Part shown: positions 1-64,000 of the stretch, one piece after another
How the letters are laid out: each line of letters begins with the position of its first letter
How positions within the stretch are numbered: position 1 is the first letter of the stretch
From: an uncultured Bacteroidia bacterium
GTDB lineage: Bacteria; Bacteroidota; Bacteroidia; Bacteroidales; Prolixibacteraceae
Assembly (NCBI GenBank): GCA_903923905.1
Contig: CAIXZH010000093.1
Span: 62,001-126,000, forward strand
Direction of reading: 5' to 3'
Length of the DNA stretch: 64,000 nucleotides
Position numbers and translations under genes: made by a program
Notes under the pieces: model-generated
Seen by the model: only the letters and a program-made list of their open reading frames with translations
Database searches by the model: none
What the model was told of the DNA's origin: nothing

Positions 1-265
1 TGAAAAGGATGTTTGTTTTGCCAGATGGCAGGTATCCCCAGAATTTTTTGTGGAATCCCAGCGCATTCTCGAACGACCTTACGGTATGGGGAACAAGGTA
101 GGAGGTGTTTTTGTCCATAAAAACGAGCTTAACGTTTGAGGTCTCAAATTGCTCTAAATCAAGTTTCCCCTGTGCATAAAGAAAATGCGGAACTGAAAAC
201 AACAGTAAGAGGGGAAGAATAAAGAAAGATGCGCATTTGTTCCAACAACATTTGAATGTTTTCAT
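1..265 (-). CDS. 5' end of an exported protein, possibly TolB-like propeller (partial)
   Basis: An ATG at 263-265 opens a reading frame that runs off the left window edge (88 codons visible). Residues 1-31 form a signal peptide: a Lys/Cys-rich start, a Leu/Phe-rich core and a cleavage-like LYAQ. The mature part contains PHTVRSFEN and FHKKFWGYLPSG. From memory this resembles the N-terminal part of Bacteroidota surface proteins annotated as TolB-like or WD40-like beta-propellers, but too little is present to be sure. It is the last visible gene of the minus-strand block, about 30 bases downstream of the SpoIIE gene. Being exported is well supported; the family is a guess. Confidence 0.6.
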   Translation of the reverse strand, partial: MKTFKCCWNKCASFFILPLLLLFSVPHFLYAQGKLDLEQFETSNVKLVFMDKNTSYLVPHTVRSFENALGFHKKFWGYLPSGKTNILF

Positions 266-294
266 AGTAATCCAAATTTCCTGAAGGTTAGTTT

Positions 295-1482
295 TTAGGC
301 CTGGCCGTGATACCGGATCGCCAACAAGGTAATATCATCAGATTGTGGTACTCCTGCTGAAAAATCTGAGACAGACTGATTAGATTTTTTGATGATCTCT
401 TCGATCGGAGTTGAGCTATGAGCCTCCAGAAAGGTGACCAAACGGTTATCACCGTAAAGCTCCTCCCTCGTATTAAAGGCCTCAGTGACGCCATCTGTAA
501 AAAGAAACAGCAGATCTCCCGGGTTCAATTGAATTTTTTTGGAACCATAACTGAAATCGTCCATGCAACCAAGGATAGTGCCACCGGTCATTTCAACCTT
601 TTGGACAAAGTTATTTGAAAGGATATATGGTGGATTATGTCCTGCATTAACATATTCAACCTCGCCATTGGCGGTATTAAGAATGCCATAGAAAACAGTG
701 ACAAACATGCATGAAACACTTTCACTGCAAAGTAACCTGTTCACATAGTTCATGCACTCTTCGGTAGAAACACCCTTAATCCCTGTTGCCCTGATCAGGG
801 TGCGACTCACCGCCATAAAGATAGCTGCAGTAACCCCTTTGCCTGATACATCACCGATTACAAAACCCAGCCTTTCATGATCAATCATGAAAAAATCGAA
901 GAAATCGCCCCCAACCTCTTTGGCTGCAATCATTGAAGCATAAATTGAGAACTCTGTACGGCCAGGGAAAGGTGGAAAAGTTTTCGGAAGAATAGCCAAT
1001 TGGATTTCCCGGGCAGTTTGGAGATCCTGCTGAATAGAAATCAACTGGTCATGCTCCAGCAAACTTTTCCATATCGAGGAGATCTCCTCGATTGTTTTAT
1101 TGATGGTGATCTCCAGATCATCAAAGCTGATCGGTTTTGTGAGAAAGTCAAAAGCCCCGCGGTTCATGGCTGTCCTGATATTTTCCATATCGCCATAAGC
1201 TGAAACAATGACCGTTTTGAGGCCAGGGTTTTTAAGCTCTTTCAATTTCGTAAGCAAGGTCAAACCATCCATTTCAGGCATGTTAATATCTGACAGAATT
1301 AGTCTTATTTCCGGTTGTTCAATCAGTTTCGCAAGTGCTTCCAGTCCATTATGGGCAAACTCAAAGTCGTATACTCCTTCCCTGATCTGTCGTCTGAATT
1401 TTTGACGGATCAGTTGCTCCAGGTCGACCTCGTCATCCACAACCATGATCTTCATCTTCAACTCTTCATCCATCTTTGACAT
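295..1482 (-). CDS. Response regulator with SpoIIE/PP2C-type serine phosphatase output (RsbU/RssB-like)
   Basis: Residues 10-130 are a receiver domain: acidic pair D16-D17, phospho-acceptor D65 in LSDINMPEMDG, S94 and K116. A short linker (about 130-165, with LQTAREIQ) leads to a SpoIIE-type PP2C phosphatase domain with the metal aspartates D193 (GGDFFD), D211 (GDVSGKG), D330 (FTDG) and D382/D383 (SDDITLL). The protein should dephosphorylate phosphoserine STAS proteins when its receiver is phosphorylated by an unknown histidine kinase. The probable substrates are the STAS proteins encoded a few kb upstream in transcription order, with the RsbW-like kinase as the opposing enzyme. The start at 1482 or an internal ATG at 1455 are both possible. 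No cognate histidine kinase lies in the window. Confidence 0.93.
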   Translation of the reverse strand: MSKMDEELKMKIMVVDDEVDLEQLIRQKFRRQIREGVYDFEFAHNGLEALAKLIEQPEIRLILSDINMPEMDGLTLLTKLKELKNPGLKTVIVSAYGDMENIRTAMNRGAFDFLTKPISFDDLEITINKTIEEISSIWKSLLEHDQLISIQQDLQTAREIQLAILPKTFPPFPGRTEFSIYASMIAAKEVGGDFFDFFMIDHERLGFVIGDVSGKGVTAAIFMAVSRTLIRATGIKGVSTEECMNYVNRLLCSESVSCMFVTVFYGILNTANGEVEYVNAGHNPPYILSNNFVQKVEMTGGTILGCMDDFSYGSKKIQLNPGDLLFLFTDGVTEAFNTREELYGDNRLVTFLEAHSSTPIEEIIKKSNQSVSDFSAGVPQSDDITLLAIRYHGQA

Positions 1483-1716
1483 AAATTCAAATAATTTGTG
1501 TACTGGTTAGCCATTCCAAAAATTCTCCAGGCCGGCTTCAAGTATTATAAGGTATTCTCAAATATGTCCTTCATCATCTAATCCGTAAAAGCCCCCTTTT
1601 AAAATAACTATACAGGTATTTGAATATCAGGAAGAACCAATCTGACGAGAAAAACAAGACCAACCATGGCCACCCATCCGGGTTCAGAGAAAACGGATAT
1701 TAACAGTTCTGCAAAT

Positions 1717-2916
1717 CTAATTTACGCCTAAACTACCCTGAGACAGAACTACCGCATTAATGATATTGCCCAGGCCAGCTGCTGAGCCAATCATATTATT
1801 CAGACTACTGGTTGAAAAAATCGCAGAAGAGTTGAGGGCCATGCCCGATACCAGACCATTATTATAACCCTGCGAATGAATAAAATCTGTCACAGAGTAA
1901 ATAGGCAGGTTGACATTTAGAGTTTGACTTCCAACAATATAGGAGGCGATGGGAACTATCTGGAGGTTGCCAACCCCTGACATTCCCTGACTACTATATA
2001 TATGCAACTGATCACTGGACATAAATCCCAAACTGACTGAATTGTAAACCACCGACTGGCCAGAACCTAAGACCTGGTTGCCAATGGTTACCCCAATATT
2101 ATCACTTACCTTGGAGGAGAGATTTGTTTGACTTTGGAAAATACTATTTATTGCACCATAATTGGTGGATGCAGTATAACCAAAATTAAGTAATACTGCT
2201 GAAAATTGATTTTGTGACGAGAGTGCATAGGAAACCATTGTGCTAACCTGTTTTTTGTTATTAAGAATTCCACCAAACTGGATTCCTTTGATTAACAACT
2301 GATCCCGTATCGATTTCAGCTGCAAAATCTCCTCTTTGTGAGCTTGCAATGTCTTATTGGTAAGCATGAAATTATCCATGCTTTTGAGCGCCGAAATCAG
2401 GACAATATTCTTTTCATTAATATTATTCACATAGGCACCAAACTCTCTCATGGTTTTTTCAACATCCTGAGTTAAGTCTGTTGATTTTTTGTAATAAAAA
2501 CCAGTCAACAATTCAACGGTAGTGTTCAAGGTGTTATTGTTGTTCCTGATAAAATCGGCATAGTCGACCAAAGCCTTGTCTATGTCAGCTTCACCGGGCA
2601 GTGCACCCATTCCTTTAGCCCTGAATGTAATGTCTGCCAGATCTACCTTAGTTCTGACATCTTCAGTGAATAACGAGAAATAGACTAATCCTTGAATCAT
2701 GCTTTTCAGCTTAGCCGTGTCTTTAAGCAACTCACTTCTCAGTTGAATGTCTTTTGCTGTCATCTGGACTTTATGGAATTTTTCGGCTTTGCCAAAGGTT
2801 CCAGCAAGGTCTGACTTGGCAACAGGCGGATAATTTACGAGTATCCCAATGATGTAACCGGCACATAATGCAGCAATAATACCGATTACCATAAGCATTT
2901 TTGATTTAGTTTTCAT
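1717..2916 (-). CDS. Unrecognised membrane-anchored or exported protein
   Basis: The 399-residue product starts with a short basic segment followed by a single hydrophobic helix (about residues 8-27), so it is anchored in or secreted across the inner membrane. Residues 40-240 are helical and charged, with long Asn- and Lys-rich segments that could form a helical bundle. Residues 250-399 change to a Ser/Gly/Asn/Val-rich, low-charge sequence that looks like beta structure. I recognise no family. It lies between the PrsW-like protease gene and the SpoIIE gene in the same orientation, so it may be a signalling partner or protease substrate; that is inference from position only. Confidence 0.7.
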   Translation of the reverse strand: MKTKSKMLMVIGIIAALCAGYIIGILVNYPPVAKSDLAGTFGKAEKFHKVQMTAKDIQLRSELLKDTAKLKSMIQGLVYFSLFTEDVRTKVDLADITFRAKGMGALPGEADIDKALVDYADFIRNNNNTLNTTVELLTGFYYKKSTDLTQDVEKTMREFGAYVNNINEKNIVLISALKSMDNFMLTNKTLQAHKEEILQLKSIRDQLLIKGIQFGGILNNKKQVSTMVSYALSSQNQFSAVLLNFGYTASTNYGAINSIFQSQTNLSSKVSDNIGVTIGNQVLGSGQSVVYNSVSLGFMSSDQLHIYSSQGMSGVGNLQIVPIASYIVGSQTLNVNLPIYSVTDFIHSQGYNNGLVSGMALNSSAIFSTSSLNNMIGSAAGLGNIINAVVLSQGSLGVN

Positions 2917-2979
2917 AATAGATCTTTTATCGGTTGTATAATAGTATTATATTAGAATTTTGTTGATTATGAATGACAA

Positions 2980-3972
2980 TTAGTTGAGTTGATTCAGTTT
3001 CCAGAGGTTTCTATAGTTCATTCGGATCAATGGGGCAAGGGCCAGCTCCCCAATTTTCCCGATTTGTTTCCGCAATTGAGTAAGTTCTGTTAGTTTGAGT
3101 TGGAGATCGTCTTCCACAATTATCGGGAATTCGTTCTCCTTAAGCATAAGATTACGTTTTGCTTTGATAGAGAGCTCAAGGTAAAGGTCTATATAGCAAT
3201 ACATATCAAAAATGGTCTCGGATGTAAACTGCTCTTTCAGTGATTTGAGATATTTGCCAGCTTTAGTGGAGCCAAAATCCCCTTTGCGGATCATGTTCAA
3301 TATCTCAACCTCGCTGTTAAATTCGATTTCGAGCCACTTTTGAAGCTTTGCATTACTGAGGCTGAAAACCAATACAAACGCGAAAGGCAACAACAATAAA
3401 ATTAATAAGGTTTGTAATACTGGGTTGAAGGGAAAATGATTGAATCCGGAATGAAACAGAATCGCTAAAAGCAGACCCGGTAGAAAGGCCAATATTCTGT
3501 TTTCGGATCTGCTGATCGCTCCGACAAACAAAATTGCAAAAAAAGAAGTGCACCCACCATGCATAACAGCTGTTCCAACCCCCCTTATGATCCAGGTCAG
3601 TAGATTATATTCAGGTGGTGATTGGAACAGGTAGTAGATATTTTCCAGCACTGAAAATCCGGCTCCGATGGCAAAACCGTATATTGCTCCATCAATAATA
3701 AACCCAATTTTCTTCTTTGAAATGAGGTAAAAAATGAAAGTGGCTTTCAGGCACTCTTCAATCACTGGTGCCATATAACGTGAATAAAAACTAAAATCTA
3801 ATTCAATCAAATTTTGAATAGATTTATTCAGAAAAAATCCACAAGTCGCACAGGCTACTCCCCAAAACAAACATAATACTAACGTCTTAACCCGAACCAG
3901 ATTAAAACTGTCGAGCAGAAATAGAAATGTAAGAAGAAGAATTACCGGTACAAAACTGAATATGATATTCAT
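2980..3972 (-). CDS. PrsW-family intramembrane metalloprotease
   Basis: The 330-residue protein has about seven hydrophobic segments in residues 1-205 and a soluble helical tail after about 210. The PrsW signatures are present in order: EE at 72-73 followed by K76 (EECLKA), FSVLEN ending at E110-N111, H138 (MHGG) and H174 (FHSGFNH). In Bacillus, PrsW makes the site-1 cut in the anti-sigma factor RsiW, so a protease of this family beside an anti-sigma kinase and STAS genes fits a transduction role. No RsiW-like membrane anti-sigma factor is visible, and the real substrate is unknown; the single-pass protein encoded next to it is one candidate. Confidence 0.85.
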   Translation of the reverse strand: MNIIFSFVPVILLLTFLFLLDSFNLVRVKTLVLCLFWGVACATCGFFLNKSIQNLIELDFSFYSRYMAPVIEECLKATFIFYLISKKKIGFIIDGAIYGFAIGAGFSVLENIYYLFQSPPEYNLLTWIIRGVGTAVMHGGCTSFFAILFVGAISRSENRILAFLPGLLLAILFHSGFNHFPFNPVLQTLLILLLLPFAFVLVFSLSNAKLQKWLEIEFNSEVEILNMIRKGDFGSTKAGKYLKSLKEQFTSETIFDMYCYIDLYLELSIKAKRNLMLKENEFPIIVEDDLQLKLTELTQLRKQIGKIGELALAPLIRMNYRNLWKLNQLN

Positions 3973-4071
3973 TGTGAGTTGATATTTAGATGATCGAATC
4001 GGTAAATGCCGTCAAATTGCCAGGCACCTCAATTTCAAATACATCTGAGCAATCCTCAAATGATCTCAGTA

Positions 4072-4401
4072 TTACCCATTCATCGCCGCTTCTGTATCTG
4101 CGAATAGTGAGAAGATGGAAGAAAAGCCCGAAATATCAAATATTTCCTTAATTCCAGGTTGCAGACTGCAAAGCCTGAACTGCCCTTTTAACAACATTAA
4201 TTTTTTCTGAATAACCAGAAAAACCCTTAATCCTGAGCTGCTAATGTAATTCAATCCTGAGCAGTCCAGGATAATTTTGGTACCTCCTCCCTCAATTACC
4301 TCCAACATTGATTTCTCCAGTTCGCTGGCATTGGTAGTGTCGACGCGTCCATCTACACAAACTACGGTGTAATCTGCTGATGTTGAAACTTGTACATTCA
4401 T
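4072..4401 (-). CDS. STAS-domain anti-sigma factor antagonist (SpoIIAA/RsbV-like)
   Basis: This is a single STAS domain of 109 residues, the usual length for SpoIIAA/RsbV proteins. The LDCSGLNYISSSGLR segment (46-59) matches the conserved loop, and S55 aligns with the serine phosphorylated in SpoIIAA. The family works by partner switching: the unphosphorylated form binds the cognate RsbW-like kinase and frees its other partner. The gene overlaps the RsbW-like gene by four bases (ATGA at 4398-4401), which indicates translational coupling and a dedicated kinase/antagonist pair. Confidence 0.95.
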   Translation of the reverse strand: MNVQVSTSADYTVVCVDGRVDTTNASELEKSMLEVIEGGGTKIILDCSGLNYISSSGLRVFLVIQKKLMLLKGQFRLCSLQPGIKEIFDISGFSSIFSLFADTEAAMNG

Positions 4402-4814
4402 GGTTTCATATTTTTTGTGAGAATTAAATAATTTTTATTTGATTTGCGTTCATATTCAACTTTGTCCATGATCTTTTTAATCAGGAATATACCCAATCCT
4501 CCTACAGGTCTCTCTTCTACAGACAAGGTGGTATCAGGATCTGCCCTTAAGGTCGGGTCATAAGGTTGCCCATCGTCAATAAGGGAAATGGCTAGTTGAT
4601 CACCTTCCATTTTAAAATTTATTTCTATGCGGTGTTGATTTTTATCGTCATATCCGTATAGGATGATGTTGGACAACGCCTCTTCCAAAACCAGATTTAA
4701 AGATAATACCTGCGGTATACCTAGTCCCAATTCCTCACCTAATTCGTCCAGGAAAGCCGCAACCCTCTCCAATTCACTCATTTGATTGTCTACTATTAGC
4801 GTTTTGAATTTCAT
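4398..4814 (-). CDS. RsbW/SpoIIAB-like anti-sigma serine kinase (GHKL ATPase)
   Basis: The 138-residue protein is a lone HATPase_c_2 domain. It shows the N box (LVLEEALSNI, E45 and N49), a G1-type box (SLIDDGQPYDP, D80/D81) and a G2-type box (VGGLGIFLIKK, 104-114). Such kinases phosphorylate STAS antagonists on serine and hold a sigma factor or another partner. Immediately downstream and overlapping is its likely substrate, the 109-residue STAS protein. No sigma factor gene lies nearby, so the output partner is unknown; in Bacteroidota similar modules may act on something other than sigma-B. Confidence 0.93.
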   Translation of the reverse strand: MKFKTLIVDNQMSELERVAAFLDELGEELGLGIPQVLSLNLVLEEALSNIILYGYDDKNQHRIEINFKMEGDQLAISLIDDGQPYDPTLRADPDTTLSVEERPVGGLGIFLIKKIMDKVEYERKSNKNYLILTKNMKP

Positions 4815-5231
4815 CCTTTCAGGGTTTCATTGGCATTTCATTCATCAGCGACTGGTAAATGCAGAAGAGTGATTAATTCGATTCTTTTTATACTGTTCAT
4901 TCATGAGATAAACCACTCTTCCAATATCTAGGCTAAATTTCTCCCGAATTAGCTTAAAAAAGACGTCAAATTTAATTACAGTAAAATATTATATTTCACA
5001 AATTTAAGAAATATTACAACTGATTGACTGTCTTAAATCATAAATGTTATTGTTATATAACAAAATTATTTTTGAAATTAAGAGTGACTAAATAATTCAA
5101 AATATTTTTTCTTATTCAATTTAACAACCAAGGAGTAATTACCTATTGATTTTAAAAATATATTTACCCACAATTTCCTTAAGTCAGTTGAAATGAAAAT
5201 CAATCATTCTTTAGTTGGCTTACTTGATCAA
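4815..5231. other. AT-rich spacer, 417 bases
   Basis: The spacer lies between the RsbW-like gene and the next STAS gene, both on the minus strand. It is strongly AT-rich, with runs of A and T near 5000-5170. It probably contains the promoter of the RsbW-STAS pair. I saw no convincing gene, hairpin or clear promoter motif in it. Confidence 0.5.
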
Positions 5232-5525
5232 TTAAATTAACAAATCACCTAAACTTGTCATTTGGAAGATATTCTCGACCTCAGGCCTTGTATTTTCGAT
5301 TTTCAGCGTATAGCCCTGCCTTTTAACCTCCTTCAAAGCCATTAGAACCATTCGGATTCCCAATGATCCAATATAACTTACTTCTGAAAAATCTAGTATC
5401 ACAGGAGCTTCAAGACTATTCAGAAGCGCAAAAAATCTCACATCATTCTTGGAAACGTAAATGCTATCCAGTTTCCCTGCAAAAGCAATTTTAACCAATG
5501 ATTCATCTGATTGGATAACTTTCAT
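5232..5525 (-). CDS. Second stand-alone STAS-domain protein
   Basis: The 97-residue product is a single STAS domain. LDFSEVSYIGSLGIRM (44-59) is the conserved loop, and S54 aligns with the phospho-acceptor serine, although the usual following serine is leucine here. It is therefore likely phosphorylatable by an RsbW-type kinase and dephosphorylated by a SpoIIE-type phosphatase, both encoded downstream on the same strand. AT-rich spacers of more than 400 bases on both sides suggest it is transcribed alone. Confidence 0.9.
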   Translation of the reverse strand: MKVIQSDESLVKIAFAGKLDSIYVSKNDVRFFALLNSLEAPVILDFSEVSYIGSLGIRMVLMALKEVKRQGYTLKIENTRPEVENIFQMTSLGDLLI

Positions 5526-5758
5526 AGTTAACTGTGGTTTAAGATAAAAAAATTTCTAAATATTAAAGTATTGTTTATCATTCTATTAAATCAGCTTCAT
5601 TAATCAGAACGATAAATACGCCATAAATTACTTGAATAAATAAAGATATAACTTTTAAACTTATGTCAGGTTGTTTGTGATAGAAATTTAGTAAATACCT
5701 TAAAAAATATCAACGTGCAGACCTGATTTCTGAAGACCTGATATTTTCTAAAACCAGC

Positions 5759-6115
5759 CTAATGCTCAGTGTCAGATTTTATATATTTTGCCCAGTTGTT
5801 CAGAAGCCACCCTGTGCGTTCTAATAGTGCGGGAATAAAGAGCAGGGCAGCTACATCCTCCTGATTAAGATTGTGGTGCTTAGAAAAATAAAATTTTCCG
5901 GTTTTCTCCATTAAAGACCCTTTACCACCAGTTGTTTTCTGCAGTAATTCAATTTCGGATTGACCTTTTGGTTTTGTTGTTTCAACTGCAATAATAAAAT
6001 TTAATAGCCCATTCCGGTGACCATAGTGGCAATATTCTCCAATGAATTCATGATGATCGGTTAGAATTGGAATGCAATATATTTTTTAAAATTGGAATAA
6101 ATAATGCAATTTCAT
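5759..6115 (-). pseudogene. Degraded gene remnant with an in-frame stop
   Basis: On the minus strand an ATG at 6113-6115 begins nine codons that end in TAA at 6086-6088. The same frame then stays open for 108 codons to TAG at 5759-5761. The downstream peptide has protein-like composition, for example HHEFIGEYCHYGHRNG, KTTGGKGS and LLFIPALLERTGWLLNNW. I do not recognise the family. One internal ATG gives only about 47 codons. A point-nonsense mutation in a small gene, or the tail of a larger truncated gene, both explain it. It lies just downstream of the STAS-kinase fusion gene. Confidence 0.5.
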
Positions 6116-6171
6116 GACTTTGTCGCGGACCTAAATACAATGAATAAATCCTGACGTTAAAGAGAATACGA

Positions 6172-8427
6172 CTAAAATACCTGATAATCAGTCCTTATTA
6201 TATTTTCACATAACTGTCCGGCAACGATCATCGAAAGGCGCTTGTGGGCAATTGGGGTGGAACTATAACAAACAATTGGTAGGATCCACTCGAGTAAAGC
6301 CAGACAATATGGAACCGGATTGGGATGTCCCTTAACTCCGTTTAAGGCATATCCTCTCATCTTCAGTGTTAAGGAGATATTTCTGTGGACTTTATCCTGA
6401 TGCTTTCCCTGATAATTATTCACCGGTGGCTTATTGAGCTGGACAGAATTATAAAAGCTGGAAATAAACCGGATATATTCTTCCATTTCCTGGTCGGTTT
6501 CCAATGGTGCATGCTCAATCATGAAGATCGCCTCAAGCCTGGCAAAATCAGACACCAGCGAGCGTGGCCTGGTTTCCGAGAAATCGATCAGATATACATT
6601 CATATCCTGGTCAAGCAGGATGTTTTGCATATTCAGATCCCCATGACAAACAGAGGTATAATAATCAACAGTGGTTTCACGTCTTCTGGCAAACTCATGT
6701 TTAAGGAACCAATAGGGATTTATCAGCTGTTGACCAGTCTCTTTAACGGTAAAAAACTGTTCTTCAGGTGAAACGGAGAGCTCTGATAAAGCTGTTTCAC
6801 AAAGCTGGGGAAAAAAAGTATAGGTGGGGTCATGATCGCGGTACGGGTAAATGGTATCGGCGATGGGCTGACCATACCAGGGATTCAATATTTGAACAAA
6901 TATCTTATCAAATAAATGTTCTAGCTGTTCAGTGGTCCAGCTATTAAAATAATGGGTCAGCCATTTCAATTTTGATTGTTCCCCACCGATGCCGACAAAG
7001 TTATACCTTAATGCTCCGATATTTCCGAAGAATTCTGTTCCCAATACCATAGCGCTGTTGTTTAGAATATATGGATTGGCAAATCGCCGGCAACGATCCG
7101 ATTCTCGTGAAATCATAGCGCGATCGGCTATTTTAAGTACAGTGGGCCTCAGTTTCCGTCCCTCCTTGTCAAAAGAGATTACCTGGAAGGTTTGTGCCGA
7201 ATAGCCACCATGAATCTGTTTTACAATTAACCGGGAAGCATCGGTATATAACCTGCGTGCTAAAAAAGCCTTAGCTGGTTCAAGGCGGAGTTCATCTTCA
7301 GTTTCGATCAGGATTCGCCTTTCGGAGGCAGGTTGCAGCCCTTCTGAAATGAACATCCAGGAGACCGGGCTAATTACCCTGTCGTCAGGATCAATCTTTT
7401 CTACACCGGCAATATTTTCAATGGTTAAGACTTTCTCAAGAAAGTCTGATAATGAGGCATCTACAGGAGAATCAGAAATTTCGTAAAGTACAAACCTGGC
7501 TCCCCATAATCCGGTTCCTCTGACATTATCTTTGATTGAATCTGTAATTTCTTTAAAATCAGACTGTTTTAAAGCATTGCTCAATTCCTGGTCAATCACC
7601 AGGCAAAACGAAACAGTAGGTCTGTATGTGTCAAAATTGGCGACAATTAGCGTCATCAGGTTCATTTCCCCGGATTTGAATTGCTGTATTATCGGGTAGA
7701 TTCCGCGGGTAAGTTCACCAAGAGATAATAATGCTGGTGTTTTTAACCGCACCAGGCCCGAAGGATTTCCTCCGAAAGAGAGTGCACACCTAACGAAAAT
7801 GCCTGCATTTTCAGGGTTCTGAGGCACCCTGAAATCTGGAGATAACCTTGTATCGGCAGGTATAAAACCTGTGCATCGGCTGTTGGAAATAAATAATCCC
7901 CGGGTATGTTCATTTTCATCAGATGCTTCAGCCGGAGACCCTATTCCGATCGAATAACCCAATTCGTTGTACCCTGCAATTCCCTGACTTTCCCACAGAA
8001 GAGCAGGTTGCCTCCTCCCTTCAATGGGAAATAACTCAAAAGATAGTGGCCCCGCATTCCATTTAAGTGATCTGTCAGCCAGCTGCCTGAGTCTTAAAAT
8101 TTCGGAACGGGCCTCTGCTACGCTGGCACTTACCCGAAAAATCTTAAGCATTCCGGCCATTTCAATGATTTGAAATACCTCGGGTAATAAACCGCAAAGG
8201 AACAAACTGCCGCCAGCAGCCTTCAACTTCTTTTCGGTTATTAAAAGTGTTCGGATGCCGGCGCTTGATAAATAGCTGCACTTCGAAAGGTCGATGATCA
8301 GAAAATTCTCATTTTCAAGAAACGGTTGAAGAGCCTCCTCAAATTTGCCGGTTGTTGTGGTATCAATCCGCCCTGCTGGAATCACAAGCGGTATCGTTTG
8401 GTCAGTTTGAACAGTGACGGAGATCAT
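6172..8427 (-). CDS. STAS domain - uncharacterised middle domain - APH-like kinase fusion
   Basis: The protein has 751 residues in three parts. Residues 1-112 are a STAS domain with the conserved loop LSKCSYLSSAGIR, S55 matching the phospho-acceptor. Residues about 120-365 resemble the C-terminal part of the other STAS fusion (12092-13315). Residues about 370-751 are an APH/protein-kinase-like domain: glycine-rich loop near 406-412 (HGGYSAQ), ATP lysine K432 (VLKIAD), catalytic HGDLNMQN at 595-602 and metal aspartate D615 (LIDFSET). The kinase part also resembles domains described as 'ternary complex associated domain 9' in predicted conflict or signalling systems; that link is from memory. 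It could be a kinase switched by STAS phosphorylation. Its substrate, small molecule or protein, is unknown. Confidence 0.85.
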   Translation of the reverse strand: MISVTVQTDQTIPLVIPAGRIDTTTTGKFEEALQPFLENENFLIIDLSKCSYLSSAGIRTLLITEKKLKAAGGSLFLCGLLPEVFQIIEMAGMLKIFRVSASVAEARSEILRLRQLADRSLKWNAGPLSFELFPIEGRRQPALLWESQGIAGYNELGYSIGIGSPAEASDENEHTRGLFISNSRCTGFIPADTRLSPDFRVPQNPENAGIFVRCALSFGGNPSGLVRLKTPALLSLGELTRGIYPIIQQFKSGEMNLMTLIVANFDTYRPTVSFCLVIDQELSNALKQSDFKEITDSIKDNVRGTGLWGARFVLYEISDSPVDASLSDFLEKVLTIENIAGVEKIDPDDRVISPVSWMFISEGLQPASERRILIETEDELRLEPAKAFLARRLYTDASRLIVKQIHGGYSAQTFQVISFDKEGRKLRPTVLKIADRAMISRESDRCRRFANPYILNNSAMVLGTEFFGNIGALRYNFVGIGGEQSKLKWLTHYFNSWTTEQLEHLFDKIFVQILNPWYGQPIADTIYPYRDHDPTYTFFPQLCETALSELSVSPEEQFFTVKETGQQLINPYWFLKHEFARRRETTVDYYTSVCHGDLNMQNILLDQDMNVYLIDFSETRPRSLVSDFARLEAIFMIEHAPLETDQEMEEYIRFISSFYNSVQLNKPPVNNYQGKHQDKVHRNISLTLKMRGYALNGVKGHPNPVPYCLALLEWILPIVCYSSTPIAHKRLSMIVAGQLCENIIRTDYQVF

Positions 8428-8471
8428 GATTCACTTTATTAGTCAATAACGGATTAAAGTTAGGCTTTGGT

Positions 8472-9092
8472 TTATTCCAGGAATTTCATTATCAATTTCA
8501 CACTATTATCAGGATCTATTTTGCTGGTATTGATCGAAATGTCGTATTGCCTGGCATCTGTCCATTCTTCACCGGTAAATGAATGAAAATACTGAGATCT
8601 TTCTTTATCACTTTTGACAATCATTTTCTCAGCCACTTTTTCCGTAACATTAAACAGCTTCTCAACACGTTTGATTCGAAAAGCTATATCACCGTGTAAA
8701 AATATGCTTAAATGGTTCGGATGATTCCGAAGAATATAAGAGCCACAACGTCCTACAATAACTGCTGAACGTTCTTTCGCAATATGCTTGATAATCTCTG
8801 ACTCAGCATTAAATAAAATGAGGTCAGGCGGTAAAACAATTTGAGGTGGTTTATAGGGATCCGAAAAACCAAGTTCAAATGAATGTAGGAATGATTCCCA
8901 GAATGAATTTTTCTTTTCATCAATTGATTCCAAATCTTCCTCTAATACCGAAAACTGTTTCGCAGCCCGGCTGATTATTTCACGGTCGGCATAAAAAATA
9001 TTCAGGTTTCTAGCCAGTTGCTGACCTAAATATGCCCCTCCACTCCCTAACTGGCGGCTTATTGTAATTGCAAACGGCGATGTCTGATCCAT
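8472..9092 (-). CDS. Cytidylate-kinase-like family protein
   Basis: The 206-residue protein matches the cytidylate-kinase-like family (Cytidylate_kin2). It has an N-terminal nucleotide-binding strand-loop (ITISRQLGSGG, 9-19) in place of a canonical Walker A, the segment VIVGRCGSYIL near 110, and a C-terminal lid-like stretch. Members are widely annotated as kinases, but their physiological substrate is mostly unknown and they are not the housekeeping Cmk. It lies 44 bases upstream of the STAS-kinase fusion and downstream of a substrate-binding protein gene, so it belongs to the transport and signalling cluster. Two kinase-like proteins in tandem suggest phosphorylation of an imported compound or of a signal, which is inference. 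Confidence 0.85.
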   Translation of the reverse strand: MDQTSPFAITISRQLGSGGAYLGQQLARNLNIFYADREIISRAAKQFSVLEEDLESIDEKKNSFWESFLHSFELGFSDPYKPPQIVLPPDLILFNAESEIIKHIAKERSAVIVGRCGSYILRNHPNHLSIFLHGDIAFRIKRVEKLFNVTEKVAEKMIVKSDKERSQYFHSFTGEEWTDARQYDISINTSKIDPDNSVKLIMKFLE

Positions 9093-9173
9093 AGTATTTA
9101 TCTCCTTCTAATTAAGTTTATCCAAGAAATTTATCATAGTTATCCAGCTCCTTCCAAAATCCTGACAGTTGGA

Positions 9174-10211
9174 TCAATGGATGATTGAATCTGCTCTTGC
9201 CACTAAGTCCTGTGGAAGCAACCAGTTGCCTTTCATTTGTTTCCTGACAGATTCGTTGATATACAGCTTTTCAGGCACCACATTTTTTATTTCTATACTA
9301 CTTGTCTTTAAGCCGTTAATGAGCGAAACGGCCATGCTCCCCGCTGTCTGACCAACCTCGTAATAGTTTGCGCCAAGATTGGCCATTCCCCCCTTAAAGG
9401 CATGTTTGGGATTATTGGTGAAGACCGGGATATTGAATTTTGTGGCGGCTGCGATGACCATTTCCATAACCGGTTCCACGACACTGTCTCCTCCAATCCA
9501 AATGGCTTCTACCCCTTTTGAACATACGGCAAGGGCCGCTTCGTAAACCTGTGAGACGGTTTCTACACTTACCTCAACCAGTTCAATACCAAGATCTTTG
9601 CAAATAACTCTCGCTTTTTTGATGCATGCCACCGAGCAGGCCTCACTGGTACACCAGACTACGCCAACTTTTTTCAGTTCTGGATTCATCTGGCGGGCAA
9701 TTCTGAAAATGCCTTCAACGGGCTGGAAAGTACCTATCCCAACCAAATGGGCCGGATGCAGATTTGCGGCAGGGCCGGTAATCCCAACTCCGGCAGAAAC
9801 AGGATCGGTTACGGTACAAAACACATGCAATACTTCGCCCGCTCTATTTGCATTAGCCATAACCTGTAATCCGGTTGTGCTGATAGAAACCACCATATTG
9901 AATTTTTCGCTTACAATATTCCGGGCAATTGTATTAGCTACAGCCATATCTCCTTCAGCGCAATATTTACGGATTTCGATGTGTCCGTCTGAAAAATTTT
10001 TCGAACCACCGATCTTGTCAAGTACTCCCCTTTCAGCTTCCTCAAGAGTCTGATTTGAAGTAAACCGGAAAATGGCGATTCGGGTTTTTTCGATTAGCCT
10101 GCTTTTCCCCTTCCGGTTTTGCAAATCGGAAAGAAGTAAGACGGCACTTACTGCGAAAAGGAAAAGCAGGGGGCGGAGGATCTGTTTCATTGCACTAACT
10201 ATTTTGAACAT
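9174..10211 (-). CDS. ABC transporter substrate-binding protein, TrpX/ABC_sub_bind family
   Basis: The 345-residue protein has an N-terminal hydrophobic helix (about 8-27) that runs into LLLSDLQNRKG, then a two-lobed periplasmic-binding fold of the ABC_sub_bind type. Typical segments are FTSNQTLEEAERG, FCTVTDPVSAGV, ITGPAANLHP and VGVVWCTSEACS. The ATG at 10211 has an AGG eight bases upstream, which supports this start. The family binds small ligands; in streptococci TrpX takes tryptophan, but ligands differ among members. The ATPase and permease genes are directly upstream. There is no lipobox, so it may be membrane-tethered. The N-terminal LLLSDLQNR motif recurs in the tandem binding protein of this cluster. 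Confidence 0.9.
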   Translation of the reverse strand: MFKIVSAMKQILRPLLFLFAVSAVLLLSDLQNRKGKSRLIEKTRIAIFRFTSNQTLEEAERGVLDKIGGSKNFSDGHIEIRKYCAEGDMAVANTIARNIVSEKFNMVVSISTTGLQVMANANRAGEVLHVFCTVTDPVSAGVGITGPAANLHPAHLVGIGTFQPVEGIFRIARQMNPELKKVGVVWCTSEACSVACIKKARVICKDLGIELVEVSVETVSQVYEAALAVCSKGVEAIWIGGDSVVEPVMEMVIAAATKFNIPVFTNNPKHAFKGGMANLGANYYEVGQTAGSMAVSLINGLKTSSIEIKNVVPEKLYINESVRKQMKGNWLLPQDLVARADSIIH

Positions 10212-10228
10212 TTATGAACCTTAGAAAT

Positions 10229-10287
10229 GCGGCTGGCAACTACCATCTGGCAACTAGCCGCTTGCCAGTCTCGAGCAGCCAGCTGCA
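10229..10287. repeat. Intercistronic hairpin/repeat between ATPase and binding-protein genes
   Basis: The segment holds GCGGCT (10229-10234) pairing with AGCCGC (10256-10261), and repeated CTGGCAACT-type words. Similar CTGGC/GCCAGT words recur in the spacers near 38408-38466 and 41600-41640. It may be a degenerate REP-like element that stabilises or ends part of the transcript. Confidence 0.4.
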
Positions 10288-10291
10288 AATT

Positions 10292-11116
10292 TCATACATA
10301 CTCGCGCATCAGCAATTCAGCCACTGCAGGATCGATCTGGTCTTTCCTGCGGAGTTCATCGAATAAGGCAAGCAAATCGGGCACTTTAAGCCTTTTTTTC
10401 TCTTCTCCCCTAAAGTCGTATTTGATCTCTCCCTGGTGCATCATGATAATCCGGTCGCCCAGGTTGACTGCCTGCTGCATGGAATGAGTCACCATAAGGG
10501 TAGTCAGCTTTCCTTGATTAACAATTCGTTCAGTAAGTTCAATCACCTTGGAAGCAGTTTTGGGATCGAGTGCTGCTGTATGTTCGTCGAGCAGCAACAG
10601 GTCGGGTTTAAGCCAGCTTGACATCAACAATGTAAGCGCTTGCCGTTGACCACCGGAAAGCTTCCCGATAGGTGTTTCAAGACGCTCTTCCAATCCCATG
10701 TTCAGGACTTTTACCTTGCTCTTCAGCTCACTCATTACTGATGCCGTCAATCCCCAGCCGAGACCCCGTTTCCTTCCCCGTTTGGCTGCCAGGGCGAGGT
10801 TTTCAGCAATTGACATTCCGGGGGCAGTGCCGCTGAATGGGTTCTGAAAGACCCGTCCGATCTGGCTGGCACGTTTATGCTCCGGCCATTTGGTAATTTC
10901 CTTCCCTTTGAGAATGATACTCCCTGAATCGGTCAGAAATGTTCCTGCCACCGCATTCAGAAGTGTCGATTTTCCCGAGCCATTGGTCCCCAGCACGCAC
11001 ACAAAACTCCCGTCTTCAATCGAGAGGCTAACATTCTGCAGTGACATCACCTCATTGATCGTTCCAACATTAAACGTTTTGCAAAGGTTTGATATTTCCA
11101 ACATTTTGATCAGCAT
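10292..11116 (-). CDS. ABC transporter ATP-binding protein (TrpZ-type)
   Basis: The 274-residue ATPase has Walker A GTNGSGKST (43-51), a Q-loop glutamine at 91, the signature LSGGQ (153-157), Walker B LLLLDE (173-178) and a switch histidine in VTHSM. The product should energise the permease encoded just upstream. The start could also be the ATG at 11104 (MLEISNL), which is a more usual N-terminus for this family. The gene is 29 bases from the permease gene and about 80 from the following binding-protein gene, so the three look co-transcribed. Confidence 0.95.
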   Translation of the reverse strand: MLIKMLEISNLCKTFNVGTINEVMSLQNVSLSIEDGSFVCVLGTNGSGKSTLLNAVAGTFLTDSGSIILKGKEITKWPEHKRASQIGRVFQNPFSGTAPGMSIAENLALAAKRGRKRGLGWGLTASVMSELKSKVKVLNMGLEERLETPIGKLSGGQRQALTLLMSSWLKPDLLLLDEHTAALDPKTASKVIELTERIVNQGKLTTLMVTHSMQQAVNLGDRIIMMHQGEIKYDFRGEEKKRLKVPDLLALFDELRRKDQIDPAVAELLMREYV

Positions 11117-11145
11117 TAATTTTGAAATATAATTGGCGAAAATCT

Positions 11146-12075
11146 TTACTTAACTAATCTTATCTTTTTTGTTTTATTCATAAACCCGGGTAAAACCAGT
11201 GCCAGGAATACGAAAGTAGCCGTAATCAGTTTGAGGTCGTTCGGGTTCATTCCCCAGCGCAGGGCGATGGCCACTAGTAAACGAAACAAAACTGCACCAA
11301 TCACCGCTCCCGCAATCAACAACCCCAGTTTCTTTTCGTTGATCAACGCCTCGCCGATAATCACGCTGGCAAGCCCCCAAACCATCATTCCGATTCCCAT
11401 CTGAACATCGGCAAAGCCCTGAAACTGGGCCAGCATCGAACCCGAAAGTGCTATGAATCCGTTGGATATTGCAACGCCAAAAACGATCATGACGTTCGTA
11501 TTAACCCCAAGAGCCCTGATCATCTGATCGTTGTCTCCAGTGGCCCGCATGGCAGTCCCTATATTGGTGCGGAAAAACCATAGCAGAACCAGGCTGAAAA
11601 GGACAATCATAATCAAGCAGAAAAGGAGTATCCACAAATCTTTTACAGGAACACTCCAGCCAAGAACGCTCGTAATTGCATCTTTCCCGGAAACAGCTAT
11701 TGAGAAGTGTTCTACCCAGGTGAACAAGGTTAGCTGAGACAATAACGGAACATTACTTTTCCCCATCACATGGAGATTCACTGAATATAGTGCAGTCATA
11801 ACCAATATTCCGGATAGCAATGGATTTATTTTAAACCGGGTATGGATCAGCCCTGTTGCTGCACCTGCCAATAAGCCACCCGCAAACGCCATTAAGGTAG
11901 CTGCTACGGGGTTGATGCCTGCTACAATCAGGGATGCTGTTATCGCGGCACCAAATGTAAAAGATCCCTCTGCCGTAATATCCGGAAAGTCAAATATCCT
12001 GAAACTGATAAATATGCCCAGTGCCAGCAGCGCCAGGACAAGTCCGATGGTAATTGATCCGATAAGTAGTGTCAT
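11146..12075 (-). CDS. ABC transporter permease (BPD_transp_2, TrpY-type)
   Basis: The 309-residue protein has about eight to nine hydrophobic segments and the typical start of this permease family (GLVLALLALGIFISFRIFDF), where FPDITAEGSF follows. Family segments MRATGDN, IRALGVN and VIIGEAL are present around residues 180-250. It forms the membrane channel for the importer whose ATPase is encoded 29 bases downstream. The STAS fusion gene ends 16 bases upstream of this start, so a cytosolic regulatory protein and the channel are made from the same message. Confidence 0.95.
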   Translation of the reverse strand: MTLLIGSITIGLVLALLALGIFISFRIFDFPDITAEGSFTFGAAITASLIVAGINPVAATLMAFAGGLLAGAATGLIHTRFKINPLLSGILVMTALYSVNLHVMGKSNVPLLSQLTLFTWVEHFSIAVSGKDAITSVLGWSVPVKDLWILLFCLIMIVLFSLVLLWFFRTNIGTAMRATGDNDQMIRALGVNTNVMIVFGVAISNGFIALSGSMLAQFQGFADVQMGIGMMVWGLASVIIGEALINEKKLGLLIAGAVIGAVLFRLLVAIALRWGMNPNDLKLITATFVFLALVLPGFMNKTKKIRLVK

Positions 12076-12091
12076 TGAACTTTAATTTTAA

Positions 12092-13315
12092 TCATTTACT
12101 AAGATTTCCGATCCAGGCAACGCCCTGCTTAAATATACTCTCCCCTATCCCGGCTATTTCGCGTGAGTCGTTTATAAGATGCAACACATCCATCACGTGG
12201 CTGGTTTCAAACAGGTGCAGCACTAGCTTGTTTGCCGATTTTTCATTCTTAGGCAGTGACTGGTATGGAAAAACAGCGGAGTGCACATGAATATATGATG
12301 TTGACCCAGGTTTATCCGGACGAAGGAAAGGACGGAGGGTCTCATCCGGATCAGTGGAGCAGATTCCCAGTGAAACAGAAAGCATTTTTGAATAAGCCGG
12401 TTCTGTGGTAAAATGAATATTCTCCCGGATTCCGGGAAATTCAAACAAAGGGTTTCTATCCACCGGCGGAGTATTCAGACTTGCCCCAACCAATCCGTCA
12501 CTCTCACCAATGACCAGAAACAGAAACTGTTTCAGTCCCGAGGAGGCTGCCAGCCCCGAAACCAACTCACTGATAGCAATGGACGAATTATCTGCTACCG
12601 GTTCGAAGATGATCCTGTTGGCAAATGCACCTTCCGCCCGGATAGCATAAAGTGCATTAATTTCGGGTTCAAGCTTCCCGGTTTTCACCATATAATCCGG
12701 GATCCTTGACTTGTCTGAGGGTTTGTAAACCAGTGCTTCCCCTATCGCCAGGAACTCTCCGTAACGGCTCCTGCAATCTTCAAATCCATTGCCGATGGCC
12801 CCTATTCCTAATCCGTACTGGCGGGATTTGAATTTAAACTTTTGGTTATCCTCAGCTGTAAAACCTGAGGTCATTGACAAAGCCGGATTGCCTGTCAGAA
12901 TTATAGTCATCAGTCCATCTGATAAAACTTCATTTTCAAAACGGTATTGACCGACTTCCAGAAAATTGGATTTCTCCTTTACAACTACAGGAGCTTCCTT
13001 TTCCCCTTCCGTGAGCATGCTGATCATTCCAACCATTTCCAAAACTTCGGCTACACCGGGAGAGAGCTCTTCAAGGACGAACAACCCTCCGATTTTTTTT
13101 AACTTTTTATGATGAACAACCAGTGTCCGTATTCCGGCAGAGCTCATGTATTGAACCCCTGACATATTCAGAATCAGGCGATGAGCTCCATCCCTGACCA
13201 GCCCATTGAGGTAATCGTCGAGATGTCCGGCCCAGCTTGCGTCCAGTCTTCCATCAAGGTAGATCCGCTGTTCCCTTCCGGGAGGATCTTTACGAATATC
13301 CAGTTTATTTTCCAT
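12092..13315 (-). CDS. STAS domain fused to an uncharacterised domain
   Basis: Residues 1-110 of the 407-residue protein form a STAS domain (MSGVQYMSSAGIR; S59 aligns with the SpoIIAA phosphoserine). Residues about 120-407 resemble the middle part of the 751-residue STAS-kinase fusion: similar spacing of a YGLGIGAIGNG-like segment, an F-V-R/R-A-EGAF region, a strand of type FLFLVIGESDG, and an alternating hydrophobic strand near SYIHVHSAVFPY. I recognise no named family for this part. It lies between the tandem binding protein gene (21 bases upstream) and the permease gene (16 bases downstream), which points to control of the importer or sensing of its state. Confidence 0.8.
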   Translation of the reverse strand: MENKLDIRKDPPGREQRIYLDGRLDASWAGHLDDYLNGLVRDGAHRLILNMSGVQYMSSAGIRTLVVHHKKLKKIGGLFVLEELSPGVAEVLEMVGMISMLTEGEKEAPVVVKEKSNFLEVGQYRFENEVLSDGLMTIILTGNPALSMTSGFTAEDNQKFKFKSRQYGLGIGAIGNGFEDCRSRYGEFLAIGEALVYKPSDKSRIPDYMVKTGKLEPEINALYAIRAEGAFANRIIFEPVADNSSIAISELVSGLAASSGLKQFLFLVIGESDGLVGASLNTPPVDRNPLFEFPGIRENIHFTTEPAYSKMLSVSLGICSTDPDETLRPFLRPDKPGSTSYIHVHSAVFPYQSLPKNEKSANKLVLHLFETSHVMDVLHLINDSREIAGIGESIFKQGVAWIGNLSK

Positions 13316-13336
13316 TTAAGCAGTGTTTTGGTATTT

Positions 13337-15274
13337 TTATTTTTCAATTTTCAACTTGGGGAAAGCCTTAAAAACAGACTCGGGAATATCGATTTTAAAT
13401 ATTCCGGCATTTTTCCGGCTAACCAGGTAGTTCGTTTTTGAGACATACCGGTAAGGAATATTGGAGGGATCTTTACCCGTTAAAACTTCGATTCCCATCT
13501 CGGCAGCCTCGTATCCGGACTGGAAATAGTCGCGGGCACAAACAGCCACAGCCCCTTGCCCCAGCAGACCAGAGACAAACCCATAGAATGGAATCTTACT
13601 TGAGAGTGAAACTTTCAGAATAGCAGAACTGCAGCTGCCGATAAGGTTATCGCTGATCTGACAAAATGCCTCTATTCTCCTGGAAACCAACTCATTGGCA
13701 GCATCTAAAACCTCTGTGACAGAATTTGCCGGAATAGCAATCAGCTCAAGCCCCGATTTTCTGGATGCCTCTTCGAGGTGGGTTTTATAGGAAACAGAAT
13801 TAATCTCACCGGGGGTAAATACGGTTCCAATCCGCCTGATTCCTGGATGAAGGAGCCTAATCATATCAATCATCCCGTCAAAGTCGCTCATGGTTGAGAT
13901 ACCGCAAATATTGGGAAGATGATCTGTAAATGATTTGCCCAGACCGGCTGCCTGCGGATCACCTACATTGGTAAAAACAATTTTGTACCCGGGCAATTTC
14001 TTCACCAGCATCTGTGCTGTTGGGGTTGAGGCACTAAAAACAAGATCCCAGGTTTGACTGCCGATCGATCCGGCAATGCTGTTCAGCGTGGCAATATCCC
14101 CCTGGGCATTATATACTTTCATGGCAAAATCGGTCCCTTCCCTGAGTTTATGATCCTCAAGTGCTTTGCGTAATCCGCTTTCGCAATCTTCAGACATCGG
14201 GCTATCGGCAAAATGAACAAATGCAAATTTGTATTTTTTAGCTTCAGGCAAAGGAATTGATGAGGAAAGAAACTCTTTGGGGATTGTCAATCCCAGAATC
14301 CTGGCCTTCTCCATATTTATTTCGATGTTCTCATTGGCAAAATTCTCAAGGGGTATGTTGTCGGGGGAAACACCATTAAGCATTTTTGCAACCAGGTCGC
14401 CGGTATGGTAGCCTACACCATTCCAACCCGGGCCAATCGCAGCCAGGGCCCCCTTTGCAACCAGCTCCTTGTCATTTGTTACAAGGGGAATGGAGTTTTT
14501 AGTGCAAAGTCCTGCAATAACATCAAATCCTTGTGTGCAGGTGTTATCGCCTGAGATATACAACGCGTCGATCCCCTTACTCAGTATTGCCTGAGTTGCC
14601 TGAAAAATTTCAGAAGTGTTGACCACCGGCACCTCGATGAGCTCAAATCCTTTCTGCGTGGCAGCCTTACGCATCAGATTAACGACACTTCGCGAATTAG
14701 CCTCTGCATTGTTATAAATAGTACCAATCTTTTTTGTTTTGGGAATGGTTTCCAGGATAAACTGAATCGTTTTTTCGACAGGTGGAAATGAACCGATGCC
14801 GGTAATGCCTTTGGAATGATCCTTAAAGGATTTACCTGCACCTGCAGCAATGGGATCAGAACAATAGGTGAAGGCAACCTGATGTTTTCTGACAGTGTTT
14901 AATGCCGCCGTAACACAAGGTGTTGAAGTCACCAGAATTAAATCGAATGAGAGGTTGTCCATGTTCAGCAGTATCGGTGAGATGTTTCCTATCTCACCAT
15001 TGGAGTGGGATTCTGTGACCGTCAGATTCCTGCCACGCTCGAACCCCAGCTCGCCGAGGCGTTTCCATAATCCGGCAAGCAACTGGTCATGAGAGGCTTC
15101 AGGTGCAAAATAACAAAGGCCCAGCAAATATTTTTTCCCGGCTACTGCCTCAGATCCCACCTGTCCAACAGACCGTTGGATCACATTTTTCTTGTTGCGA
15201 TTCTGAAGATCAGATAAGAGTAAAATAGTTGAAACAATGATTAATGCCAGAATCCCGCGCGAAAATGATTTCAT
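13337..15274 (-). CDS. Tandem-duplicated ABC substrate-binding protein (two ABC_sub_bind domains)
   Basis: The 645-residue protein is about twice the family length. After an N-terminal hydrophobic helix ending in LLLSDLQNRNK it has two full ABC_sub_bind domains, roughly residues 48-345 and 345-640. Paired motifs include FAPEASHDQLLAGL and FADSPMSEDCESGL, TYCSDPIAAGAGKSFKDH and TNVGDPQAAGLGKSFTDH, GTIYNNAEANS and GTVFTPGEINS. The two lobes have clearly diverged, so the fusion is old and may bind two ligands or a ligand pair. It likely feeds the permease encoded downstream. The uncleaved-looking anchor would hold it at the inner membrane. Confidence 0.9.
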   Translation of the reverse strand: MKSFSRGILALIIVSTILLLSDLQNRNKKNVIQRSVGQVGSEAVAGKKYLLGLCYFAPEASHDQLLAGLWKRLGELGFERGRNLTVTESHSNGEIGNISPILLNMDNLSFDLILVTSTPCVTAALNTVRKHQVAFTYCSDPIAAGAGKSFKDHSKGITGIGSFPPVEKTIQFILETIPKTKKIGTIYNNAEANSRSVVNLMRKAATQKGFELIEVPVVNTSEIFQATQAILSKGIDALYISGDNTCTQGFDVIAGLCTKNSIPLVTNDKELVAKGALAAIGPGWNGVGYHTGDLVAKMLNGVSPDNIPLENFANENIEINMEKARILGLTIPKEFLSSSIPLPEAKKYKFAFVHFADSPMSEDCESGLRKALEDHKLREGTDFAMKVYNAQGDIATLNSIAGSIGSQTWDLVFSASTPTAQMLVKKLPGYKIVFTNVGDPQAAGLGKSFTDHLPNICGISTMSDFDGMIDMIRLLHPGIRRIGTVFTPGEINSVSYKTHLEEASRKSGLELIAIPANSVTEVLDAANELVSRRIEAFCQISDNLIGSCSSAILKVSLSSKIPFYGFVSGLLGQGAVAVCARDYFQSGYEAAEMGIEVLTGKDPSNIPYRYVSKTNYLVSRKNAGIFKIDIPESVFKAFPKLKIEK

Positions 15275-15353
15275 GATCGGTCATTTGAAGGTTTCAGAAC
15301 CTTGGGGTATTGTAAATTAGCTGGTGCAAGCTAACGAAATTAATAACATAAAC

Positions 15354-16307
15354 CTAATCAAAAATCCGGTTTGCCCTGCTCTTTACCTTGTCTGGTACAG
15401 TAAGACCCTGACTGGCACAAGATTTCGCGTTTATCGTTAGATCATAAGTAGTTATGGGTTCTATCCGGCTCCGCGGTGATGTTCTTCCCTTTAATATCTC
15501 AACCGCTTTAACTCCGGCCAAATAACCCCAATGATCATAATTAACACCAAGCCCAATAGCTGCCCCCTTTTCGGTTTGCATCGGGTCGGTAACAAAAAGG
15601 GGAATTCTTTGCTCTGAAGCCACTTTGGCCAAAACAGGCAAGGCCATATAAACCGTATTGTCAGCAGCAGCTACCAAGGCGTCGATTTTCTGTCCGGCAA
15701 GATATTGGGCACCCTGCAAGAGATCATTGGAACTGGTCACGGAGGTTGTTATAAGGGTGATGCCTTGCCTGGCAAATTCCTTGCTCAACACCTTTACCGA
15801 ATATTCAGCATTTGGCTCTGCATTGTTATATGGGATTCCAACACGTTTTAGATTAGGAATGCATTCAAGGAGAAGGTCAACAAACGCCTTGACATTCAGA
15901 GGATCGTAAACCCCGTAAAGATTTTCAGGGATTGTTTTCATCCCTATCTGTTCTGGACCAAATGCCACGGTAAAGACCACCGGAGCAGAACGAACGGTTT
16001 GTGCTGCCGCCACCATACACGGCGTACTGTTGGTAATAATCAGGTCTACATTTTGTGAAATCAAGGATTGTAATATCGTATTTATCATTGAGAGATCACC
16101 TTGTGCATTATTATCGAGGACTTTAATATTCTTTCCGTCAATAAAGCCCGAGTCGGCTAACGCACGAAAAACACCGGCTTTGGCAGCGTCGAGTACCGGA
16201 TCCTGAGTAATCTGAACATACCCGATGGTGATTTTCTTCTCCCCGTGCTGACACGCGACCAGGAAAGTCATTAGAAAAATAGTTAATAAAAAGTAAATAC
16301 GGTTCAT
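15354..16307 (-). CDS. ABC substrate-binding lipoprotein (ABC_sub_bind family)
   Basis: The ATG at 16305-16307 gives a 317-residue protein with a lipobox at residue 19 (FLVAC-QHG); the longer frame to 16361 would put 18 odd residues before this signal and is unlikely. The mature part is one ABC_sub_bind domain with TNSTPCMVAAAQTV, VFTVAFGPEQIG and GIPYNNAEPNAEYS. It is the first gene of the presumed importer operon. Together with the single and the tandem binding proteins, four binding domains serve one ATPase/permease pair, which is unusual. Confidence 0.9.
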   Translation of the reverse strand: MNRIYFLLTIFLMTFLVACQHGEKKITIGYVQITQDPVLDAAKAGVFRALADSGFIDGKNIKVLDNNAQGDLSMINTILQSLISQNVDLIITNSTPCMVAAAQTVRSAPVVFTVAFGPEQIGMKTIPENLYGVYDPLNVKAFVDLLLECIPNLKRVGIPYNNAEPNAEYSVKVLSKEFARQGITLITTSVTSSNDLLQGAQYLAGQKIDALVAAADNTVYMALPVLAKVASEQRIPLFVTDPMQTEKGAAIGLGVNYDHWGYLAGVKAVEILKGRTSPRSRIEPITTYDLTINAKSCASQGLTVPDKVKSRANRIFD

Positions 16308-16389
16308 TTGATTTTGGTTAAAAAGATTCAACAATACAATTAAGGGATAAGAACAATACAATGGCGAAATTATTAATGGTTTCTTTTGA

Positions 16390-16426
16390 CCTCCCCCAAC
16401 CAGTCTAAAGGGGGGAAAAGGAGGGG
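16390..16426. terminator. C-run/G-run hairpin between operons
   Basis: A CCTCCCCC run (16390-16397) can pair with the G runs at 16410-16425. It lies after the stop of the cyclase gene and before the first binding-protein gene, both on the minus strand. It would separate the two transcription units. The pairing is short and imperfect, and similar C/G-run elements are common spacer repeats in Bacteroidota. Confidence 0.35.
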
Positions 16427-16497
16427 AGATCTGGATTGGTCCAAATTGCTAAAAAAATAAAATTTAATTTAGAACATTATATCTTTCAGATTACTTA

Positions 16498-17301
16498 TCA
16501 CTTCACCGGTACCCAAACAAGAAGCCTGAGTGGGGCTCCACTTCCCCCTTTTATTTTCATCGGTGCCGCCACAGCGTATGACCCCTTTGCAGGAACCTGT
16601 CCGAGATCAGCGACATTTTCATAGACAATAATATTATTCCCGCACAGAAAACGGTGTGTTTCAAAATACTTTGATTGTCCGTAATCGATGCTCGGGGTAT
16701 CTATTCCTACTGCTTTGATCTTTCTTTCTTTGACCAGCCACTCAGCACCTTCCGGACCCAGTCCTGGGAAATGCAGTTCTTCAACGCCGGCGATTCCCGA
16801 TTTTAAGGTTCCGGTATATTTTTCATGATCGAACCAATACTTGCCGAAACCGGTGTATAGCAATACAATGGATTGGCCAGGAATGGCTCCGTGGGCTTTT
16901 TCCCACTGAATGAAATCCCCCGGTTTGATGAGGTAATCGCGGTTTTGGGCCGACTGCTGCGAAACATCCACCACAATCACCGGTCCTGTTAGTTCATCCG
17001 GCATAATCTGTTCGACACTTCGACCAGTCCGTGAAAAATGGATTGGTGCATCGAAGTGGGTACCCCCGTGCTCTTCAGCCGAATATTTGAATGAAGAATA
17101 GAAGTAACCTTTGGAACTGACCCCATAAAAAACGGTATCGTGTTTAAAGGACACATTGGTAGGCCAATAGACAGTGCTTTCCTCAAAATTCCAGGTAAGG
17201 TCAATCCAATGCCCCGAGGCCAACACCTTGGCCTCGTTGGGTTGGGCCTGTTTACAGGAAACTAAGAAAATCAGACCTAAAATGATGATCAGGATTTTCA
17301 T
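16498..17301 (-). CDS. Cyclase-family lipoprotein (kynurenine-formamidase-like)
   Basis: The 267-residue protein has a lipobox (FLVSC, C16) and the cyclase-family metal motif HGGTHFDAPIH at 78-88. Further family segments are GDFIQWEK, VLLYTGFGKYW and the C-terminal VGIDTPSIDYG. The family hydrolyses formamides or related cyclic amides, the best known being N-formylkynurenine, with metal-bound water. Export as a lipoprotein is unusual for a formamidase and suggests a periplasmic substrate. The gene lies 101 bases downstream of the thiamine-diphosphate decarboxylase gene. A deleted paralogue sits at 25374-25571. Confidence 0.88.
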   Translation of the reverse strand: MKILIIILGLIFLVSCKQAQPNEAKVLASGHWIDLTWNFEESTVYWPTNVSFKHDTVFYGVSSKGYFYSSFKYSAEEHGGTHFDAPIHFSRTGRSVEQIMPDELTGPVIVVDVSQQSAQNRDYLIKPGDFIQWEKAHGAIPGQSIVLLYTGFGKYWFDHEKYTGTLKSGIAGVEELHFPGLGPEGAEWLVKERKIKAVGIDTPSIDYGQSKYFETHRFLCGNNIIVYENVADLGQVPAKGSYAVAAPMKIKGGSGAPLRLLVWVPVK

Positions 17302-17402
17302 TTTTCACTTAATTACTATTGCAATCGGGGTCGAGGTGGATGTTGACCGTTTTTTTCTAACACTTACCACTCCAAACCTGATTTGGCAATTTAATTATCC
17401 TC

Positions 17403-19058
17403 TTACTTAGACTTTCTGAAAGTATTTCCAAGCCGGTCAAGCCCCTCTGAACAAGTACGGTTTGGCAGGTATGCTTCGATAAGCACAAGTTTGTCTCTCT
17501 CTCTTTTAGCGGCTTTAATGGCCAGTTCCAATTCTTCTTCAGTAGTCACCCGGATACCAATTACAAAATTACTATCCCCAAATACTTCTGGCAGTTTTGA
17601 GTAATTCCACATCTGGATATCGTTATACATTCCATCCTGGTGGAGCCGTCTTTCGATCAGATAGCCATCGTTGTTGATGATTATGATTAGCGCCGGGCAA
17701 TGTTCCTTGATGAGCGTTGAAACCTCCTGGGCAGTCATCTGAAAAGCGCCATCGCCGGAAAGGACAACCGGTCGTTTTTCGGGCCGTGCCATTGCTACAC
17801 CCAGTGCAGCCGGGGTACAGAAACCGATTGAGCAATAATAGGCCTGGACAATAAAATTCTCCGCCTCTTCAATATGAAATTCAGGGGTCGCACAGAAAGC
17901 GTCGCCGGGTTCAGAGAGGAGGATCATGTTGTCGTCCAAATAATAGTTCAGACATGCGTAAAGGCGCGGTGCAGTCAGCATGCATGAAGGTTCCGGGACG
18001 AAGGGTTGCAGGGGTTGATAGGACTGGGCCGGATGGGAAGCCAGGTAAGAGCGGGGCTGAACGGCCAGGGTTAGTTCTTGGATGAAATCTCTCAGTTGCA
18101 CCTGATGGTAAAAATGGCTGCCAATGCGCACCTGGCCACCTCCGACTGTAATCATTCGCCGGTTATCGAGATTGATACTGAACAACCCTGTATCCATATC
18201 GGTCATCCAGGCTCCAAGCGACAACAGGCAGTCGGAATCCTCCACCTGATGGCGTACGGTTTCTTTGCTCCAGCCTCCCTGGTAGATTCCGGTAAATTGT
18301 GGGTGAAGCTCTGGTAATACTGATTTACTGCTGAGCATGGTTGCAAAAGGAATTTCGCTTGTTTCAATCAGCCGCAGTGCTTCGTTTCCAATCCCGAATC
18401 TCAGCAGCTCAACTCCGGCGAGTATCATTGGATTGGTCGACTCGTTGAGCAGCGTCACTGCTTCTTTGACACATTCGGCCAAACTATCCTGATTTGAGAT
18501 TAATGGTGGGGCTGTAAAAAACTCCCCGGGTGCATGACATGGAGCGTGGGTGATATCGGCAGGAAGTTCGAGATAGGCAGGAAGTTTATGGGCAATGCAA
18601 TTTCGGAGCACACGGTCAATCTCCTCAGGGGCAGTATCAGGATCTACCAGGAGGGCTGCGTCGATCGTAATCTTCTTGAAGATGTCAAACTGCAGGTAAT
18701 AATTGGAGACCAGATGATGCACCATGACTCCGGCTTCCCTTCGCCGCGCCGGCGGAGCACCGTTAATGATAATCACGGGAACATGCTCAGCATAAGCTCC
18801 TGCCACAGCATTAATAATACTAAATCCTCCCACACCATAAGTGACAACAGCAGCACCTATTCCGTTCAGACGGGCATATCCATCGGCCGCATAACCGGCA
18901 TTTAACTCGTTGCAGTTGCCTACCCAATTTATAGGGCTCTCCATAACATCATCGAGGAAATCCAGGTTATAATCTCCGGGAACCCCGAAAAGGTGCTTAA
19001 TACCAATCTCCTGCAAACGATGAAGCAGGTAGCGTGAAACGGTGTACTGGTCATTCAT
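17403..19058 (-). CDS. Thiamine-diphosphate 2-oxoacid decarboxylase (pyruvate/indolepyruvate type)
   Basis: The 551-residue enzyme has the three-domain ThDP decarboxylase layout and normal length. All catalytic positions known from Zymomonas pyruvate decarboxylase can be placed: D29 (GVPGDYN), E51 (CNELNAGYAADGYAR), H114-H115 (VHHL) and E469 (NDGYLIE). The cofactor motif GDGAFQ...NN starts at 435. It should decarboxylate a 2-oxoacid to an aldehyde; pyruvate, phenylpyruvate and indolepyruvate cannot be told apart by eye. It is followed on the same strand by the cyclase gene, so the two may share a transcript. Confidence 0.92.
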   Translation of the reverse strand: MNDQYTVSRYLLHRLQEIGIKHLFGVPGDYNLDFLDDVMESPINWVGNCNELNAGYAADGYARLNGIGAAVVTYGVGGFSIINAVAGAYAEHVPVIIINGAPPARRREAGVMVHHLVSNYYLQFDIFKKITIDAALLVDPDTAPEEIDRVLRNCIAHKLPAYLELPADITHAPCHAPGEFFTAPPLISNQDSLAECVKEAVTLLNESTNPMILAGVELLRFGIGNEALRLIETSEIPFATMLSSKSVLPELHPQFTGIYQGGWSKETVRHQVEDSDCLLSLGAWMTDMDTGLFSINLDNRRMITVGGGQVRIGSHFYHQVQLRDFIQELTLAVQPRSYLASHPAQSYQPLQPFVPEPSCMLTAPRLYACLNYYLDDNMILLSEPGDAFCATPEFHIEEAENFIVQAYYCSIGFCTPAALGVAMARPEKRPVVLSGDGAFQMTAQEVSTLIKEHCPALIIIINNDGYLIERRLHQDGMYNDIQMWNYSKLPEVFGDSNFVIGIRVTTEEELELAIKAAKRERDKLVLIEAYLPNRTCSEGLDRLGNTFRKSK

Positions 19059-19202
19059 AATTTTTAGTATTGGTTTTAGTTTTTATTCGTGTTTCTTAGC
19101 GTCTTCCTGACTCCAATATAACTCTTTTTATATCTGACTTTAAACATTCAAAGGTGCAGAGCACAGTTAATATTTGCAGAACAGGAGTAAAATGTATTCG
19201 AA

Positions 19203-19276
19203 CCAGGTACAGCGTACCGCAATATCATCTTTTATGAAGTATTTAACCAGAGATAATATTTCGGTACGCTGTACCT
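19203..19276. repeat. Long inverted repeat, arms themselves palindromic
   Basis: GGTACAGCGTACCG (19206-19219) and CGGTACGCTGTACC (19262-19275) are perfect reverse complements, and pairing extends with one mismatch to about 21 bases. Each arm is also a small dyad (GGTAC-AGC-GTACC). The loop is 42 bases. It lies in the 442-base spacer 19059-19500 upstream of the decarboxylase gene and downstream of the TolC gene. The rest of the spacer shows no gene. Confidence 0.7.
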
Positions 19277-19500
19277 CCAGGAAGCTGTTTATTCATTTCT
19301 CTACAAATCTTGTGGTACTCCGTAACTCTTTCTTACGAAATCATTTTTGGAAAGTTATCTGTTTTGAGGTTGGAGTTTCAGATCTCCCGATTACTTTGTG
19401 GCAAGAAAAAATAGCTACAAAGACGCAATAACCCAAACAGCCATCCAAAGTTAAATTATAAAGTCCAAATACATTCAAAGTTATGACTATATATTTTTTA

Positions 19501-20835
19501 CTATTTTAACAGCATACCACTTACAGTCAGTAATTCGGTTTCTTTTAACTTCGCATAATAACAGGAATTTACCAGATTCGATGATGCCTGGAACAAATCG
19601 TCCTGGGCTACCCTTAAATCGAGTGCTGATATCTGTCCTGTCTGAAAGGCTTTCATCGCAATATCAAGGTTTCTCTCTGCAAGTGCCAACTCTTTTTTCC
19701 CCAGCGAGATGGTTTGGAGCTGGCACAAATAATCGAGATGCATTTCAGCTAGCTGTGCACTCACCTGCTCCTGCATATCTTTAAGCTGTAGTTCTTTATT
19801 CTGAATATTGATCTTTGCATTCCCGAGCGATGTTCTAAGTTTCTTTCCATCAAACAATTTCATTCCAACTGTTAATCCCACCTGCGGACCAAAATACCGG
19901 TTATAATTGATGAAGGCCGCTTCAGTATTGTTTTCAAAATACCCGTACGACCCGGTCAAAAGTACCCTTGGATATTGCTCCGATTTAAGCGATTTTTCTT
20001 CCAGCTTGCTGTACATCAATTGTTCTGTCTTAATTTTCAATAAGTTATTAAAATTGGTGCTATTGGTTATCAACTGATCCAGACCAGGAATCTGAACCAG
20101 TGTGATGGAATCTTCAGTGATAAATTCACGCTGAACATTCTGGGCAAGTAAGCGGTTTAATTCGATCTTCGATTTTCTGAGTTCGGATGTTTGCTTAAAT
20201 AATGCAGAAGAATCGGCCATTCTTGCAACATCAGCCTGAAGCCATTGCTGCTCGGAACCCAGTTTTGAGTCGAGTCTTTCACGCGCAATAAAATACCTGA
20301 AGTTACTTGATTTCATCCGCTGATTACACGCTTTAAGCAGCTCCAGTTGTCTTATAATATTACAGTAGGCAAGGGTAATTTCCTGAACGACATACTCCAT
20401 GGATATTCGTGTCTCCAGGTCGTTGATTTTCCACAATCCCTTCAGTTTTTCGTATTTGGCAAACATCCCGGCACCGTCGAACAGTACCCACTCGGCCTTG
20501 ATTCCGGCAGAGGTAACTGTTGTCGAAGCGTTCTTATTATCGAGTTTATTACCGGTCAGCACGTCCTGATGAGCATTGAGATGCGCTTTATCCAGGGATC
20601 CGTATGCAGTTACCGAGGGAAGGAATCCGGCATTGCCATAACTGATGTTTCGCGACGAGATATCGGTTTGATTTTTTGAAATCTTTAAAAGGTAATTGTT
20701 TACCAGCCCCAGCTGCACCGCGTCGTTCAGACTAACCGATTGCTGAGCGCAAAGAACCATGGTGGTAAAGATCACACTGGTTGTTATCAGTAACCGGACT
20801 ACCATTACGGGAAGGTTACCTGAAAATGGGTTCAT
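19501..20835 (-). CDS. TolC-family outer membrane efflux protein
   Basis: Start chosen at the ATG at 20835, which has AGAGG seven bases upstream; the frame is open further, but that would overlap the pump gene by 131 bases. The product is about 444 residues with a signal peptide ending in VLCAQQ. It has the helical repeats of outer membrane efflux proteins, such as NDAVQLGLVNNYLLK near the N-terminus and LDLRVAQDDLFQASSNLVNSCYYAK near the end. It should form the trimeric outer membrane duct of the RND system encoded upstream. The gene start overlaps the pump gene by 20 bases, consistent with coupled translation. Confidence 0.9.
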   Translation of the reverse strand: MNPFSGNLPVMVVRLLITTSVIFTTMVLCAQQSVSLNDAVQLGLVNNYLLKISKNQTDISSRNISYGNAGFLPSVTAYGSLDKAHLNAHQDVLTGNKLDNKNASTTVTSAGIKAEWVLFDGAGMFAKYEKLKGLWKINDLETRISMEYVVQEITLAYCNIIRQLELLKACNQRMKSSNFRYFIARERLDSKLGSEQQWLQADVARMADSSALFKQTSELRKSKIELNRLLAQNVQREFITEDSITLVQIPGLDQLITNSTNFNNLLKIKTEQLMYSKLEEKSLKSEQYPRVLLTGSYGYFENNTEAAFINYNRYFGPQVGLTVGMKLFDGKKLRTSLGNAKINIQNKELQLKDMQEQVSAQLAEMHLDYLCQLQTISLGKKELALAERNLDIAMKAFQTGQISALDLRVAQDDLFQASSNLVNSCYYAKLKETELLTVSGMLLK

Positions 20836-23800
20836 ATATTTCATCCTCTTCTTCTTCATCTTTAGCATGATAATTTCTGGATATGAAAGTGTAAAGGATT
20901 GGTACAAGGTACAATGAAAAAAAAGTGGCAAATACCATCCCTCCAATTACAGCAATTCCCAGCGATCTTCGGCTTCCTGACGAGGCACCCAGCGAAAGGG
21001 CAACCGGAAGAATACCAAAAATGGTGGCAAAAGCGGTCATTAATATTGGCCTGAGCCGTGAAATGGCAGCTTTCTGAACAGCTTCATACTTTCCCTCACC
21101 CATCTTTTTACGTTGAGCGGCAAATTCAACAATTAAAATTCCATTTTTTGTGACTAATCCAACCAGCATGATCATACCTATTTCGCTGAAAATATTCAAA
21201 GTCTGATCGAAATACCAGAGGGTCAATAATGCTCCGAACAGTGCCAGCGGAACCGTAACCAAAATTACCAGCGGATCGAGAAAATTATCAAACTGTGCGG
21301 CCAGGACAAGATAGATGATCACAATTGCCAGTATGAATACTACCAAAAGGCTGGATGAACTTTCGGCATAATCCCTGCTTTGTCCTGCAAGCGATGTTTT
21401 AAATACCGGAGTAAGCGTTTTGTCGGCCGCTTTTTGCAGTTCCACAATTCCGTCACCGAGGGTATATCCGGGTGCAACGCCTCCGGTGATCGTGGCCGAG
21501 AAGTAACGGTCGTAGGAATATATGGTTGAAGGATTGACCTTTTCTTCCCATCGCACCACATTATCCAGAGCTATCGATTCGCCATTTGCACTCCTGACAT
21601 AAAGGTTGCCAAGCATAACAGGTTTATCGCTGTAGTTTCGCGACACCTGTCCGATAATCTGATATTGTTTTCCGTTCATAATGAAATAGCCATAGCGTAG
21701 TCCGCTCAGCCCCGCCTGAAGCGTTTGTCCGATCGCCTCAACGGTCACTTCATACTTTGCAACTTTATCCCTGTCGACATAAATCCTCAGTTCAGGCTTA
21801 TTTACCTTGAGGTTGGAGTTCAAAAACTGTAGAATTTTGCTTTTCCCGGCCTCAGCAAGAAATACAGGAAGCATCTTGGTCAGTGTGTCAAAATCAGCCG
21901 ACTGAATTACAAATTGCAACGGCTGACCGGCAAATCGATTCCCTATGGTCGGGGGTTCGAAAGGATAAATTCCGATGCCTGTGATGCCACTGATGTCTTT
22001 GGTGAATTTTTGAAATATCTGGCTCTGGGTTCTCTTACGGTTAGTCGGTTCATCAAAATAAATAAGGTGCATTCCCTTATTGGCAGGGTCAACAGATGTG
22101 AGACTGGGCGAAATTAAGGACAAATTACGTGTAGCTTCAGGCATGGAATCATGGACATATGAGCTTAGCTGATCCATATATTTTTCCATAAATTCGTAGG
22201 TCGATCCCTCCGGACCAAGTGTGTTCATCCGGATATTGGAACGATCTTCAAGCGGGGCAAGCTCCTTGTGTAAGCTATTCCATAAGGCAACAATGGAGAA
22301 TCCGAGAATCAGCAGTATCGGCCATATGGTCCATCTCATCTTCATAAAAGCAGTAAGCGAGTACCTGTAGCTTCGGTTCAGGCCGACAAAATATGGCTCT
22401 GTCTTTTGGTACAGCCAGTTAAAGCCCAGATGATGCTGTTTTGTCAATATCTTTGATCCCATCATGGGTGTCAAACTTAGGGCAACAAAAGCAGAGAGAA
22501 TCACCGCACCCGCCACCACTACAACAAATTCACTGAAAAGCCTGCCGGTCAGACCCTGAAGAAACATGATTGGAAGAAATACTACGGCGAGGGTTATCGT
22601 TGTGGAAATAATAGCGGTATAGATCTCCTTTGAACCCTCCAGCGCAGCTTTTCGTGGCCCATAACCGGAGTCAACTTTAGAGTAAATGATTTCAAGCACA
22701 ACAATCGCATCATCGCATACTAGTCCGATAGCCAATACCAACCCCAGTAAAGTCAGTACATTGATGGAAAGTCCACCTATCCACATTAAAAAAAAGGTCG
22801 AAACAATTGAAATTGGTATCGCAACAACGGGAATGATGGTTGATCGCCAGTCGCGCAGAAAAATAAAAATAATGAGTACTACCAGGAAAAACGCTAATAG
22901 TAATGTTTCTTTCACTTCCGTGATGGCTTTCCGCTCAAAAACAGTAAAATCGAATCCCAACTTAATATTAAAACCCGGAGGGATCTCTTTTTTTAATTGC
23001 TCCGTCCGCTTATAAAACTCGTCGGCCATTGTTATTGTATTTTCCCCCGGCTGGGGAACTACTCCGATGGCGACGGCCGGTTCCAGGTCATCCTTAAAAA
23101 TAGTTCGTTCATTTTCAGCGCCTAACTCGGCGTGCCCGATATCACTGAACCGTACAATTTCCCCGTTCCTGCTCCTGATAATAAGATCATTGAAGGCAGA
23201 AGCGGATGGCAGAAAACCGAGCGTTCTGATATTAAGTTCCGTATTATCCCCTTCGATCCTGCCGGAAGGCAATTCCTGATTTCCTTGTTTTACAGCTTGT
23301 TGCGCGTCAATTGGAGTCATTCCCAGGCCATGAAGTTTATCAGGATCCATCCAAAGCCTCATGGCATACTTTTTCTCACCAAAAATTTTAACTCCGGCAA
23401 TTCCCGAGATAGTCTGATACTTGTTCCGAAAATACCTGTCGACAACATCACTTATTTCAAGCACAGAATGATCCTTGCTTGAAACGATTACGAATATGAT
23501 CGGGTTGGCGTTTGCGTCCAGTTTTTCAACGATGGGAGGATCGGCATCCTTCGGCAGGAAACGGATTGCCCTCGACACCCTGTCACGAACATCGTTTGTA
23601 GCCCGCTCAAGGTCTTCTCCGATGTTGAATTCTACGGTGATCGCACTTGTTTGTTCGGTTGAAGAGGACGAAATTATTCGGATCCCTTCTATTCCGCTTA
23701 TTTCCTGCTGCAGGGGCTCAGTGATCTGTGCCTGAATTATTTCAGCATTTGCGCCGGTATATAAAGTCGTAACGTTGACTACAGGAGGCTGCATTTCGGG

Positions 23801-23911
23801 ATATTCCCTGTCGGGTAAAAACGAAAACCCGACGATACCTGCAATGATCATTAGTAAGGCTAAAACCACTGGCAAGGCAGGACGCTCAATACAGGTGGAT
23901 GAGAGGCTCAT
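20816..23911 (-). CDS. RND multidrug efflux pump, HAE-1 family (AcrB/MexB-like)
   Basis: The 1031-residue length is standard for the family. Twelve membrane helices arrange in two halves, with large periplasmic loops at about 35-335 and 560-860. The proton-relay aspartates are D400-D401 in GLVCDDAIVVLE, and the second half carries LVTKNGILIVEFA. It exports hydrophobic compounds with proton motive force in complex with the adaptor (23913-24992) and the TolC-like protein (19501-20835). Gene order adaptor-pump-TolC is the usual one, and one base separates adaptor and pump genes. The substrate is not predictable. Confidence 0.95.
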   Translation of the reverse strand: MSLSSTCIERPALPVVLALLMIIAGIVGFSFLPDREYPEMQPPVVNVTTLYTGANAEIIQAQITEPLQQEISGIEGIRIISSSSTEQTSAITVEFNIGEDLERATNDVRDRVSRAIRFLPKDADPPIVEKLDANANPIIFVIVSSKDHSVLEISDVVDRYFRNKYQTISGIAGVKIFGEKKYAMRLWMDPDKLHGLGMTPIDAQQAVKQGNQELPSGRIEGDNTELNIRTLGFLPSASAFNDLIIRSRNGEIVRFSDIGHAELGAENERTIFKDDLEPAVAIGVVPQPGENTITMADEFYKRTEQLKKEIPPGFNIKLGFDFTVFERKAITEVKETLLLAFFLVVLIIFIFLRDWRSTIIPVVAIPISIVSTFFLMWIGGLSINVLTLLGLVLAIGLVCDDAIVVLEIIYSKVDSGYGPRKAALEGSKEIYTAIISTTITLAVVFLPIMFLQGLTGRLFSEFVVVVAGAVILSAFVALSLTPMMGSKILTKQHHLGFNWLYQKTEPYFVGLNRSYRYSLTAFMKMRWTIWPILLILGFSIVALWNSLHKELAPLEDRSNIRMNTLGPEGSTYEFMEKYMDQLSSYVHDSMPEATRNLSLISPSLTSVDPANKGMHLIYFDEPTNRKRTQSQIFQKFTKDISGITGIGIYPFEPPTIGNRFAGQPLQFVIQSADFDTLTKMLPVFLAEAGKSKILQFLNSNLKVNKPELRIYVDRDKVAKYEVTVEAIGQTLQAGLSGLRYGYFIMNGKQYQIIGQVSRNYSDKPVMLGNLYVRSANGESIALDNVVRWEEKVNPSTIYSYDRYFSATITGGVAPGYTLGDGIVELQKAADKTLTPVFKTSLAGQSRDYAESSSSLLVVFILAIVIIYLVLAAQFDNFLDPLVILVTVPLALFGALLTLWYFDQTLNIFSEIGMIMLVGLVTKNGILIVEFAAQRKKMGEGKYEAVQKAAISRLRPILMTAFATIFGILPVALSLGASSGSRRSLGIAVIGGMVFATFFSLYLVPILYTFISRNYHAKDEEEEDEIYEPIFR

Positions 23912-23912
23912 A

Positions 23913-24992
23913 TTAACGTGATTTTACAATTTCCAATTTAGAACCGGGTCTCAACTTCATGAACCCCGTGACCAAAACCGTATCCCCCGGCAGTACACCC
24001 TTAATTATTTCGACCATTTTTTCCGATCGAATCCCGGTGATTACAGGTCTGTAACCAGCTTTCCCTTTTTCAGCAAAAAAAAGGTGATACCCGCCCGGAG
24101 TCGGGACCAGCGACTGGGTAGGGACATATATCGCAGAAACAGCAGCTTTTGCAGACAGACTAATACTTACAGTTATACCCGCTTTTAGCGCAGCGTCAGA
24201 ATTCTCAACAATAGCCAGGATCTTCAGGTTTCCGGAATTTTGATTAATTGAAGGGTTTATCGCTTCAACAAGGGCAGAATATTCCGACGGATTTCCTTCA
24301 ACCCGGAAATTAAACAGTTCGCCTTTCCGAATCATATTTGCAAAGGTCTGAGAAACCGTAAAATCAATTTTCAACCTACTGATATCCTCTATGGTTGTGA
24401 GTACTTTCCCGGGGGTCAGGTAAGCCCCCTCACTGACATTCCGGATACCAATGACGCCCGAAAACGGAGCCACGATTTTGGTTTTGCCAATCAGCACATT
24501 CAGTGATTCAGCCTCAGCTTCAAGCACTTTTCGATCACATACTGACTCATCAAAAATTTGTTTACTGGTTCCACCCGATTTCAGCAAGCTTTCGGTGCGC
24601 TTTTCGGTCTCAAGTGCCAGATCCATTTTCGCCTTAACCTTTTTTAAATTGGCCTGCAGTTCGGCATCATCAAGTTGAAAAAGGAGATCTCCCCTTTTCA
24701 CCTGGCTTCCCTCTTTAAAATGGATGGAAACCAGACGAAGTGACAATTCACTTACTAATTCTACGGCTTCGTTAGCCCGGATACTTCCAACAGCTTTAAA
24801 CGTAAAATTAATGAGGGTATCTTTAGCGATAAAGCATTCTGCCTGCACCGCTGCAGCACCTGGTTTGGTGCTTTTAGTCAGCTCCTTCTTTGAATTGGAA
24901 ATGATTTTAATCACGATAAGCAGCAGAAGAAGGGCTCCAATAATCAAAAGGATGTAATTTTTCGTTCCTATCCAGGACTGAGTTGTTGACAT
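23913..24992 (-). CDS. RND efflux periplasmic adaptor (membrane fusion protein)
   Basis: The 359-residue protein has an N-terminal membrane anchor (about 12-32), a lipoyl-like half-motif (GDLLFQLDDAELQANLKK), a coiled-coil hairpin (about 100-160), the second lipoyl half (IVAPFSGVIGIRNVSEG) and a beta-barrel and membrane-proximal domain ending in GDTVLVTGFMKLRPG. It links the pump to the TolC duct. It is the first gene of the three-gene efflux operon. No regulator gene lies beside it. Confidence 0.93.
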   Translation of the reverse strand: MSTTQSWIGTKNYILLIIGALLLLLIVIKIISNSKKELTKSTKPGAAAVQAECFIAKDTLINFTFKAVGSIRANEAVELVSELSLRLVSIHFKEGSQVKRGDLLFQLDDAELQANLKKVKAKMDLALETEKRTESLLKSGGTSKQIFDESVCDRKVLEAEAESLNVLIGKTKIVAPFSGVIGIRNVSEGAYLTPGKVLTTIEDISRLKIDFTVSQTFANMIRKGELFNFRVEGNPSEYSALVEAINPSINQNSGNLKILAIVENSDAALKAGITVSISLSAKAAVSAIYVPTQSLVPTPGGYHLFFAEKGKAGYRPVITGIRSEKMVEIIKGVLPGDTVLVTGFMKLRPGSKLEIVKSR

Positions 24993-25373
24993 TTGAGTAT
25001 TTTTATATTGTTTGCTAAACTAAAAACTCTTTTGAAATATGTCAATTTGCAATATATCAATGAATTAAACTTGATTCAGATTGTACAGAAGGGGTGCGGC
25101 TCCAACCTTAAAACAACTAATTTTAAAAGGTATTGATGTTGATTTTCAAATGACCTCAGCCAGATCAAATGTCTGCAGAAAAGAATGTTAAATGAGTTAT
25201 GTAGAAGTTATCCAGGTTAAATAAATCGGTCGGCACAAAGCCCTGATGGCAACATATATATGTACGAATATAAACTATTATATTAAAACAGCAAAATATT
25301 TTGCCCGTTTTTTTTTTTTTGAAATATATAATATTTGTAAGACTAAATTTTAGGGCTGAGTGTTTCTCCGCAT
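24993..25373. other. Spacer, 381 bases, no gene seen
   Basis: The stretch lies upstream of the efflux operon and downstream of the cyclase pseudogene. It contains a 13-T run near 25308-25320 and AT-rich DNA. It presumably carries the efflux promoter, reading to the left. I could not identify a convincing operator. Confidence 0.4.
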
Positions 25374-25571
25374 TCAATTATCTTCAATATCCTTGGCCTG
25401 ATTTACTTTTTTGCCATACCATCCTACTGGTTCAGGGCCAAGTCCCGGGAAATACATCCACTCATCACCGGCGACACCTAATTTTAAAAATAAGGTCAAG
25501 TCACTCTCCAAAGGTTTGTACTTTGGCTGGATCAGTTTGGATTGCTTACAGGAAACAGATAAAATAAACAT
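25374..25571 (-). pseudogene. Internally deleted cyclase-family lipoprotein remnant
   Basis: The 65-residue frame joins a truncated lipoprotein signal (SVSCKQ) directly to a segment matching the middle of the intact cyclase at 16498-17301: LGVAGDEWMYFPGLGPEPVGW here against SGIAGVEELHFPGLGPEGAEW there. The metal motif HGGTHFDAPIH and all flanking parts are missing, and the frame ends soon after. It is a remnant of a second cyclase gene after a large internal deletion and 3' loss. It cannot be active. Confidence 0.8.
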
Positions 25572-25797
25572 AAAAGAATGGTTTTACTTTTATCTTTTGG
25601 ATTTTCAAATATTACCTATTTAGCTATTAATAAAGTTTTTATGTTTCTTTATCCGGGGACATTTGCGGCTGGTTTGTATATCAATATATAACATATTTAA
25701 GTGGGTTATAGTTCGTTTAATTTGTATTTTTACATCGAATTTTTGGTGAAAAGGGTCCTGGGGAGCTAATAAATCCAATTATTAAAAAAATATCAGG

Positions 25798-27396
25798 ATG
25801 ATCGAAATACTAAGTAAGGTCCTATTAGGTCTGGGACTGATGTTTACCGGGGTTCAGATGTTATCTTCCGGTCTGAAGCAAATGGGCAGCCGGCCATTCC
25901 GCATGTTTGCCACACAATCGGCCACATCCAATGGTAAGGCGCTGTTATTTGGGCTAGGTTCCGGAGTCATTATGCAAAGTACATCAGCAGCACTGATGAT
26001 TCTGGCAAGTCTGATTTCTGCAGCGATGCTTAATGTTCCTCAGGCAATCGCGATCCTGACCGGATTCAGCGTTGGGAATTGTGTATTGCTATTCATCGTC
26101 TCAATGAATATTTCCATTGGGATAATGTTTCTGGTCGGGATCAGCGGAATAGCGATGTTTTTGACCAGGGATGAGCGATACCTTATTTATTGCAGAATTG
26201 GACTTGGATTGGGTTTGATTTTCTTTGGCAATTTGATGATGTCTGCCGGAGTTAAACCTTTACGGGACGAGGCCTGGTTTACCGGTGCGATGGAGTTTAG
26301 CCGCAATTATTCGCTGCTTTCAATCATCGTCGGTGCCGCTCTGGGGTTTATCGTGCAATCATCTACAGCCGTAGGGCTTGTTGCTATCGGGCTCGCAAGG
26401 GAGAATATTCTTTCCGATCCGCAGACCTTTCTGTTTATGTATGGCGCAGCAATAGGTTCCACGATGTTCAAGGTGATGCTTGGGCAGGCGTTTCGCGGAA
26501 CATCGCGGCAGCTTGTCCTGTTTGTAAACTTGTTCAATATTTTTGGAGCTTCGGTTTTTATTCTGCTCTATTATATCGAAGTCTATTTTCATATCCCACT
26601 GTTAATGGCACTGCTGAATTTTTTCGAACTGGATCTGGTACATCAGGCAGCCTGGGTTTTTCTCCTTTTTAATCTTACTTCGGCAGTTTTCTTCATTGCC
26701 ATTCATGGACCGCTTACCCGCTGGCTGGAAAGATCCCTCCCTCCATCCGAAGAAGAGGGTTTATCCCAGCCTAAATATTTGTCTGAATTCCAGGCTCAGG
26801 ATCCTGACACGGCCCTGGAAATGATCCATCTGGAGCAGACGCGCGAATTGGAACAAATCGCAGTCTTCATCTCTACGGCAAGAATAACCTCTGAAGGGCC
26901 AACCCTGGCATTGCGTCACGATGCATTCAAATCCCTGGCAGGACAAGTGGCGACAGCGTTAGCTAATGTGGCATCAATGCCAATGCTCCCGGAAACAACC
27001 AAAGAACATGCCTTCATGCAAACACACCAGACTTTATTGGATCAATTGGCTGACAGTACTGCCTCAGGCGTGAAAATCATTTTAAAGGCAAGGACCGATC
27101 CATCATTGGAGGGTCTTTCGGACGCGTGTATGGAGTCCATCGAATTTCTGCTGAATTTTGCTGCTGAAATTGAAAAAACGAAGGATAAGGATGACGTTCG
27201 GATGTTTCTGGACCTGAGTTCTTCGAATGCTCCATCCATGGAAAAGCTTCGAAAAGCATATATTGACAACGACAAGCTCGTTTCAGCCATTAGCAAAGGA
27301 TGCCTGCTTGATCTGACCATGGTGACAGAAAAAATCTTTTGGCTCCTCAACGGGATGCTAAGCCATTTGATACCGGATATGGAAAAAGCAAATTAA
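25798..27396 (+). CDS. Na/Pi cotransporter family protein with PhoU-like tail
   Basis: The 532-residue protein carries the two inverted Na/Pi-II repeats, each with the glutamine-serine signature: QSTS at 60-63 (GVIMQSTSAA) and QSST at 187-190 (FIVQSSTAVG). About eight membrane helices fill residues 1-310. Residues 360-530 form a cytosolic helical PhoU-like domain (for example FKSLAGQVATALANV). It should import phosphate with sodium, or another anion in some members. The gene stands alone between two minus-strand genes, so it has its own promoter in the spacer 25572-25797. Confidence 0.9.
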   Translation: MIEILSKVLLGLGLMFTGVQMLSSGLKQMGSRPFRMFATQSATSNGKALLFGLGSGVIMQSTSAALMILASLISAAMLNVPQAIAILTGFSVGNCVLLFIVSMNISIGIMFLVGISGIAMFLTRDERYLIYCRIGLGLGLIFFGNLMMSAGVKPLRDEAWFTGAMEFSRNYSLLSIIVGAALGFIVQSSTAVGLVAIGLARENILSDPQTFLFMYGAAIGSTMFKVMLGQAFRGTSRQLVLFVNLFNIFGASVFILLYYIEVYFHIPLLMALLNFFELDLVHQAAWVFLLFNLTSAVFFIAIHGPLTRWLERSLPPSEEEGLSQPKYLSEFQAQDPDTALEMIHLEQTRELEQIAVFISTARITSEGPTLALRHDAFKSLAGQVATALANVASMPMLPETTKEHAFMQTHQTLLDQLADSTASGVKIILKARTDPSLEGLSDACMESIEFLLNFAAEIEKTKDKDDVRMFLDLSSSNAPSMEKLRKAYIDNDKLVSAISKGCLLDLTMVTEKIFWLLNGMLSHLIPDMEKAN

Positions 27397-27559
27397 GAAA
27401 ACACCATTCCAAGCAATCGAAATACGAATAGATCATCCGTAATATCTCTTCAATTTAAACTCTCCGGCACCTTCCTGCCAGGCTGGTGCATAAATGATGT
27501 CCGTTGGCTCTGTGAAACAACTATTTGCTAATTTCAGGTAAAAGTAAACCACATTAAAC

Positions 27560-27922
27560 TTATTCCCCTGCTTTTGTCCGTGCCTTTCTGACTGCAATAA
27601 AACTCCGGATAAAATAGACCATGCTCACTGCACAGGCAATCATCATAATCACAATCCGCACGATGGCCCCGTTATCTGCCCTTCCAATGGAACCGGTAAG
27701 CGGCTTAATAAATGCGATTAACAGCCCAAAGGTAAGCAATACCGAGATATGTGCAATCACCCTGTTTCCCGCTTTTAGTCCCCTGATTAGGGAAAGCAGG
27801 ATAATGGCTGCAAACACAGGGATAAGGGCAGTCGGCGATGGAGTCTGAGAACCCAGATAGCCCCAAAGTCCGAGCAAAATCAAAACAATAGCATTCAACA
27901 TGCTGACAATATATACCTTCAT
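27560..27922 (-). CDS. Small four-helix membrane protein, unknown
   Basis: The 120-residue product has four hydrophobic helices separated by short loops (about 4-22, 30-47, 55-72, 84-108) and a basic C-terminal tail (RKARTKAGE). I do not recognise the family. It converges with the Na/Pi transporter gene, whose stop is 163 bases away; no function follows from that. Confidence 0.65.
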   Translation of the reverse strand: MKVYIVSMLNAIVLILLGLWGYLGSQTPSPTALIPVFAAIILLSLIRGLKAGNRVIAHISVLLTFGLLIAFIKPLTGSIGRADNGAIVRIVIMMIACAVSMVYFIRSFIAVRKARTKAGE

Positions 27923-28487
27923 AACAATTAACTTTAAAATATAAACCAGGAAATACTTTTTCCTCCCTTAAACCAATAACAAGCGGTTTGAACAGATTGT
28001 TCCAAAATCATTATCTTTTGTCGCGATGAAACCCTCATGAACTTACATTCACAAAAGGCAACGTATAAATTGATGAGGGTTCCACACGGATCAAAGATCA
28101 AATTATTAATAAGTTAATTAAAATTTATACGTGTGAAAACTACCCATTTATGCCGGTTAAAATTCATCTCAATGATGTATTCTACCCATTAGTAATGAAA
28201 TACACTAATAACAAGGTAGTCTCAAAACAATAAAAATTAAACCTTCTTTTTCGATAGAAAAACGAATCAAATAGATACAATTGTCCGTTAGGACATTAAC
28301 AGATAAACGGTTAATTCCCTACGGGAAATTTGTTTTCAGAATTATACTTTTCTATTGATATTTATCTCCTACGGAGAAATTTAAACAGTTTATAAATTAA
28401 AATCTGTTTCTGTTTGAAATAACGCGATAAAGTCCTAATTTGCTTCGATTTTCAGAATCGGGCAAATGTCCGTTTAAACCTAAACCA
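27923..28487. other. Spacer with several dyads upstream of the restriction-modification gene
   Basis: The 565-base stretch has no gene. Two interleaved inverted repeats lie at 28030-28038/28073-28081 (AACCCTCAT) and 28061-28071/28122-28132 (ACGTATAAATT). Three short palindromes follow at 28281-28296, 28314-28329 and 28366-28375; the last two share CTACGG-type centres. Any promoter for the restriction-modification gene must lie here. Confidence 0.55.
28281..28375. repeat. Three short related palindromes (REP-like)
   Basis: TGTCC-GTTA-GGACA (28283-28294 core), TTCCC-TAC-GGGAA (28315-28327 region) and CTCC-TAC-GGAG (28366-28375) stand at 30-50 base intervals. The last resembles the AAACTCC-TGC-GGAGTTT palindrome of the REP element beyond the 3' end of the same gene (31452-31468). 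Confidence 0.5.
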
Positions 28488-31268
28488 ATGTCTATTCCTT
28501 CCCGCTCCAAAAGCAAAACCATTTTCAATGAAGAGATCAAACAGCTGAAAAAATATCTCTACAGCGAAAGTAACGAGGATGCAAAACGTCCATTGTTGTA
28601 TCCGTTTTTCCAGAAACTGAACAAGGAAAAATTTAAGATCGAATCGGATGCCTGCGGAGCCGATGTCTATATTGAAGGTCAGATTATTGTGGAGGCGAAG
28701 TCGCACTATTCCGACTGGCTCGACGGCTTTTACCAGGCCCTGCATTACCATAAAAAACATGGACTGATCTATTCGGTAGTGGTGGTGATTGCCCATAAGT
28801 TCGTCGGGATCTGGAAGGTAAACCAATTGCCTGAATATGCGGTAATCCTTGCCCATACTTCTGATGCTCAAAAGGCTCCCAGCACTATCGGGAAGGAGAA
28901 CACCCGCAAAACAGCACAGCCAGGGCGGAAAGAGATCCGTGAAGCAGCCATTTACTGGCTCGAACCCAAAGACCTCGAAGGGGATTATTTTGCCGGTGAA
29001 GCCAAAAGTATCGACTACGAGATTTTTGAAATCCTGAATATTCTCAGGAATTCGGGGGTGGAACGGCTTCAGATGAATACCCGGAATTTTATCGATCAGA
29101 TCGAACTGCTGAAAAAGTACTTTGAACACCCGATCGATGCCGTTCATGCCTTCTATTCGATGGTGGCCTATTGGGATATCACCTCAACCGTCTCAATCAA
29201 CGAGAATTCCAACCAGATTTGCCTGGTTGGCTTCAAAGGGCAGAAAAACAGTGACCAAATATCCGTTAATCCACTATATTTCAAAGAGTTTAAAAAATTT
29301 GTCGAAACCCGGTTTATCTTTACCAACGAAGGTTCGGGGCTCACAGTCGACTATTATTTCAGCCGGTTCGATGAGGTGATTTCGCGCATCGACCCCGAAT
29401 ATGTGAAGCAGCATGGCATCTTCTTTACCGATATCAACCTGAGCAAATTTGCCCTCTGGTACGCCAAAAGAGCGATCGACGCCGAACTGGACGAGCAATA
29501 TATCTTCTTCGATCCCGCAGGTGGTTCGGGCAACCTGATATCGAGCTGGAGGGGACGGCTCAAGCACAAGATTATCTCCGAACTGCAGCCCGACCTGTTG
29601 CGGATTATCGAACGACGGATGAAGATCGATCCCTGGCATATTGAAACCGGGTTTACGATCATCCCGAAAACTGCCGACAACGAAGGGTTAAATTTCCTCG
29701 ATTGCGATGCCGCCAATTACCTGGGCCGCCTGGAGAAAGAACTAAAACTGAAGAACCTCGCCATTAATAAACCGCTGGCCTTTTTGCTCAATCCTCCCTA
29801 TAAAAATACCGATGAACACCAATCGGTGCGCGAAGAGACCAATTCAAACTATTCGATCCACCCCTCCATTCTTGAACTAACAGGCGAAGATGCAGGTAAG
29901 GAACGCTACCTGGCCTTCCTGGGGCAAATCCTCAATATTTCGAAGCTGAAGGCACAGGTTGAAGGAACCGCCGAATCGCTGGTGCTGATATTCACCCCAA
30001 CTTCGTGGCTGATCCCAAGGCCAACCTATGTTGCTTTCCGCAAAGAGTGGGACCACCATTTCGCTTACCTCGACGGCTTTATCGTTACAAGCAACGAGTT
30101 CTTTAAATTGCAGGGGAAATGGCCGCTAGCCTTTACCATCTGGAAATATAACTACGACGAAACCCGGACCAATAAGGTTGAAGTGGCCGATTATTCTCGT
30201 TTCAAAAAACAGGACCTTAATATCAACTGGAACCTGGGTGAGGAAGAACTGAATTTTGTGTTTGGAGAAGAGAAATTGCAAACCGAAAAGGTAAAATTTG
30301 ATAACAGCCGGATTGATATCAGAGAATCAATTCCTACGCTGGTTATAAATGAAAAAAAATTAAGACAAACAAGGTGTAATATTTATCGCAACAGGTCAAA
30401 ACAAGAGGAAGGTAAAGATATCATCAGCGGGTTTGCTTTAAAAGATGACCGTCATTTTAGAGTGAAAGCTCCTTATGGTTTTATTGATGGAACTTACATT
30501 GGGTTTATGGATGATAATTCTCCTGTCAGATTAAGACAGGAACCTCAAAATCGTTTATCAAATAAACCCGATCGTGTTTGGCTTCAGCTTAGGCCAACTT
30601 TTATTGATGTTAACCTTACCAAGGTTCAAACCGGAACCCCGGACAAATATGGATATTGCGCTTATGATTCTCAATCTGCCAAAGTTTTATTTACCTGGTT
30701 TTGCATCACTAAGGCAATTGGCCAAAAATATCCATTATGGGCCAATCAGTCAGATATTTGGGCACCGGATATCAAACCTGATTCAGCTTCGTACTGGTAC
30801 GCGTTGTGTTTTGCGTTTGTTTTGGCGGAGAACCGTTGTGTGGTGACCACATTTGAGAAGGATAATCCGGTTGCGGGGGCACCGGAGGTTTTTGTCGACA
30901 ACCCGCTTTGTCCGGCGAACCGCGAGTCGTTCTGGTCGACCACGCTCGACCGGGAGGTATCTTTCGAACATGGGGTGGCCTTCGAACTGGTCGAAAAGAT
31001 TAAGCTTCTCTATAAAACCTGGAACCTGAATTATTGTAAGGGGCAATACCTGCGGAATGTCGGTTTAAAAGAGGAGCCCTATTTCCGGTATTTTGATTAT
31101 GAAGATTACCTGACCCCCTGTTCCGGGTTAATTCAGTTCAGAAAATACACCGAAAAGGAGGGGTTGCACGATATGCACCAGCTGTTTGCCGAAGTTCAGG
31201 AACTCACCAAAAAGGTCCGCGAGGAACTTTACCGGCTGCTGGTGGAGGAATTCAGGTATTTTGAATAG
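28488..31268 (+). CDS. Single-chain restriction-modification enzyme (type IIG/IIL-like: nuclease, N6-adenine methyltransferase, TRD)
   Basis: The ATG at 28488 gives 926 residues; the frame is open 48 bases further up only with a TTG start. Residues about 10-160 carry a PD-(D/E)XK nuclease core, D59 and E69-A-K71 (VEAK). Residues about 320-560 are a gamma-type amino-methyltransferase with motif I FFDPAGGSG (from 340) and motif IV NPPY (435-438). The C-terminal third should hold the target-recognition domain. Such enzymes modify one strand and cut DNA unmodified at their site. No separate methylase or specificity gene is adjacent, so the protein is self-contained. The region 30290-30790 (residues about 600-767) is visibly richer in A+T than its flanks. 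Confidence 0.88.
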   Translation: MSIPSRSKSKTIFNEEIKQLKKYLYSESNEDAKRPLLYPFFQKLNKEKFKIESDACGADVYIEGQIIVEAKSHYSDWLDGFYQALHYHKKHGLIYSVVVVIAHKFVGIWKVNQLPEYAVILAHTSDAQKAPSTIGKENTRKTAQPGRKEIREAAIYWLEPKDLEGDYFAGEAKSIDYEIFEILNILRNSGVERLQMNTRNFIDQIELLKKYFEHPIDAVHAFYSMVAYWDITSTVSINENSNQICLVGFKGQKNSDQISVNPLYFKEFKKFVETRFIFTNEGSGLTVDYYFSRFDEVISRIDPEYVKQHGIFFTDINLSKFALWYAKRAIDAELDEQYIFFDPAGGSGNLISSWRGRLKHKIISELQPDLLRIIERRMKIDPWHIETGFTIIPKTADNEGLNFLDCDAANYLGRLEKELKLKNLAINKPLAFLLNPPYKNTDEHQSVREETNSNYSIHPSILELTGEDAGKERYLAFLGQILNISKLKAQVEGTAESLVLIFTPTSWLIPRPTYVAFRKEWDHHFAYLDGFIVTSNEFFKLQGKWPLAFTIWKYNYDETRTNKVEVADYSRFKKQDLNINWNLGEEELNFVFGEEKLQTEKVKFDNSRIDIRESIPTLVINEKKLRQTRCNIYRNRSKQEEGKDIISGFALKDDRHFRVKAPYGFIDGTYIGFMDDNSPVRLRQEPQNRLSNKPDRVWLQLRPTFIDVNLTKVQTGTPDKYGYCAYDSQSAKVLFTWFCITKAIGQKYPLWANQSDIWAPDIKPDSASYWYALCFAFVLAENRCVVTTFEKDNPVAGAPEVFVDNPLCPANRESFWSTTLDREVSFEHGVAFELVEKIKLLYKTWNLNYCKGQYLRNVGLKEEPYFRYFDYEDYLTPCSGLIQFRKYTEKEGLHDMHQLFAEVQELTKKVREELYRLLVEEFRYFE

Positions 31269-31280
31269 GTGATATATTAA

Positions 31281-31468
31281 TCCTCCGAAGGTGGATCAAG
31301 TTATTGACCCCCAATTTTTATTGGGGGCTAGTGAGCAGCTACAACCAAACAACCCGAAACGGGTTGAATATAGGCAAGTTCAACCCGTTTCGGGTTGGTG
31401 TAACCTGGGCGTACATTGCCCCCGGCTGAAACGCCGGGGGTCAATAACAGTAAACTCCTGCGGAGTTT
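31281..31468. repeat. REP element, internally deleted copy (no transposase)
   Basis: In order it holds: CCGAAGGTGGAT, a CCCCCAAT..ATTGGGGG hairpin (about 31307-31327), palindrome 1 CAACCCG-aaa-CGGGTTG (31350-31366), 14 bases, palindrome 2 CAACCCG-ttt-CGGGTTG (31381-31397), a GC hairpin CCCCCGGC/GCCGGGGG (31419-31440), and AAACTCC-TGC-GGAGTTT (31452-31468). The same blocks occur around the transposase gene further right, where the gene separates palindromes 1 and 2. Confidence 0.85.
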
Positions 31469-31479
31469 GCCTATGAAAG

Positions 31480-31743
31480 TACTTATTCCGCCAAAGGTGG
31501 ATAATATTAATGACCCCCAATTTTTATTGTGGATTTGCGAATAGCGGATAATCCGCCGAAGGTGGATTATGTTATTGACCCCCAATTATTTATTGGGGGT
31601 TTGCGAATAGCGGATAATCCGCCGAAGGTGGATTATGTTATTGACCCCCAATTATTTATTGGGGGTTTGCGAATAGCGGATAATCCGCCGAAGGTGGATT
31701 ATATTATTGACCCCCAATTATTTATTGGGGGTTTGTGAGCCAC
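31480..31743. repeat. 66-bp tandem repeat, four copies
   Basis: Units begin at about 31480 (diverged), 31546, 31612 and 31678. Copies two to four are nearly identical; a few substitutions mark the first, and the last ends in TTGTGAGCC. Each unit contains ATCCGCC-GAA-GGTGGAT and the strong hairpin ACCCCCAAT-TATTT-ATTGGGGGT. The 66-base period equals 22 codons, so a repeat-coded frame exists, but I regard it as fortuitous. Confidence 0.9.
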
Positions 31744-32413
31744 CAACAAAATGCAACCCGAAACGGGTTGAATATAAGCTATATATTTGAAACTAACCTT
31801 AGAATTATTGAAGAATTTTTCGTAACTTACAAAGTCTTTGATTTCGAATTTACCTTTTAAAACCTTAATCATGGCCAGTTACCGTCAAATTCTTTATCAC
31901 ATCACTTTTCATACGCGAAACAGCGAAAAAGTATTACTCAACTCCGGTAATGATGTGCTTTTCAAATACATCTGGGGCGTAATAAAAAATAAAAACTGCC
32001 GGCTCTTCAGAATTAATGGTGTTGAAGACCATATTCATATCATTTGCGATCTTCACCCTTCACTCGCTTTGGCTGATCTGGTTAGAGACATAAAAGTGTC
32101 CAGTTCCAAATGGATAAAAGAAAAGCATATCTATCCCGATTTTTCAAATTGGGCAGAAAGTTATGGTGCCTTTACACTGTCGGTAAGAGAAAAGGATACA
32201 ATTATAAAATACGTTATGAATCAACAGCAACACCATAAAAAAGAAAGTGTTCGGAATGAGTTTATCAGGTTGTTAAAAGAAAATGGAGTTGATTTTGACG
32301 AAAAATATTGGGTTTAAGTAATTCAACCCGTTTCGGATTGGGGTAACACGGGTTTACCTTGCCCCTGGCTGAAACACCGGGGGTCAATAACAGTAAACTC
32401 CGACGGAGATTTT
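31678..32413 (+). mobile_element. REP element carrying its own RAYT transposase
   Basis: The left part is the last 66-bp unit and palindrome 1 (31754-31770). The transposase gene follows (31871-32317). The right part is palindrome 2 with one change (32324-32340), the CCCCTGG..CCGGGG hairpin (about 32362-32383) and AAACTCC-GAC-GGAG (32395-32408). This equals the deleted copy at 31281-31468 plus an inserted gene, so I call it the autonomous form. Exact ends are not defined by a target duplication that I can see. Confidence 0.75.
31871..32317 (+). CDS. REP-associated tyrosine transposase (RAYT / IS200-like Y1)
   Basis: Start taken at the ATG 31871 (MASYRQILYH); the longer frame relies on TTG. 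The 148-residue protein has the single-domain Y1 HUH layout: HIH metal motif at 54-56 (EDHIHII), GAFTLSVRE, and the catalytic tyrosine at about 114 in IKYVMNQQQHHKK. These match RAYT/TnpA-REP proteins, which nick single-stranded REP palindromes. The palindromes on both sides of the gene are its expected substrates. There is no TnpB or second ORF. Confidence 0.92.
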   Translation: MASYRQILYHITFHTRNSEKVLLNSGNDVLFKYIWGVIKNKNCRLFRINGVEDHIHIICDLHPSLALADLVRDIKVSSSKWIKEKHIYPDFSNWAESYGAFTLSVREKDTIIKYVMNQQQHHKKESVRNEFIRLLKENGVDFDEKYWV

Positions 32414-32465
32414 CTAATAAAGTGAGGGCTTGACTCGAAGTCAGACTATCACTGTTAAAATATCC

Positions 32466-35150
32466 CTATTCCTTCTCCCCCTCCTCTTTTCCGCTATATT
32501 TCGCAGGGTATTTTTCTTTCCCTTTCATTGCAAACCAAAGGATCTGGTTGAGCAGATCATCATCACCCTGGTCGATATAATCAAACTGGGGTTCAAGGCT
32601 TTTCCGGGCATAATGGAGTGCCGTTCCTTTGAGTTCATTCAGATTCTTATTCATTTCGTTCAGCGGAATCTGGTTTGGCACCGCCAGAAATGGGGTGAAA
32701 TCGGGGGTATAGTTAAAACAGTCGAACATCGGCATGGCGGTGGCATCACTGATATTCATCGGAGGAATCCCTAAAATCTGTTCGATGGTCCGCACCAGCG
32801 AAACCTGGTTGTAGTTGGTATGTACCGTATGCTTTAAACGGGAATAAGGACTTGCAATAGTTCCCACTGTGCGGTAGGCTGAAACGTGATCCCATCCATC
32901 CTGTGAATCATCCTCGGTGGTGAAGATCGCAGTGTTTTTCCAGAATCGGCTTTTGGATATTGCCTCAATAATCTGCCCGAGCGCCAGATCATTATCCGCA
33001 ACCATTGCCCGTGGCGTAGGGATTCCCGGACGGGTACCCGCCGTATGATCATTCGAAAGGGCAATCACCATAAGCTCCGGCCATTGGTCCCCGGCCATTT
33101 TGTCGCAGGCATTCATCTCCTCAATAAAAGCCTTGGCCCTGAGCACATCGGGAAACACATGATTATCCGAACTCGGGAAGTTCTGACTCAACAATTTCTC
33201 AACCGGTTTTACGGTGGTGATATTTTTGAATTTAAAGGTCTCACCCTTCATAAACCCATCGTAGATCGAAGTCCAGGTTAAGCTTTTATCATACTGAACA
33301 TCACATGCTTCGCCATAGATCCGGACACTTTTCCCACGACGCGTTGCATTATCCCAGATAAAACCGGTAGGGGCATAAACCAGCGCATCATACTGAACAT
33401 GAGGATAGCTCCTGATCCATGCCTTGACCTCCTTTTCAACATAATCGGTAACAATTCCCATATCGGTCCACTGATGCCCCTCAGCCGAACATTTCCCGGA
33501 GGCATGGTAATTGTCCATCAACAAAAAATCATCCACTATTTTATGGGTATTTGGGGTGATTTTCTTTCCGAAAACACAGAGGGTTGAGTCGCCATCTCCC
33601 CCTTTAACGTCACCCAGAACCTGATCGTAGGTCCTGTTCTCCTTGATGATATAAACCACGTGTTTGAAAACGGAAGGTTCACCAACCCGGAGAGGAACCG
33701 GAACCGGGCCAACATCTTTGCGCGGAAGTTTTTCTGTTAGAGCCAGTCTGAAGAGCTGATTGATCTTTTCAACTTTTTGGGTATAATCCTTGAGCATAGA
33801 TTTTTGAGGTACCCGAATAACCGATACCGAAGCCATCTCCCGGTGTGAATTATAGACCGTATGGCCTGTCTTTTCCAGGACAGTTGGAATACGCGACCCT
33901 TCAGCTTCAATATTGGCAACAAACAAAAGGGTGTCGCGATAGACGGCAACTCCACCCGGATAAGCTCCTGTGGGGATAAATCCGGTCACCATACTCTTAT
34001 TTTCCGGGGAACCTTTTGATGAAAGGCTTCCAAGGGTAACCACAGCGAGGGCGTTATCCATTCCGTTTGCCACATAGAGTGTTTTCCCGTCACCTGAAAT
34101 AGCCAGACCATTCGGGGAATCGCCAAAATAATTGTTCTTCTCGCCCGAGAGCCGTACAGAAATCTGCTCATTCACCTCATCCTTTTCGGTACTGATGACA
34201 GAAACCTGATCGCTGTTGGCATTGGCGGTAAATACAAATTTTTGATCACCACTCGTGATTATATCATTAGGATGCAATCCCACTACAATATCTTTCAGCA
34301 ATCTGCCTGTTTTGGCATCCAGTACAGAGACCGTCCCTTCACGCGTTGCACCGGTCTGAGGATCTACTTTTGCGCTTCCCCATGGTACCCCGGCCACATT
34401 TACATCATCTTTATCCGGATTTGATCCGGCCCAGTTGGTAACATAGAGTTTTCCATTCGCTTCTGTAATCCCGAAAGGGGCAACCCCAACGGGCACCGAC
34501 CAGATCGTTTTGCCGGTTTCGACATCCAGTTTGTCAACCGTATTATTTCCGTTTAAGACCACATATAGCACGGGCGTACCTGCTTCTTCGGCAACAACCA
34601 ATTCGTTTGGCAAGGCAGTTTCTGCCGGTTTAACCGCTTCAAAAGGGAACGTTTTTAAAACAGACAAATGCTTTCCGTCCCAGGAGGCCTGAACGACATA
34701 CGATTTGTTCGCTTTCCCTACCGTACTCCAGAAAATTTCATACTTTTCGCCGGTTTTGCGCCATGAGATTCCTGAGAACGTATTCATTAAATTCTCTTTA
34801 ACAAACGGCTTTCTTAAGGGTGAGCGACAAATGATTTTCTTTGTCGCCGGATCGATGATTGCAACCGAATAGCGTCCTTCTACGGCGATCCACCTCCCGT
34901 CGGGAGAAAGTGCACAGTCAAGGGCGTGGTTTTCCTCTGTCTTGTCGCCAAAATAGAGCTGTTCTCCTGCCGGATCAACCAAACGGTTGTAAGGCATTAA
35001 AACAGGTAATTCATTCTCTGTTAGGTTGCTTTTCTCATACGGGGTAAGGTATTCCTGCTGTTGCTTAAGCGTCCTGTTCGATTGGGCAAACACAACAAAG
35101 GGGGCAATAAGCAACATAACTATTTGCAATAAAAATACGCTGTTCTTCAT
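32466..35150 (-). CDS. Secreted YncE-like propeller fused to an alkaline-phosphatase-superfamily phosphoesterase
   Basis: The ATG at 35148-35150 gives 894 residues with a signal peptide (VMLLIAPFVVFAQ); upstream codons of the open frame look non-coding. Residues about 30-440 form a YncE/NHL-type beta-propeller with repeats such as KTIWSVPVGVAPFGI and GLHPNDIITSGD. The second half is a phosphoesterase of the PF04185 type: ENRTYDQVLGD, GHQWTDMGIVTDY, TEDDSQDGWDHV. It should hydrolyse phosphomonoesters or phosphodiesters in the periplasm. Bacteroidota genomes commonly have this two-domain arrangement. Confidence 0.9.
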   Translation of the reverse strand: MKNSVFLLQIVMLLIAPFVVFAQSNRTLKQQQEYLTPYEKSNLTENELPVLMPYNRLVDPAGEQLYFGDKTEENHALDCALSPDGRWIAVEGRYSVAIIDPATKKIICRSPLRKPFVKENLMNTFSGISWRKTGEKYEIFWSTVGKANKSYVVQASWDGKHLSVLKTFPFEAVKPAETALPNELVVAEEAGTPVLYVVLNGNNTVDKLDVETGKTIWSVPVGVAPFGITEANGKLYVTNWAGSNPDKDDVNVAGVPWGSAKVDPQTGATREGTVSVLDAKTGRLLKDIVVGLHPNDIITSGDQKFVFTANANSDQVSVISTEKDEVNEQISVRLSGEKNNYFGDSPNGLAISGDGKTLYVANGMDNALAVVTLGSLSSKGSPENKSMVTGFIPTGAYPGGVAVYRDTLLFVANIEAEGSRIPTVLEKTGHTVYNSHREMASVSVIRVPQKSMLKDYTQKVEKINQLFRLALTEKLPRKDVGPVPVPLRVGEPSVFKHVVYIIKENRTYDQVLGDVKGGDGDSTLCVFGKKITPNTHKIVDDFLLMDNYHASGKCSAEGHQWTDMGIVTDYVEKEVKAWIRSYPHVQYDALVYAPTGFIWDNATRRGKSVRIYGEACDVQYDKSLTWTSIYDGFMKGETFKFKNITTVKPVEKLLSQNFPSSDNHVFPDVLRAKAFIEEMNACDKMAGDQWPELMVIALSNDHTAGTRPGIPTPRAMVADNDLALGQIIEAISKSRFWKNTAIFTTEDDSQDGWDHVSAYRTVGTIASPYSRLKHTVHTNYNQVSLVRTIEQILGIPPMNISDATAMPMFDCFNYTPDFTPFLAVPNQIPLNEMNKNLNELKGTALHYARKSLEPQFDYIDQGDDDLLNQILWFAMKGKEKYPAKYSGKEEGEKE

Positions 35151-35461
35151 TTTATGAAAGCTAGAGGTTTGAAACGATCTAATAAGCCGAATAGCACAAA
35201 TCAGAAAAATAAAATTCTGATTTCCCTTTTGGCGCCCAATAGTAAGGAATAAAATGAATTGCCACAAATGCTTTTTTTGCAAAATTTAATGGAACTTTAA
35301 TAATTGATCATTCCTTAGATTACCTCGTAATGTCCCCCGATCGCAATTATGCGGATTGAATTTTCATCAAGTTTATAAAATGGCTTTATCTACAAAGTCT
35401 TTCAGATTTGCTCTGAATTTATTAACGGATAATTCAATCATTTGAATACTCTCGTTGCTTC

Positions 35462-35691
35462 AAGTGTAAACCACTTTGATGGACCTGAATACCATCATGA
35501 TTGAAATGAATCGGACTTTGCGCCAGGTGAAAACTATTTTGATTGACATGAAAACCATTATGATTGACCCGAATTCCATTTTGCAAGGGAATAAAATCTC
35601 TTTGCTTCGCATGAATCTGACAATGGGTCACCTCAAACCCATTTTGATTGAGGTTAAACTGACCTTGTGTCGCCTCAAACCATTTTGATTG
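35462..35691. repeat. Degenerate 21-bp tandem repeat, about 11 units
   Basis: Units start every 21 bases from 35462 to 35672 with the rough consensus ACCTGAAAACCATTTTGATTG. The last unit is one base short. Both strands stay open as heptad-repeat frames for most of the array (for example QNGIRVN, HNGFHVN, QNSFHLA on the minus strand), because the period is a multiple of three. No start or partner supports a gene. The array ends four bases before the esterase stop codon. The 311 bases to its left (35151-35461) show nothing else. Confidence 0.85.
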
Positions 35692-35694
35692 AAG

Positions 35695-37209
35695 TTATTT
35701 TTTCGCCGCTTTTTCAGCAACCATATTCAGAACCGCTACATCGCTCCATTCGGCACAGTGACCGGCCATCGGGGTAAATGATATTTTTGCATCTGACTTC
35801 GGGTTCTCGGTTTTATCGAGGTACATTTTCAGGAACCGTGTTGCGACATTCGAATAAAGCATATCCATGTCTCCGGTCCAGATCCAGATCTTTCCCTGGA
35901 GTTTAGGACCCAGAGTTGTCCAGTTTTTCTCAAGTACCTTCTTTAAATCAAATTTTTCCCATTGGACAGCAATGGAGTGGTCGATTTTACCCATAACCGG
36001 ATCAATCAACATAGTGGGGAGACCATCTTTCCCTCTGGGTCCGAAAACCGCATTATAGGCCCCGAACTGTTCTCCCGATACGCGGTAATCATTGGTCCGG
36101 CTCAGCACATCTTCATCCAGGATGGCATCCTTCATCGATCCCTTTGGTTCGCCGTAGATGGTCCTTGATTCGGGTTGCAAATAATCAAACCGGTTATAAA
36201 AAGAGCTCTCATCCTTATAGATATTAATCAAACCGTAATGTTCAAAATCAACAGGGTCAGGACTATATGCCCAGGCACCGTCAAAGAAATCGGGATAGAA
36301 AACCTGCAAACCCAGCACTACCCATCCGCCGGTTGAGGCACCGGCAAGGTATCGTTTGCCCGAATCCTTATGGTAGTGCACCTGTTTTTCAATCTCAGGG
36401 ATCAGCTCCTCGGTCAGCGCTTTCCCGCATGGGCCGTTATTCTCTGAATCAACCTGATAAGAATCGCCGTAAGGTCCCTGGGAGTCAAGAAATACATAGA
36501 TGATCTGAGGGGCTTTCTTCGAAAACCACCATTCGGAAAATGATTTATTGGTGATCATTCCGTTAACACCGTCGTATCTGCCGTTCAGACCCGGAACATG
36601 ATAGCAGATCGGGTATGATTTTACCGGGCTGTCGAAATAACTTGCCGGGAGCAGGACAGAGGCTTTCAAATACCGGGGATGACCTGAGAAAGCGGAAAGC
36701 AATTTGCTCTGAATGACTATAGGCTTCACAAACTTATTTTCGACGATCTTTAAAGGAGGGATTACTTTATTCAATTTTAGAGTCAGGTTTACCGGACCGG
36801 TAACCTCCACGGAATCGACATCTGTGACCAGGTTGCCCGGGATATCGGCCAGTGCATCATCCACATTCTGCTTGTAGATAGCCTGGTAATAAAATTTCTT
36901 TGGCACGGGAATAAACCTCTCTGCCAGATCGGTATGAAGAATTCCCTTATCCGTTGCATCCAATCTGAAAGGGGATGCACCATCCCAGTTGTTTAGTGTA
37001 AATCCAAATTTCACATCTGCATGATCCCGGGGTTCCCGCTCCCGCTCCCTGCTCACGAACAGCAGCAAACGACCACCAGTAATTAAGGAGGATCTGATTT
37101 CAGGAGAAACGGTGATGGTGGCACTCTGAAAAGGAAATGACTGGGCAGATACCCAAAAAGGAATATGAAAAAGGAAAATAAATAGAAATACCTTAATTAA
37201 TTTTTTCAT
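35695..37209 (-). CDS. Secreted esterase of the enterochelin-esterase/S-formylglutathione-hydrolase (PF00756) type
   Basis: The 504-residue protein has a signal peptide ending in WVSAQ. The N-terminal 165 residues look like beta-sandwich; then an alpha/beta hydrolase follows. The nucleophile lies in GASTGGW (S near residue 292), acid residues follow, and the histidine is in MAGHCAEWSD near the C-terminus. The family cleaves carboxylic esters, in glycan-degrading species often acetyl, feruloyl or similar decorations. The gene is divergent from the small lipoprotein hydrolase at 37547. Confidence 0.85.
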   Translation of the reverse strand: MKKLIKVFLFIFLFHIPFWVSAQSFPFQSATITVSPEIRSSLITGGRLLLFVSREREREPRDHADVKFGFTLNNWDGASPFRLDATDKGILHTDLAERFIPVPKKFYYQAIYKQNVDDALADIPGNLVTDVDSVEVTGPVNLTLKLNKVIPPLKIVENKFVKPIVIQSKLLSAFSGHPRYLKASVLLPASYFDSPVKSYPICYHVPGLNGRYDGVNGMITNKSFSEWWFSKKAPQIIYVFLDSQGPYGDSYQVDSENNGPCGKALTEELIPEIEKQVHYHKDSGKRYLAGASTGGWVVLGLQVFYPDFFDGAWAYSPDPVDFEHYGLINIYKDESSFYNRFDYLQPESRTIYGEPKGSMKDAILDEDVLSRTNDYRVSGEQFGAYNAVFGPRGKDGLPTMLIDPVMGKIDHSIAVQWEKFDLKKVLEKNWTTLGPKLQGKIWIWTGDMDMLYSNVATRFLKMYLDKTENPKSDAKISFTPMAGHCAEWSDVAVLNMVAEKAAKK

Positions 37210-37546
37210 TCTTAAGTATTTATAATTTAATTTGAAGATTACAGATTTATTATATCCCTCAAAAGAGATTTTGTTCGATTGAAGGCCAAAGATATTTAAA
37301 ATTTGAATTCGGAAAGTGGGATTCAGAACATTCGTGAGCGTCCACGATCTCAGAACTTTTAACTTGTTTTTTTAACAAACATTAAAAATTACCTATCTTT
37401 AATCTTATATTTCACTAAATTGACCTTTTTAGAAATCAAAGTGAAATAGGCCTACTCCATGATTCTGATTACTTGTATTCGAAGATGTTTTCAGTTGAAA
37501 CATTCATGTTCAGAATTTTGTTTATCAAAGGTTAACAATAGCTCAT
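37210..37546. other. Divergent promoter region, 337 bases
   Basis: It separates the esterase gene (minus) and the alpha/beta-hydrolase lipoprotein gene (plus), so both promoters should be here. The stretch is AT-rich in its right half. I could not place a confident Bacteroidota-type -33/-7 pair. Confidence 0.5.
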
Positions 37547-38404
37547 ATGCGCAAACTAATCATTATTTTCTCACTGGTCGTGCTGATTGCCTCTTGTAAA
37601 AAGAGCGATACCCTCACTCCAGTTTCACCAGATCCTGCAGTTGCAATAGCCTATTCGGATGTTGGATATGGAACCGATCCGCTCCAGAAAATGGATATCG
37701 ATCTTCCCGCAGGAAGAACGATAAATTCAACAAAAACGATCGTGGTGATCCATGGCGGCGCATGGGTTGACGGTGATAAAACCGATATGACCTTTGTAGT
37801 AGATTCAATAAAAAAAAGAAGTCCGAATTTTGCATTCATAAACCTCAATTACCGGTTGGCCATTAACAGTACTACTGATTTGTTTCCCACTCAGGAACAG
37901 GATGTAAAATCGGCAATTGAGTATTATCTTTCCAAATCAGTCGGTTATGGTGTTTCACAAGACCTGATTGTCCTGGGAGCCAGCGCCGGGGCCCATTTGG
38001 CTCTTCTGCACAGCTATAAGAACGATCCCAATAAGCACGTAAAAGCGGTGGTCGATTTTTTTGGACCGACCGACCTCGAAGCGATCTTTAACCAGGGACT
38101 CTTCCAGGAAATTGCCTTAATTGCAGTCATTGGTCAATCCTATTCACAGGACTCGACCATGTACAAGCAATCAAGCCCGATCAATTTTGTAAATAACCAA
38201 TCCCCACCTACCATTGCCTTACAAGGGGGTTTGGATGATATTGTAATTCCCGAACAGACCACCGCACTCATTGACAAACTAACTGCAGCTGGAGTTTCAA
38301 ATCAGCTGATTACTTATCCCGATGAAGGACACGGATTTACCGACGCAGATAACAGCGATGCTTTAAATAAAATTCTGCCGTTTCTGGCCGCCCATGTGAA
38401 ATAA
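37547..38404 (+). CDS. Alpha/beta-hydrolase lipoprotein (BD-FAE / carboxylesterase type)
   Basis: The 285-residue protein has a lipobox (LIASC, C17). The oxyanion-hole motif HGGAW starts at 69, the nucleophile S146 lies in GASAG, and D231 (GLDD) and H262 (DEGHGF) complete a Ser-Asp-His triad. Length and motifs fit the bifunctional acetylxylan/feruloyl-esterase-like group. It should act on short acyl esters at the cell surface or in the periplasm. Confidence 0.88.
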   Translation: MRKLIIIFSLVVLIASCKKSDTLTPVSPDPAVAIAYSDVGYGTDPLQKMDIDLPAGRTINSTKTIVVIHGGAWVDGDKTDMTFVVDSIKKRSPNFAFINLNYRLAINSTTDLFPTQEQDVKSAIEYYLSKSVGYGVSQDLIVLGASAGAHLALLHSYKNDPNKHVKAVVDFFGPTDLEAIFNQGLFQEIALIAVIGQSYSQDSTMYKQSSPINFVNNQSPPTIALQGGLDDIVIPEQTTALIDKLTAAGVSNQLITYPDEGHGFTDADNSDALNKILPFLAAHVK

Positions 38405-38473
38405 TCAGGACCAGCAGCCAGCACCTTGCGACTGGCAGCTTATACACAATGACATACAGCCAGAAGCCAGTTG
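38405..38473. repeat. CAGCCAGC/GCCAGT-rich spacer repeat
   Basis: The 69 bases between two convergent genes consist largely of CCAGCAGCCAGC, GCGACTGGCAGC and AGCCAGAAGCCAG words. The same word type occurs at 10229-10287 and near 41600-41640. It may serve as a two-way terminator or be a decayed REP-like element. Confidence 0.35.
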
Positions 38474-41400
38474 TTAAAAGCTGACTGCAACTTCCTTAAC
38501 CGCAATAATCCTCACCGGTCCTATTAACCCGGACGCGGGCAATGGTTTAAATCCAAATTCCCGGGGAATCTCCTGATTGACAGCCCCGCTTCCAAACCGG
38601 GAAACCAGATCCTCAGGTACCGGAGGTGGCTCTTTCATCGCCGAAATCCGGTTGATCAGCGTATTGGTCACCAGGATGACCAGCTTGTTTTCCCCTGCCT
38701 TCAGGGCGTGGGTTGCCTCCAGCTTTTGACCACGCATCCAGGTTATTCCTAAAGGTTGATCATTCATAGACACTTCGGCAATACTTCCGACCTTTCCCAA
38801 ATCCAGATATAGTTTAAGTCCTTTCAGGAAGTACCCGGTGGAAAGGGTAAAATTGATTTCATAACGCCCTGTCCCGCTGAAATTACGGGTTAACGGATCT
38901 TCAATCCATGAAGTGAGCTCTTCAGACTTCCTCGTAACTGCAGGAAAGTTTTCACCTTTAAGCTCCATGTTCCATACCCCGGAGATCAGGAACGGGGCGG
39001 GAATGCCCGAAACCCCCGTGGTGATTTTCTTCTCCTCACTGCCCGTTTTGATTATTGATGAATAAATGCCGTTCTGAAGTGCAACTGCCTTGAGACCTCT
39101 ATTCCCTGTCGCTGAAACATCAATGAATTCTGATTTTGCCACATAAGCCTCAGGTTCACCCGGGGAAAATTCGAGAAACATCGATTCATAGGGAGCAAGA
39201 TTGAGCGGCACTTTTATCCCATCCTTCACCTCGCAGAAGCTTAATACCGGTGTAATCGCGCCTGTGTATGGATTCCATTCCCGGATTACCTTATTTTTAA
39301 CCCTGAAAGTTACAGGGACTGCATTCGGTTTGTCCTGGATATTTGAGACAAAATAGATATCCTTCTCTCCCAATTTCCGGTGAATAAATGTGAGTCCCTC
39401 ATTTTTACGCAGCCCCTCATAGGCAAAGTCGATTCCGAAATCGGGGGCGATATGTTTGCGGATGGTTTCCAGGAACGGATCGAGCGCGCTGCTCCGTTTG
39501 TCCCACCAGATCTGGCGGTCGATGACATTTTTAAGCCGGTAGGTTCCCCCCTTCCCGTAAGGATTCATCACGATACCTTCAACAATTCCGGGGCCATTCA
39601 GACCATACGGATTAACCGGTTTGCCCTCCGGCTGTTTTGGTTTATTGAACAGGTTGTTGGAAAGCTCCCTGACCTTATTGTCCGACAACCTGTAATCGGT
39701 CAAACCTGTTGATTTTTCAGGTATCCGTTCAAGTGCAATGACAATACCTCCCAGCTCAACATATTTTTCAATGAATTCGAGGGTTTTCAGAGGGATGGTT
39801 TCAACATTTGGAAGAATAAGTACTTTGTACTCATTGGTCCGTACTTTAAGCCTGCCATCTGCAACGGTTGCGAGATTCTGCAGCGCATCATCATTTATCA
39901 GGTCGTAATTATACCCGTTTGAAATCAGGAGTTCACCTAAATCACCCCATTCGAATTCGCGGGTCCATTTGCGCATGTTCAGCGCATTTATCGCCCACTG
40001 GTTCGCCAGCGGAGAATAGAGGGCAACATCAGCGGTAAAATTGCCCTGACGGAGTAAATACGCGCTGCGGGCAATATATTCGGCAAGTTTGGGGTAGTAT
40101 TTCCACCAGACATTCTGAGGCTGGATATAGGCCGCAAACGGGAGTGAGCGGGTCGGAGTGACAATTTTCTCCGGAGAAAAATTAAATCCGTGATTATAGA
40201 ATTTCGTGGCACCTGCCAACAGGTAACCATCGCTGGCAATCTTTAACTCTTCAAGTGTTTCACGGTACCGTTCCCAGTGGATAAAGGTGTAAACCTCGGC
40301 TGAAACCACCTTCCTTCCATACAGGTGGGCACCGGAAGCGACATATTGCTTGGGACCGATCCGGGTGTCGAACCAGTCAGCCGCATCCTTCTCTCCTGCA
40401 GTGATCTCCATTTCGGGAATATGCGACTTTCCAGAAGCTTCTATATTATCCGTATTAAAGCCATAGGCCTGGATCCTCCCCTTAATATGATGATCTTCAC
40501 ACCATCCCAGGAATGTTCTGAAGAAAACATTCAAACCGGTTTCATGAAGAAATTCATTGACATCAAACCTTATTTTCGGTGAAATCTCTCCAACATTCCA
40601 CCAGATTGCAGGAAGATAGCGGGTGAGATCATACCCTTTCTCCTTACGGAACGCTTCCAGTAATCCGGTTGACCAGTTGATCCCGCTTGAAAGATTTGGC
40701 AGTTCAAAACTATCCACGAACAGCGATTCCACCGTTTTCCCGAATTCATCTCCAAACCCATTGTAAAACTTATTTCCCAGGAAGTTGCAATAGCTCTCCA
40801 TGGCCTGTTTGCTGAAATGGTCCACAGCATTGCTAATTCCATTTTTCTTTAACCAAAAGGCCATCAGACGCCATTCCCCTTCAGGAACTTTCCAGTTAAT
40901 TTTATTTCCTGAAACTGTAGCCGTGAGGTTGATCAACGATTTTTCGCTGATTCGACCATCATTTTCAATTTTTCCGGCAACAACAGCCAACAAGGTCTCG
41001 TCGCCATCCAGTTTTGGGGTAAAATGTTCCCAGGACCGTTTCGTTTTAGTCAGGCGATCTGGCAGATTCCCATTATAAACCTGATTTCCGATAAGGTCCA
41101 TAAAGGTGGGTACCAGATCTTTACTCTTCTCCTTCTCCTTTACCCATGCCCCTCCAATGATCCATCCCGGTCCGCCAAAATTGAGAGAAACCTCCATTCC
41201 CAACCGCTTGGCTTCTTTCACCGTATGTTTCAGCATTTCCATGAATTCGTCAGAGAGGTAAGGAATATTTCCCTTTTCGTAAACTTCACTCATTGAAATT
41301 TGCTCCACCCCGCGAATCCCGTGAGCACGCATCTCTTCCAGTTCATGGGTGATCTCAGCTTTCGAAACCGGATTTCCGGGCCACCACCAGCGGGTATGCG

Positions 41401-41530
41401 GCCAGCAGTCTGCAGGCGGATTTTTAAAGTTTGCCTGGATTGAGTCAAAACCCATAGCGTCCGGATTCCGGGCAATTGAAAAAGTTGAAACTAACAGCAG
41501 GAATGCAAGGGTCAGGATTAGGTTTTTCAT
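38474..41530 (-). CDS. Predicted glycoside hydrolase, GH106-like (alpha-L-rhamnosidase type)
   Basis: The 1018-residue protein has a signal peptide ending near SIARNP. It opens with the family-typical WPHTRWWWPG (43-52) followed by KAEITHELEEMRAHGIRGVEQ. A long catalytic (beta/alpha)8 region follows, including SFELPNLSSGINWS and EVYTFIHWERYRET, then beta-rich domains (about 640-1000) ending in a galactose-binding-like module (YLDLGKVGSIAEVSMNDQ). These features fit GH106-like rhamnosidases. Release of alpha-L-rhamnose from plant or microbial glycans is the likely role; specificity is not certain. Confidence 0.85.
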   Translation of the reverse strand: MKNLILTLAFLLLVSTFSIARNPDAMGFDSIQANFKNPPADCWPHTRWWWPGNPVSKAEITHELEEMRAHGIRGVEQISMSEVYEKGNIPYLSDEFMEMLKHTVKEAKRLGMEVSLNFGGPGWIIGGAWVKEKEKSKDLVPTFMDLIGNQVYNGNLPDRLTKTKRSWEHFTPKLDGDETLLAVVAGKIENDGRISEKSLINLTATVSGNKINWKVPEGEWRLMAFWLKKNGISNAVDHFSKQAMESYCNFLGNKFYNGFGDEFGKTVESLFVDSFELPNLSSGINWSTGLLEAFRKEKGYDLTRYLPAIWWNVGEISPKIRFDVNEFLHETGLNVFFRTFLGWCEDHHIKGRIQAYGFNTDNIEASGKSHIPEMEITAGEKDAADWFDTRIGPKQYVASGAHLYGRKVVSAEVYTFIHWERYRETLEELKIASDGYLLAGATKFYNHGFNFSPEKIVTPTRSLPFAAYIQPQNVWWKYYPKLAEYIARSAYLLRQGNFTADVALYSPLANQWAINALNMRKWTREFEWGDLGELLISNGYNYDLINDDALQNLATVADGRLKVRTNEYKVLILPNVETIPLKTLEFIEKYVELGGIVIALERIPEKSTGLTDYRLSDNKVRELSNNLFNKPKQPEGKPVNPYGLNGPGIVEGIVMNPYGKGGTYRLKNVIDRQIWWDKRSSALDPFLETIRKHIAPDFGIDFAYEGLRKNEGLTFIHRKLGEKDIYFVSNIQDKPNAVPVTFRVKNKVIREWNPYTGAITPVLSFCEVKDGIKVPLNLAPYESMFLEFSPGEPEAYVAKSEFIDVSATGNRGLKAVALQNGIYSSIIKTGSEEKKITTGVSGIPAPFLISGVWNMELKGENFPAVTRKSEELTSWIEDPLTRNFSGTGRYEINFTLSTGYFLKGLKLYLDLGKVGSIAEVSMNDQPLGITWMRGQKLEATHALKAGENKLVILVTNTLINRISAMKEPPPVPEDLVSRFGSGAVNQEIPREFGFKPLPASGLIGPVRIIAVKEVAVSF

Positions 41531-41886
41531 CCGGCAGGTTTAATTAGGGATAATATTATCAAATATTTATTGTCTGAATGATTCCGGCTCTGGGCCACAG
41601 GTCACTTGTTGCGAAGTGCCAGTCGCCAACTGCCTTCAGCGTTATTTTGTATAGTTATTTTGTCAAACAAAATTATCCGTTCCTCAATCTAAATACTTCA
41701 GCTATTTTATCGTAATTCAATAGATAATTAGCCTATTTTGGTTTCAAATTCACAGATTTTCGCAGAATCAGTTAAAAAACTATAGACAAAAGACAAAAAC
41801 CTATTGAATCGGTTCTACAAAATTAAATATGTTTGACTTTTCAAACTTCCAGTTAACAAACAGAATTTCAACATCAGATTAAGAAT
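41531..41886. other. Divergent promoter region, 356 bases
   Basis: It separates the GH106-like gene (minus) and the beta-helix gene (plus). A GCCAGTCGCCAACTGCC segment near 41620-41640 resembles the spacer repeats at 10229 and 38405. The right half is AT-rich and should hold the plus-strand promoter. No gene is seen. Confidence 0.45.
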
Positions 41887-44800
41887 ATGAGGGTTTTATC
41901 AGGACCTGTTCCTTCAAGCACTTTAAAAAGTAGTTTACTCCTTTTAATGCTCCTTCTTTTTGCAGGTCTGTTGAATCTTTGCGGCTACTCACAGTCATCC
42001 TCGCCAATGCGGGATGGGAAACTGCTCAGGGGTGAAAAATGGCTTCCGTTCAGCTATCCCGCAAACGCAGATTTTTATGTCGCCACAAACGGTGATGACC
42101 GATGGTCGGGAACGCTTGCAGCGCCCAATACCGCAAGAACCGACGGTCCGTTTTTGACCGTCAGAAGGGCTCAAAAAGCGGTCAGGGAATTGAAATCAAA
42201 GGTTTTCTTCCCCAAGAGTGCACCCATTGAGAAGAGGTGGATCGGATCGCCTCACCCCCTGGGACGCGGGAAAGATATCCTGGTTTATATCCGCGGCGGC
42301 CAATATAATTTAAAACAAGGTCTGCTCTTTGAAACTGCCGATGGCGGTGAAAGAGTCGAGACTAATCTCCCTACCGGGGCATTTGAATATCACAAACTGA
42401 AAGACCATTATGTGACCTACGCGGCATTCCCCGGTGAAAAACCTGTAATCTCGGGAGAGGTCCCGGTTAAAGGATGGAAGAAAAACGGCAAGGTCTGGAC
42501 CGCCCCGTTTGAGGCTGATACGGTTGCCATGCTGGTTGTGAACGGGAAGAAGCAAACGCTTGCACGTAAGCCAAACGAGGGCTATTTAACCCCACCCTCG
42601 ATCTCCAAATCGACCAGTGAACTCTGTTTCAAAAAAGGGGACCTGAAATCGTGGAAGGAGATGGAGGGGAACAGGGTGGTCATGTTGCTACGCTGGCATA
42701 CGGGAATCAATTCACTGGCCAAAGTGGATGAAAAAACAGATATTGCCACCTTTAAATCACCCCAGGAGGGGGTCGTGATCGTTCCGCCACGCTATTACGT
42801 CGAAAACGTAAAATCATTGCTTGATGCCCCGGGAGAATGGTTTTTTGATAAAAAAGCAAAAGAGATCAGCTATATTCCACCGGATGACATACCGGATATG
42901 AATCTGGCACAGTCAGGTATTCCAACAATCAATCAATTGGTTGAGGTACATGGAAAACAGGGAGAACCGGTGCGAAATCTGCGTATTTACGGGCTGACCT
43001 TTGAGGGAGTCATCACCGGAAAAAATATAACCAGCTATAACTATGACGGGGTTGACGGTTCCACCGGGGTTGCAGAAGCTCAGACGGGTTCGAACAGTGC
43101 CATCAGTTACGAGTTTGCGCATGCCTGCGAGTTTGTCGGCGGCGAAGTCCGTTCCTGCAACGGAACCGGGATATCGGTGAAAAAAGGGTGTTACCAGACC
43201 AGAATCCTCCACAACAGCTTCATCACCCTGGATGACGGAGGGATTTATGCCAACGGGCTCTCAAAACCAGGCGACGGCAGAGAAATAATCCGGGAAACCC
43301 TCATCTCCTACAATAAGCTTTATGACTGCGGGGGTGTCAACATCATGGCCAATAATACCCTGATGACGGAAATATCACATAACTATCTGACCAAAACAAG
43401 AGGGAGATACGGTATTGACGTTGGCGGCTGGTCGAACCAGGAGGAGGCGATTGATGGAGACTATATCGTTGAATACAATCACCTTGATGATGTTCAGCGC
43501 GATGCGGATGATTCGGGGGCAATCAAAACCGCGGGTCTGGCGTTTAATTCGGTGATTCGCAAAAACCTGATTCATGATGTTCGTGCGGGATTCTTCAACG
43601 ACAATGTCGCATTTTGGTTTGATAACATGTCATCAGGCTGGACTTCCGAAGAAAACATCTATTATAACCTTGAGCAGGGAGAATGGAAGCTATGTGCAGC
43701 CCTGGCGGAAGACAATATTTACCGGAACAATTTCAAGATTGAGGCGCCTGTTAATCCCCCGGAAACAATTCTGGACGGAGAGCCCGAATTTCAGGTGAGT
43801 GATCTGAAAATTGAAACGGCTGCGGCTCTCACTGGCGGTAAAGTGGCAGCCGGAAGCATAATTCACCTGTCCGCTTCTGTATTTAACAATGGCTCAACCG
43901 GGTCTGCTCCAATCGAGCTTTACCTGGATGGGAAGGTATCCGAAAAGAGACTCTTCCCGGTGATCAAAAACAACAGCCGCAAAATTGAGTTTGAAGTCAG
44001 GATCTATGATTCGGGAGAACACCGGCTAGCTATCGGCTCAACACCCTATCAGTCAGTAATGATTGAAGGAATAAAGCCTGCTGTTGTTTTCGAAAATTTC
44101 AGATTATCGGATGACAGGCTTCTCAAAAGTGAAAAGTTAAGGGTTACTGCAACCGCAAAGAACCTCACCCAGGAACCTCAGAAGATGACGGTAAACCTTG
44201 TGGTTGACCATTCAACGATTCAAAGCCAGGTAATCGATCTGAAAATAAACGAATCGCGTGAAATCAGTTTTGAACTGGAAGCAGCAGTCGGGATCCATTC
44301 TGTCCGTATTGAAAACAGCGCAGAAAAGAATTTCACGGTTTTTGATGCAACAACCATTAATCCGACAACCAGCAAACTAAATCAATACTGTTCTGCCAAG
44401 GCCAAACCCTTTGAAATTAAATCTGACGGAGAAGCCAACAGGTTCAGGATAACAGTTGGCGGGTCAGATTTTTATCATGCTGAGGATTCGTATGCCGCAG
44501 TTTATTTAAAAGGGATTAAAGGTGATTTTATAGCTACGGTAAAGATCAGCGGTTTCGGCGAACGGACCCACGAATGGTTTCGGTCAGGTCTCTTTGTCCG
44601 GAACAATATGTCTCAGAGTTTTGATGTTCAACCTGGAAGCAAAGGTTCCGTACTCGTTTTTGGAACTCCGGGGCGTGCCGGAATCGAATATGACGAATTT
44701 GCGAACGGATGCATGCATAAAGCTATTAGTCAGAACCTTCCAGAGAATTCCAAAACCCCGGTTTACCTGAAAATGGTACGCCACGGCAATCATTTTGCCG

Positions 44801-44961
44801 GCTATATCAGCCTCGACGGGACCAACTGGATTATTGAGAAACATACCGGTGATATCCCGGGGATCTCAGAGGCTGTTGATCTTGGTCTGGCCGGCGGAGG
44901 TCCTGACAAGCGCCCTTACTCGGTGGAATTTAAGGACTGGAAAATTGAAGTTGCAAAGTGA
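41887..44961 (+). CDS. Secreted right-handed beta-helix protein with C-terminal beta-sandwich domains
   Basis: The 1024-residue protein has a signal peptide (LLLFAGLLNLCGYSQ). Residues about 55-115 carry the DFYVATNGDDRWSGT...GPFLTVRRAQKAV start typical of Bacteroidota beta-helix proteins. The helix itself spans about 270-640 with Asn-rich turns (HNSFITLDDGG, ISYNKLYDCGG). After about 640 come CARDB-like beta domains and a final concanavalin-like domain (about 850-1020, GFGERTHEWFRSGLFVRNN). It may be a polysaccharide lyase or glycosidase; I cannot place the catalytic residues. The next gene follows with its start 11 bases after this stop. Confidence 0.8.
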   Translation: MRVLSGPVPSSTLKSSLLLLMLLLFAGLLNLCGYSQSSSPMRDGKLLRGEKWLPFSYPANADFYVATNGDDRWSGTLAAPNTARTDGPFLTVRRAQKAVRELKSKVFFPKSAPIEKRWIGSPHPLGRGKDILVYIRGGQYNLKQGLLFETADGGERVETNLPTGAFEYHKLKDHYVTYAAFPGEKPVISGEVPVKGWKKNGKVWTAPFEADTVAMLVVNGKKQTLARKPNEGYLTPPSISKSTSELCFKKGDLKSWKEMEGNRVVMLLRWHTGINSLAKVDEKTDIATFKSPQEGVVIVPPRYYVENVKSLLDAPGEWFFDKKAKEISYIPPDDIPDMNLAQSGIPTINQLVEVHGKQGEPVRNLRIYGLTFEGVITGKNITSYNYDGVDGSTGVAEAQTGSNSAISYEFAHACEFVGGEVRSCNGTGISVKKGCYQTRILHNSFITLDDGGIYANGLSKPGDGREIIRETLISYNKLYDCGGVNIMANNTLMTEISHNYLTKTRGRYGIDVGGWSNQEEAIDGDYIVEYNHLDDVQRDADDSGAIKTAGLAFNSVIRKNLIHDVRAGFFNDNVAFWFDNMSSGWTSEENIYYNLEQGEWKLCAALAEDNIYRNNFKIEAPVNPPETILDGEPEFQVSDLKIETAAALTGGKVAAGSIIHLSASVFNNGSTGSAPIELYLDGKVSEKRLFPVIKNNSRKIEFEVRIYDSGEHRLAIGSTPYQSVMIEGIKPAVVFENFRLSDDRLLKSEKLRVTATAKNLTQEPQKMTVNLVVDHSTIQSQVIDLKINESREISFELEAAVGIHSVRIENSAEKNFTVFDATTINPTTSKLNQYCSAKAKPFEIKSDGEANRFRITVGGSDFYHAEDSYAAVYLKGIKGDFIATVKISGFGERTHEWFRSGLFVRNNMSQSFDVQPGSKGSVLVFGTPGRAGIEYDEFANGCMHKAISQNLPENSKTPVYLKMVRHGNHFAGYISLDGTNWIIEKHTGDIPGISEAVDLGLAGGGPDKRPYSVEFKDWKIEVAK

Positions 44962-44972
44962 CTGGAAAAAAG

Positions 44973-46805
44973 ATGAAAACGACACTAAGCTTTTTACTGA
45001 TTCTCGCTGTATTATTCGGCTTTCAGGGTTGTAAACAAACACCCAAAGCTTCGGATGATGTCCAAAGCCTTGCAGAAGCCCGAAAATCAGTCCTTAAACT
45101 GAGCGTTTATATCATTGCCCAGACGGTGGACCAGTTTCTGACCACCGAAGCCGGTCGCCAGGAAGCGCTCTCCATCCTGCACTGCAACGGGATCACTAAA
45201 GTTTATATTGAGACCTATCGTAGTGGTCTTGTAATCCCTCCGGAGTTAATCAAAAGCACCGTTTCATTTTTTAAGGAGAATGGATTTGAAGTGGTCGGAG
45301 GTATTGCCACGGTTCCGGGACCCAATTTTGGAGTAGCCCAGGAGGGACCGCTGGCATGGCTCAACTGGCAAAACTCCAAGACTCAAAACGATCTGCGAAA
45401 AGTGATGGAAGATTCCGCCCCGTTTTTCGACACCTTTATCATCGACGACTTCCTGTGTACTGCAGACACAAGCCTGGAATCAAAAGCAGCCAAAGGAGAC
45501 CGCAGCTGGTCCGAATACCGCCGGTCACTGTTGACAGACCTGGCACAATCTATTTTAATAAATCCTGCCAAAGCGAAGAATCCCGGCATCAGAATAATCA
45601 TCAAGTACCCACAGTCGTATGACCGGTTTCACCTGTTCGGCTACGATGTGGCAACAGAGCCTAAACTTTTTGACGGAGTCTGGGTCGGCACCGAAACGCG
45701 CGGACAATATACCCAGCGCTACGGGTTTGTCCAGCCCTATGAAGGGTTCATCAATTACCGCTGGATTTCAACCCTGTCGGGGAATAAGATCGGGGGCGCC
45801 TGGTTCGACCACGGCGATTGCACCGATATTGATTTTATCGAGCAGGCTTACCAGTCGGTACTCTCGGGAGCTAAAGAACTTGTGATGTTCAATTTCGACA
45901 GTTTTATTTCGGGTCATCCGGGGCACCATCTTTTGCGGCAGGATTTTGAGAAACTGGCGGACCTGGCGAAGGCTGTTGCAGCACATCCTGTGCAGGGGGT
46001 TGCAGGTTACAAACCTGCCAACAGCGATGCCGGAGGTGATTTATACCTCATGGATTATATCGGAATGTTCGGTGTTTCGCTCGTTCCCGTTTCACAATAC
46101 CCGGAGAACAGTTCCGTAATCTTCCTTCCGACTCAGGCAGCTGCAGATCGGGATATTGTACCAAAAATCATCAGCTCATTGGATAAGGGAGCAAAGATAA
46201 TTCTTACTACGGGCTTTCTCGTTAACGCAAACGGAAACGAACAACTTGCCCGGATGGCAGGGGTAAAGTTATCGACTAATACTTTACGTAATAATTATCA
46301 ATTCACTCTAAATAATGGACATACTGAAAAACTAAAATTTCCGTTAACCACGGAATATCAAATTGTGCCTGACGGATCCGGGGTGTTGCTTCGGACATCG
46401 GACAATCAACCTTTCCTCGTCCAAAACAAGAATCTGTATTTAATCAATACCCACACCTTTTCGCAGCAGGATTTTGATGCCGTGGGTGAGGTTTTGCTTT
46501 GTCCGCGACAGATTGGATTGCTTGAGCTTCCAAGATCATGGATGAATATGATAAGGTCTGCCTTTCGCCCAAAAGATGAACCGGTTCTGGATGCCCCGTC
46601 AAGGGTATCCATGCAAACGCTTTCGGACCATAGTTTTGTCATTCACAATTACAATCAGGAAAGGACGGTTGTCAATATTACGCTTCCGGAATCAGGAGTC
46701 TTCAGCGATGGATTTTCGCACAGACCAATTCCGGTGAACGGGAAAGGGATCAGACTGGAGATGGAACCCCGGTCGAGAATCTGGGTGAGGAGAGAAGGCT
46801 GTTAG
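44973..46805 (+). CDS. Lipoprotein with glycosidase-like TIM barrel and amidotransferase-like domain
   Basis: The ATG at 44973 has GGAAAAAAG just upstream, and gives a lipobox (FGFQGC). Residues about 35-330 look like a (beta/alpha)8 barrel (TKVYIETYRSG, DTFIIDDFLCTAD, GGAWFDHGDCTD). Residues about 345-480 resemble a class-I glutamine-amidotransferase-like fold, as in the trimerisation domain of GH42-type enzymes (SSVIFLPTQAAADRDIV). A C-terminal beta domain follows. I cannot name the family. It is coupled to the beta-helix gene by an 11-base gap, so both proteins likely act on one substrate. Confidence 0.72.
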   Translation: MKTTLSFLLILAVLFGFQGCKQTPKASDDVQSLAEARKSVLKLSVYIIAQTVDQFLTTEAGRQEALSILHCNGITKVYIETYRSGLVIPPELIKSTVSFFKENGFEVVGGIATVPGPNFGVAQEGPLAWLNWQNSKTQNDLRKVMEDSAPFFDTFIIDDFLCTADTSLESKAAKGDRSWSEYRRSLLTDLAQSILINPAKAKNPGIRIIIKYPQSYDRFHLFGYDVATEPKLFDGVWVGTETRGQYTQRYGFVQPYEGFINYRWISTLSGNKIGGAWFDHGDCTDIDFIEQAYQSVLSGAKELVMFNFDSFISGHPGHHLLRQDFEKLADLAKAVAAHPVQGVAGYKPANSDAGGDLYLMDYIGMFGVSLVPVSQYPENSSVIFLPTQAAADRDIVPKIISSLDKGAKIILTTGFLVNANGNEQLARMAGVKLSTNTLRNNYQFTLNNGHTEKLKFPLTTEYQIVPDGSGVLLRTSDNQPFLVQNKNLYLINTHTFSQQDFDAVGEVLLCPRQIGLLELPRSWMNMIRSAFRPKDEPVLDAPSRVSMQTLSDHSFVIHNYNQERTVVNITLPESGVFSDGFSHRPIPVNGKGIRLEMEPRSRIWVRREGC

Positions 46806-46925
46806 GCTGTAGGCTTTTAGGCTGTATGGGACTGGGTATAATGCATATTCACCAAACCTAAAAGTCTAATAGGCTAAGAGCCTAAAAGTCTATTAGCCTA
46901 ATAACCTAATAGCCTATTTATTAAA
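46806..46925. repeat. GCCTA/TAGGC word repeat in spacer
   Basis: The spacer consists of repeated TAGGCTxTA and AGCCTAAAAGTCTA words in both orientations. Left TAGGCTTTTAGGCT can pair with the AGCCTAAAAG words to the right. It may form a large hairpin between the TIM-barrel gene and the Gfo/Idh genes. Confidence 0.5.
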
Positions 46926-46949
46926 ACAACAACCAATAATTCAGATATT

Positions 46950-48302
46950 ATGACAAATTTAACTCGGAGATCATTTCTTGCCAAATCGACAGCCGTAGCA
47001 GCCGGAGCAGCGTTACTACCCGGACTGTCCGCATGTAAACCAGCGAAAGTAAGAATTGCTTTTATAGGTGTGGGTGGACGCGCCCAGGATCATTTTAGTG
47101 ATTGCGCCACTGAAAATGTGGTTGCGTTATGTGACGTGAGCGATTCCGCTGCTACAGAAGGATTTAAAACCTTTCCCAAAGCAAAAAGATTCAAGGATTT
47201 CAGGGTGATGTTCGACAAGATGGCAGGTGATATTGATGCCGTAATTGTTGCTACACCCGATCACGTACACTTTGCCGCAGCTATGGCGGCGATGCAATTG
47301 GGGAAACACGTCTACGTTGAAAAGCCCCTTGCTCATAATATCTGGCAAATCCGCACGTTACGCAAGGCGGCCAAACGCTATAACGTCATAAATGCCATGG
47401 GTATCCAGGGACATGCCACAATGGGAATCCGCTATGTCAAAGAGTGGTATGAAGCGGGCATTTTAGGTGAGGTTAAGGAGGTTTTCGCCTGGCTTGAAGG
47501 GCCACAATTTGATCCCAAAGGGTATTTCATCAAACCCGACAGTTACCCTCCAAAGGGAGAGCCGGTTCCTGTAGATTTAGACTGGGATTTATGGCTCGGA
47601 CCAGCCAGGGAGAGGCCCTATAGCCCGAAGTACCTTCCAAGGTTTTGGAGAGGCTGGTACGAATTAGGAAATGGAGTGCTGGGTGATTGGGGATGCCATA
47701 CCCTGGATGCCCCAAACTGGGCGTTGGATCTTGGAATGCCTTTATCTGTGAGCCCGATTCTCAGGCCATCCTCTCCCGATGGATTTATCCCAGATAAATC
47801 ATCTCTGAAATTTGAATTTGCTGCACGTGGGAACAAGCCTCCGGTAACGTTAACCTGGCTTGACGGTGGTGAAAAACCTGAAAATCGTCCGGAATGGGGT
47901 CTTAAGGAGATGCCTGGAAGAGGGATGATCATGGTTGGATCCAAAGCATCACTCCTGACCGGAGGGAGACCTGCCAATCCAAAACTGCTGATTCCCGATG
48001 CAGACTGGATTCGCTTCACCAAGAACCTACCCAAAGAGACTATTCCACGCGTTGAAGGGGGACCAATAGCCGAATGGATCAGGGCAATCAAAGGCACAGG
48101 TCCAATTCCGGGGGCTAATTTTGAATATTCCGCTCCGCTGAGCGAACTGAATGCCGTCGGAATCCTTGCGCAACGTCTGAATACACGGATTGAATATGAT
48201 GCTGCAAATATGAAGATTACCAATCATCCCGAATTTGATGTCTACATAAAAGAACCGGTCCGTAAAGGCTGGGAATATGGTGAAGATCTTTGGAGGAGTT
48301 AG
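46950..48302 (+). CDS. Gfo/Idh/MocA-family oxidoreductase, Tat-exported (copy 1)
   Basis: The 450-residue protein begins with a twin-arginine signal (LTRRSFLAKS) followed by a hydrophobic stretch. The NAD(P)-binding motif is GVGGR at 40-44, and the catalytic lysine motif EKPLAHN starts at 124. The C-terminal half is the substrate-binding alpha/beta domain. Members oxidise or reduce sugar hydroxyls with tightly bound nicotinamide, which permits periplasmic action. It is clearly paralogous to the next gene, 75 bases downstream, and both begin a long plus-strand gene string. Confidence 0.92.
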   Translation: MTNLTRRSFLAKSTAVAAGAALLPGLSACKPAKVRIAFIGVGGRAQDHFSDCATENVVALCDVSDSAATEGFKTFPKAKRFKDFRVMFDKMAGDIDAVIVATPDHVHFAAAMAAMQLGKHVYVEKPLAHNIWQIRTLRKAAKRYNVINAMGIQGHATMGIRYVKEWYEAGILGEVKEVFAWLEGPQFDPKGYFIKPDSYPPKGEPVPVDLDWDLWLGPARERPYSPKYLPRFWRGWYELGNGVLGDWGCHTLDAPNWALDLGMPLSVSPILRPSSPDGFIPDKSSLKFEFAARGNKPPVTLTWLDGGEKPENRPEWGLKEMPGRGMIMVGSKASLLTGGRPANPKLLIPDADWIRFTKNLPKETIPRVEGGPIAEWIRAIKGTGPIPGANFEYSAPLSELNAVGILAQRLNTRIEYDAANMKITNHPEFDVYIKEPVRKGWEYGEDLWRS

Positions 48303-48377
48303 TAAAAAGGAAATAAAAGAAATAAATAGAAAAAAAACAATAGAAATTAGAGGAACAACAACAATAATTCAATAATC

Positions 48378-49793
48378 ATGACAAATTTATCACGCAGAAC
48401 ATTCCTGAAATCAGCTACAGTGGCTGCTTCAGGGGCACTTTTGATTCCAAACCTGTTTAGCTGCTCCCCAAATAACAAATTAAACATTGCGATTATTGGA
48501 GTCGGCGGAAGGGGTGAGGATAATTGGAAGACCTTGTTTTCAGATGAAAATGGTAGCACAGAGAAAAAACCGGCAGGACAAATTCGAAAAGTCCTGAGAG
48601 AAAATGTGGTTGCTCTGTGTGATGTTGACGAAAAACGTGCTGCCTTTGGATTTCAAACTTTCCCAAAAGCAAAAAAATACAAAGATTACCGGGTAATGTT
48701 TGATGAAATGGCAAACCAGATTGATGCTGTAATCATTGCTACTCCTGATCATTCGCATTTTGCAGCAACAATGATAGCCATGCAGCTTGGGAAGCATGTC
48801 TATGTAGAAAAACCGCTGGCGCATAATATCTGGCAGTTGCGCACCCTGAAAAAGGCAGCCAAACAATACGGAATTGTTTCTCAGATGGGAAACCAGGGGC
48901 ATACGACCAATGGAATCAGGCAGATCAGAGAGTGGTATGAAGCCGGAGTTCTCGGACAAGTCAAAGAGGTACATGCCTGGTTTGGGCGTTATGATTTTAA
49001 GCCTGGGGGTTATTGGACCAAACCCGACAGCTTTCCACCCTCTGCTCAACCGGTTCCTGCCGGTCTTGACTGGGATCTATGGTTAGGTCAGGCTGCCGAG
49101 CGCCCATTCAACAGTGCATATTGTCCTAAATCATGGCGTGGTTTTTACGATTTTGGAAATGGTCTCTTAGGCGACTGGTCATGTCATACCCTGGATGCTC
49201 CCTTCTGGGCTCTGGATCTTGGAAAGCCGCAAACAATTGAGGCGTTGGTGCCAAACCCGGTTCCGGATCACAGCTTTATCCCTGACGAATCGGTTATCTC
49301 CTACCAATTTGGTGCACGCGGCGATAAGGCTCCGGTAAAATTGTTTTGGCACGAAGGCGGTTCGAAACCTGAAATTCGTCCGGAATGGGGTGTTAAAGAA
49401 TTATCCAACTCAGGAATGGTGATGATTGGAGAGAAGAAAACCTTAATCACCGGCGGGAGACCAAACAAACCCCGCCTGATGGTCTCAGAAGAGGAATGGC
49501 AGGAATTTATCAAAAATCCGCCTGCACAAACCTTTAAACGTATTGGCGAAGAACAACCGCAGAAGGAGTGGATCGATTGCATAAAAAGCAAGACACTGCC
49601 TGGTTCGAATTTCGAATACGCTGCCGATTTATCTGAAATGGCATTGATTGGAGTGCTGGCGCAGAAATTTGCTGCCAAAATTGAATATGACGGAGCAAAC
49701 ATGAAAGTTACAAATCGTCCTGATATCGATGCGTTCATCAATGTGCCGGCACGCAAAGGATGGGAATACGGAAAAGAACTTTGGAAAAGCTAA
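48378..49793 (+). CDS. Gfo/Idh/MocA-family oxidoreductase, Tat-exported (copy 2)
   Basis: The 471-residue protein shares nearly all motifs with copy 1: Tat signal LSRRTFLKS, GVGGRG at 41-46, EKPLAHN from 144, and a common C-terminus GWEYG.(E/K)(D/E)LW. It has about 20 extra residues after the nucleotide loop (GSTEKKPAGQIRK). The pair arose by tandem duplication and then diverged, so the two probably act on related sugars or on successive forms of one sugar. Confidence 0.92.
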   Translation: MTNLSRRTFLKSATVAASGALLIPNLFSCSPNNKLNIAIIGVGGRGEDNWKTLFSDENGSTEKKPAGQIRKVLRENVVALCDVDEKRAAFGFQTFPKAKKYKDYRVMFDEMANQIDAVIIATPDHSHFAATMIAMQLGKHVYVEKPLAHNIWQLRTLKKAAKQYGIVSQMGNQGHTTNGIRQIREWYEAGVLGQVKEVHAWFGRYDFKPGGYWTKPDSFPPSAQPVPAGLDWDLWLGQAAERPFNSAYCPKSWRGFYDFGNGLLGDWSCHTLDAPFWALDLGKPQTIEALVPNPVPDHSFIPDESVISYQFGARGDKAPVKLFWHEGGSKPEIRPEWGVKELSNSGMVMIGEKKTLITGGRPNKPRLMVSEEEWQEFIKNPPAQTFKRIGEEQPQKEWIDCIKSKTLPGSNFEYAADLSEMALIGVLAQKFAAKIEYDGANMKVTNRPDIDAFINVPARKGWEYGKELWKS

Positions 49794-49794
49794 C

Positions 49795-49848
49795 GTGCCG
49801 GAGGAATTGATTTTCTACAAAGATCACTTTAAATTTTACCTCCGGTAC
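49795..49848. terminator. Possible hairpin terminator after the Gfo/Idh pair
   Basis: GTGCCGGAGG (49795-49804) can pair with CCTCCGGTAC (49839-49848), ten pairs with one G-U, around a 34-base loop. It starts one base after the stop of Gfo/Idh copy 2 and lies in the 226-base gap before the next gene. No clear U-run follows. Confidence 0.35.
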
Positions 49849-50019
49849 ACCTCTGTGCCTGCTCCGTGTAATCCGGTGAATAACCAAATCGCCTGAGACA
49901 TGGGGTGGACACAGATTTTTTAAATCTTTACCTTCATCTCAATTCTGATCGAAAGCCTTACCGATACGATCCGAAATGAATCACCAAAAACATTAATTTA
50001 ATCACTAAATCGACTAACG

Positions 50020-51321
50020 ATGAATACCAAACATTTGATTACCTGTTTATTTCTTGCGTTTATATTAAGTTTTAATTCGCAAGGAGCCCATCTCGCTGCC
50101 AGTGTTTCATCGATCGATATTACCCCGCCTATTGCGATGAAATATACGTTAGGTGGCTACGGTGAACGGATGAATAAACCTGCTGAAGCGATTCACGACC
50201 ACATCTGGGCAAAAGCACTCGCTTTGCAAATGGGAACCAGGAAATACATGATCATCACCCTTGATCTGCTCGGATTGCCCGAAAACGTCAAAAGTGATCT
50301 TCTTAAGAGAGTTCCCGGAATGGGATGGCGCATGGAAAATATGATGCTTCTTCCAAGCCATTCGCATGGAAGTCTCGAAATGGCATCGTTAAACAGCAAG
50401 AATCAGCTCAATAATCCAAATCTGGGAATCTTTCAGCCAGAACTTCTTGCCTTTCTGATTGATAAACTGGAAACCCTCGTCAAAGAGGCTGATCGTAATT
50501 ACCAGCCGGTCAAAATCGCAACAGGGTCCAGGATTCTGGACGGACTGAACCGAAACCGCCGTAAAGATCCTGATGTGGATAAAGAACTGATCGTAACCCG
50601 AATTGACAAGAAAAACGGGAAGCCGTTGGCAGTTCTGGTCAACTGGACTGCCCACCCTACATTTCTTGGAGGGCAGGACATGCTGACCTCTGCTGAGTGG
50701 CCCGGCTATCTCCAAAGTTCTCTTCAGGATTTAATCGGACAGGGAGTTACAGCGATGTATTTTAACGGGTCAGAAGGTGACCAGTCAACCATCCTGAACA
50801 GTCCCAAAAAAGGGTATGAAAAAATCGAAATCTACGGGAAAATAATCTCCAATAAAGCTTTTGACTTATATAAAGAGATTAAAACCAAAGATGTTAAGGA
50901 ATTCAATTACAGCTATCAGTTAATCACTTTACCCGAACACGCTGCGCATCCATCATTTATGAAAACCGGCGGTGAAGAATACGGACTAAACGAAAAGACA
51001 GTTAAGATCGTCATGGATGTCCTCGGACCAAAGGAAGTTGGAATGGGAGCTGTCCGGATTGACGACCTGCTGATCTCCGGAATACCCGGCGAGATGACCG
51101 CCATTCTGGGTCAAAAGGTAAAAAAAGCCATCAGGGAGAATGGCGTTAAATATGTGGCAATAGGGGGCCTGGCAAATGTTTGGCTGGGTTATATCCTTGA
51201 CCGGGATCAATATCTACATGGCGAAGGTTATGAATCAAGTATGAGCTTTTATGGCCCGGATCTCGGCGCAGCAATCTCTGATGGGGCCATTAAGAGTGCA
51301 CTGACCTTAACTCAAAAGTGA
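50020..51321 (+). CDS. Neutral/alkaline ceramidase-like secreted hydrolase (copy 1)
   Basis: The 433-residue protein has a signal peptide (AFILSFNSQGAH). Its mature part matches the N-terminal domain of the neutral/alkaline non-lysosomal ceramidase family: SIDITPPIAMKYTLGGYGER, HDHIWAKAL and LPSHSHGS with likely zinc ligands H114/H116, and NGSEGDQS later. True ceramidases are longer; short forms like this are frequent in Bacteroidota sugar clusters, where an amidase or esterase role on other substrates is plausible. The stop overlaps the ATG of the next gene by one base. Confidence 0.82.
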   Translation: MNTKHLITCLFLAFILSFNSQGAHLAASVSSIDITPPIAMKYTLGGYGERMNKPAEAIHDHIWAKALALQMGTRKYMIITLDLLGLPENVKSDLLKRVPGMGWRMENMMLLPSHSHGSLEMASLNSKNQLNNPNLGIFQPELLAFLIDKLETLVKEADRNYQPVKIATGSRILDGLNRNRRKDPDVDKELIVTRIDKKNGKPLAVLVNWTAHPTFLGGQDMLTSAEWPGYLQSSLQDLIGQGVTAMYFNGSEGDQSTILNSPKKGYEKIEIYGKIISNKAFDLYKEIKTKDVKEFNYSYQLITLPEHAAHPSFMKTGGEEYGLNEKTVKIVMDVLGPKEVGMGAVRIDDLLISGIPGEMTAILGQKVKKAIRENGVKYVAIGGLANVWLGYILDRDQYLHGEGYESSMSFYGPDLGAAISDGAIKSALTLTQK

Positions 51322-52898
51322 TGACCGACAGACGTGATTTTCTGAAAATATCCGGTCTACTGGCTTCCGGAACTTTAGTTGGATTTCATCCGCCCACCCA
51401 TTTAGGGACGACCAGAAGGTTCAGTCTCTCCACCAATACCGCAACTCTTAATAGTAGCCCGGATTTTCTTGATCTTATTGTTAAAAGCGGGGTTAATGAT
51501 GTCTGGCTGCCCTATTTTCTGAACGGATATTGGGCTTACCCCATGGAAGATATCCTAAAGTGGAAAGAGAAGTTTAACAAAAAGGGGGTCAATGTTCAGA
51601 TTCTCAGTGTTCCGCTAGGTCATCCCGGGAATTCACTGGGCGGTGCACCCGATTGGGAATGCACACCCAAACATTGGCCTCGCGGTGTAGATATAGATGG
51701 CAACAAATATTCCGGAACTTCGGTACACGCAGTGATAACCGAAGAGAATATTTCCGTTATCCAGCAAATAGGCAAATCAGGTTTTACCGGATTATTTCTG
51801 GATGATGATTTCAGGCTCGCCCGTACACCCGGCAAAATCGGAGGGTGTTTTTGCGTGGAGCACCAAAATAAGTTCCTCAATAAGTATGGATATGGTGAAA
51901 AAGATTGGACAGAACTCAAACAAAATATTAAGAATCGCGAGCTGAATTCCCTGACAAGGAACTGGATAAATTTCAATTGCGATGTATTAACCGGCTCATT
52001 CCGAGAGCAACAAGCCTCAAAACCTAAAGTAAAACTTGGGATAATGGTGATGTATCTCGGATCCGAAAAAGCGGGTATCCGGTTGAGTGATTACAAGGGA
52101 TCTCCAATGAGGGTGGGTGAGCTGATGTTTGATGACCGATCCATGACACCTGTAAAAAGTAAAACAGACGAACTATTCAGTGCGCTCTTTCACAGACGGT
52201 TTGTGGCTCCCGACCTGGCTTACAGCGAAACGACGGCCTATCCGGCCAACAAGCTGTCGGCGAAGAATATGGCCGCTAAACTTCATATCTCGACTATTGC
52301 TGATATCAGGAATACCATGATGATGAGCGGTCTAGAACCTTTCCCGTTCACCCACTGGAACACACTTGCACCTGCCATGAAAAAAGCAGCCTCAATTCAC
52401 CAAAAAACAGCCGGGCAGAAACCACATGGTCCGTTTAAACATTACTGGGGTGAGGCAAGCCGTATGGTCGGCGATGACCAACCAAACAGCCTGTTCCTGG
52501 CATCAGGTATTCCATTTGAAGTTACCGATACTCCTGCCGCCGACGGCTGGACCTTCCTGTCTGATTTTGACCGAAATGATGTGGGTTCACAAAAAATGAA
52601 ATCTGCCGGAACCATCTTCATCGGTCGTGATGTGGTAGAGAAAAAGACCAAAGAAATCAGGTACCTTGCAGAAAATCTGAATGATATCTATGCGTTTAAA
52701 CATGAAATCATTCCTCAACTGAAAGGGATCCCCTATGTTCCGGAAGATAAACCGGTGGTGTGCACCTGGTTTCCAAAAATCAGATCTGTTCTGTTATGGA
52801 ATTTATCAGAAACCAGGGAATCGTTTACTGTGTGCCTGGATGACCATGAGCGTCATGTCAATATAGAAGGTTTGGATGCTGAACTGGTATTTTTTTGA
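51321..52898 (+). CDS. Tat-exported putative glycosidase-like TIM-barrel protein
   Basis: The ATG at 51321 (TGATG overlap) opens a 525-residue protein with a Tat signal (DRRDFLKISG). The mature part looks like an (alpha/beta)8 glycosidase: ILKWKEKFNKKGVNVQIL, GFTGLFLDDDFRLA, and LASGIPFEVTDT. I cannot name a family, although position and fold suggest a hydrolase or a sugar-modifying enzyme. It is encoded between the two ceramidase-like paralogues. The later part has about 120 residues of probable beta structure. Confidence 0.7.
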   Translation: MTDRRDFLKISGLLASGTLVGFHPPTHLGTTRRFSLSTNTATLNSSPDFLDLIVKSGVNDVWLPYFLNGYWAYPMEDILKWKEKFNKKGVNVQILSVPLGHPGNSLGGAPDWECTPKHWPRGVDIDGNKYSGTSVHAVITEENISVIQQIGKSGFTGLFLDDDFRLARTPGKIGGCFCVEHQNKFLNKYGYGEKDWTELKQNIKNRELNSLTRNWINFNCDVLTGSFREQQASKPKVKLGIMVMYLGSEKAGIRLSDYKGSPMRVGELMFDDRSMTPVKSKTDELFSALFHRRFVAPDLAYSETTAYPANKLSAKNMAAKLHISTIADIRNTMMMSGLEPFPFTHWNTLAPAMKKAASIHQKTAGQKPHGPFKHYWGEASRMVGDDQPNSLFLASGIPFEVTDTPAADGWTFLSDFDRNDVGSQKMKSAGTIFIGRDVVEKKTKEIRYLAENLNDIYAFKHEIIPQLKGIPYVPEDKPVVCTWFPKIRSVLLWNLSETRESFTVCLDDHERHVNIEGLDAELVFF

Positions 52899-52953
52899 GA
52901 TTTAAAGGATTTGAAAGAAAATTGGCAAATTGATTGATTTAAAATAAGAAGTC

Positions 52954-54258
52954 ATGAAAAATCGGATTTTTATAATAGTTATAATTTCCATTTTTACTGC
53001 ATCCATTTCTGTCAAAGGGGAAAAACTGACCGCCAGTGTTTCTTCGATTGATATTACCCCTCCTCTTGAAATGAAATTTGTGTTAGGTGGATATGGTGAG
53101 CGGATGAGTAAACCAGCGGAAGGGATTCACGATCATATTTGGGCGAAAGCGCTCACCTTAAAAAAGGGTAACCGGAAATATGCCCTTATAACCCTTGATC
53201 TTCTGATGCTTCCTGATAATGTAAAGAGCGATCTGATTAAAAAAATCCCCGGCAAGGGGTGGAGCAACGAAAATATAATGCTCCTGCCAAGCCATTCACA
53301 TGGAAGTCTTGAAATGGATGCACTGAATAGTAAAAACGATCTGAATAATCGCCAACTGGGGCTTTTTCAGCCCGAACTATTGGCATTTTTGCTCGATAAA
53401 TTGGCTACACTACTTAATGAGGCTGATAGAAATTACCGGCCAGTCAGAATTGGCACCGGAAGTCAGTTTCTTGAAGGGCTGAACCAGAACCGGCGCAAAG
53501 ACCCTGACATTGAAAAAGAGATGCTTGTCACAAGGATCGATTTGGAAAATGGAATGCCACTGGCTGTTCTGGTAAACTGGACCGCGCATCCAACTTTTCT
53601 GGATGGACCGGATATGCTTCTCTCTGCCGAATGGCCAGGCTATCTGCAGACCAATCTTGAGCACCTGATCGGAAACGGCGTAACCACGATGTACTATAAC
53701 GGATCAGAAGGTGATCAGGCTCCTGTCCTGGATGTGGTTAAATCAGACTACGAGAAAACAGAAATCTATGGCAAAATAATTGCCGAGAAAGCTTTTGATT
53801 TATATAAAAAGGTAAAATCAAAGGAGTTGAATGAATTTAACTACAGTTATACTATCGTTTCACTTCCCAAACATCGGGCCCACCCCACATTTATGAAAAC
53901 CGGTGGTGAAGAATATGGAATAACTGACCAAACACTCAATAAAGTAATGGACATTCTGGGCCCAAAAAAAGTAGGAATTGGAGCCGTGAGAATTGGAAAC
54001 CTGATTATTTCGGGAGTTCCCGGCGAAATGACAGCCGTGTTAGGACTAAAATTAAAAAAATCCATAAAAACAATGGGGATAGAATATGTAGCGATCGGGG
54101 GGCTCGCAAACCAGTGGATAAGTTATATTCTAAGTAGTGACCAATATTTGAATGGCCAAGGTTATGAATCAAGCATGAGCTTTTATGGACCTGATTTGGG
54201 AAGTGTAATTTCACATGGAGTTATACAGAATGCTAAATCCATATTTAAAACAAAATGA
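52954..54258 (+). CDS. Neutral/alkaline ceramidase-like secreted hydrolase (copy 2)
   Basis: The 434-residue protein aligns end to end with copy 1 (50020-51321): SIDITPPLEMKFVLGGYGER, HDHIWAKALTL, LPSHSHGSLEM, NGSEGDQAP, TGGEEYG. It has its own signal peptide. The two likely differ in substrate detail. The stop overlaps the ATG of the following glycoside-hydrolase gene by four bases (ATGA at 54255-54258), which indicates translational coupling. Confidence 0.82.
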   Translation: MKNRIFIIVIISIFTASISVKGEKLTASVSSIDITPPLEMKFVLGGYGERMSKPAEGIHDHIWAKALTLKKGNRKYALITLDLLMLPDNVKSDLIKKIPGKGWSNENIMLLPSHSHGSLEMDALNSKNDLNNRQLGLFQPELLAFLLDKLATLLNEADRNYRPVRIGTGSQFLEGLNQNRRKDPDIEKEMLVTRIDLENGMPLAVLVNWTAHPTFLDGPDMLLSAEWPGYLQTNLEHLIGNGVTTMYYNGSEGDQAPVLDVVKSDYEKTEIYGKIIAEKAFDLYKKVKSKELNEFNYSYTIVSLPKHRAHPTFMKTGGEEYGITDQTLNKVMDILGPKKVGIGAVRIGNLIISGVPGEMTAVLGLKLKKSIKTMGIEYVAIGGLANQWISYILSSDQYLNGQGYESSMSFYGPDLGSVISHGVIQNAKSIFKTK

Positions 54259-56597
54259 GAAATAGAGAAAGGAATATCCAGATTTTTTTAAGTACGATTC
54301 TCCTGGTAGCTTCAGAAATTGTGGCAGCTCAGACGATCAATTTAAGCAAAGCGATCATAATAACAAGTGCGAAGGCCAATTTTCATACGGACAATACTGC
54401 CATTCGCATACTTCGGGAAGAAGTTAAATCGCGTACCTCTCTCGATCTTCAATTGGCTGAAAACTGGAAAAATGAAACGGCCATAATATTGGCTACCAGC
54501 AATGAAAGTGAAGTAAATGGGGTGAAAATCCCCAAACGGGAAGGGGTGAATTTACCCGAATTTAAAAAAGAAGGGTATCGGATTTTTTGTGGAAAGCGGG
54601 ATGGCCGGGATATAGTCTGGATCATAGGTTCAGATGAGCGGGGAATCCTGTTTGGAACAGGAAAATTGCTGCGCACAGCCATCATGAGTAAAAATAAATT
54701 CTACCTCAACGAGCCCCTCGATTTTGCCAGTTCCCCGATGCAATCCATTCGAGGACATCAGTTGGGCTATCGCAATCACGCCAACTCGTACGATGCATGG
54801 GATGTAAAGAAGTATGAACAGTACATTCGTGATCTCGTCATATTTGGGACCAATGCCATTGAGACAATACCTTTGGGTGACCGGGATGACAGCGTCCTTT
54901 TCCCGATCCCCCCTGAAGAGATGAATATTCATATCAGTGAGATCTGTGCCACCTATGGAATTGATTATTGGATCTGGACTCCGGTCTCGTGCGACCTGTC
55001 TGATAAGGTAAAAAGAGAGGCTGAGCTTGGCAGAGCCGAGGCCTTTTATAAAAAATGTCCCAAACTGGACAATGTCTTCTTCCCCGGAGGAGATCCGGGA
55101 GAAAACCATCCAAGGGATGTCCTGCCATTTCTGAAGGAATTAAATGACCGGTTGCAAAAATATCATCCCGGAGCAGGGATCTGGATATCGCTGCAGGGGT
55201 TTAATGCAGAGAAGATCGACTATTTCTATACCTATCTCGAAAAAAATAATCCGGACTGGTTACGAGGAGTAGTCACCGGTCCTGGAAGCCCTCCTATTGC
55301 AGAAACGAGGTACCGTCTTCCCAAAAAATATCTTCACCGTAATTATCCAGACATTACCCATAATGTGAGGTGTGACTATCCGGTTCAGAATTGGGATCAG
55401 GCCTATATGCTAACCATTGGGAGGGAGGGTTGTAATCCGCGACCGAACTTCTTTTCCAAAATACAGGGAGCGGCCGCACAGCTCACCGATGGATTTGTAT
55501 CCTATTCCGACGGGTGCCATGATGATGTGAATAAAGTGATCTGGAGTATGCGTAGCTGGGATAATGAAATGGAGCCCTCTGAGATCCTGACAGATTATTG
55601 CCGGTATTTCTTTGGTCCGGAGCTCGCAGTCCGGGGAGCCGAAGGGATAAATGCTTTGGAACAGGATTGGGTTGGCCCGATAAAAACCAATGGGGGCATC
55701 GAGACCACTTTTGAATTCTGGAAAAATCTGGGAAAAGAGAATCCGGGACTCTTAAACAACTGGCGCTGGAAAATGCTTGTGCTCCGCTCCTATTACGACA
55801 CCTACCAGCACCGCAGAAAAATCTATGAACAAAAACTCGAAAAAGAAGCGAATAAAATTCTTGCCACCGCCAAATCGATCGGTTCGGAAAATGCTATGAA
55901 TCAGGCTCTGGAGATAATTAATCGGGCCGAAACAAAACCGCTCAATATCGATATGCACCAGAAAATTGTCCGCTATTGCGATGACCTGTTTCATCTGATC
56001 GGATTGCAGACGGATGTTGAACACTACCATGCCGCAAATTCACAAAGAGGATGCATCCTGCAGTTCGTCAACTATCCCCTCAACAACCGCTGGTGGCTGG
56101 CTGATGAATTTAAGAAGATCGAAAAGATGGAGAACGAGGCAAAGAAACTGGAGCGGCTTGAGGTGATCCGGACCTGGGAAACGCCCGGCCCCGGGAGTTT
56201 CTATGATAATATTTCAAACATCGAGACCGGTCCGCGCGTGCTGACGACTTCATATGACGGCACAGATGTAGCGTGGTGGAATGGCGGGAACAGCCGTGCC
56301 CGGCTATCGTCCCAGCTTTTCCAGATTGACCCGGTTCTCGAATACAACAATCTCGATTTTAACGGTAAATACATAATCCGGGTAAGTGGTCAGGGTGAAG
56401 CGTTGATCAGGGTTGATGGCGAGCGTCTGGAACCCACATTGTACAACAAAGGTATTGGAGAGTTTAAAGAATTTGTAGTTCCCAAATGGATCACACAAGA
56501 TGGTAAAATGAGAGTTACCTTTGATCGTCCGGAGGAGTCACATTTGCGATGGACCAGTTATTCACATATCTCGGAAGTCTGGCTACTTAAACAATAA
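54255..56597 (+). CDS. Predicted secreted glycoside hydrolase, unassigned (copy 1 of a pair)
   Basis: The 780-residue protein has a signal peptide (LLVASEIVAAQ). Residues about 30-155 resemble the GH20b/GH67-N type beta domain (FGTGKLLRTA, IIGSDERGILF). Residues about 170-480 look like a TIM barrel (RGHQLGYRNHANSYDAW, FFPGGDPGENHP, IWISLQGF, ITHNVRCDYPVQ). A helical region and a C-terminal beta domain follow (LRWTSYSHISEVWLLK). GH67, GH84 and GH115 share this layout, but I cannot assign it. It is 780 residues long, as is the next gene product. Confidence 0.78.
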   Translation: MRNRERNIQIFLSTILLVASEIVAAQTINLSKAIIITSAKANFHTDNTAIRILREEVKSRTSLDLQLAENWKNETAIILATSNESEVNGVKIPKREGVNLPEFKKEGYRIFCGKRDGRDIVWIIGSDERGILFGTGKLLRTAIMSKNKFYLNEPLDFASSPMQSIRGHQLGYRNHANSYDAWDVKKYEQYIRDLVIFGTNAIETIPLGDRDDSVLFPIPPEEMNIHISEICATYGIDYWIWTPVSCDLSDKVKREAELGRAEAFYKKCPKLDNVFFPGGDPGENHPRDVLPFLKELNDRLQKYHPGAGIWISLQGFNAEKIDYFYTYLEKNNPDWLRGVVTGPGSPPIAETRYRLPKKYLHRNYPDITHNVRCDYPVQNWDQAYMLTIGREGCNPRPNFFSKIQGAAAQLTDGFVSYSDGCHDDVNKVIWSMRSWDNEMEPSEILTDYCRYFFGPELAVRGAEGINALEQDWVGPIKTNGGIETTFEFWKNLGKENPGLLNNWRWKMLVLRSYYDTYQHRRKIYEQKLEKEANKILATAKSIGSENAMNQALEIINRAETKPLNIDMHQKIVRYCDDLFHLIGLQTDVEHYHAANSQRGCILQFVNYPLNNRWWLADEFKKIEKMENEAKKLERLEVIRTWETPGPGSFYDNISNIETGPRVLTTSYDGTDVAWWNGGNSRARLSSQLFQIDPVLEYNNLDFNGKYIIRVSGQGEALIRVDGERLEPTLYNKGIGEFKEFVVPKWITQDGKMRVTFDRPEESHLRWTSYSHISEVWLLKQ

Positions 56598-56638
56598 AAT
56601 CAAAAATATTAGATTATTCAATTATTATACAGCTATAT

Positions 56639-58981
56639 ATGAATATTAATTTTAATTTTTCCCGAATTATTTTCACGGTTACCCTGTTGATTGTTACTGG
56701 GATTGTCTCTGCTCAGACCATCGATTTAAGCAAGGCAACCATCATTGCATCCAAAACCATTAAATCACCGGTAAGAGAAACGGAAATACGGGTATTACAG
56801 GAGGAGGTTGCAAAACGGACCGGAATCAATCCGGGAATGTCATCTATGATCGGAAAAACACCTGTTATTGTACTGGCAACAATCCAAGACAACGAAGTCG
56901 GTGGTCTGGCAGTTCCCAAACGCGCAGGTAACGATCTTCCGGAAACCAAGCCAGAAGGATTCCGAATTTTTCAGGACAGATCGGGTGGCCACGAAATTCT
57001 CTGGCTAGTCGGAGCCGACGAAAGAGGCGTCCTTTTTGCCATCGGACAATTCCTCAGAACTGCAGAACTCACCAAAAAGAAGATTAGCTTCAACAGCAGG
57101 AATGAAATTGCCACCTCTCCTGCCTATGCTATCCGCGGACATCAGGTGGGCTACCGGAATACTGCCAATTCCTGGGACGCCTGGAATCCCGCACAATTTG
57201 AGACCTACTTCCGTGAACTTGCCCTTTTCGGGGCCAACAGTATTGAAAATATCCCGTTTCATGACGGTCCTTTGGGCCCAAACATGAAATTCCCGCGTGA
57301 TTTCATGAATCAGAAAATGTCAGAAATCTGCCATAATTATGGTCTGGATTACTGGGCATGGACCCCTGCTGATGTCGATCTTTCAGATCCTGTAAAATTT
57401 AAGGCTGAATTACAAAAACATGCAGATTTTTATAAAAGTTGCATTAGGCTCGATGGGATCTTCTTTCCCGGAGGTGACCCAGGGAGCAACCACCCGAAAT
57501 ACGTAATGCCATTTCTGAAAGCACTTGCGGCTGAACTCCATAAATATCACCCCAATGCAGGAATGTGGGTTTCGCTGCAGGGCTTCAGCGACGATCAGGT
57601 TGATTATTTCTACGAATATCTTGAAAAGTACAGTCCCGACTGGCTGGCAGGGGTGGCAACAGGCCCCAGCAGCCCTGATCTGGCAGCAACCCGTTACCGT
57701 TTACCGAAGAAATACAAACACCGTCATTACCCGGATCTTACCCATACCATTCGTTGCCAGTATCCCACGGAAAACTGGGATCAGGCATTCGCGCTTACAG
57801 AAGGTCGCGAGATCTGCAATCCCCAGCCTTTTTACTATGCTAAAATCCATAACCGGTACGCTCCGCTTACAGACGGTTTTCTCTCCTATTCGGATGGAGT
57901 TCATGACGACGTAAATAAGGATATCTGGAGCCAGATGTCGTGGAATCCGGGAAAAGATGTCCGTCAGGTACTTGCAGAGTATTGCCGGTTCTTTTTCGGC
58001 TCATCAGTTGCCGAAGCCGGAGCCGATGGGATTCTGGCTCTCGAACGGAACTGGGTTGGTCCTGTAGAGGAAAACGGAGGTATTGAAACCACGTTCGCTT
58101 TCTGGCAAAACCTCGAAACCAAACATCCCGAACTGAAGGGAAACTGGCGGTGGCAGCAACTGGTGATGCGTTCTTACTATGACACTTATGTCAAGCGTCG
58201 CAAAGCCTACGAACAAAATCTTGAAAAAATGGCCAACCAGACTCTGGCTCAGGCCGGATTAACAGGTTCAGATAACGCCATGCAGGAGGCTTTGAACCTG
58301 GTCAATAAGGCAGATAAAGAACCCATATCACCTGAGTTAAGGCAAAGGATCGTAGATTACTGCGAAGCCCTTTTTCAATCGATCGGGATGCAAACAAGCG
58401 TGAAGAAATACAATGCCAGCGGCGAAGAACGGGGAGCCATTCTCGACTTCCTCGACTATCCCCTCAATAACCGCTGGTGGCTGGCAGATGAGTTTGCCAA
58501 AATCAGAAAAATGGCCACTGAAAAAGAGAAACTTGACCGTTTGGAGATTATCCGGACCTGGGAAAATCCGGGACCCGGTAGTTATTACGATAATATCTCC
58601 AACATTTCCAAAGGGATACATGTAAAAACAACGACTGAAGATGCCACAGACTTTGCCTGGTGGGATGACGGAATGAGCAGGAGACGGTTGTCGACACAGC
58701 TTTTTCAGAATTTCCCCAAACTGGAATACACCGATCTGGATCCAAATGGTCATTATACCATCCGGATTGCCGGATTTGGCGAAGCATTGCTCAGGGTGAA
58801 CGGTGAACGAATTGCCCCGACAATCTACAATAAAGGGTATGAGGAATTTAAGGAATTCCCTTTGACCCCCAAATATGTGAGCAGCGGAAAACTGGAGGTT
58901 ACCTTTGATCAGCCCGAAGAATCAAAACTGAACTGGAGGTCGCAATCCAAGGTTAGTGATATCTGGTTGTTGAAAAGATAA
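56639..58981 (+). CDS. Predicted secreted glycoside hydrolase, unassigned (copy 2 of a pair)
   Basis: The 780-residue protein matches copy 1 over its whole length: DERGVLFAIGQFLRTA, RGHQVGYRNTANSWDAW, FFPGGDPGSNHP, MWVSLQGF, LTHTIRCQYPTENWDQAF, YSDGVHDDVNK. Signal peptide ends near GIVSAQ. Conserved acidic positions in the barrel (YSDGxHDDVNK, GGDPG) are candidates for catalysis. It closes the run of paired genes and is followed by a hairpin at 58986-59018. Confidence 0.78.
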   Translation: MNINFNFSRIIFTVTLLIVTGIVSAQTIDLSKATIIASKTIKSPVRETEIRVLQEEVAKRTGINPGMSSMIGKTPVIVLATIQDNEVGGLAVPKRAGNDLPETKPEGFRIFQDRSGGHEILWLVGADERGVLFAIGQFLRTAELTKKKISFNSRNEIATSPAYAIRGHQVGYRNTANSWDAWNPAQFETYFRELALFGANSIENIPFHDGPLGPNMKFPRDFMNQKMSEICHNYGLDYWAWTPADVDLSDPVKFKAELQKHADFYKSCIRLDGIFFPGGDPGSNHPKYVMPFLKALAAELHKYHPNAGMWVSLQGFSDDQVDYFYEYLEKYSPDWLAGVATGPSSPDLAATRYRLPKKYKHRHYPDLTHTIRCQYPTENWDQAFALTEGREICNPQPFYYAKIHNRYAPLTDGFLSYSDGVHDDVNKDIWSQMSWNPGKDVRQVLAEYCRFFFGSSVAEAGADGILALERNWVGPVEENGGIETTFAFWQNLETKHPELKGNWRWQQLVMRSYYDTYVKRRKAYEQNLEKMANQTLAQAGLTGSDNAMQEALNLVNKADKEPISPELRQRIVDYCEALFQSIGMQTSVKKYNASGEERGAILDFLDYPLNNRWWLADEFAKIRKMATEKEKLDRLEIIRTWENPGPGSYYDNISNISKGIHVKTTTEDATDFAWWDDGMSRRRLSTQLFQNFPKLEYTDLDPNGHYTIRIAGFGEALLRVNGERIAPTIYNKGYEEFKEFPLTPKYVSSGKLEVTFDQPEESKLNWRSQSKVSDIWLLKR

Positions 58982-58985
58982 ACTG

Positions 58986-59018
58986 AGCCCTGACAAGGTT
59001 TGGAACCCTGTCAGGGCT
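58986..59018. terminator. Hairpin with ten-base stem after the glycoside-hydrolase pair
   Basis: AGCCCTGACA (58986-58995) and TGTCAGGGCT (59009-59018) are perfect reverse complements around a 13-base loop. It lies five bases after the stop and 21 bases before the next start. It may reduce read-through or be a REP-type repeat, since such CCCTGACA palindromes are frequent in Bacteroidota spacers. Confidence 0.55.
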
Positions 59019-59038
59019 GAAAGAATAAAAACAATTGA

Positions 59039-59959
59039 ATGAAGGAACTCTACCCTCTTTTGGGCATCGTAACAGTTTTAAATACACCCTTTAAAACCAA
59101 TAACTCCATTGATTTCAAGGCGCTGAAAATCAATGTGTGCGACGCCATGAAGGCAGGGGTGGCAGGATTTCTTGTCCCCGCAATGGCGTCTGAGGTTTAT
59201 AAACTTTCAGCTATTGAAAGGATTAAAATGGTCGCCGCGGTCCTTGAAGAGGTTGGCGGTAAAGTCCCGGTAATTGCCGGAGCAGGTGAGCCCGGACTCG
59301 CAAAAGCCAAATCGTTGCTTAATTCTTATATCGGTTTGGGATGCAGGAATGTGCTCGTCCAGATTCCCTATGAGAATGATAATCAGTTTAAGGCACATTT
59401 TATGGAGCTTGCAGGCATTGATTTGGATCTGATCATGTTGCAGGATTGGAATACTTCCGGATATGGTTTGCCGGATGATCTGATTTGCGATTTATTTGAG
59501 AAGGTGGAATCTTTCCGGTGCCTGAAAATTGAGACAGTTCCCGCCGGGGTAAAATACTCAAGGATATTGAACCTGACAGGCGGCAGGCTTAATGTAAGCG
59601 GAGGTTGGGCAGTCACGCAGATGATTGAAGGGTTGCAACGAGGTGTACATGCCTTTATGCCAACCGGAATGCATTGGATTTATGCGCAGATTTATGCGCT
59701 TTGGATTCAGGGAAAGGAAGATGATGCAACTGATTTATTTTACAAAATACTTCCAGTCCTCGCCTTCTCAAACCAGCATCTCGATATCTCCGTTCATTTC
59801 TTCAAAAGGTTGTTGCACCGACAGGGGATCTACCCGACTGACACGGTTCGTGAGCCGATACTTCCCTTTGACAGGATACACCAGGACATTGCAGATCAGC
59901 TGATCGAACGGGTTATCACGCTGGAAAATGAAATAAAATATAATATTGGAAGTTCATAG
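59039..59959 (+). CDS. Dihydrodipicolinate-synthase-family aldolase/lyase
   Basis: The 306-residue protein has DapA/NanA fold and length. The Schiff-base lysine is K163 (CLKIETVPAG). The N-terminal GFLVPAMASEVYKLS segment replaces the usual GTTGE-type motif, and MLQDWNTSGYG stands where the proton-relay Tyr region of lysine-synthesis DapA (YNxP) would be. It is therefore probably a catabolic 2-keto-acid aldolase or dehydratase for a sugar acid, not lysine biosynthesis. No signal peptide, so it works in the cytosol on the product of the exported enzymes. Confidence 0.88.
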   Translation: MKELYPLLGIVTVLNTPFKTNNSIDFKALKINVCDAMKAGVAGFLVPAMASEVYKLSAIERIKMVAAVLEEVGGKVPVIAGAGEPGLAKAKSLLNSYIGLGCRNVLVQIPYENDNQFKAHFMELAGIDLDLIMLQDWNTSGYGLPDDLICDLFEKVESFRCLKIETVPAGVKYSRILNLTGGRLNVSGGWAVTQMIEGLQRGVHAFMPTGMHWIYAQIYALWIQGKEDDATDLFYKILPVLAFSNQHLDISVHFFKRLLHRQGIYPTDTVREPILPFDRIHQDIADQLIERVITLENEIKYNIGSS

Positions 59960-60038
59960 TGGTGTATCGCGATACATCACTAAAGGATATCATCGTAATA
60001 AGGATGTAAGATTAAATGCCCCATCAATATCATTAATA

Positions 60039-61126
60039 ATGAATAATCATCAATTAATCAGCTACATCGCCCCCGGTGCACCCGCCACACGCCGGCCCGC
60101 AGGGGCGCATAATATCGCATTCCTGAGGCCTGAGATCGGTTTCACACCCAAATGGTACCGAAAATCGCTGGGTATCGACTTTGGGGAAAAATGGCATACC
60201 GATCCCGAATACCGACGCAAACCAGAATAGCTATGGCCGATGAACTCAAAAAAAGATTTCCCGGAACAATCATCGGACAAAATGGCGGGGGAACACTTGA
60301 TATATTGACCGGAACCTATGGCGCTTCTGCAATTGCCTCAATATATGGCATTCCCATCAGGTACGACCAGGAACAATGGCCGACCTCCGAACATCAATAT
60401 CTTACCGATGAGGAAACAGACCAACTAACACCTCCCGACCTGGATCAAAATGTCTTTTTTCAAACCTTGATGGAGCAGGTTGACTGGATCGGAAATCATG
60501 AAGGGAAGATTTCGGGTTATATGAACTGGCAGGGGGTGCTAAATAACGCCCAGCGTCTTCGGGGTCAGGATATCTTTATGGATATGTTCATGGCCCCTGA
60601 AAGGACCATGCATCTGCTCGATTGTGTTACAACAACCATGATTGATGCTGCCCGGAGATTGCTTCAAAAGCAGAAAAGCTTTGAGGATAATATGCCCTTC
60701 TTCACGGTAAGCAATTGCCTGGTAAATATGGTCGATCCCGGATTGTATGAGGAGTTTTTACTCCCGTTTGACCAGAAAATTGCAGCTGCTTTCGGGGTGA
60801 TCGGGATTCACAATTGCGCCTGGAGTGCCACACCCTATCTCGATCACTATGCAAAAATAGCGGGAGTAGCCTACCTCGATATGGGTCATGATTCAGATCT
60901 GGAGAAAGCAAGCCTATTGTTCCCGGATACCCGGCGTGCCATCATGTATACACCGATGGAATTAGCCGGTAAATCAAAAGAGGAGATTAAAGCCGACCTT
61001 GAAAGAATAGCCTTCAAGTATGGCCCGTGCGACATTGTAGCAGCAGATATCGAATCCGGAACTCCGGATAGTAAGGTATTGGATTTCATTCGTCTTTGTG
61101 AAGAAATATCACTAAAACACCAATAA
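60039..61126 (+). pseudogene. Uroporphyrinogen-decarboxylase-like protein gene, split by a one-base frameshift
   Basis: The first part reads from ATG 60039 (FLRPEIGFTPKWYRKSLGID, FGEKWHTDPEYRRK) and stops at TAG 60228-60230. The rest reads in another frame to TAA at 61126 (IAMADELKKRFPG, NQWPTSEHQYL-type region, GIHNCAW, PDTRRAIMY). Adding one A to the AAA at about 60216-60218 restores a single frame of 363 codons. The restored protein is of the URO-D/MtaA superfamily, which includes cobalamin-linked methyltransferases. The long C-terminal part alone has lost its start. True mutation and assembly error are both possible. Confidence 0.75.
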
Positions 61127-61160
61127 ACAAATCAATTTAAGCTGATTCCCCATTAATTTT

Positions 61161-63338
61161 ATGCGTAAAAACAGAATTATGAAACGATTAGTCATAGCGT
61201 TCTCCTTCCTGGTTATCTCCTTATTATTCACGTCGAATCCTTCCTTTGGACAGGGAGTTGCAGGTATCAAATCGGGGAAATATCTTCAGGAAATAAAAAC
61301 GGAAATTCAGCTGCCAAAACAGGCGCAGGCCACGGTTATCAAATTATTCCGAAACCAAAACCAGACAGTCGCTGTGACCTCCAATGGAGTATTCCGATAC
61401 ACCGGCAAACAATGGGCGGGCGAACCGTTTGGAACGGGATGGCTAACCGCTACCATCGATTCGAAGGGATTAATATGGCTGGCATCAGCCCAATCAGTTC
61501 AACGGGAGGGAGATCCCAAAAGAATTGACTTGCCTGAATATGCAAAAAAGGATACGATTCTCACCCTTTTGTGGCAAGATGGCCGGACACTTCAGGTTGG
61601 AACAACAAACGGAGTGTTGACTTATGACGGCACCTGGTCAAAACTTCCGGTTGCAGACGGGAAAAGAGTTCACGACATTCACCTGGATTCCAAAGGTGAT
61701 CTCTGGCTGGCGACCTCGGCTGGATTGTTGCGCCGGATGCACGGTAACTGGATTAACATGGACGAGGATATCATGGCTTACGGGTTAAAGCGGAACTACT
61801 TTGCGCTGCAAGCCGGACAATCATCAAACGCTGATCTCTTGTTTGGGGGACTATTTTCGGTTGGATGTATTGCCGAAAATGGCAATCATTGGATTCTCAG
61901 AGGATCCGATGGTTTGCCTTACGGACCCATTACCTCCATCCGCACACTGAAGAATGTGTTGTGGCTTGGAACCGACCGTGGTGCGATCAAGAGAGATGCA
62001 GGCTGGCATTACTTTAACGGTAAACGGTGGTTGGCCGACAATAAAGTCAATGACATTCTCCCGCTCGATGAATACACAACCTGGATTGCCACCCCCAAAG
62101 GGATCAGCCAGATTCAGCAGGTAGAGATGACTTTGGCTCAAAAGGCGGATGTTTTTGAGGAGCGCATCAAATTGCGGCACGACCGTTACGGTTTGGTGAG
62201 TGACTCACGTTTAAACTCCCCTGGCGATCTGTCCACCAATCAAACCTTCTCGAATGATAATGACGGGTTATGGACTTCCATTTACCTGGCAGCTGAATGT
62301 TACAGGTATGCCGTAACCAAAGATCCTGAGGCCAAAAAGAATGCCATTAAGGCCTTTGAAGCGATGGAACGGCTCGAAACCATAACCGGCATTCCGGGTT
62401 TTCCGGCACGTTCCCTGGCGGCAGCCGATGAAGATACGGGTGAAGGTGGCGAATGGCACCTTACGCCCGATCATAAATGGAAATGGAAAGGGGATACCAG
62501 CTCCGACGAGGTGGTCGGCCATATGTTCGCCTATCCGCTTTTCTATGATCTGGTAGCCGAAGGAGCGATGAAAGAGCGGGTAAAAAGCCTCGTTCATCGG
62601 ATTATGACCCATATCGTTGATCACAATTTTCAACTGATCGATCTTGATGGCATACCCACACGATGGGCGGTCTGGGCCCCTGATTCCCTGAACTTCTCAA
62701 AAAACTGGTGGTACGAAAAGGGGATAAACTCCATGCAGATACTTGCCTTTCTGAAGGCAGGTTATCATGTCACTGGAGATCAGAAATTTGAAAAAGCCTA
62801 TCAAACGCTGACACAAAAACACCATTATGCCGAAAATATGGTTCAGCAAAAAATGTACGGGCCGTTCGACGTGAATCATTCGGATGATGAGCTTGCCTTT
62901 CTCCCGAATTATACATTGTTCCGGTATGCCAATGATCCCAAATTGCTTCCCACCTATATCAAAAGTACACAGCGGACCTGGCGGATAATCCAGCCCGACC
63001 GGATTCCAATCTGGAACATCATTTCAAGTTCAGCCTTGAAGAAAGACTGCGATCTGAAGATTGCACTCGAAGAACTACAGCAGATCCCAATGGATCTGAT
63101 TACCTGGAGAATGGAGAATAGTCACCGGTTTGATTTACCTCAGGATCAGCTAAGTGACCGGTTTGGCAAGGCACAGTCACTGCGCCCCATTCCCACCCCT
63201 GAACGTGGAATATCCAAATGGAACAACAATACCTATGTCTATGATACAGGTTCGGATGGCTATGGTGAAGATGACGGCGCCTTCTTTTTACTCCCTTACT
63301 GGATGGGAAGGTATCATGGATTCTTGATTGAGAAATGA
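61161..63338 (+). CDS. Secreted two-part protein: regulator-type beta-propeller and alpha-toroid
   Basis: The 725-residue protein has a signal peptide (LLFTSNPSFGQG). Residues about 50-325 are propeller blades of the two-component-regulator type (IDSKGLIWLASA, LDSKGDLWLATSAG, NVLWLGTDRGAI). Residues about 330-720 are helical with YRYAVTKDPEAKKNAIKAFEAME, WWYEKGINSMQILAF and aromatic acid patches, like an alpha/alpha-toroid glycosidase or lyase. There is no histidine kinase or transmembrane part, so it is not a hybrid sensor. It may bind or cleave the glycan; I cannot assign a family. Confidence 0.72.
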   Translation: MRKNRIMKRLVIAFSFLVISLLFTSNPSFGQGVAGIKSGKYLQEIKTEIQLPKQAQATVIKLFRNQNQTVAVTSNGVFRYTGKQWAGEPFGTGWLTATIDSKGLIWLASAQSVQREGDPKRIDLPEYAKKDTILTLLWQDGRTLQVGTTNGVLTYDGTWSKLPVADGKRVHDIHLDSKGDLWLATSAGLLRRMHGNWINMDEDIMAYGLKRNYFALQAGQSSNADLLFGGLFSVGCIAENGNHWILRGSDGLPYGPITSIRTLKNVLWLGTDRGAIKRDAGWHYFNGKRWLADNKVNDILPLDEYTTWIATPKGISQIQQVEMTLAQKADVFEERIKLRHDRYGLVSDSRLNSPGDLSTNQTFSNDNDGLWTSIYLAAECYRYAVTKDPEAKKNAIKAFEAMERLETITGIPGFPARSLAAADEDTGEGGEWHLTPDHKWKWKGDTSSDEVVGHMFAYPLFYDLVAEGAMKERVKSLVHRIMTHIVDHNFQLIDLDGIPTRWAVWAPDSLNFSKNWWYEKGINSMQILAFLKAGYHVTGDQKFEKAYQTLTQKHHYAENMVQQKMYGPFDVNHSDDELAFLPNYTLFRYANDPKLLPTYIKSTQRTWRIIQPDRIPIWNIISSSALKKDCDLKIALEELQQIPMDLITWRMENSHRFDLPQDQLSDRFGKAQSLRPIPTPERGISKWNNNTYVYDTGSDGYGEDDGAFFLLPYWMGRYHGFLIEK

Positions 63339-63715
63339 GAATTGCAGACTATAAACGTAGCAGCTATTCTCCAAAAAATGTTTGCCTTGATAAATTGCCG
63401 ATTGTTAGACTATCTTGCCTTGATTAATTGCTGATCGATTGGCAAATTTTAGAATCACTTTTTTTGCACCAAAGGCGCTAAATGTTAATGATCCACAAAG
63501 AATTTGGGGAGAGGTATACGATAGAACCTGCAACCCTGAGTAGGGTTGTATTAATGCTATTTATTTAATATTCAACCTAATTCAGGGTTGCTCTTGTTAT
63601 GTAATTTCTAACCCTCAGATTTACTGGGGGTGATTAAGATTACACCATAAGTGGTATGAGCTTCAACCCAATTGTGTGGCGATATTGAATTTTGGTTTTT
63701 ATATTAAAGATCGCT
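63339..63715. repeat. Spacer with direct repeat and REP-like palindromes
   Basis: TTGCCTTGATAAATTGC (from 63382) recurs with small changes from 63415. CAACCCT-GAGT-AGGGTTG (63531-63548) is a hairpin and CAACC..GGGTTG (63573-63590) a weaker one; both resemble the CAACCCG palindromes near 31350. The two adjoining genes converge here, so it may end both transcripts. No gene is seen. Confidence 0.5.
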
Positions 63716-64000
63716 CTACCTTCCTCCCCATTCTGGATTTGGCTTATTACCCAGAACATAGTTCAAAGTCCCGCCTTTGACGATGTCAGTAAAATAAATC
63801 CACGATTTATTCAGTGGCTTCCCGTTTAGGGTAGCGCTCTGAATGTAAATGTTTTCAGGGGTATTGTTTTCAGTGGTGATCACAAATTCCTTTCCCTGGT
63901 AATAGTTCGGATCGAGTGAAATAGTGATTTTCCGGAAGAGTGGTGCCGTAAGTTCCACCTTTGAACTATCAATTACCCCTCCGTTCATTTCGAATAATCC
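63716..64000 (-). CDS. GH92 alpha-mannosidase, C-terminal fragment (partial at window edge)
   Basis: The frame stays open to the right edge (95 codons visible, including GLFEMNGG at the start). It carries the GH92 C-terminal pattern: KEFVITTENNTPENIYIQSATLNGKPL, split as seen around residues 33-60, then IVKGGTLNYVLGNKPNPEWG before the stop TAG at 63716-63718. GH92 enzymes are calcium-dependent exo-alpha-mannosidases of Bacteroidota. The catalytic part lies outside the window. Confidence 0.88.
   Translation of the reverse strand, partial: GLFEMNGGVIDSSKVELTAPLFRKITISLDPNYYQGKEFVITTENNTPENIYIQSATLNGKPLNKSWIYFTDIVKGGTLNYVLGNKPNPEWGGR

Follow-up and report, generated by a model that had tools for sequence, protein, structure and literature searches.

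The window is a 64,000-nucleotide stretch of DNA from an uncultured Bacteroidia bacterium (Prolixibacteraceae), in which an eight-gene operon encodes an ABC importer together with two STAS fusions and further binding and kinase-like proteins (Table 1). The genes, their order and the short gaps between them are as they had been described from the bare sequence: every gene is there and all are co-directional, with intergenic gaps of 16-81 bases (79, 21, 16, 29, 80, 81 and 44 bases in transcription order, from the coordinates). The limits given by that sequence-only reading (6172-16307) do enclose these genes but are too narrow, since the same-strand run extends to position 295 through a STAS gene, an RsbW-like gene, a further STAS gene, PrsW and REC-SpoIIE. 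Three features had also been overlooked: (i) the C-terminal domain of the STAS protein STX and its relative in the STAS-kinase fusion STK, (ii) a C-terminal tail on the ATPase and (iii) the gene for PP2C and the associated sensor chain.

Table 1. Features of the same-strand run in the window, in transcription order.
Feature	Coordinates	Strand	Evidence or remark
SBP1, binding lipoprotein, ABC_sub_bind (TrpX-like)	15354..16307	-	PF04392 165 bits for the longer frame, 15354-16361
Tandem ABC_sub_bind protein, hydrophobic N-terminal anchor; gene immediately before STX	13337..15274	-	PF04392, 2 stretches, 295.5 bits
STX, STAS protein, 407 aa	12092..13315	-	PF01740 52.5 bits
Permease, BPD_transp_2	11146..12075	-	PF02653 96.7 bits
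ABC ATPase, 274 aa, 22-residue C-terminal tail	10292..11116	-	PF00005 96.8 bits
ATPase tail coding stretch (residues 253-274) and stop; candidate STAS contact element	10292..10360	-	Analogy with the C-terminal extension of MlaF (PMC7367683)
SBP3, third ABC_sub_bind protein, N-terminal anchor	9174..10211	-	PF04392 119.5 bits; has solved relatives
Cytidylate_kin2 protein	8472..9092	-	PF13189 182.2 bits
STK, STAS-TCAD9/APH fusion, 751 aa	6172..8427	-	PF19974 131.7 bits; PF01740 65.3 bits
Na/Pi-cotransporter gene remnant	5774..6051	-	tblastn E 3e-19
Small STAS protein, 97 aa	5232..5525	-	PF01740 46.2 bits
RsbW-like serine kinase (HATPase_c_2)	4398..4814	-	PF13581 84.5 bits
Small STAS protein, 109 aa	4072..4401	-	PF01740 74.1 bits; 4-base overlap with RsbW gene
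PrsW	2980..3972	-	Member of same-strand run
REC-SpoIIE (PP2C) phosphatase	295..1482	-	PF07228 172.9 bits; PF00072 82.1 bits

The solved chains nearest to SBP1 are 6hni, 3lkv and 3lft. The importer is built from the same three families as TrpXYZ (PF04392, PF02653 and PF00005) and has in addition STX and the ATPase tail, which the STX-less operons in this analysis lack. Against the TrpX equivalog NF041285, with its cut-off of 390 bits, the three binding proteins score 149.9, 291.7 (two stretches) and 172.2 bits, and an aromatic amino acid as ligand, to which their TrpX-like character might point, is only a guess. STAS domains are also found in SulP/SLC26 proteins, which are secondary carriers with the STAS domain on the same chain, whereas here it sits on a protein of its own, whose gene accompanies those of an ABC importer. 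What the two have in common is a STAS domain that serves a transporter (for SulP/SLC26, PMC7367683).

STX and the importer belong together in the order sampled, and the arrangement of their genes is conserved. Full-length STX occurs in 15 of 198 genomes, and a permease matching at E<=3e-80 is found in the same 15, each time adjoining STX; the one further permease match in the order, in genome G090, is weaker (E 1e-29). Among 38 other distinct STX loci (97% identity cut, eight of 29 named loci being left out as near-identical to others), a binding-protein gene immediately precedes STX in 33 of the 37 having upstream DNA, the binding protein being fused behind the permease in the remaining four (fusions by Pfam), the permease is the next gene 3' of STX wherever there is downstream DNA (35/35), and the ATPase follows the permease in 34/34. 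STX and permease have diverged in parallel (r=0.92 over 28 sequences, with 0 of 2000 Mantel permutations as high). The neighbourhood search proposed in the sequence-only reading thus places the 407-residue protein next to a TrpXYZ-like importer across the sampled order, and the lack of conservation which that reading had named as fatal to it is not what is seen. That the STAS genes are chance passengers in the operon of a known importer, an idea which the STX-less TrpXYZ-like three-gene importers of the phylum (L183-L185, L187 and L188) might encourage, is contradicted by the 15/15 linkage, the fixed position in 38 loci and the matched divergence, and can hardly be true.

The same association extends to the ATPase, whose 22-residue C-terminal tail is present in 33/33 STX-linked and 0/8 STX-less ATPases (a count made without L087, where the ATPase is split over two frames, and without L047, L050, L082, L090 and L109, where it is cut or missing at a contig end). 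Because STX-less and STX-linked ATPases largely track permease lineages, the tail could be a matter of shared ancestry; even so, L058 and L111-L113 have both STX and tail while their permeases group with STX-less ones. MlaFEDB offers a comparison: in both systems a STAS protein with a conserved acceptor residue is encoded with an ABC transporter (PMC7367683, PMC5016091), and both ATPases carry a C-terminal extension of similar length, a likeness of kind only with no homology claimed, that of MlaF being called unique among structurally characterised ABC ATPases in the same two sources. The differences are that MlaB consists of a single minimal STAS domain (PMC7367683) whereas STX has a second domain, that the Mla permease and substrate are different (here the permease is BPD_transp_2, PF02653 being its only Pfam match up to E 0.1, with nothing of MlaE type) and that here a serine kinase and a phosphatase are often encoded nearby. 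The MlaF tail meets the STAS-ATPase interface, within which the STAS acceptor site lies (PMC7367683), and the T52A change in MlaB abolishes ATPase activity with assembly retained (PMC5016091). Deleting the tail of E. coli MlaF, by the same account, breaks transporter assembly but does not reduce MlaF-MlaB binding, and phosphorylation of MlaB is described as lacking experimental evidence, whether and how it occurs in cells being an open question (PMC7367683); on both grounds, the MlaFB analogy does not, taken alone, establish the tail as the site of docking or the serine as a switch.

STX is composed of a STAS domain (residues ~1-105) and a C-terminal domain (~112-407), and its AlphaFold2 model has a pLDDT of 88.4 and a pTM of 0.83. 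The candidate phospho-serines of both STAS domains are intact, as reported earlier, S59 of STX and S55 of STK both lying within SSAGIR motifs and presumably corresponding to Ser58 of SpoIIAA, and the proposed acceptor of STX (S58/S59) is kept in 38/38 sequences. The C-terminal domain is predicted to adopt an ALDC/PTD012-like fold with three invariant histidines: Foldseek matches the model to acetolactate decarboxylases (E 2.2e-6 to 3.9e-4, for E below 0.001 among the best 50 matches listed) and to PTD012 (E 7.3e-5), while H343, H345 and H379 are invariant wherever covered (37/37), as are E187 and D207 (39/39; residue counts leave out L061, a STAS-PLP decarboxylase admitted through its STAS domain). 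Such a domain could mean that STX is primarily an enzyme acting on the imported compound or its product, with the STAS domain merely positioning or regulating it near the transporter. However, hhalign gives 2.1% for the C-terminal domain against ALDC, no better than the 2.3% of an unrelated control (ALDC-like proteins, nine close and eight divergent, under several settings; as controls, five and then four unrelated families, plus ten column shuffles of the close set, best 0.8%), so that the fold rests on predicted structure, which sequence-profile comparison did not confirm. The region also has no Pfam match, the RSVP of ALDCs (six of the nine fetched) is replaced by FEPV in STX (by eye, in a register not firmly aligned) and the related middle domain of STK has no HxH visible by eye, all of which makes a primarily enzymatic STX improbable. 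Among solved structures, the full STX profile meets only STAS-bearing chains up to E 0.1, and the single C-terminal domain sequence nothing better than E 0.63. A degenerate PP2C was ruled out for this domain, the model matching ALDC/PTD012 and hhalign to the PP2C family giving 0.6%.

Partner-switching genes are enriched beside STX and the importer. A SpoIIE phosphatase, an RsbW-like kinase and a STAS protein are encoded together in the window and in L047-L049, the latter with co-directional PP2C-RsbW-STAS-SBP-STX-permease-ATPase runs. More broadly, a PP2C or RsbW-like gene lies near STX in 17/38 loci versus 0/18 for STX-less permeases (single-sequence and profile search; Fisher p 4e-4), the fetched flanks of the other 21, some on short contigs, holding neither and the RsbW profile adding L107. 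Each of the 15 STX genomes has 1-4 SpoIIE genes, and in nine of them one lies <=12 kb from STX, against ~0.2 expected under uniform placement, for a limit picked after the data were seen. The window shares with RsbU/RsbV/RsbW and SpoIIE/SpoIIAA/SpoIIAB a SpoIIE-type phosphatase, a HATPase_c_2 kinase and STAS proteins, and departs from them in that the proposed client is a transporter subunit. RsbW could also act on the small STAS proteins encoded next to it, so STX may not be its substrate. Among the neighbours scanned around STX-less permeases there are lone REC domains (L179, L180, L182, L186), an ABC exporter (L180), MutS (L172, L173), radical SAM proteins (L172, L181) and a WD40 protein (L172); a reading of these neighbours as two-component systems was dropped.

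STK combines a STAS domain, a middle domain akin to the C-terminal domain of STX (hhalign 96.6-98.3%) and a TCAD9/APH-like kinase (model pLDDT 83.0; Foldseek matches to SpoIIAA and APH(3'); PF19974 above its 40-bit cut-off), whose residues K432, E442, H595, D597, N602 and D615 are invariant in 10/10. Its intact copies fall within STX genomes in 7/7 cases in the order and in 8/9 with the phylum search added, the counter-case being G458 (intact STK, no STX at E<=1e-15). STK was earlier proposed to act on the ligand or the circuit, and this co-occurrence supports a place for it in the same network; adjacency to the importer is seen in just 3/38 other loci (L083-L085, with a distance of ~11 kb in L051), which rules it out as a fixed operon member. 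The cytidylate-kinase-like protein, once credited with a role on the ligand or the circuit, drops out of the conserved system, as the fetched flanks of the 38 loci hold no Cytidylate_kin2 homologue of at least 40 bits; it matches PF13189 but scores only 41.1 bits with the (d)CMP kinase equivalog TIGR02173, below the cut-off of 102.1 bits.

On balance, we lean towards partner switching as the control of this SBP-dependent ABC importer, with a phospho-relay setting its activity. STX would be a cytoplasmic regulatory subunit, its STAS domain docking on the ATPase so that the tail lies in or close to the interface, in a manner resembling MlaB on MlaF. The RsbW-like kinase would phosphorylate Ser59, the presumed direction of the effect being that the STX-ATPase contact is broken or weakened, and the SpoIIE-type phosphatase would strip the phosphate upon active input from a REC or Cache sensor. 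The C-terminal domain is a likely binding site for a metal and a small molecule and would thereby bring in a metabolite signal, and STK, whose APH-type kinase is intact, may likewise be a client of this switch. In a fuller version, a serine phospho-switch devoted to the importer would gate it, the components (the STAS subunit and ATPase tail, the kinase and phosphatase, and a sensor) being encoded together, and the ALDC-like metal-binding domain would add metabolite input; this is proposed tentatively, at somewhat under an even chance. Of the original proposal that uptake is sensed or controlled by STAS serine phosphorylation, the core has gained from the linkage, the invariant serine and the enriched switch genes, while the share given to the cytidylate kinase is lost.

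Alternatively, the importer could itself be a sensor, ligand occupancy altering STX, which would compete for RsbW with an output elsewhere (transcription or STK). The many binding domains (four in the window operon; in L111 a single permease carries three such stretches by fusion), the hydrophobic N-terminal anchors that binding proteins show by eye, the fusion of others to the permease, and the co-occurrence of STK with STX would all suit such a role. We nevertheless find it doubtful, because several clusters have their own sensors on the phosphatase side (in L047 and L086 Cache-HAMP-SpoIIE with an NMT1-type SBP, in L048, L051 and L089 a Cache histidine kinase alongside REC-SpoIIE), in keeping with the importer being the target, and because the ATPase tail tracks STX.

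If a phospho-relay does set the activity of the importer, the suspected phosphoregulation of STAS-ABC transporters would be genetically wired in a natural system, and STAS control of ABC transporters would reach beyond lipid transport to SBP-dependent import. With kinase and phosphatase candidates sharing a cluster with a STAS-equipped ABC importer, the question raised for MlaB becomes approachable with a few purified proteins, for which the tail is a defined element to mutate, and this Bacteroidota importer with its extra switch protein could reveal how phosphorylation turns a pump on and off.

Two minor observations concern the ends of the operon. The SBP1 frame in Table 1 starts with ATG, and the longest one opens with TTG at 16361. 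Beyond STK, relatives of the Na/Pi-cotransporter remnant are whole and lie 3' of STK in L083 and L084, the L083 gene carrying PF02690.

The sequence-only reading staked its ABC importer with STAS switches on the conservation of STAS fusions next to TrpXYZ-type importers in other genomes, and conservation is what we found for STX, the 407-residue STAS protein encoded between the binding protein (SBP) and permease genes, in 198 Bacteroidales genomes and at 38 loci. Among the 198 genomes, which were evenly drawn from a larger group and served for both the STX and the permease searches, STX matches occur in 65 (mostly to the STAS part alone) and a full-length or near-full-length homologue in 15, the window's own included. 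The permease is present at E<=1e-10 in 16/198, of which 15 are the very genomes with STX (E<=3e-80, with STX adjoining in each), while the sixteenth, G090, is a weaker match (E 1e-29). A scan of named genomes (29 loci, 27 with Bacteroidota labels), 14 Bacteroidales loci and three from a search of 395 Bacteroidota genomes together gave 38 distinct STX loci (97% identity, window excluded). The SBP gene lies directly upstream of STX (gap <=191 bases) in 33 of the 37 loci with upstream DNA and is fused behind the permease in the remaining four (L058, L111, L112 and L113); downstream, wherever the contig reaches, the permease is next (35/35), followed by the ATPase (34/34). STX and permease have diverged in step (r=0.92 for 28 sequences; 0/2000 permutations as high). 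No counterpart of the cytidylate-kinase-like gene turned up in the flanks fetched for these 38 loci. At one locus (L087:11241-12990), permease and ATPase of the STX importer are both in broken frames, and two STX importers sit on contigs labelled Acidobacteria (L104) and Candidatus Dependentiae (L108), for which misbinning and transfer are both possible.

Outside Bacteroidales, the permease family also occurs without STX: 21 of the 395 Bacteroidota genomes have it at E<=1e-20, and STX is found in four of these (the window's own, G393, G413 and G462). The other 17 and G090 supplied 18 STX-less stretches for comparison, with plain SBP-permease-ATPase operons at five loci (L183-L185, L187 and L188). 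No homologue of STAS, RsbW or SpoIIE domains was found in these 18 by single-sequence search or family profiles (E<=1e-3), and four short frames matching the phosphatase query by its receiver part only are lone REC domains. When PP2C at >=150 bits or RsbW at >=70 bits is counted, one or the other is in the fetched flank of 17/38 STX loci versus 0/18 STX-less stretches, which measure 5-15 kb where STX loci reach 21 kb (Fisher p 4e-4), and <=7 kb from STX in 16/38 versus 0/18 (p 1e-3). The flanks of the other 21 STX loci hold neither over these thresholds, and an RsbW profile adds L107, where a fusion of a nucleobase-type permease (PF00860) and an RsbW-like HATPase_c_2 domain (27.7 bits, cut-off 27.4) directly follows the importer's ATPase (4277-5980). 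The 15 Bacteroidales genomes with STX have 33 SpoIIE genes (1 to 4 each), and in nine of them one lies <=12 kb from STX, a limit chosen after the window was seen, against ~0.2 expected by uniform placement; in G012, G023, G137 and G179 the gene beside the importer is the only one found. In L047, L048 and L049, phosphatase, kinase, STAS protein, SBP, STX, permease and ATPase (truncated at the contig end in L047) form one co-directional run.

The most economical reading of this arrangement is that STX would be a regulatory subunit docking on the importer's ATPase, switched by RsbW and PP2C. Signals could in principle flow either way. Of the 11 phosphatases scanned, four carry a fused Cache-HAMP sensor (L047, L086, L087 and L091) and the other seven a fused receiver domain (that of the window and those of L048, L051, L054, L058, L089 and L112). 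Among the selected loci whose neighbours were scanned, the phosphatase of L047 and L086 adjoins an NMT1-type binding protein, and that of L048, L051 and L089 a Cache histidine kinase. Since several clusters thus have separate sensors on the phosphatase side, flow from sensor to importer is favoured over the reverse, in which the importer would inform the switch. Among the PubMed Central matches listed, one of them on a Vibrio stressosome, we found no description of a STAS-switched ABC importer of this make-up; this source leaves subscription journals mostly uncovered. A word search of a review of STAS-only proteins (PMC8256260) gave no occurrence of ABC transport, MlaB, Bacteroid, fused or permease.

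A 22-residue C-terminal extension with an invariant penultimate tyrosine closes every one of the 33 STX-linked ATPases examined (the window's plus 32 from the 38 loci), whereas eight ATPases of STX-less loci, one of them (L189) no more than a distant relative, have 1 to 9 residues at this position. Permeases of L058 and L111-L113 cluster with the STX-less ones (support 99/99, in a tree midpoint-rooted just for display) and yet these loci carry both STX and the tail, which argues, from few independent changes, that the tail tracks STX and not permease lineage. There is a likeness of kind, with no claim of tail homology, to MlaF, the ATPase partner of the STAS protein MlaB. In PMC7367683, the MlaF extension (~25 residues) is called unique among structurally characterised ABC ATPases and contributes Tyr261, Leu265 and Leu266 to the interface with MlaB, near whose centre lies MlaB Thr52, the acceptor position, where T52E lowers binding. 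According to that study, MlaF without the extension binds MlaB no less well, although MlaF and MlaB are lost from the assembled transporter, and MlaB phosphorylation is not shown. PMC5016091 reports that MlaB T52A keeps the complex and abolishes ATPase activity.

STX itself keeps S58 and S59 of its STAS domain in 38/38 covered sequences (L061 left out), and its structure model (15 sequences; pLDDT 88.4, pTM 0.83) has a first domain that matches SpoIIAA/RsbV in Foldseek. The second domain matches alpha-acetolactate decarboxylases (ALDC; best E 2.2e-6), PTD012 (7.3e-5) and, weakly, 3htn (9.9e-3), all members of one SCOP superfamily. With H343, H345 and H379 invariant in 37/37 sequences and E187 and D207 in 39/39 (L061 again left out), these residues may form a metal site, a suggestion weakened because profile comparison of this domain with ALDC families scores 2.1% and does not exceed an unrelated control, and because it is without Pfam family match. 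L061 (9406-11421, genome G179) holds a PLP-dependent decarboxylase with a fused STAS domain (PF01740 and PF00282).

In the 751-residue fusion STK (model pLDDT 83.0), Pfam places a STAS domain and a TCAD9/APH-type kinase on either side of a middle domain. The kinase residues K432, E442, H595, D597, N602 and D615 are invariant in 10/10 sequences. By hhalign (96.6-98.3%) the middle domain is a relative of the STX C-domain, but no HxH is seen in it by eye, and the top 50 Foldseek matches listed for STK include STAS and APH-type kinase chains and no ALDC. A word search of the main text of PMC7159879, the presumed source of the TCAD name, gave no occurrence of that word. Intact STK occurs in 7/198 Bacteroidales genomes, all with STX (hypergeometric 3e-9, relatedness ignored), and in two further Bacteroidota genomes, G413 with STX and G458 without it at E<=1e-15. 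Among the 38 STX loci it is next to the importer only in L083-L085, and ~11 kb off in L051. STK is in fragments in G022 (L114), which share 62-66% identity with the window's copy, and neither STX nor a SpoIIE gene was found in this genome, nor an RsbW-type gene over cut-off. A 493-residue protein with an N-terminal HATPase_c_2 domain is encoded near STK in L063 (9719-11200), and HATPase_c_2-bearing frames of ~500 residues are present in several STX genomes.

The eight minus-strand genes described from the window exist in the order proposed (by frame coordinates and Pfam), with gaps of 79, 21, 16, 29, 80, 81 and 44 bases, and past 6172, where that description stopped, the same-strand run goes further, to 295.

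Genes continuing the minus-strand run (window positions)
Feature	Position	Strand	Remark
small STAS gene	5232-5525	-	
RsbW-like kinase	4398-4814	-	
second small STAS gene	4072-4401	-	4-base overlap with RsbW-like gene
PrsW-type gene	2980-3972	-	
399-residue protein gene	1717-2916	-	without Pfam match
REC-SpoIIE phosphatase	295-1482	-	

The proximity of a PrsW-type gene to STK and a small STAS gene recurs in a second genome (L062:12318-13322). Upstream of the run (16498-19058) are a cyclase/arylformamidase-like lipoprotein and a ThDP decarboxylase, possibly of aromatic metabolism, neither of which is the best match of any frame among the locus frames listed. The binding proteins at 13337-15274 and 9174-10211 have an N-terminal hydrophobic anchor and an LLLSDLQNR-like motif, without lipobox; DLQNR or DLNNR is present in 19/67 SBP frames (near-duplicates counted), and looser variants recur by eye. 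A Na/Pi-cotransporter gene remnant lies at 5774-6051 on the minus strand, and whole relatives follow STK in L083 and L084.
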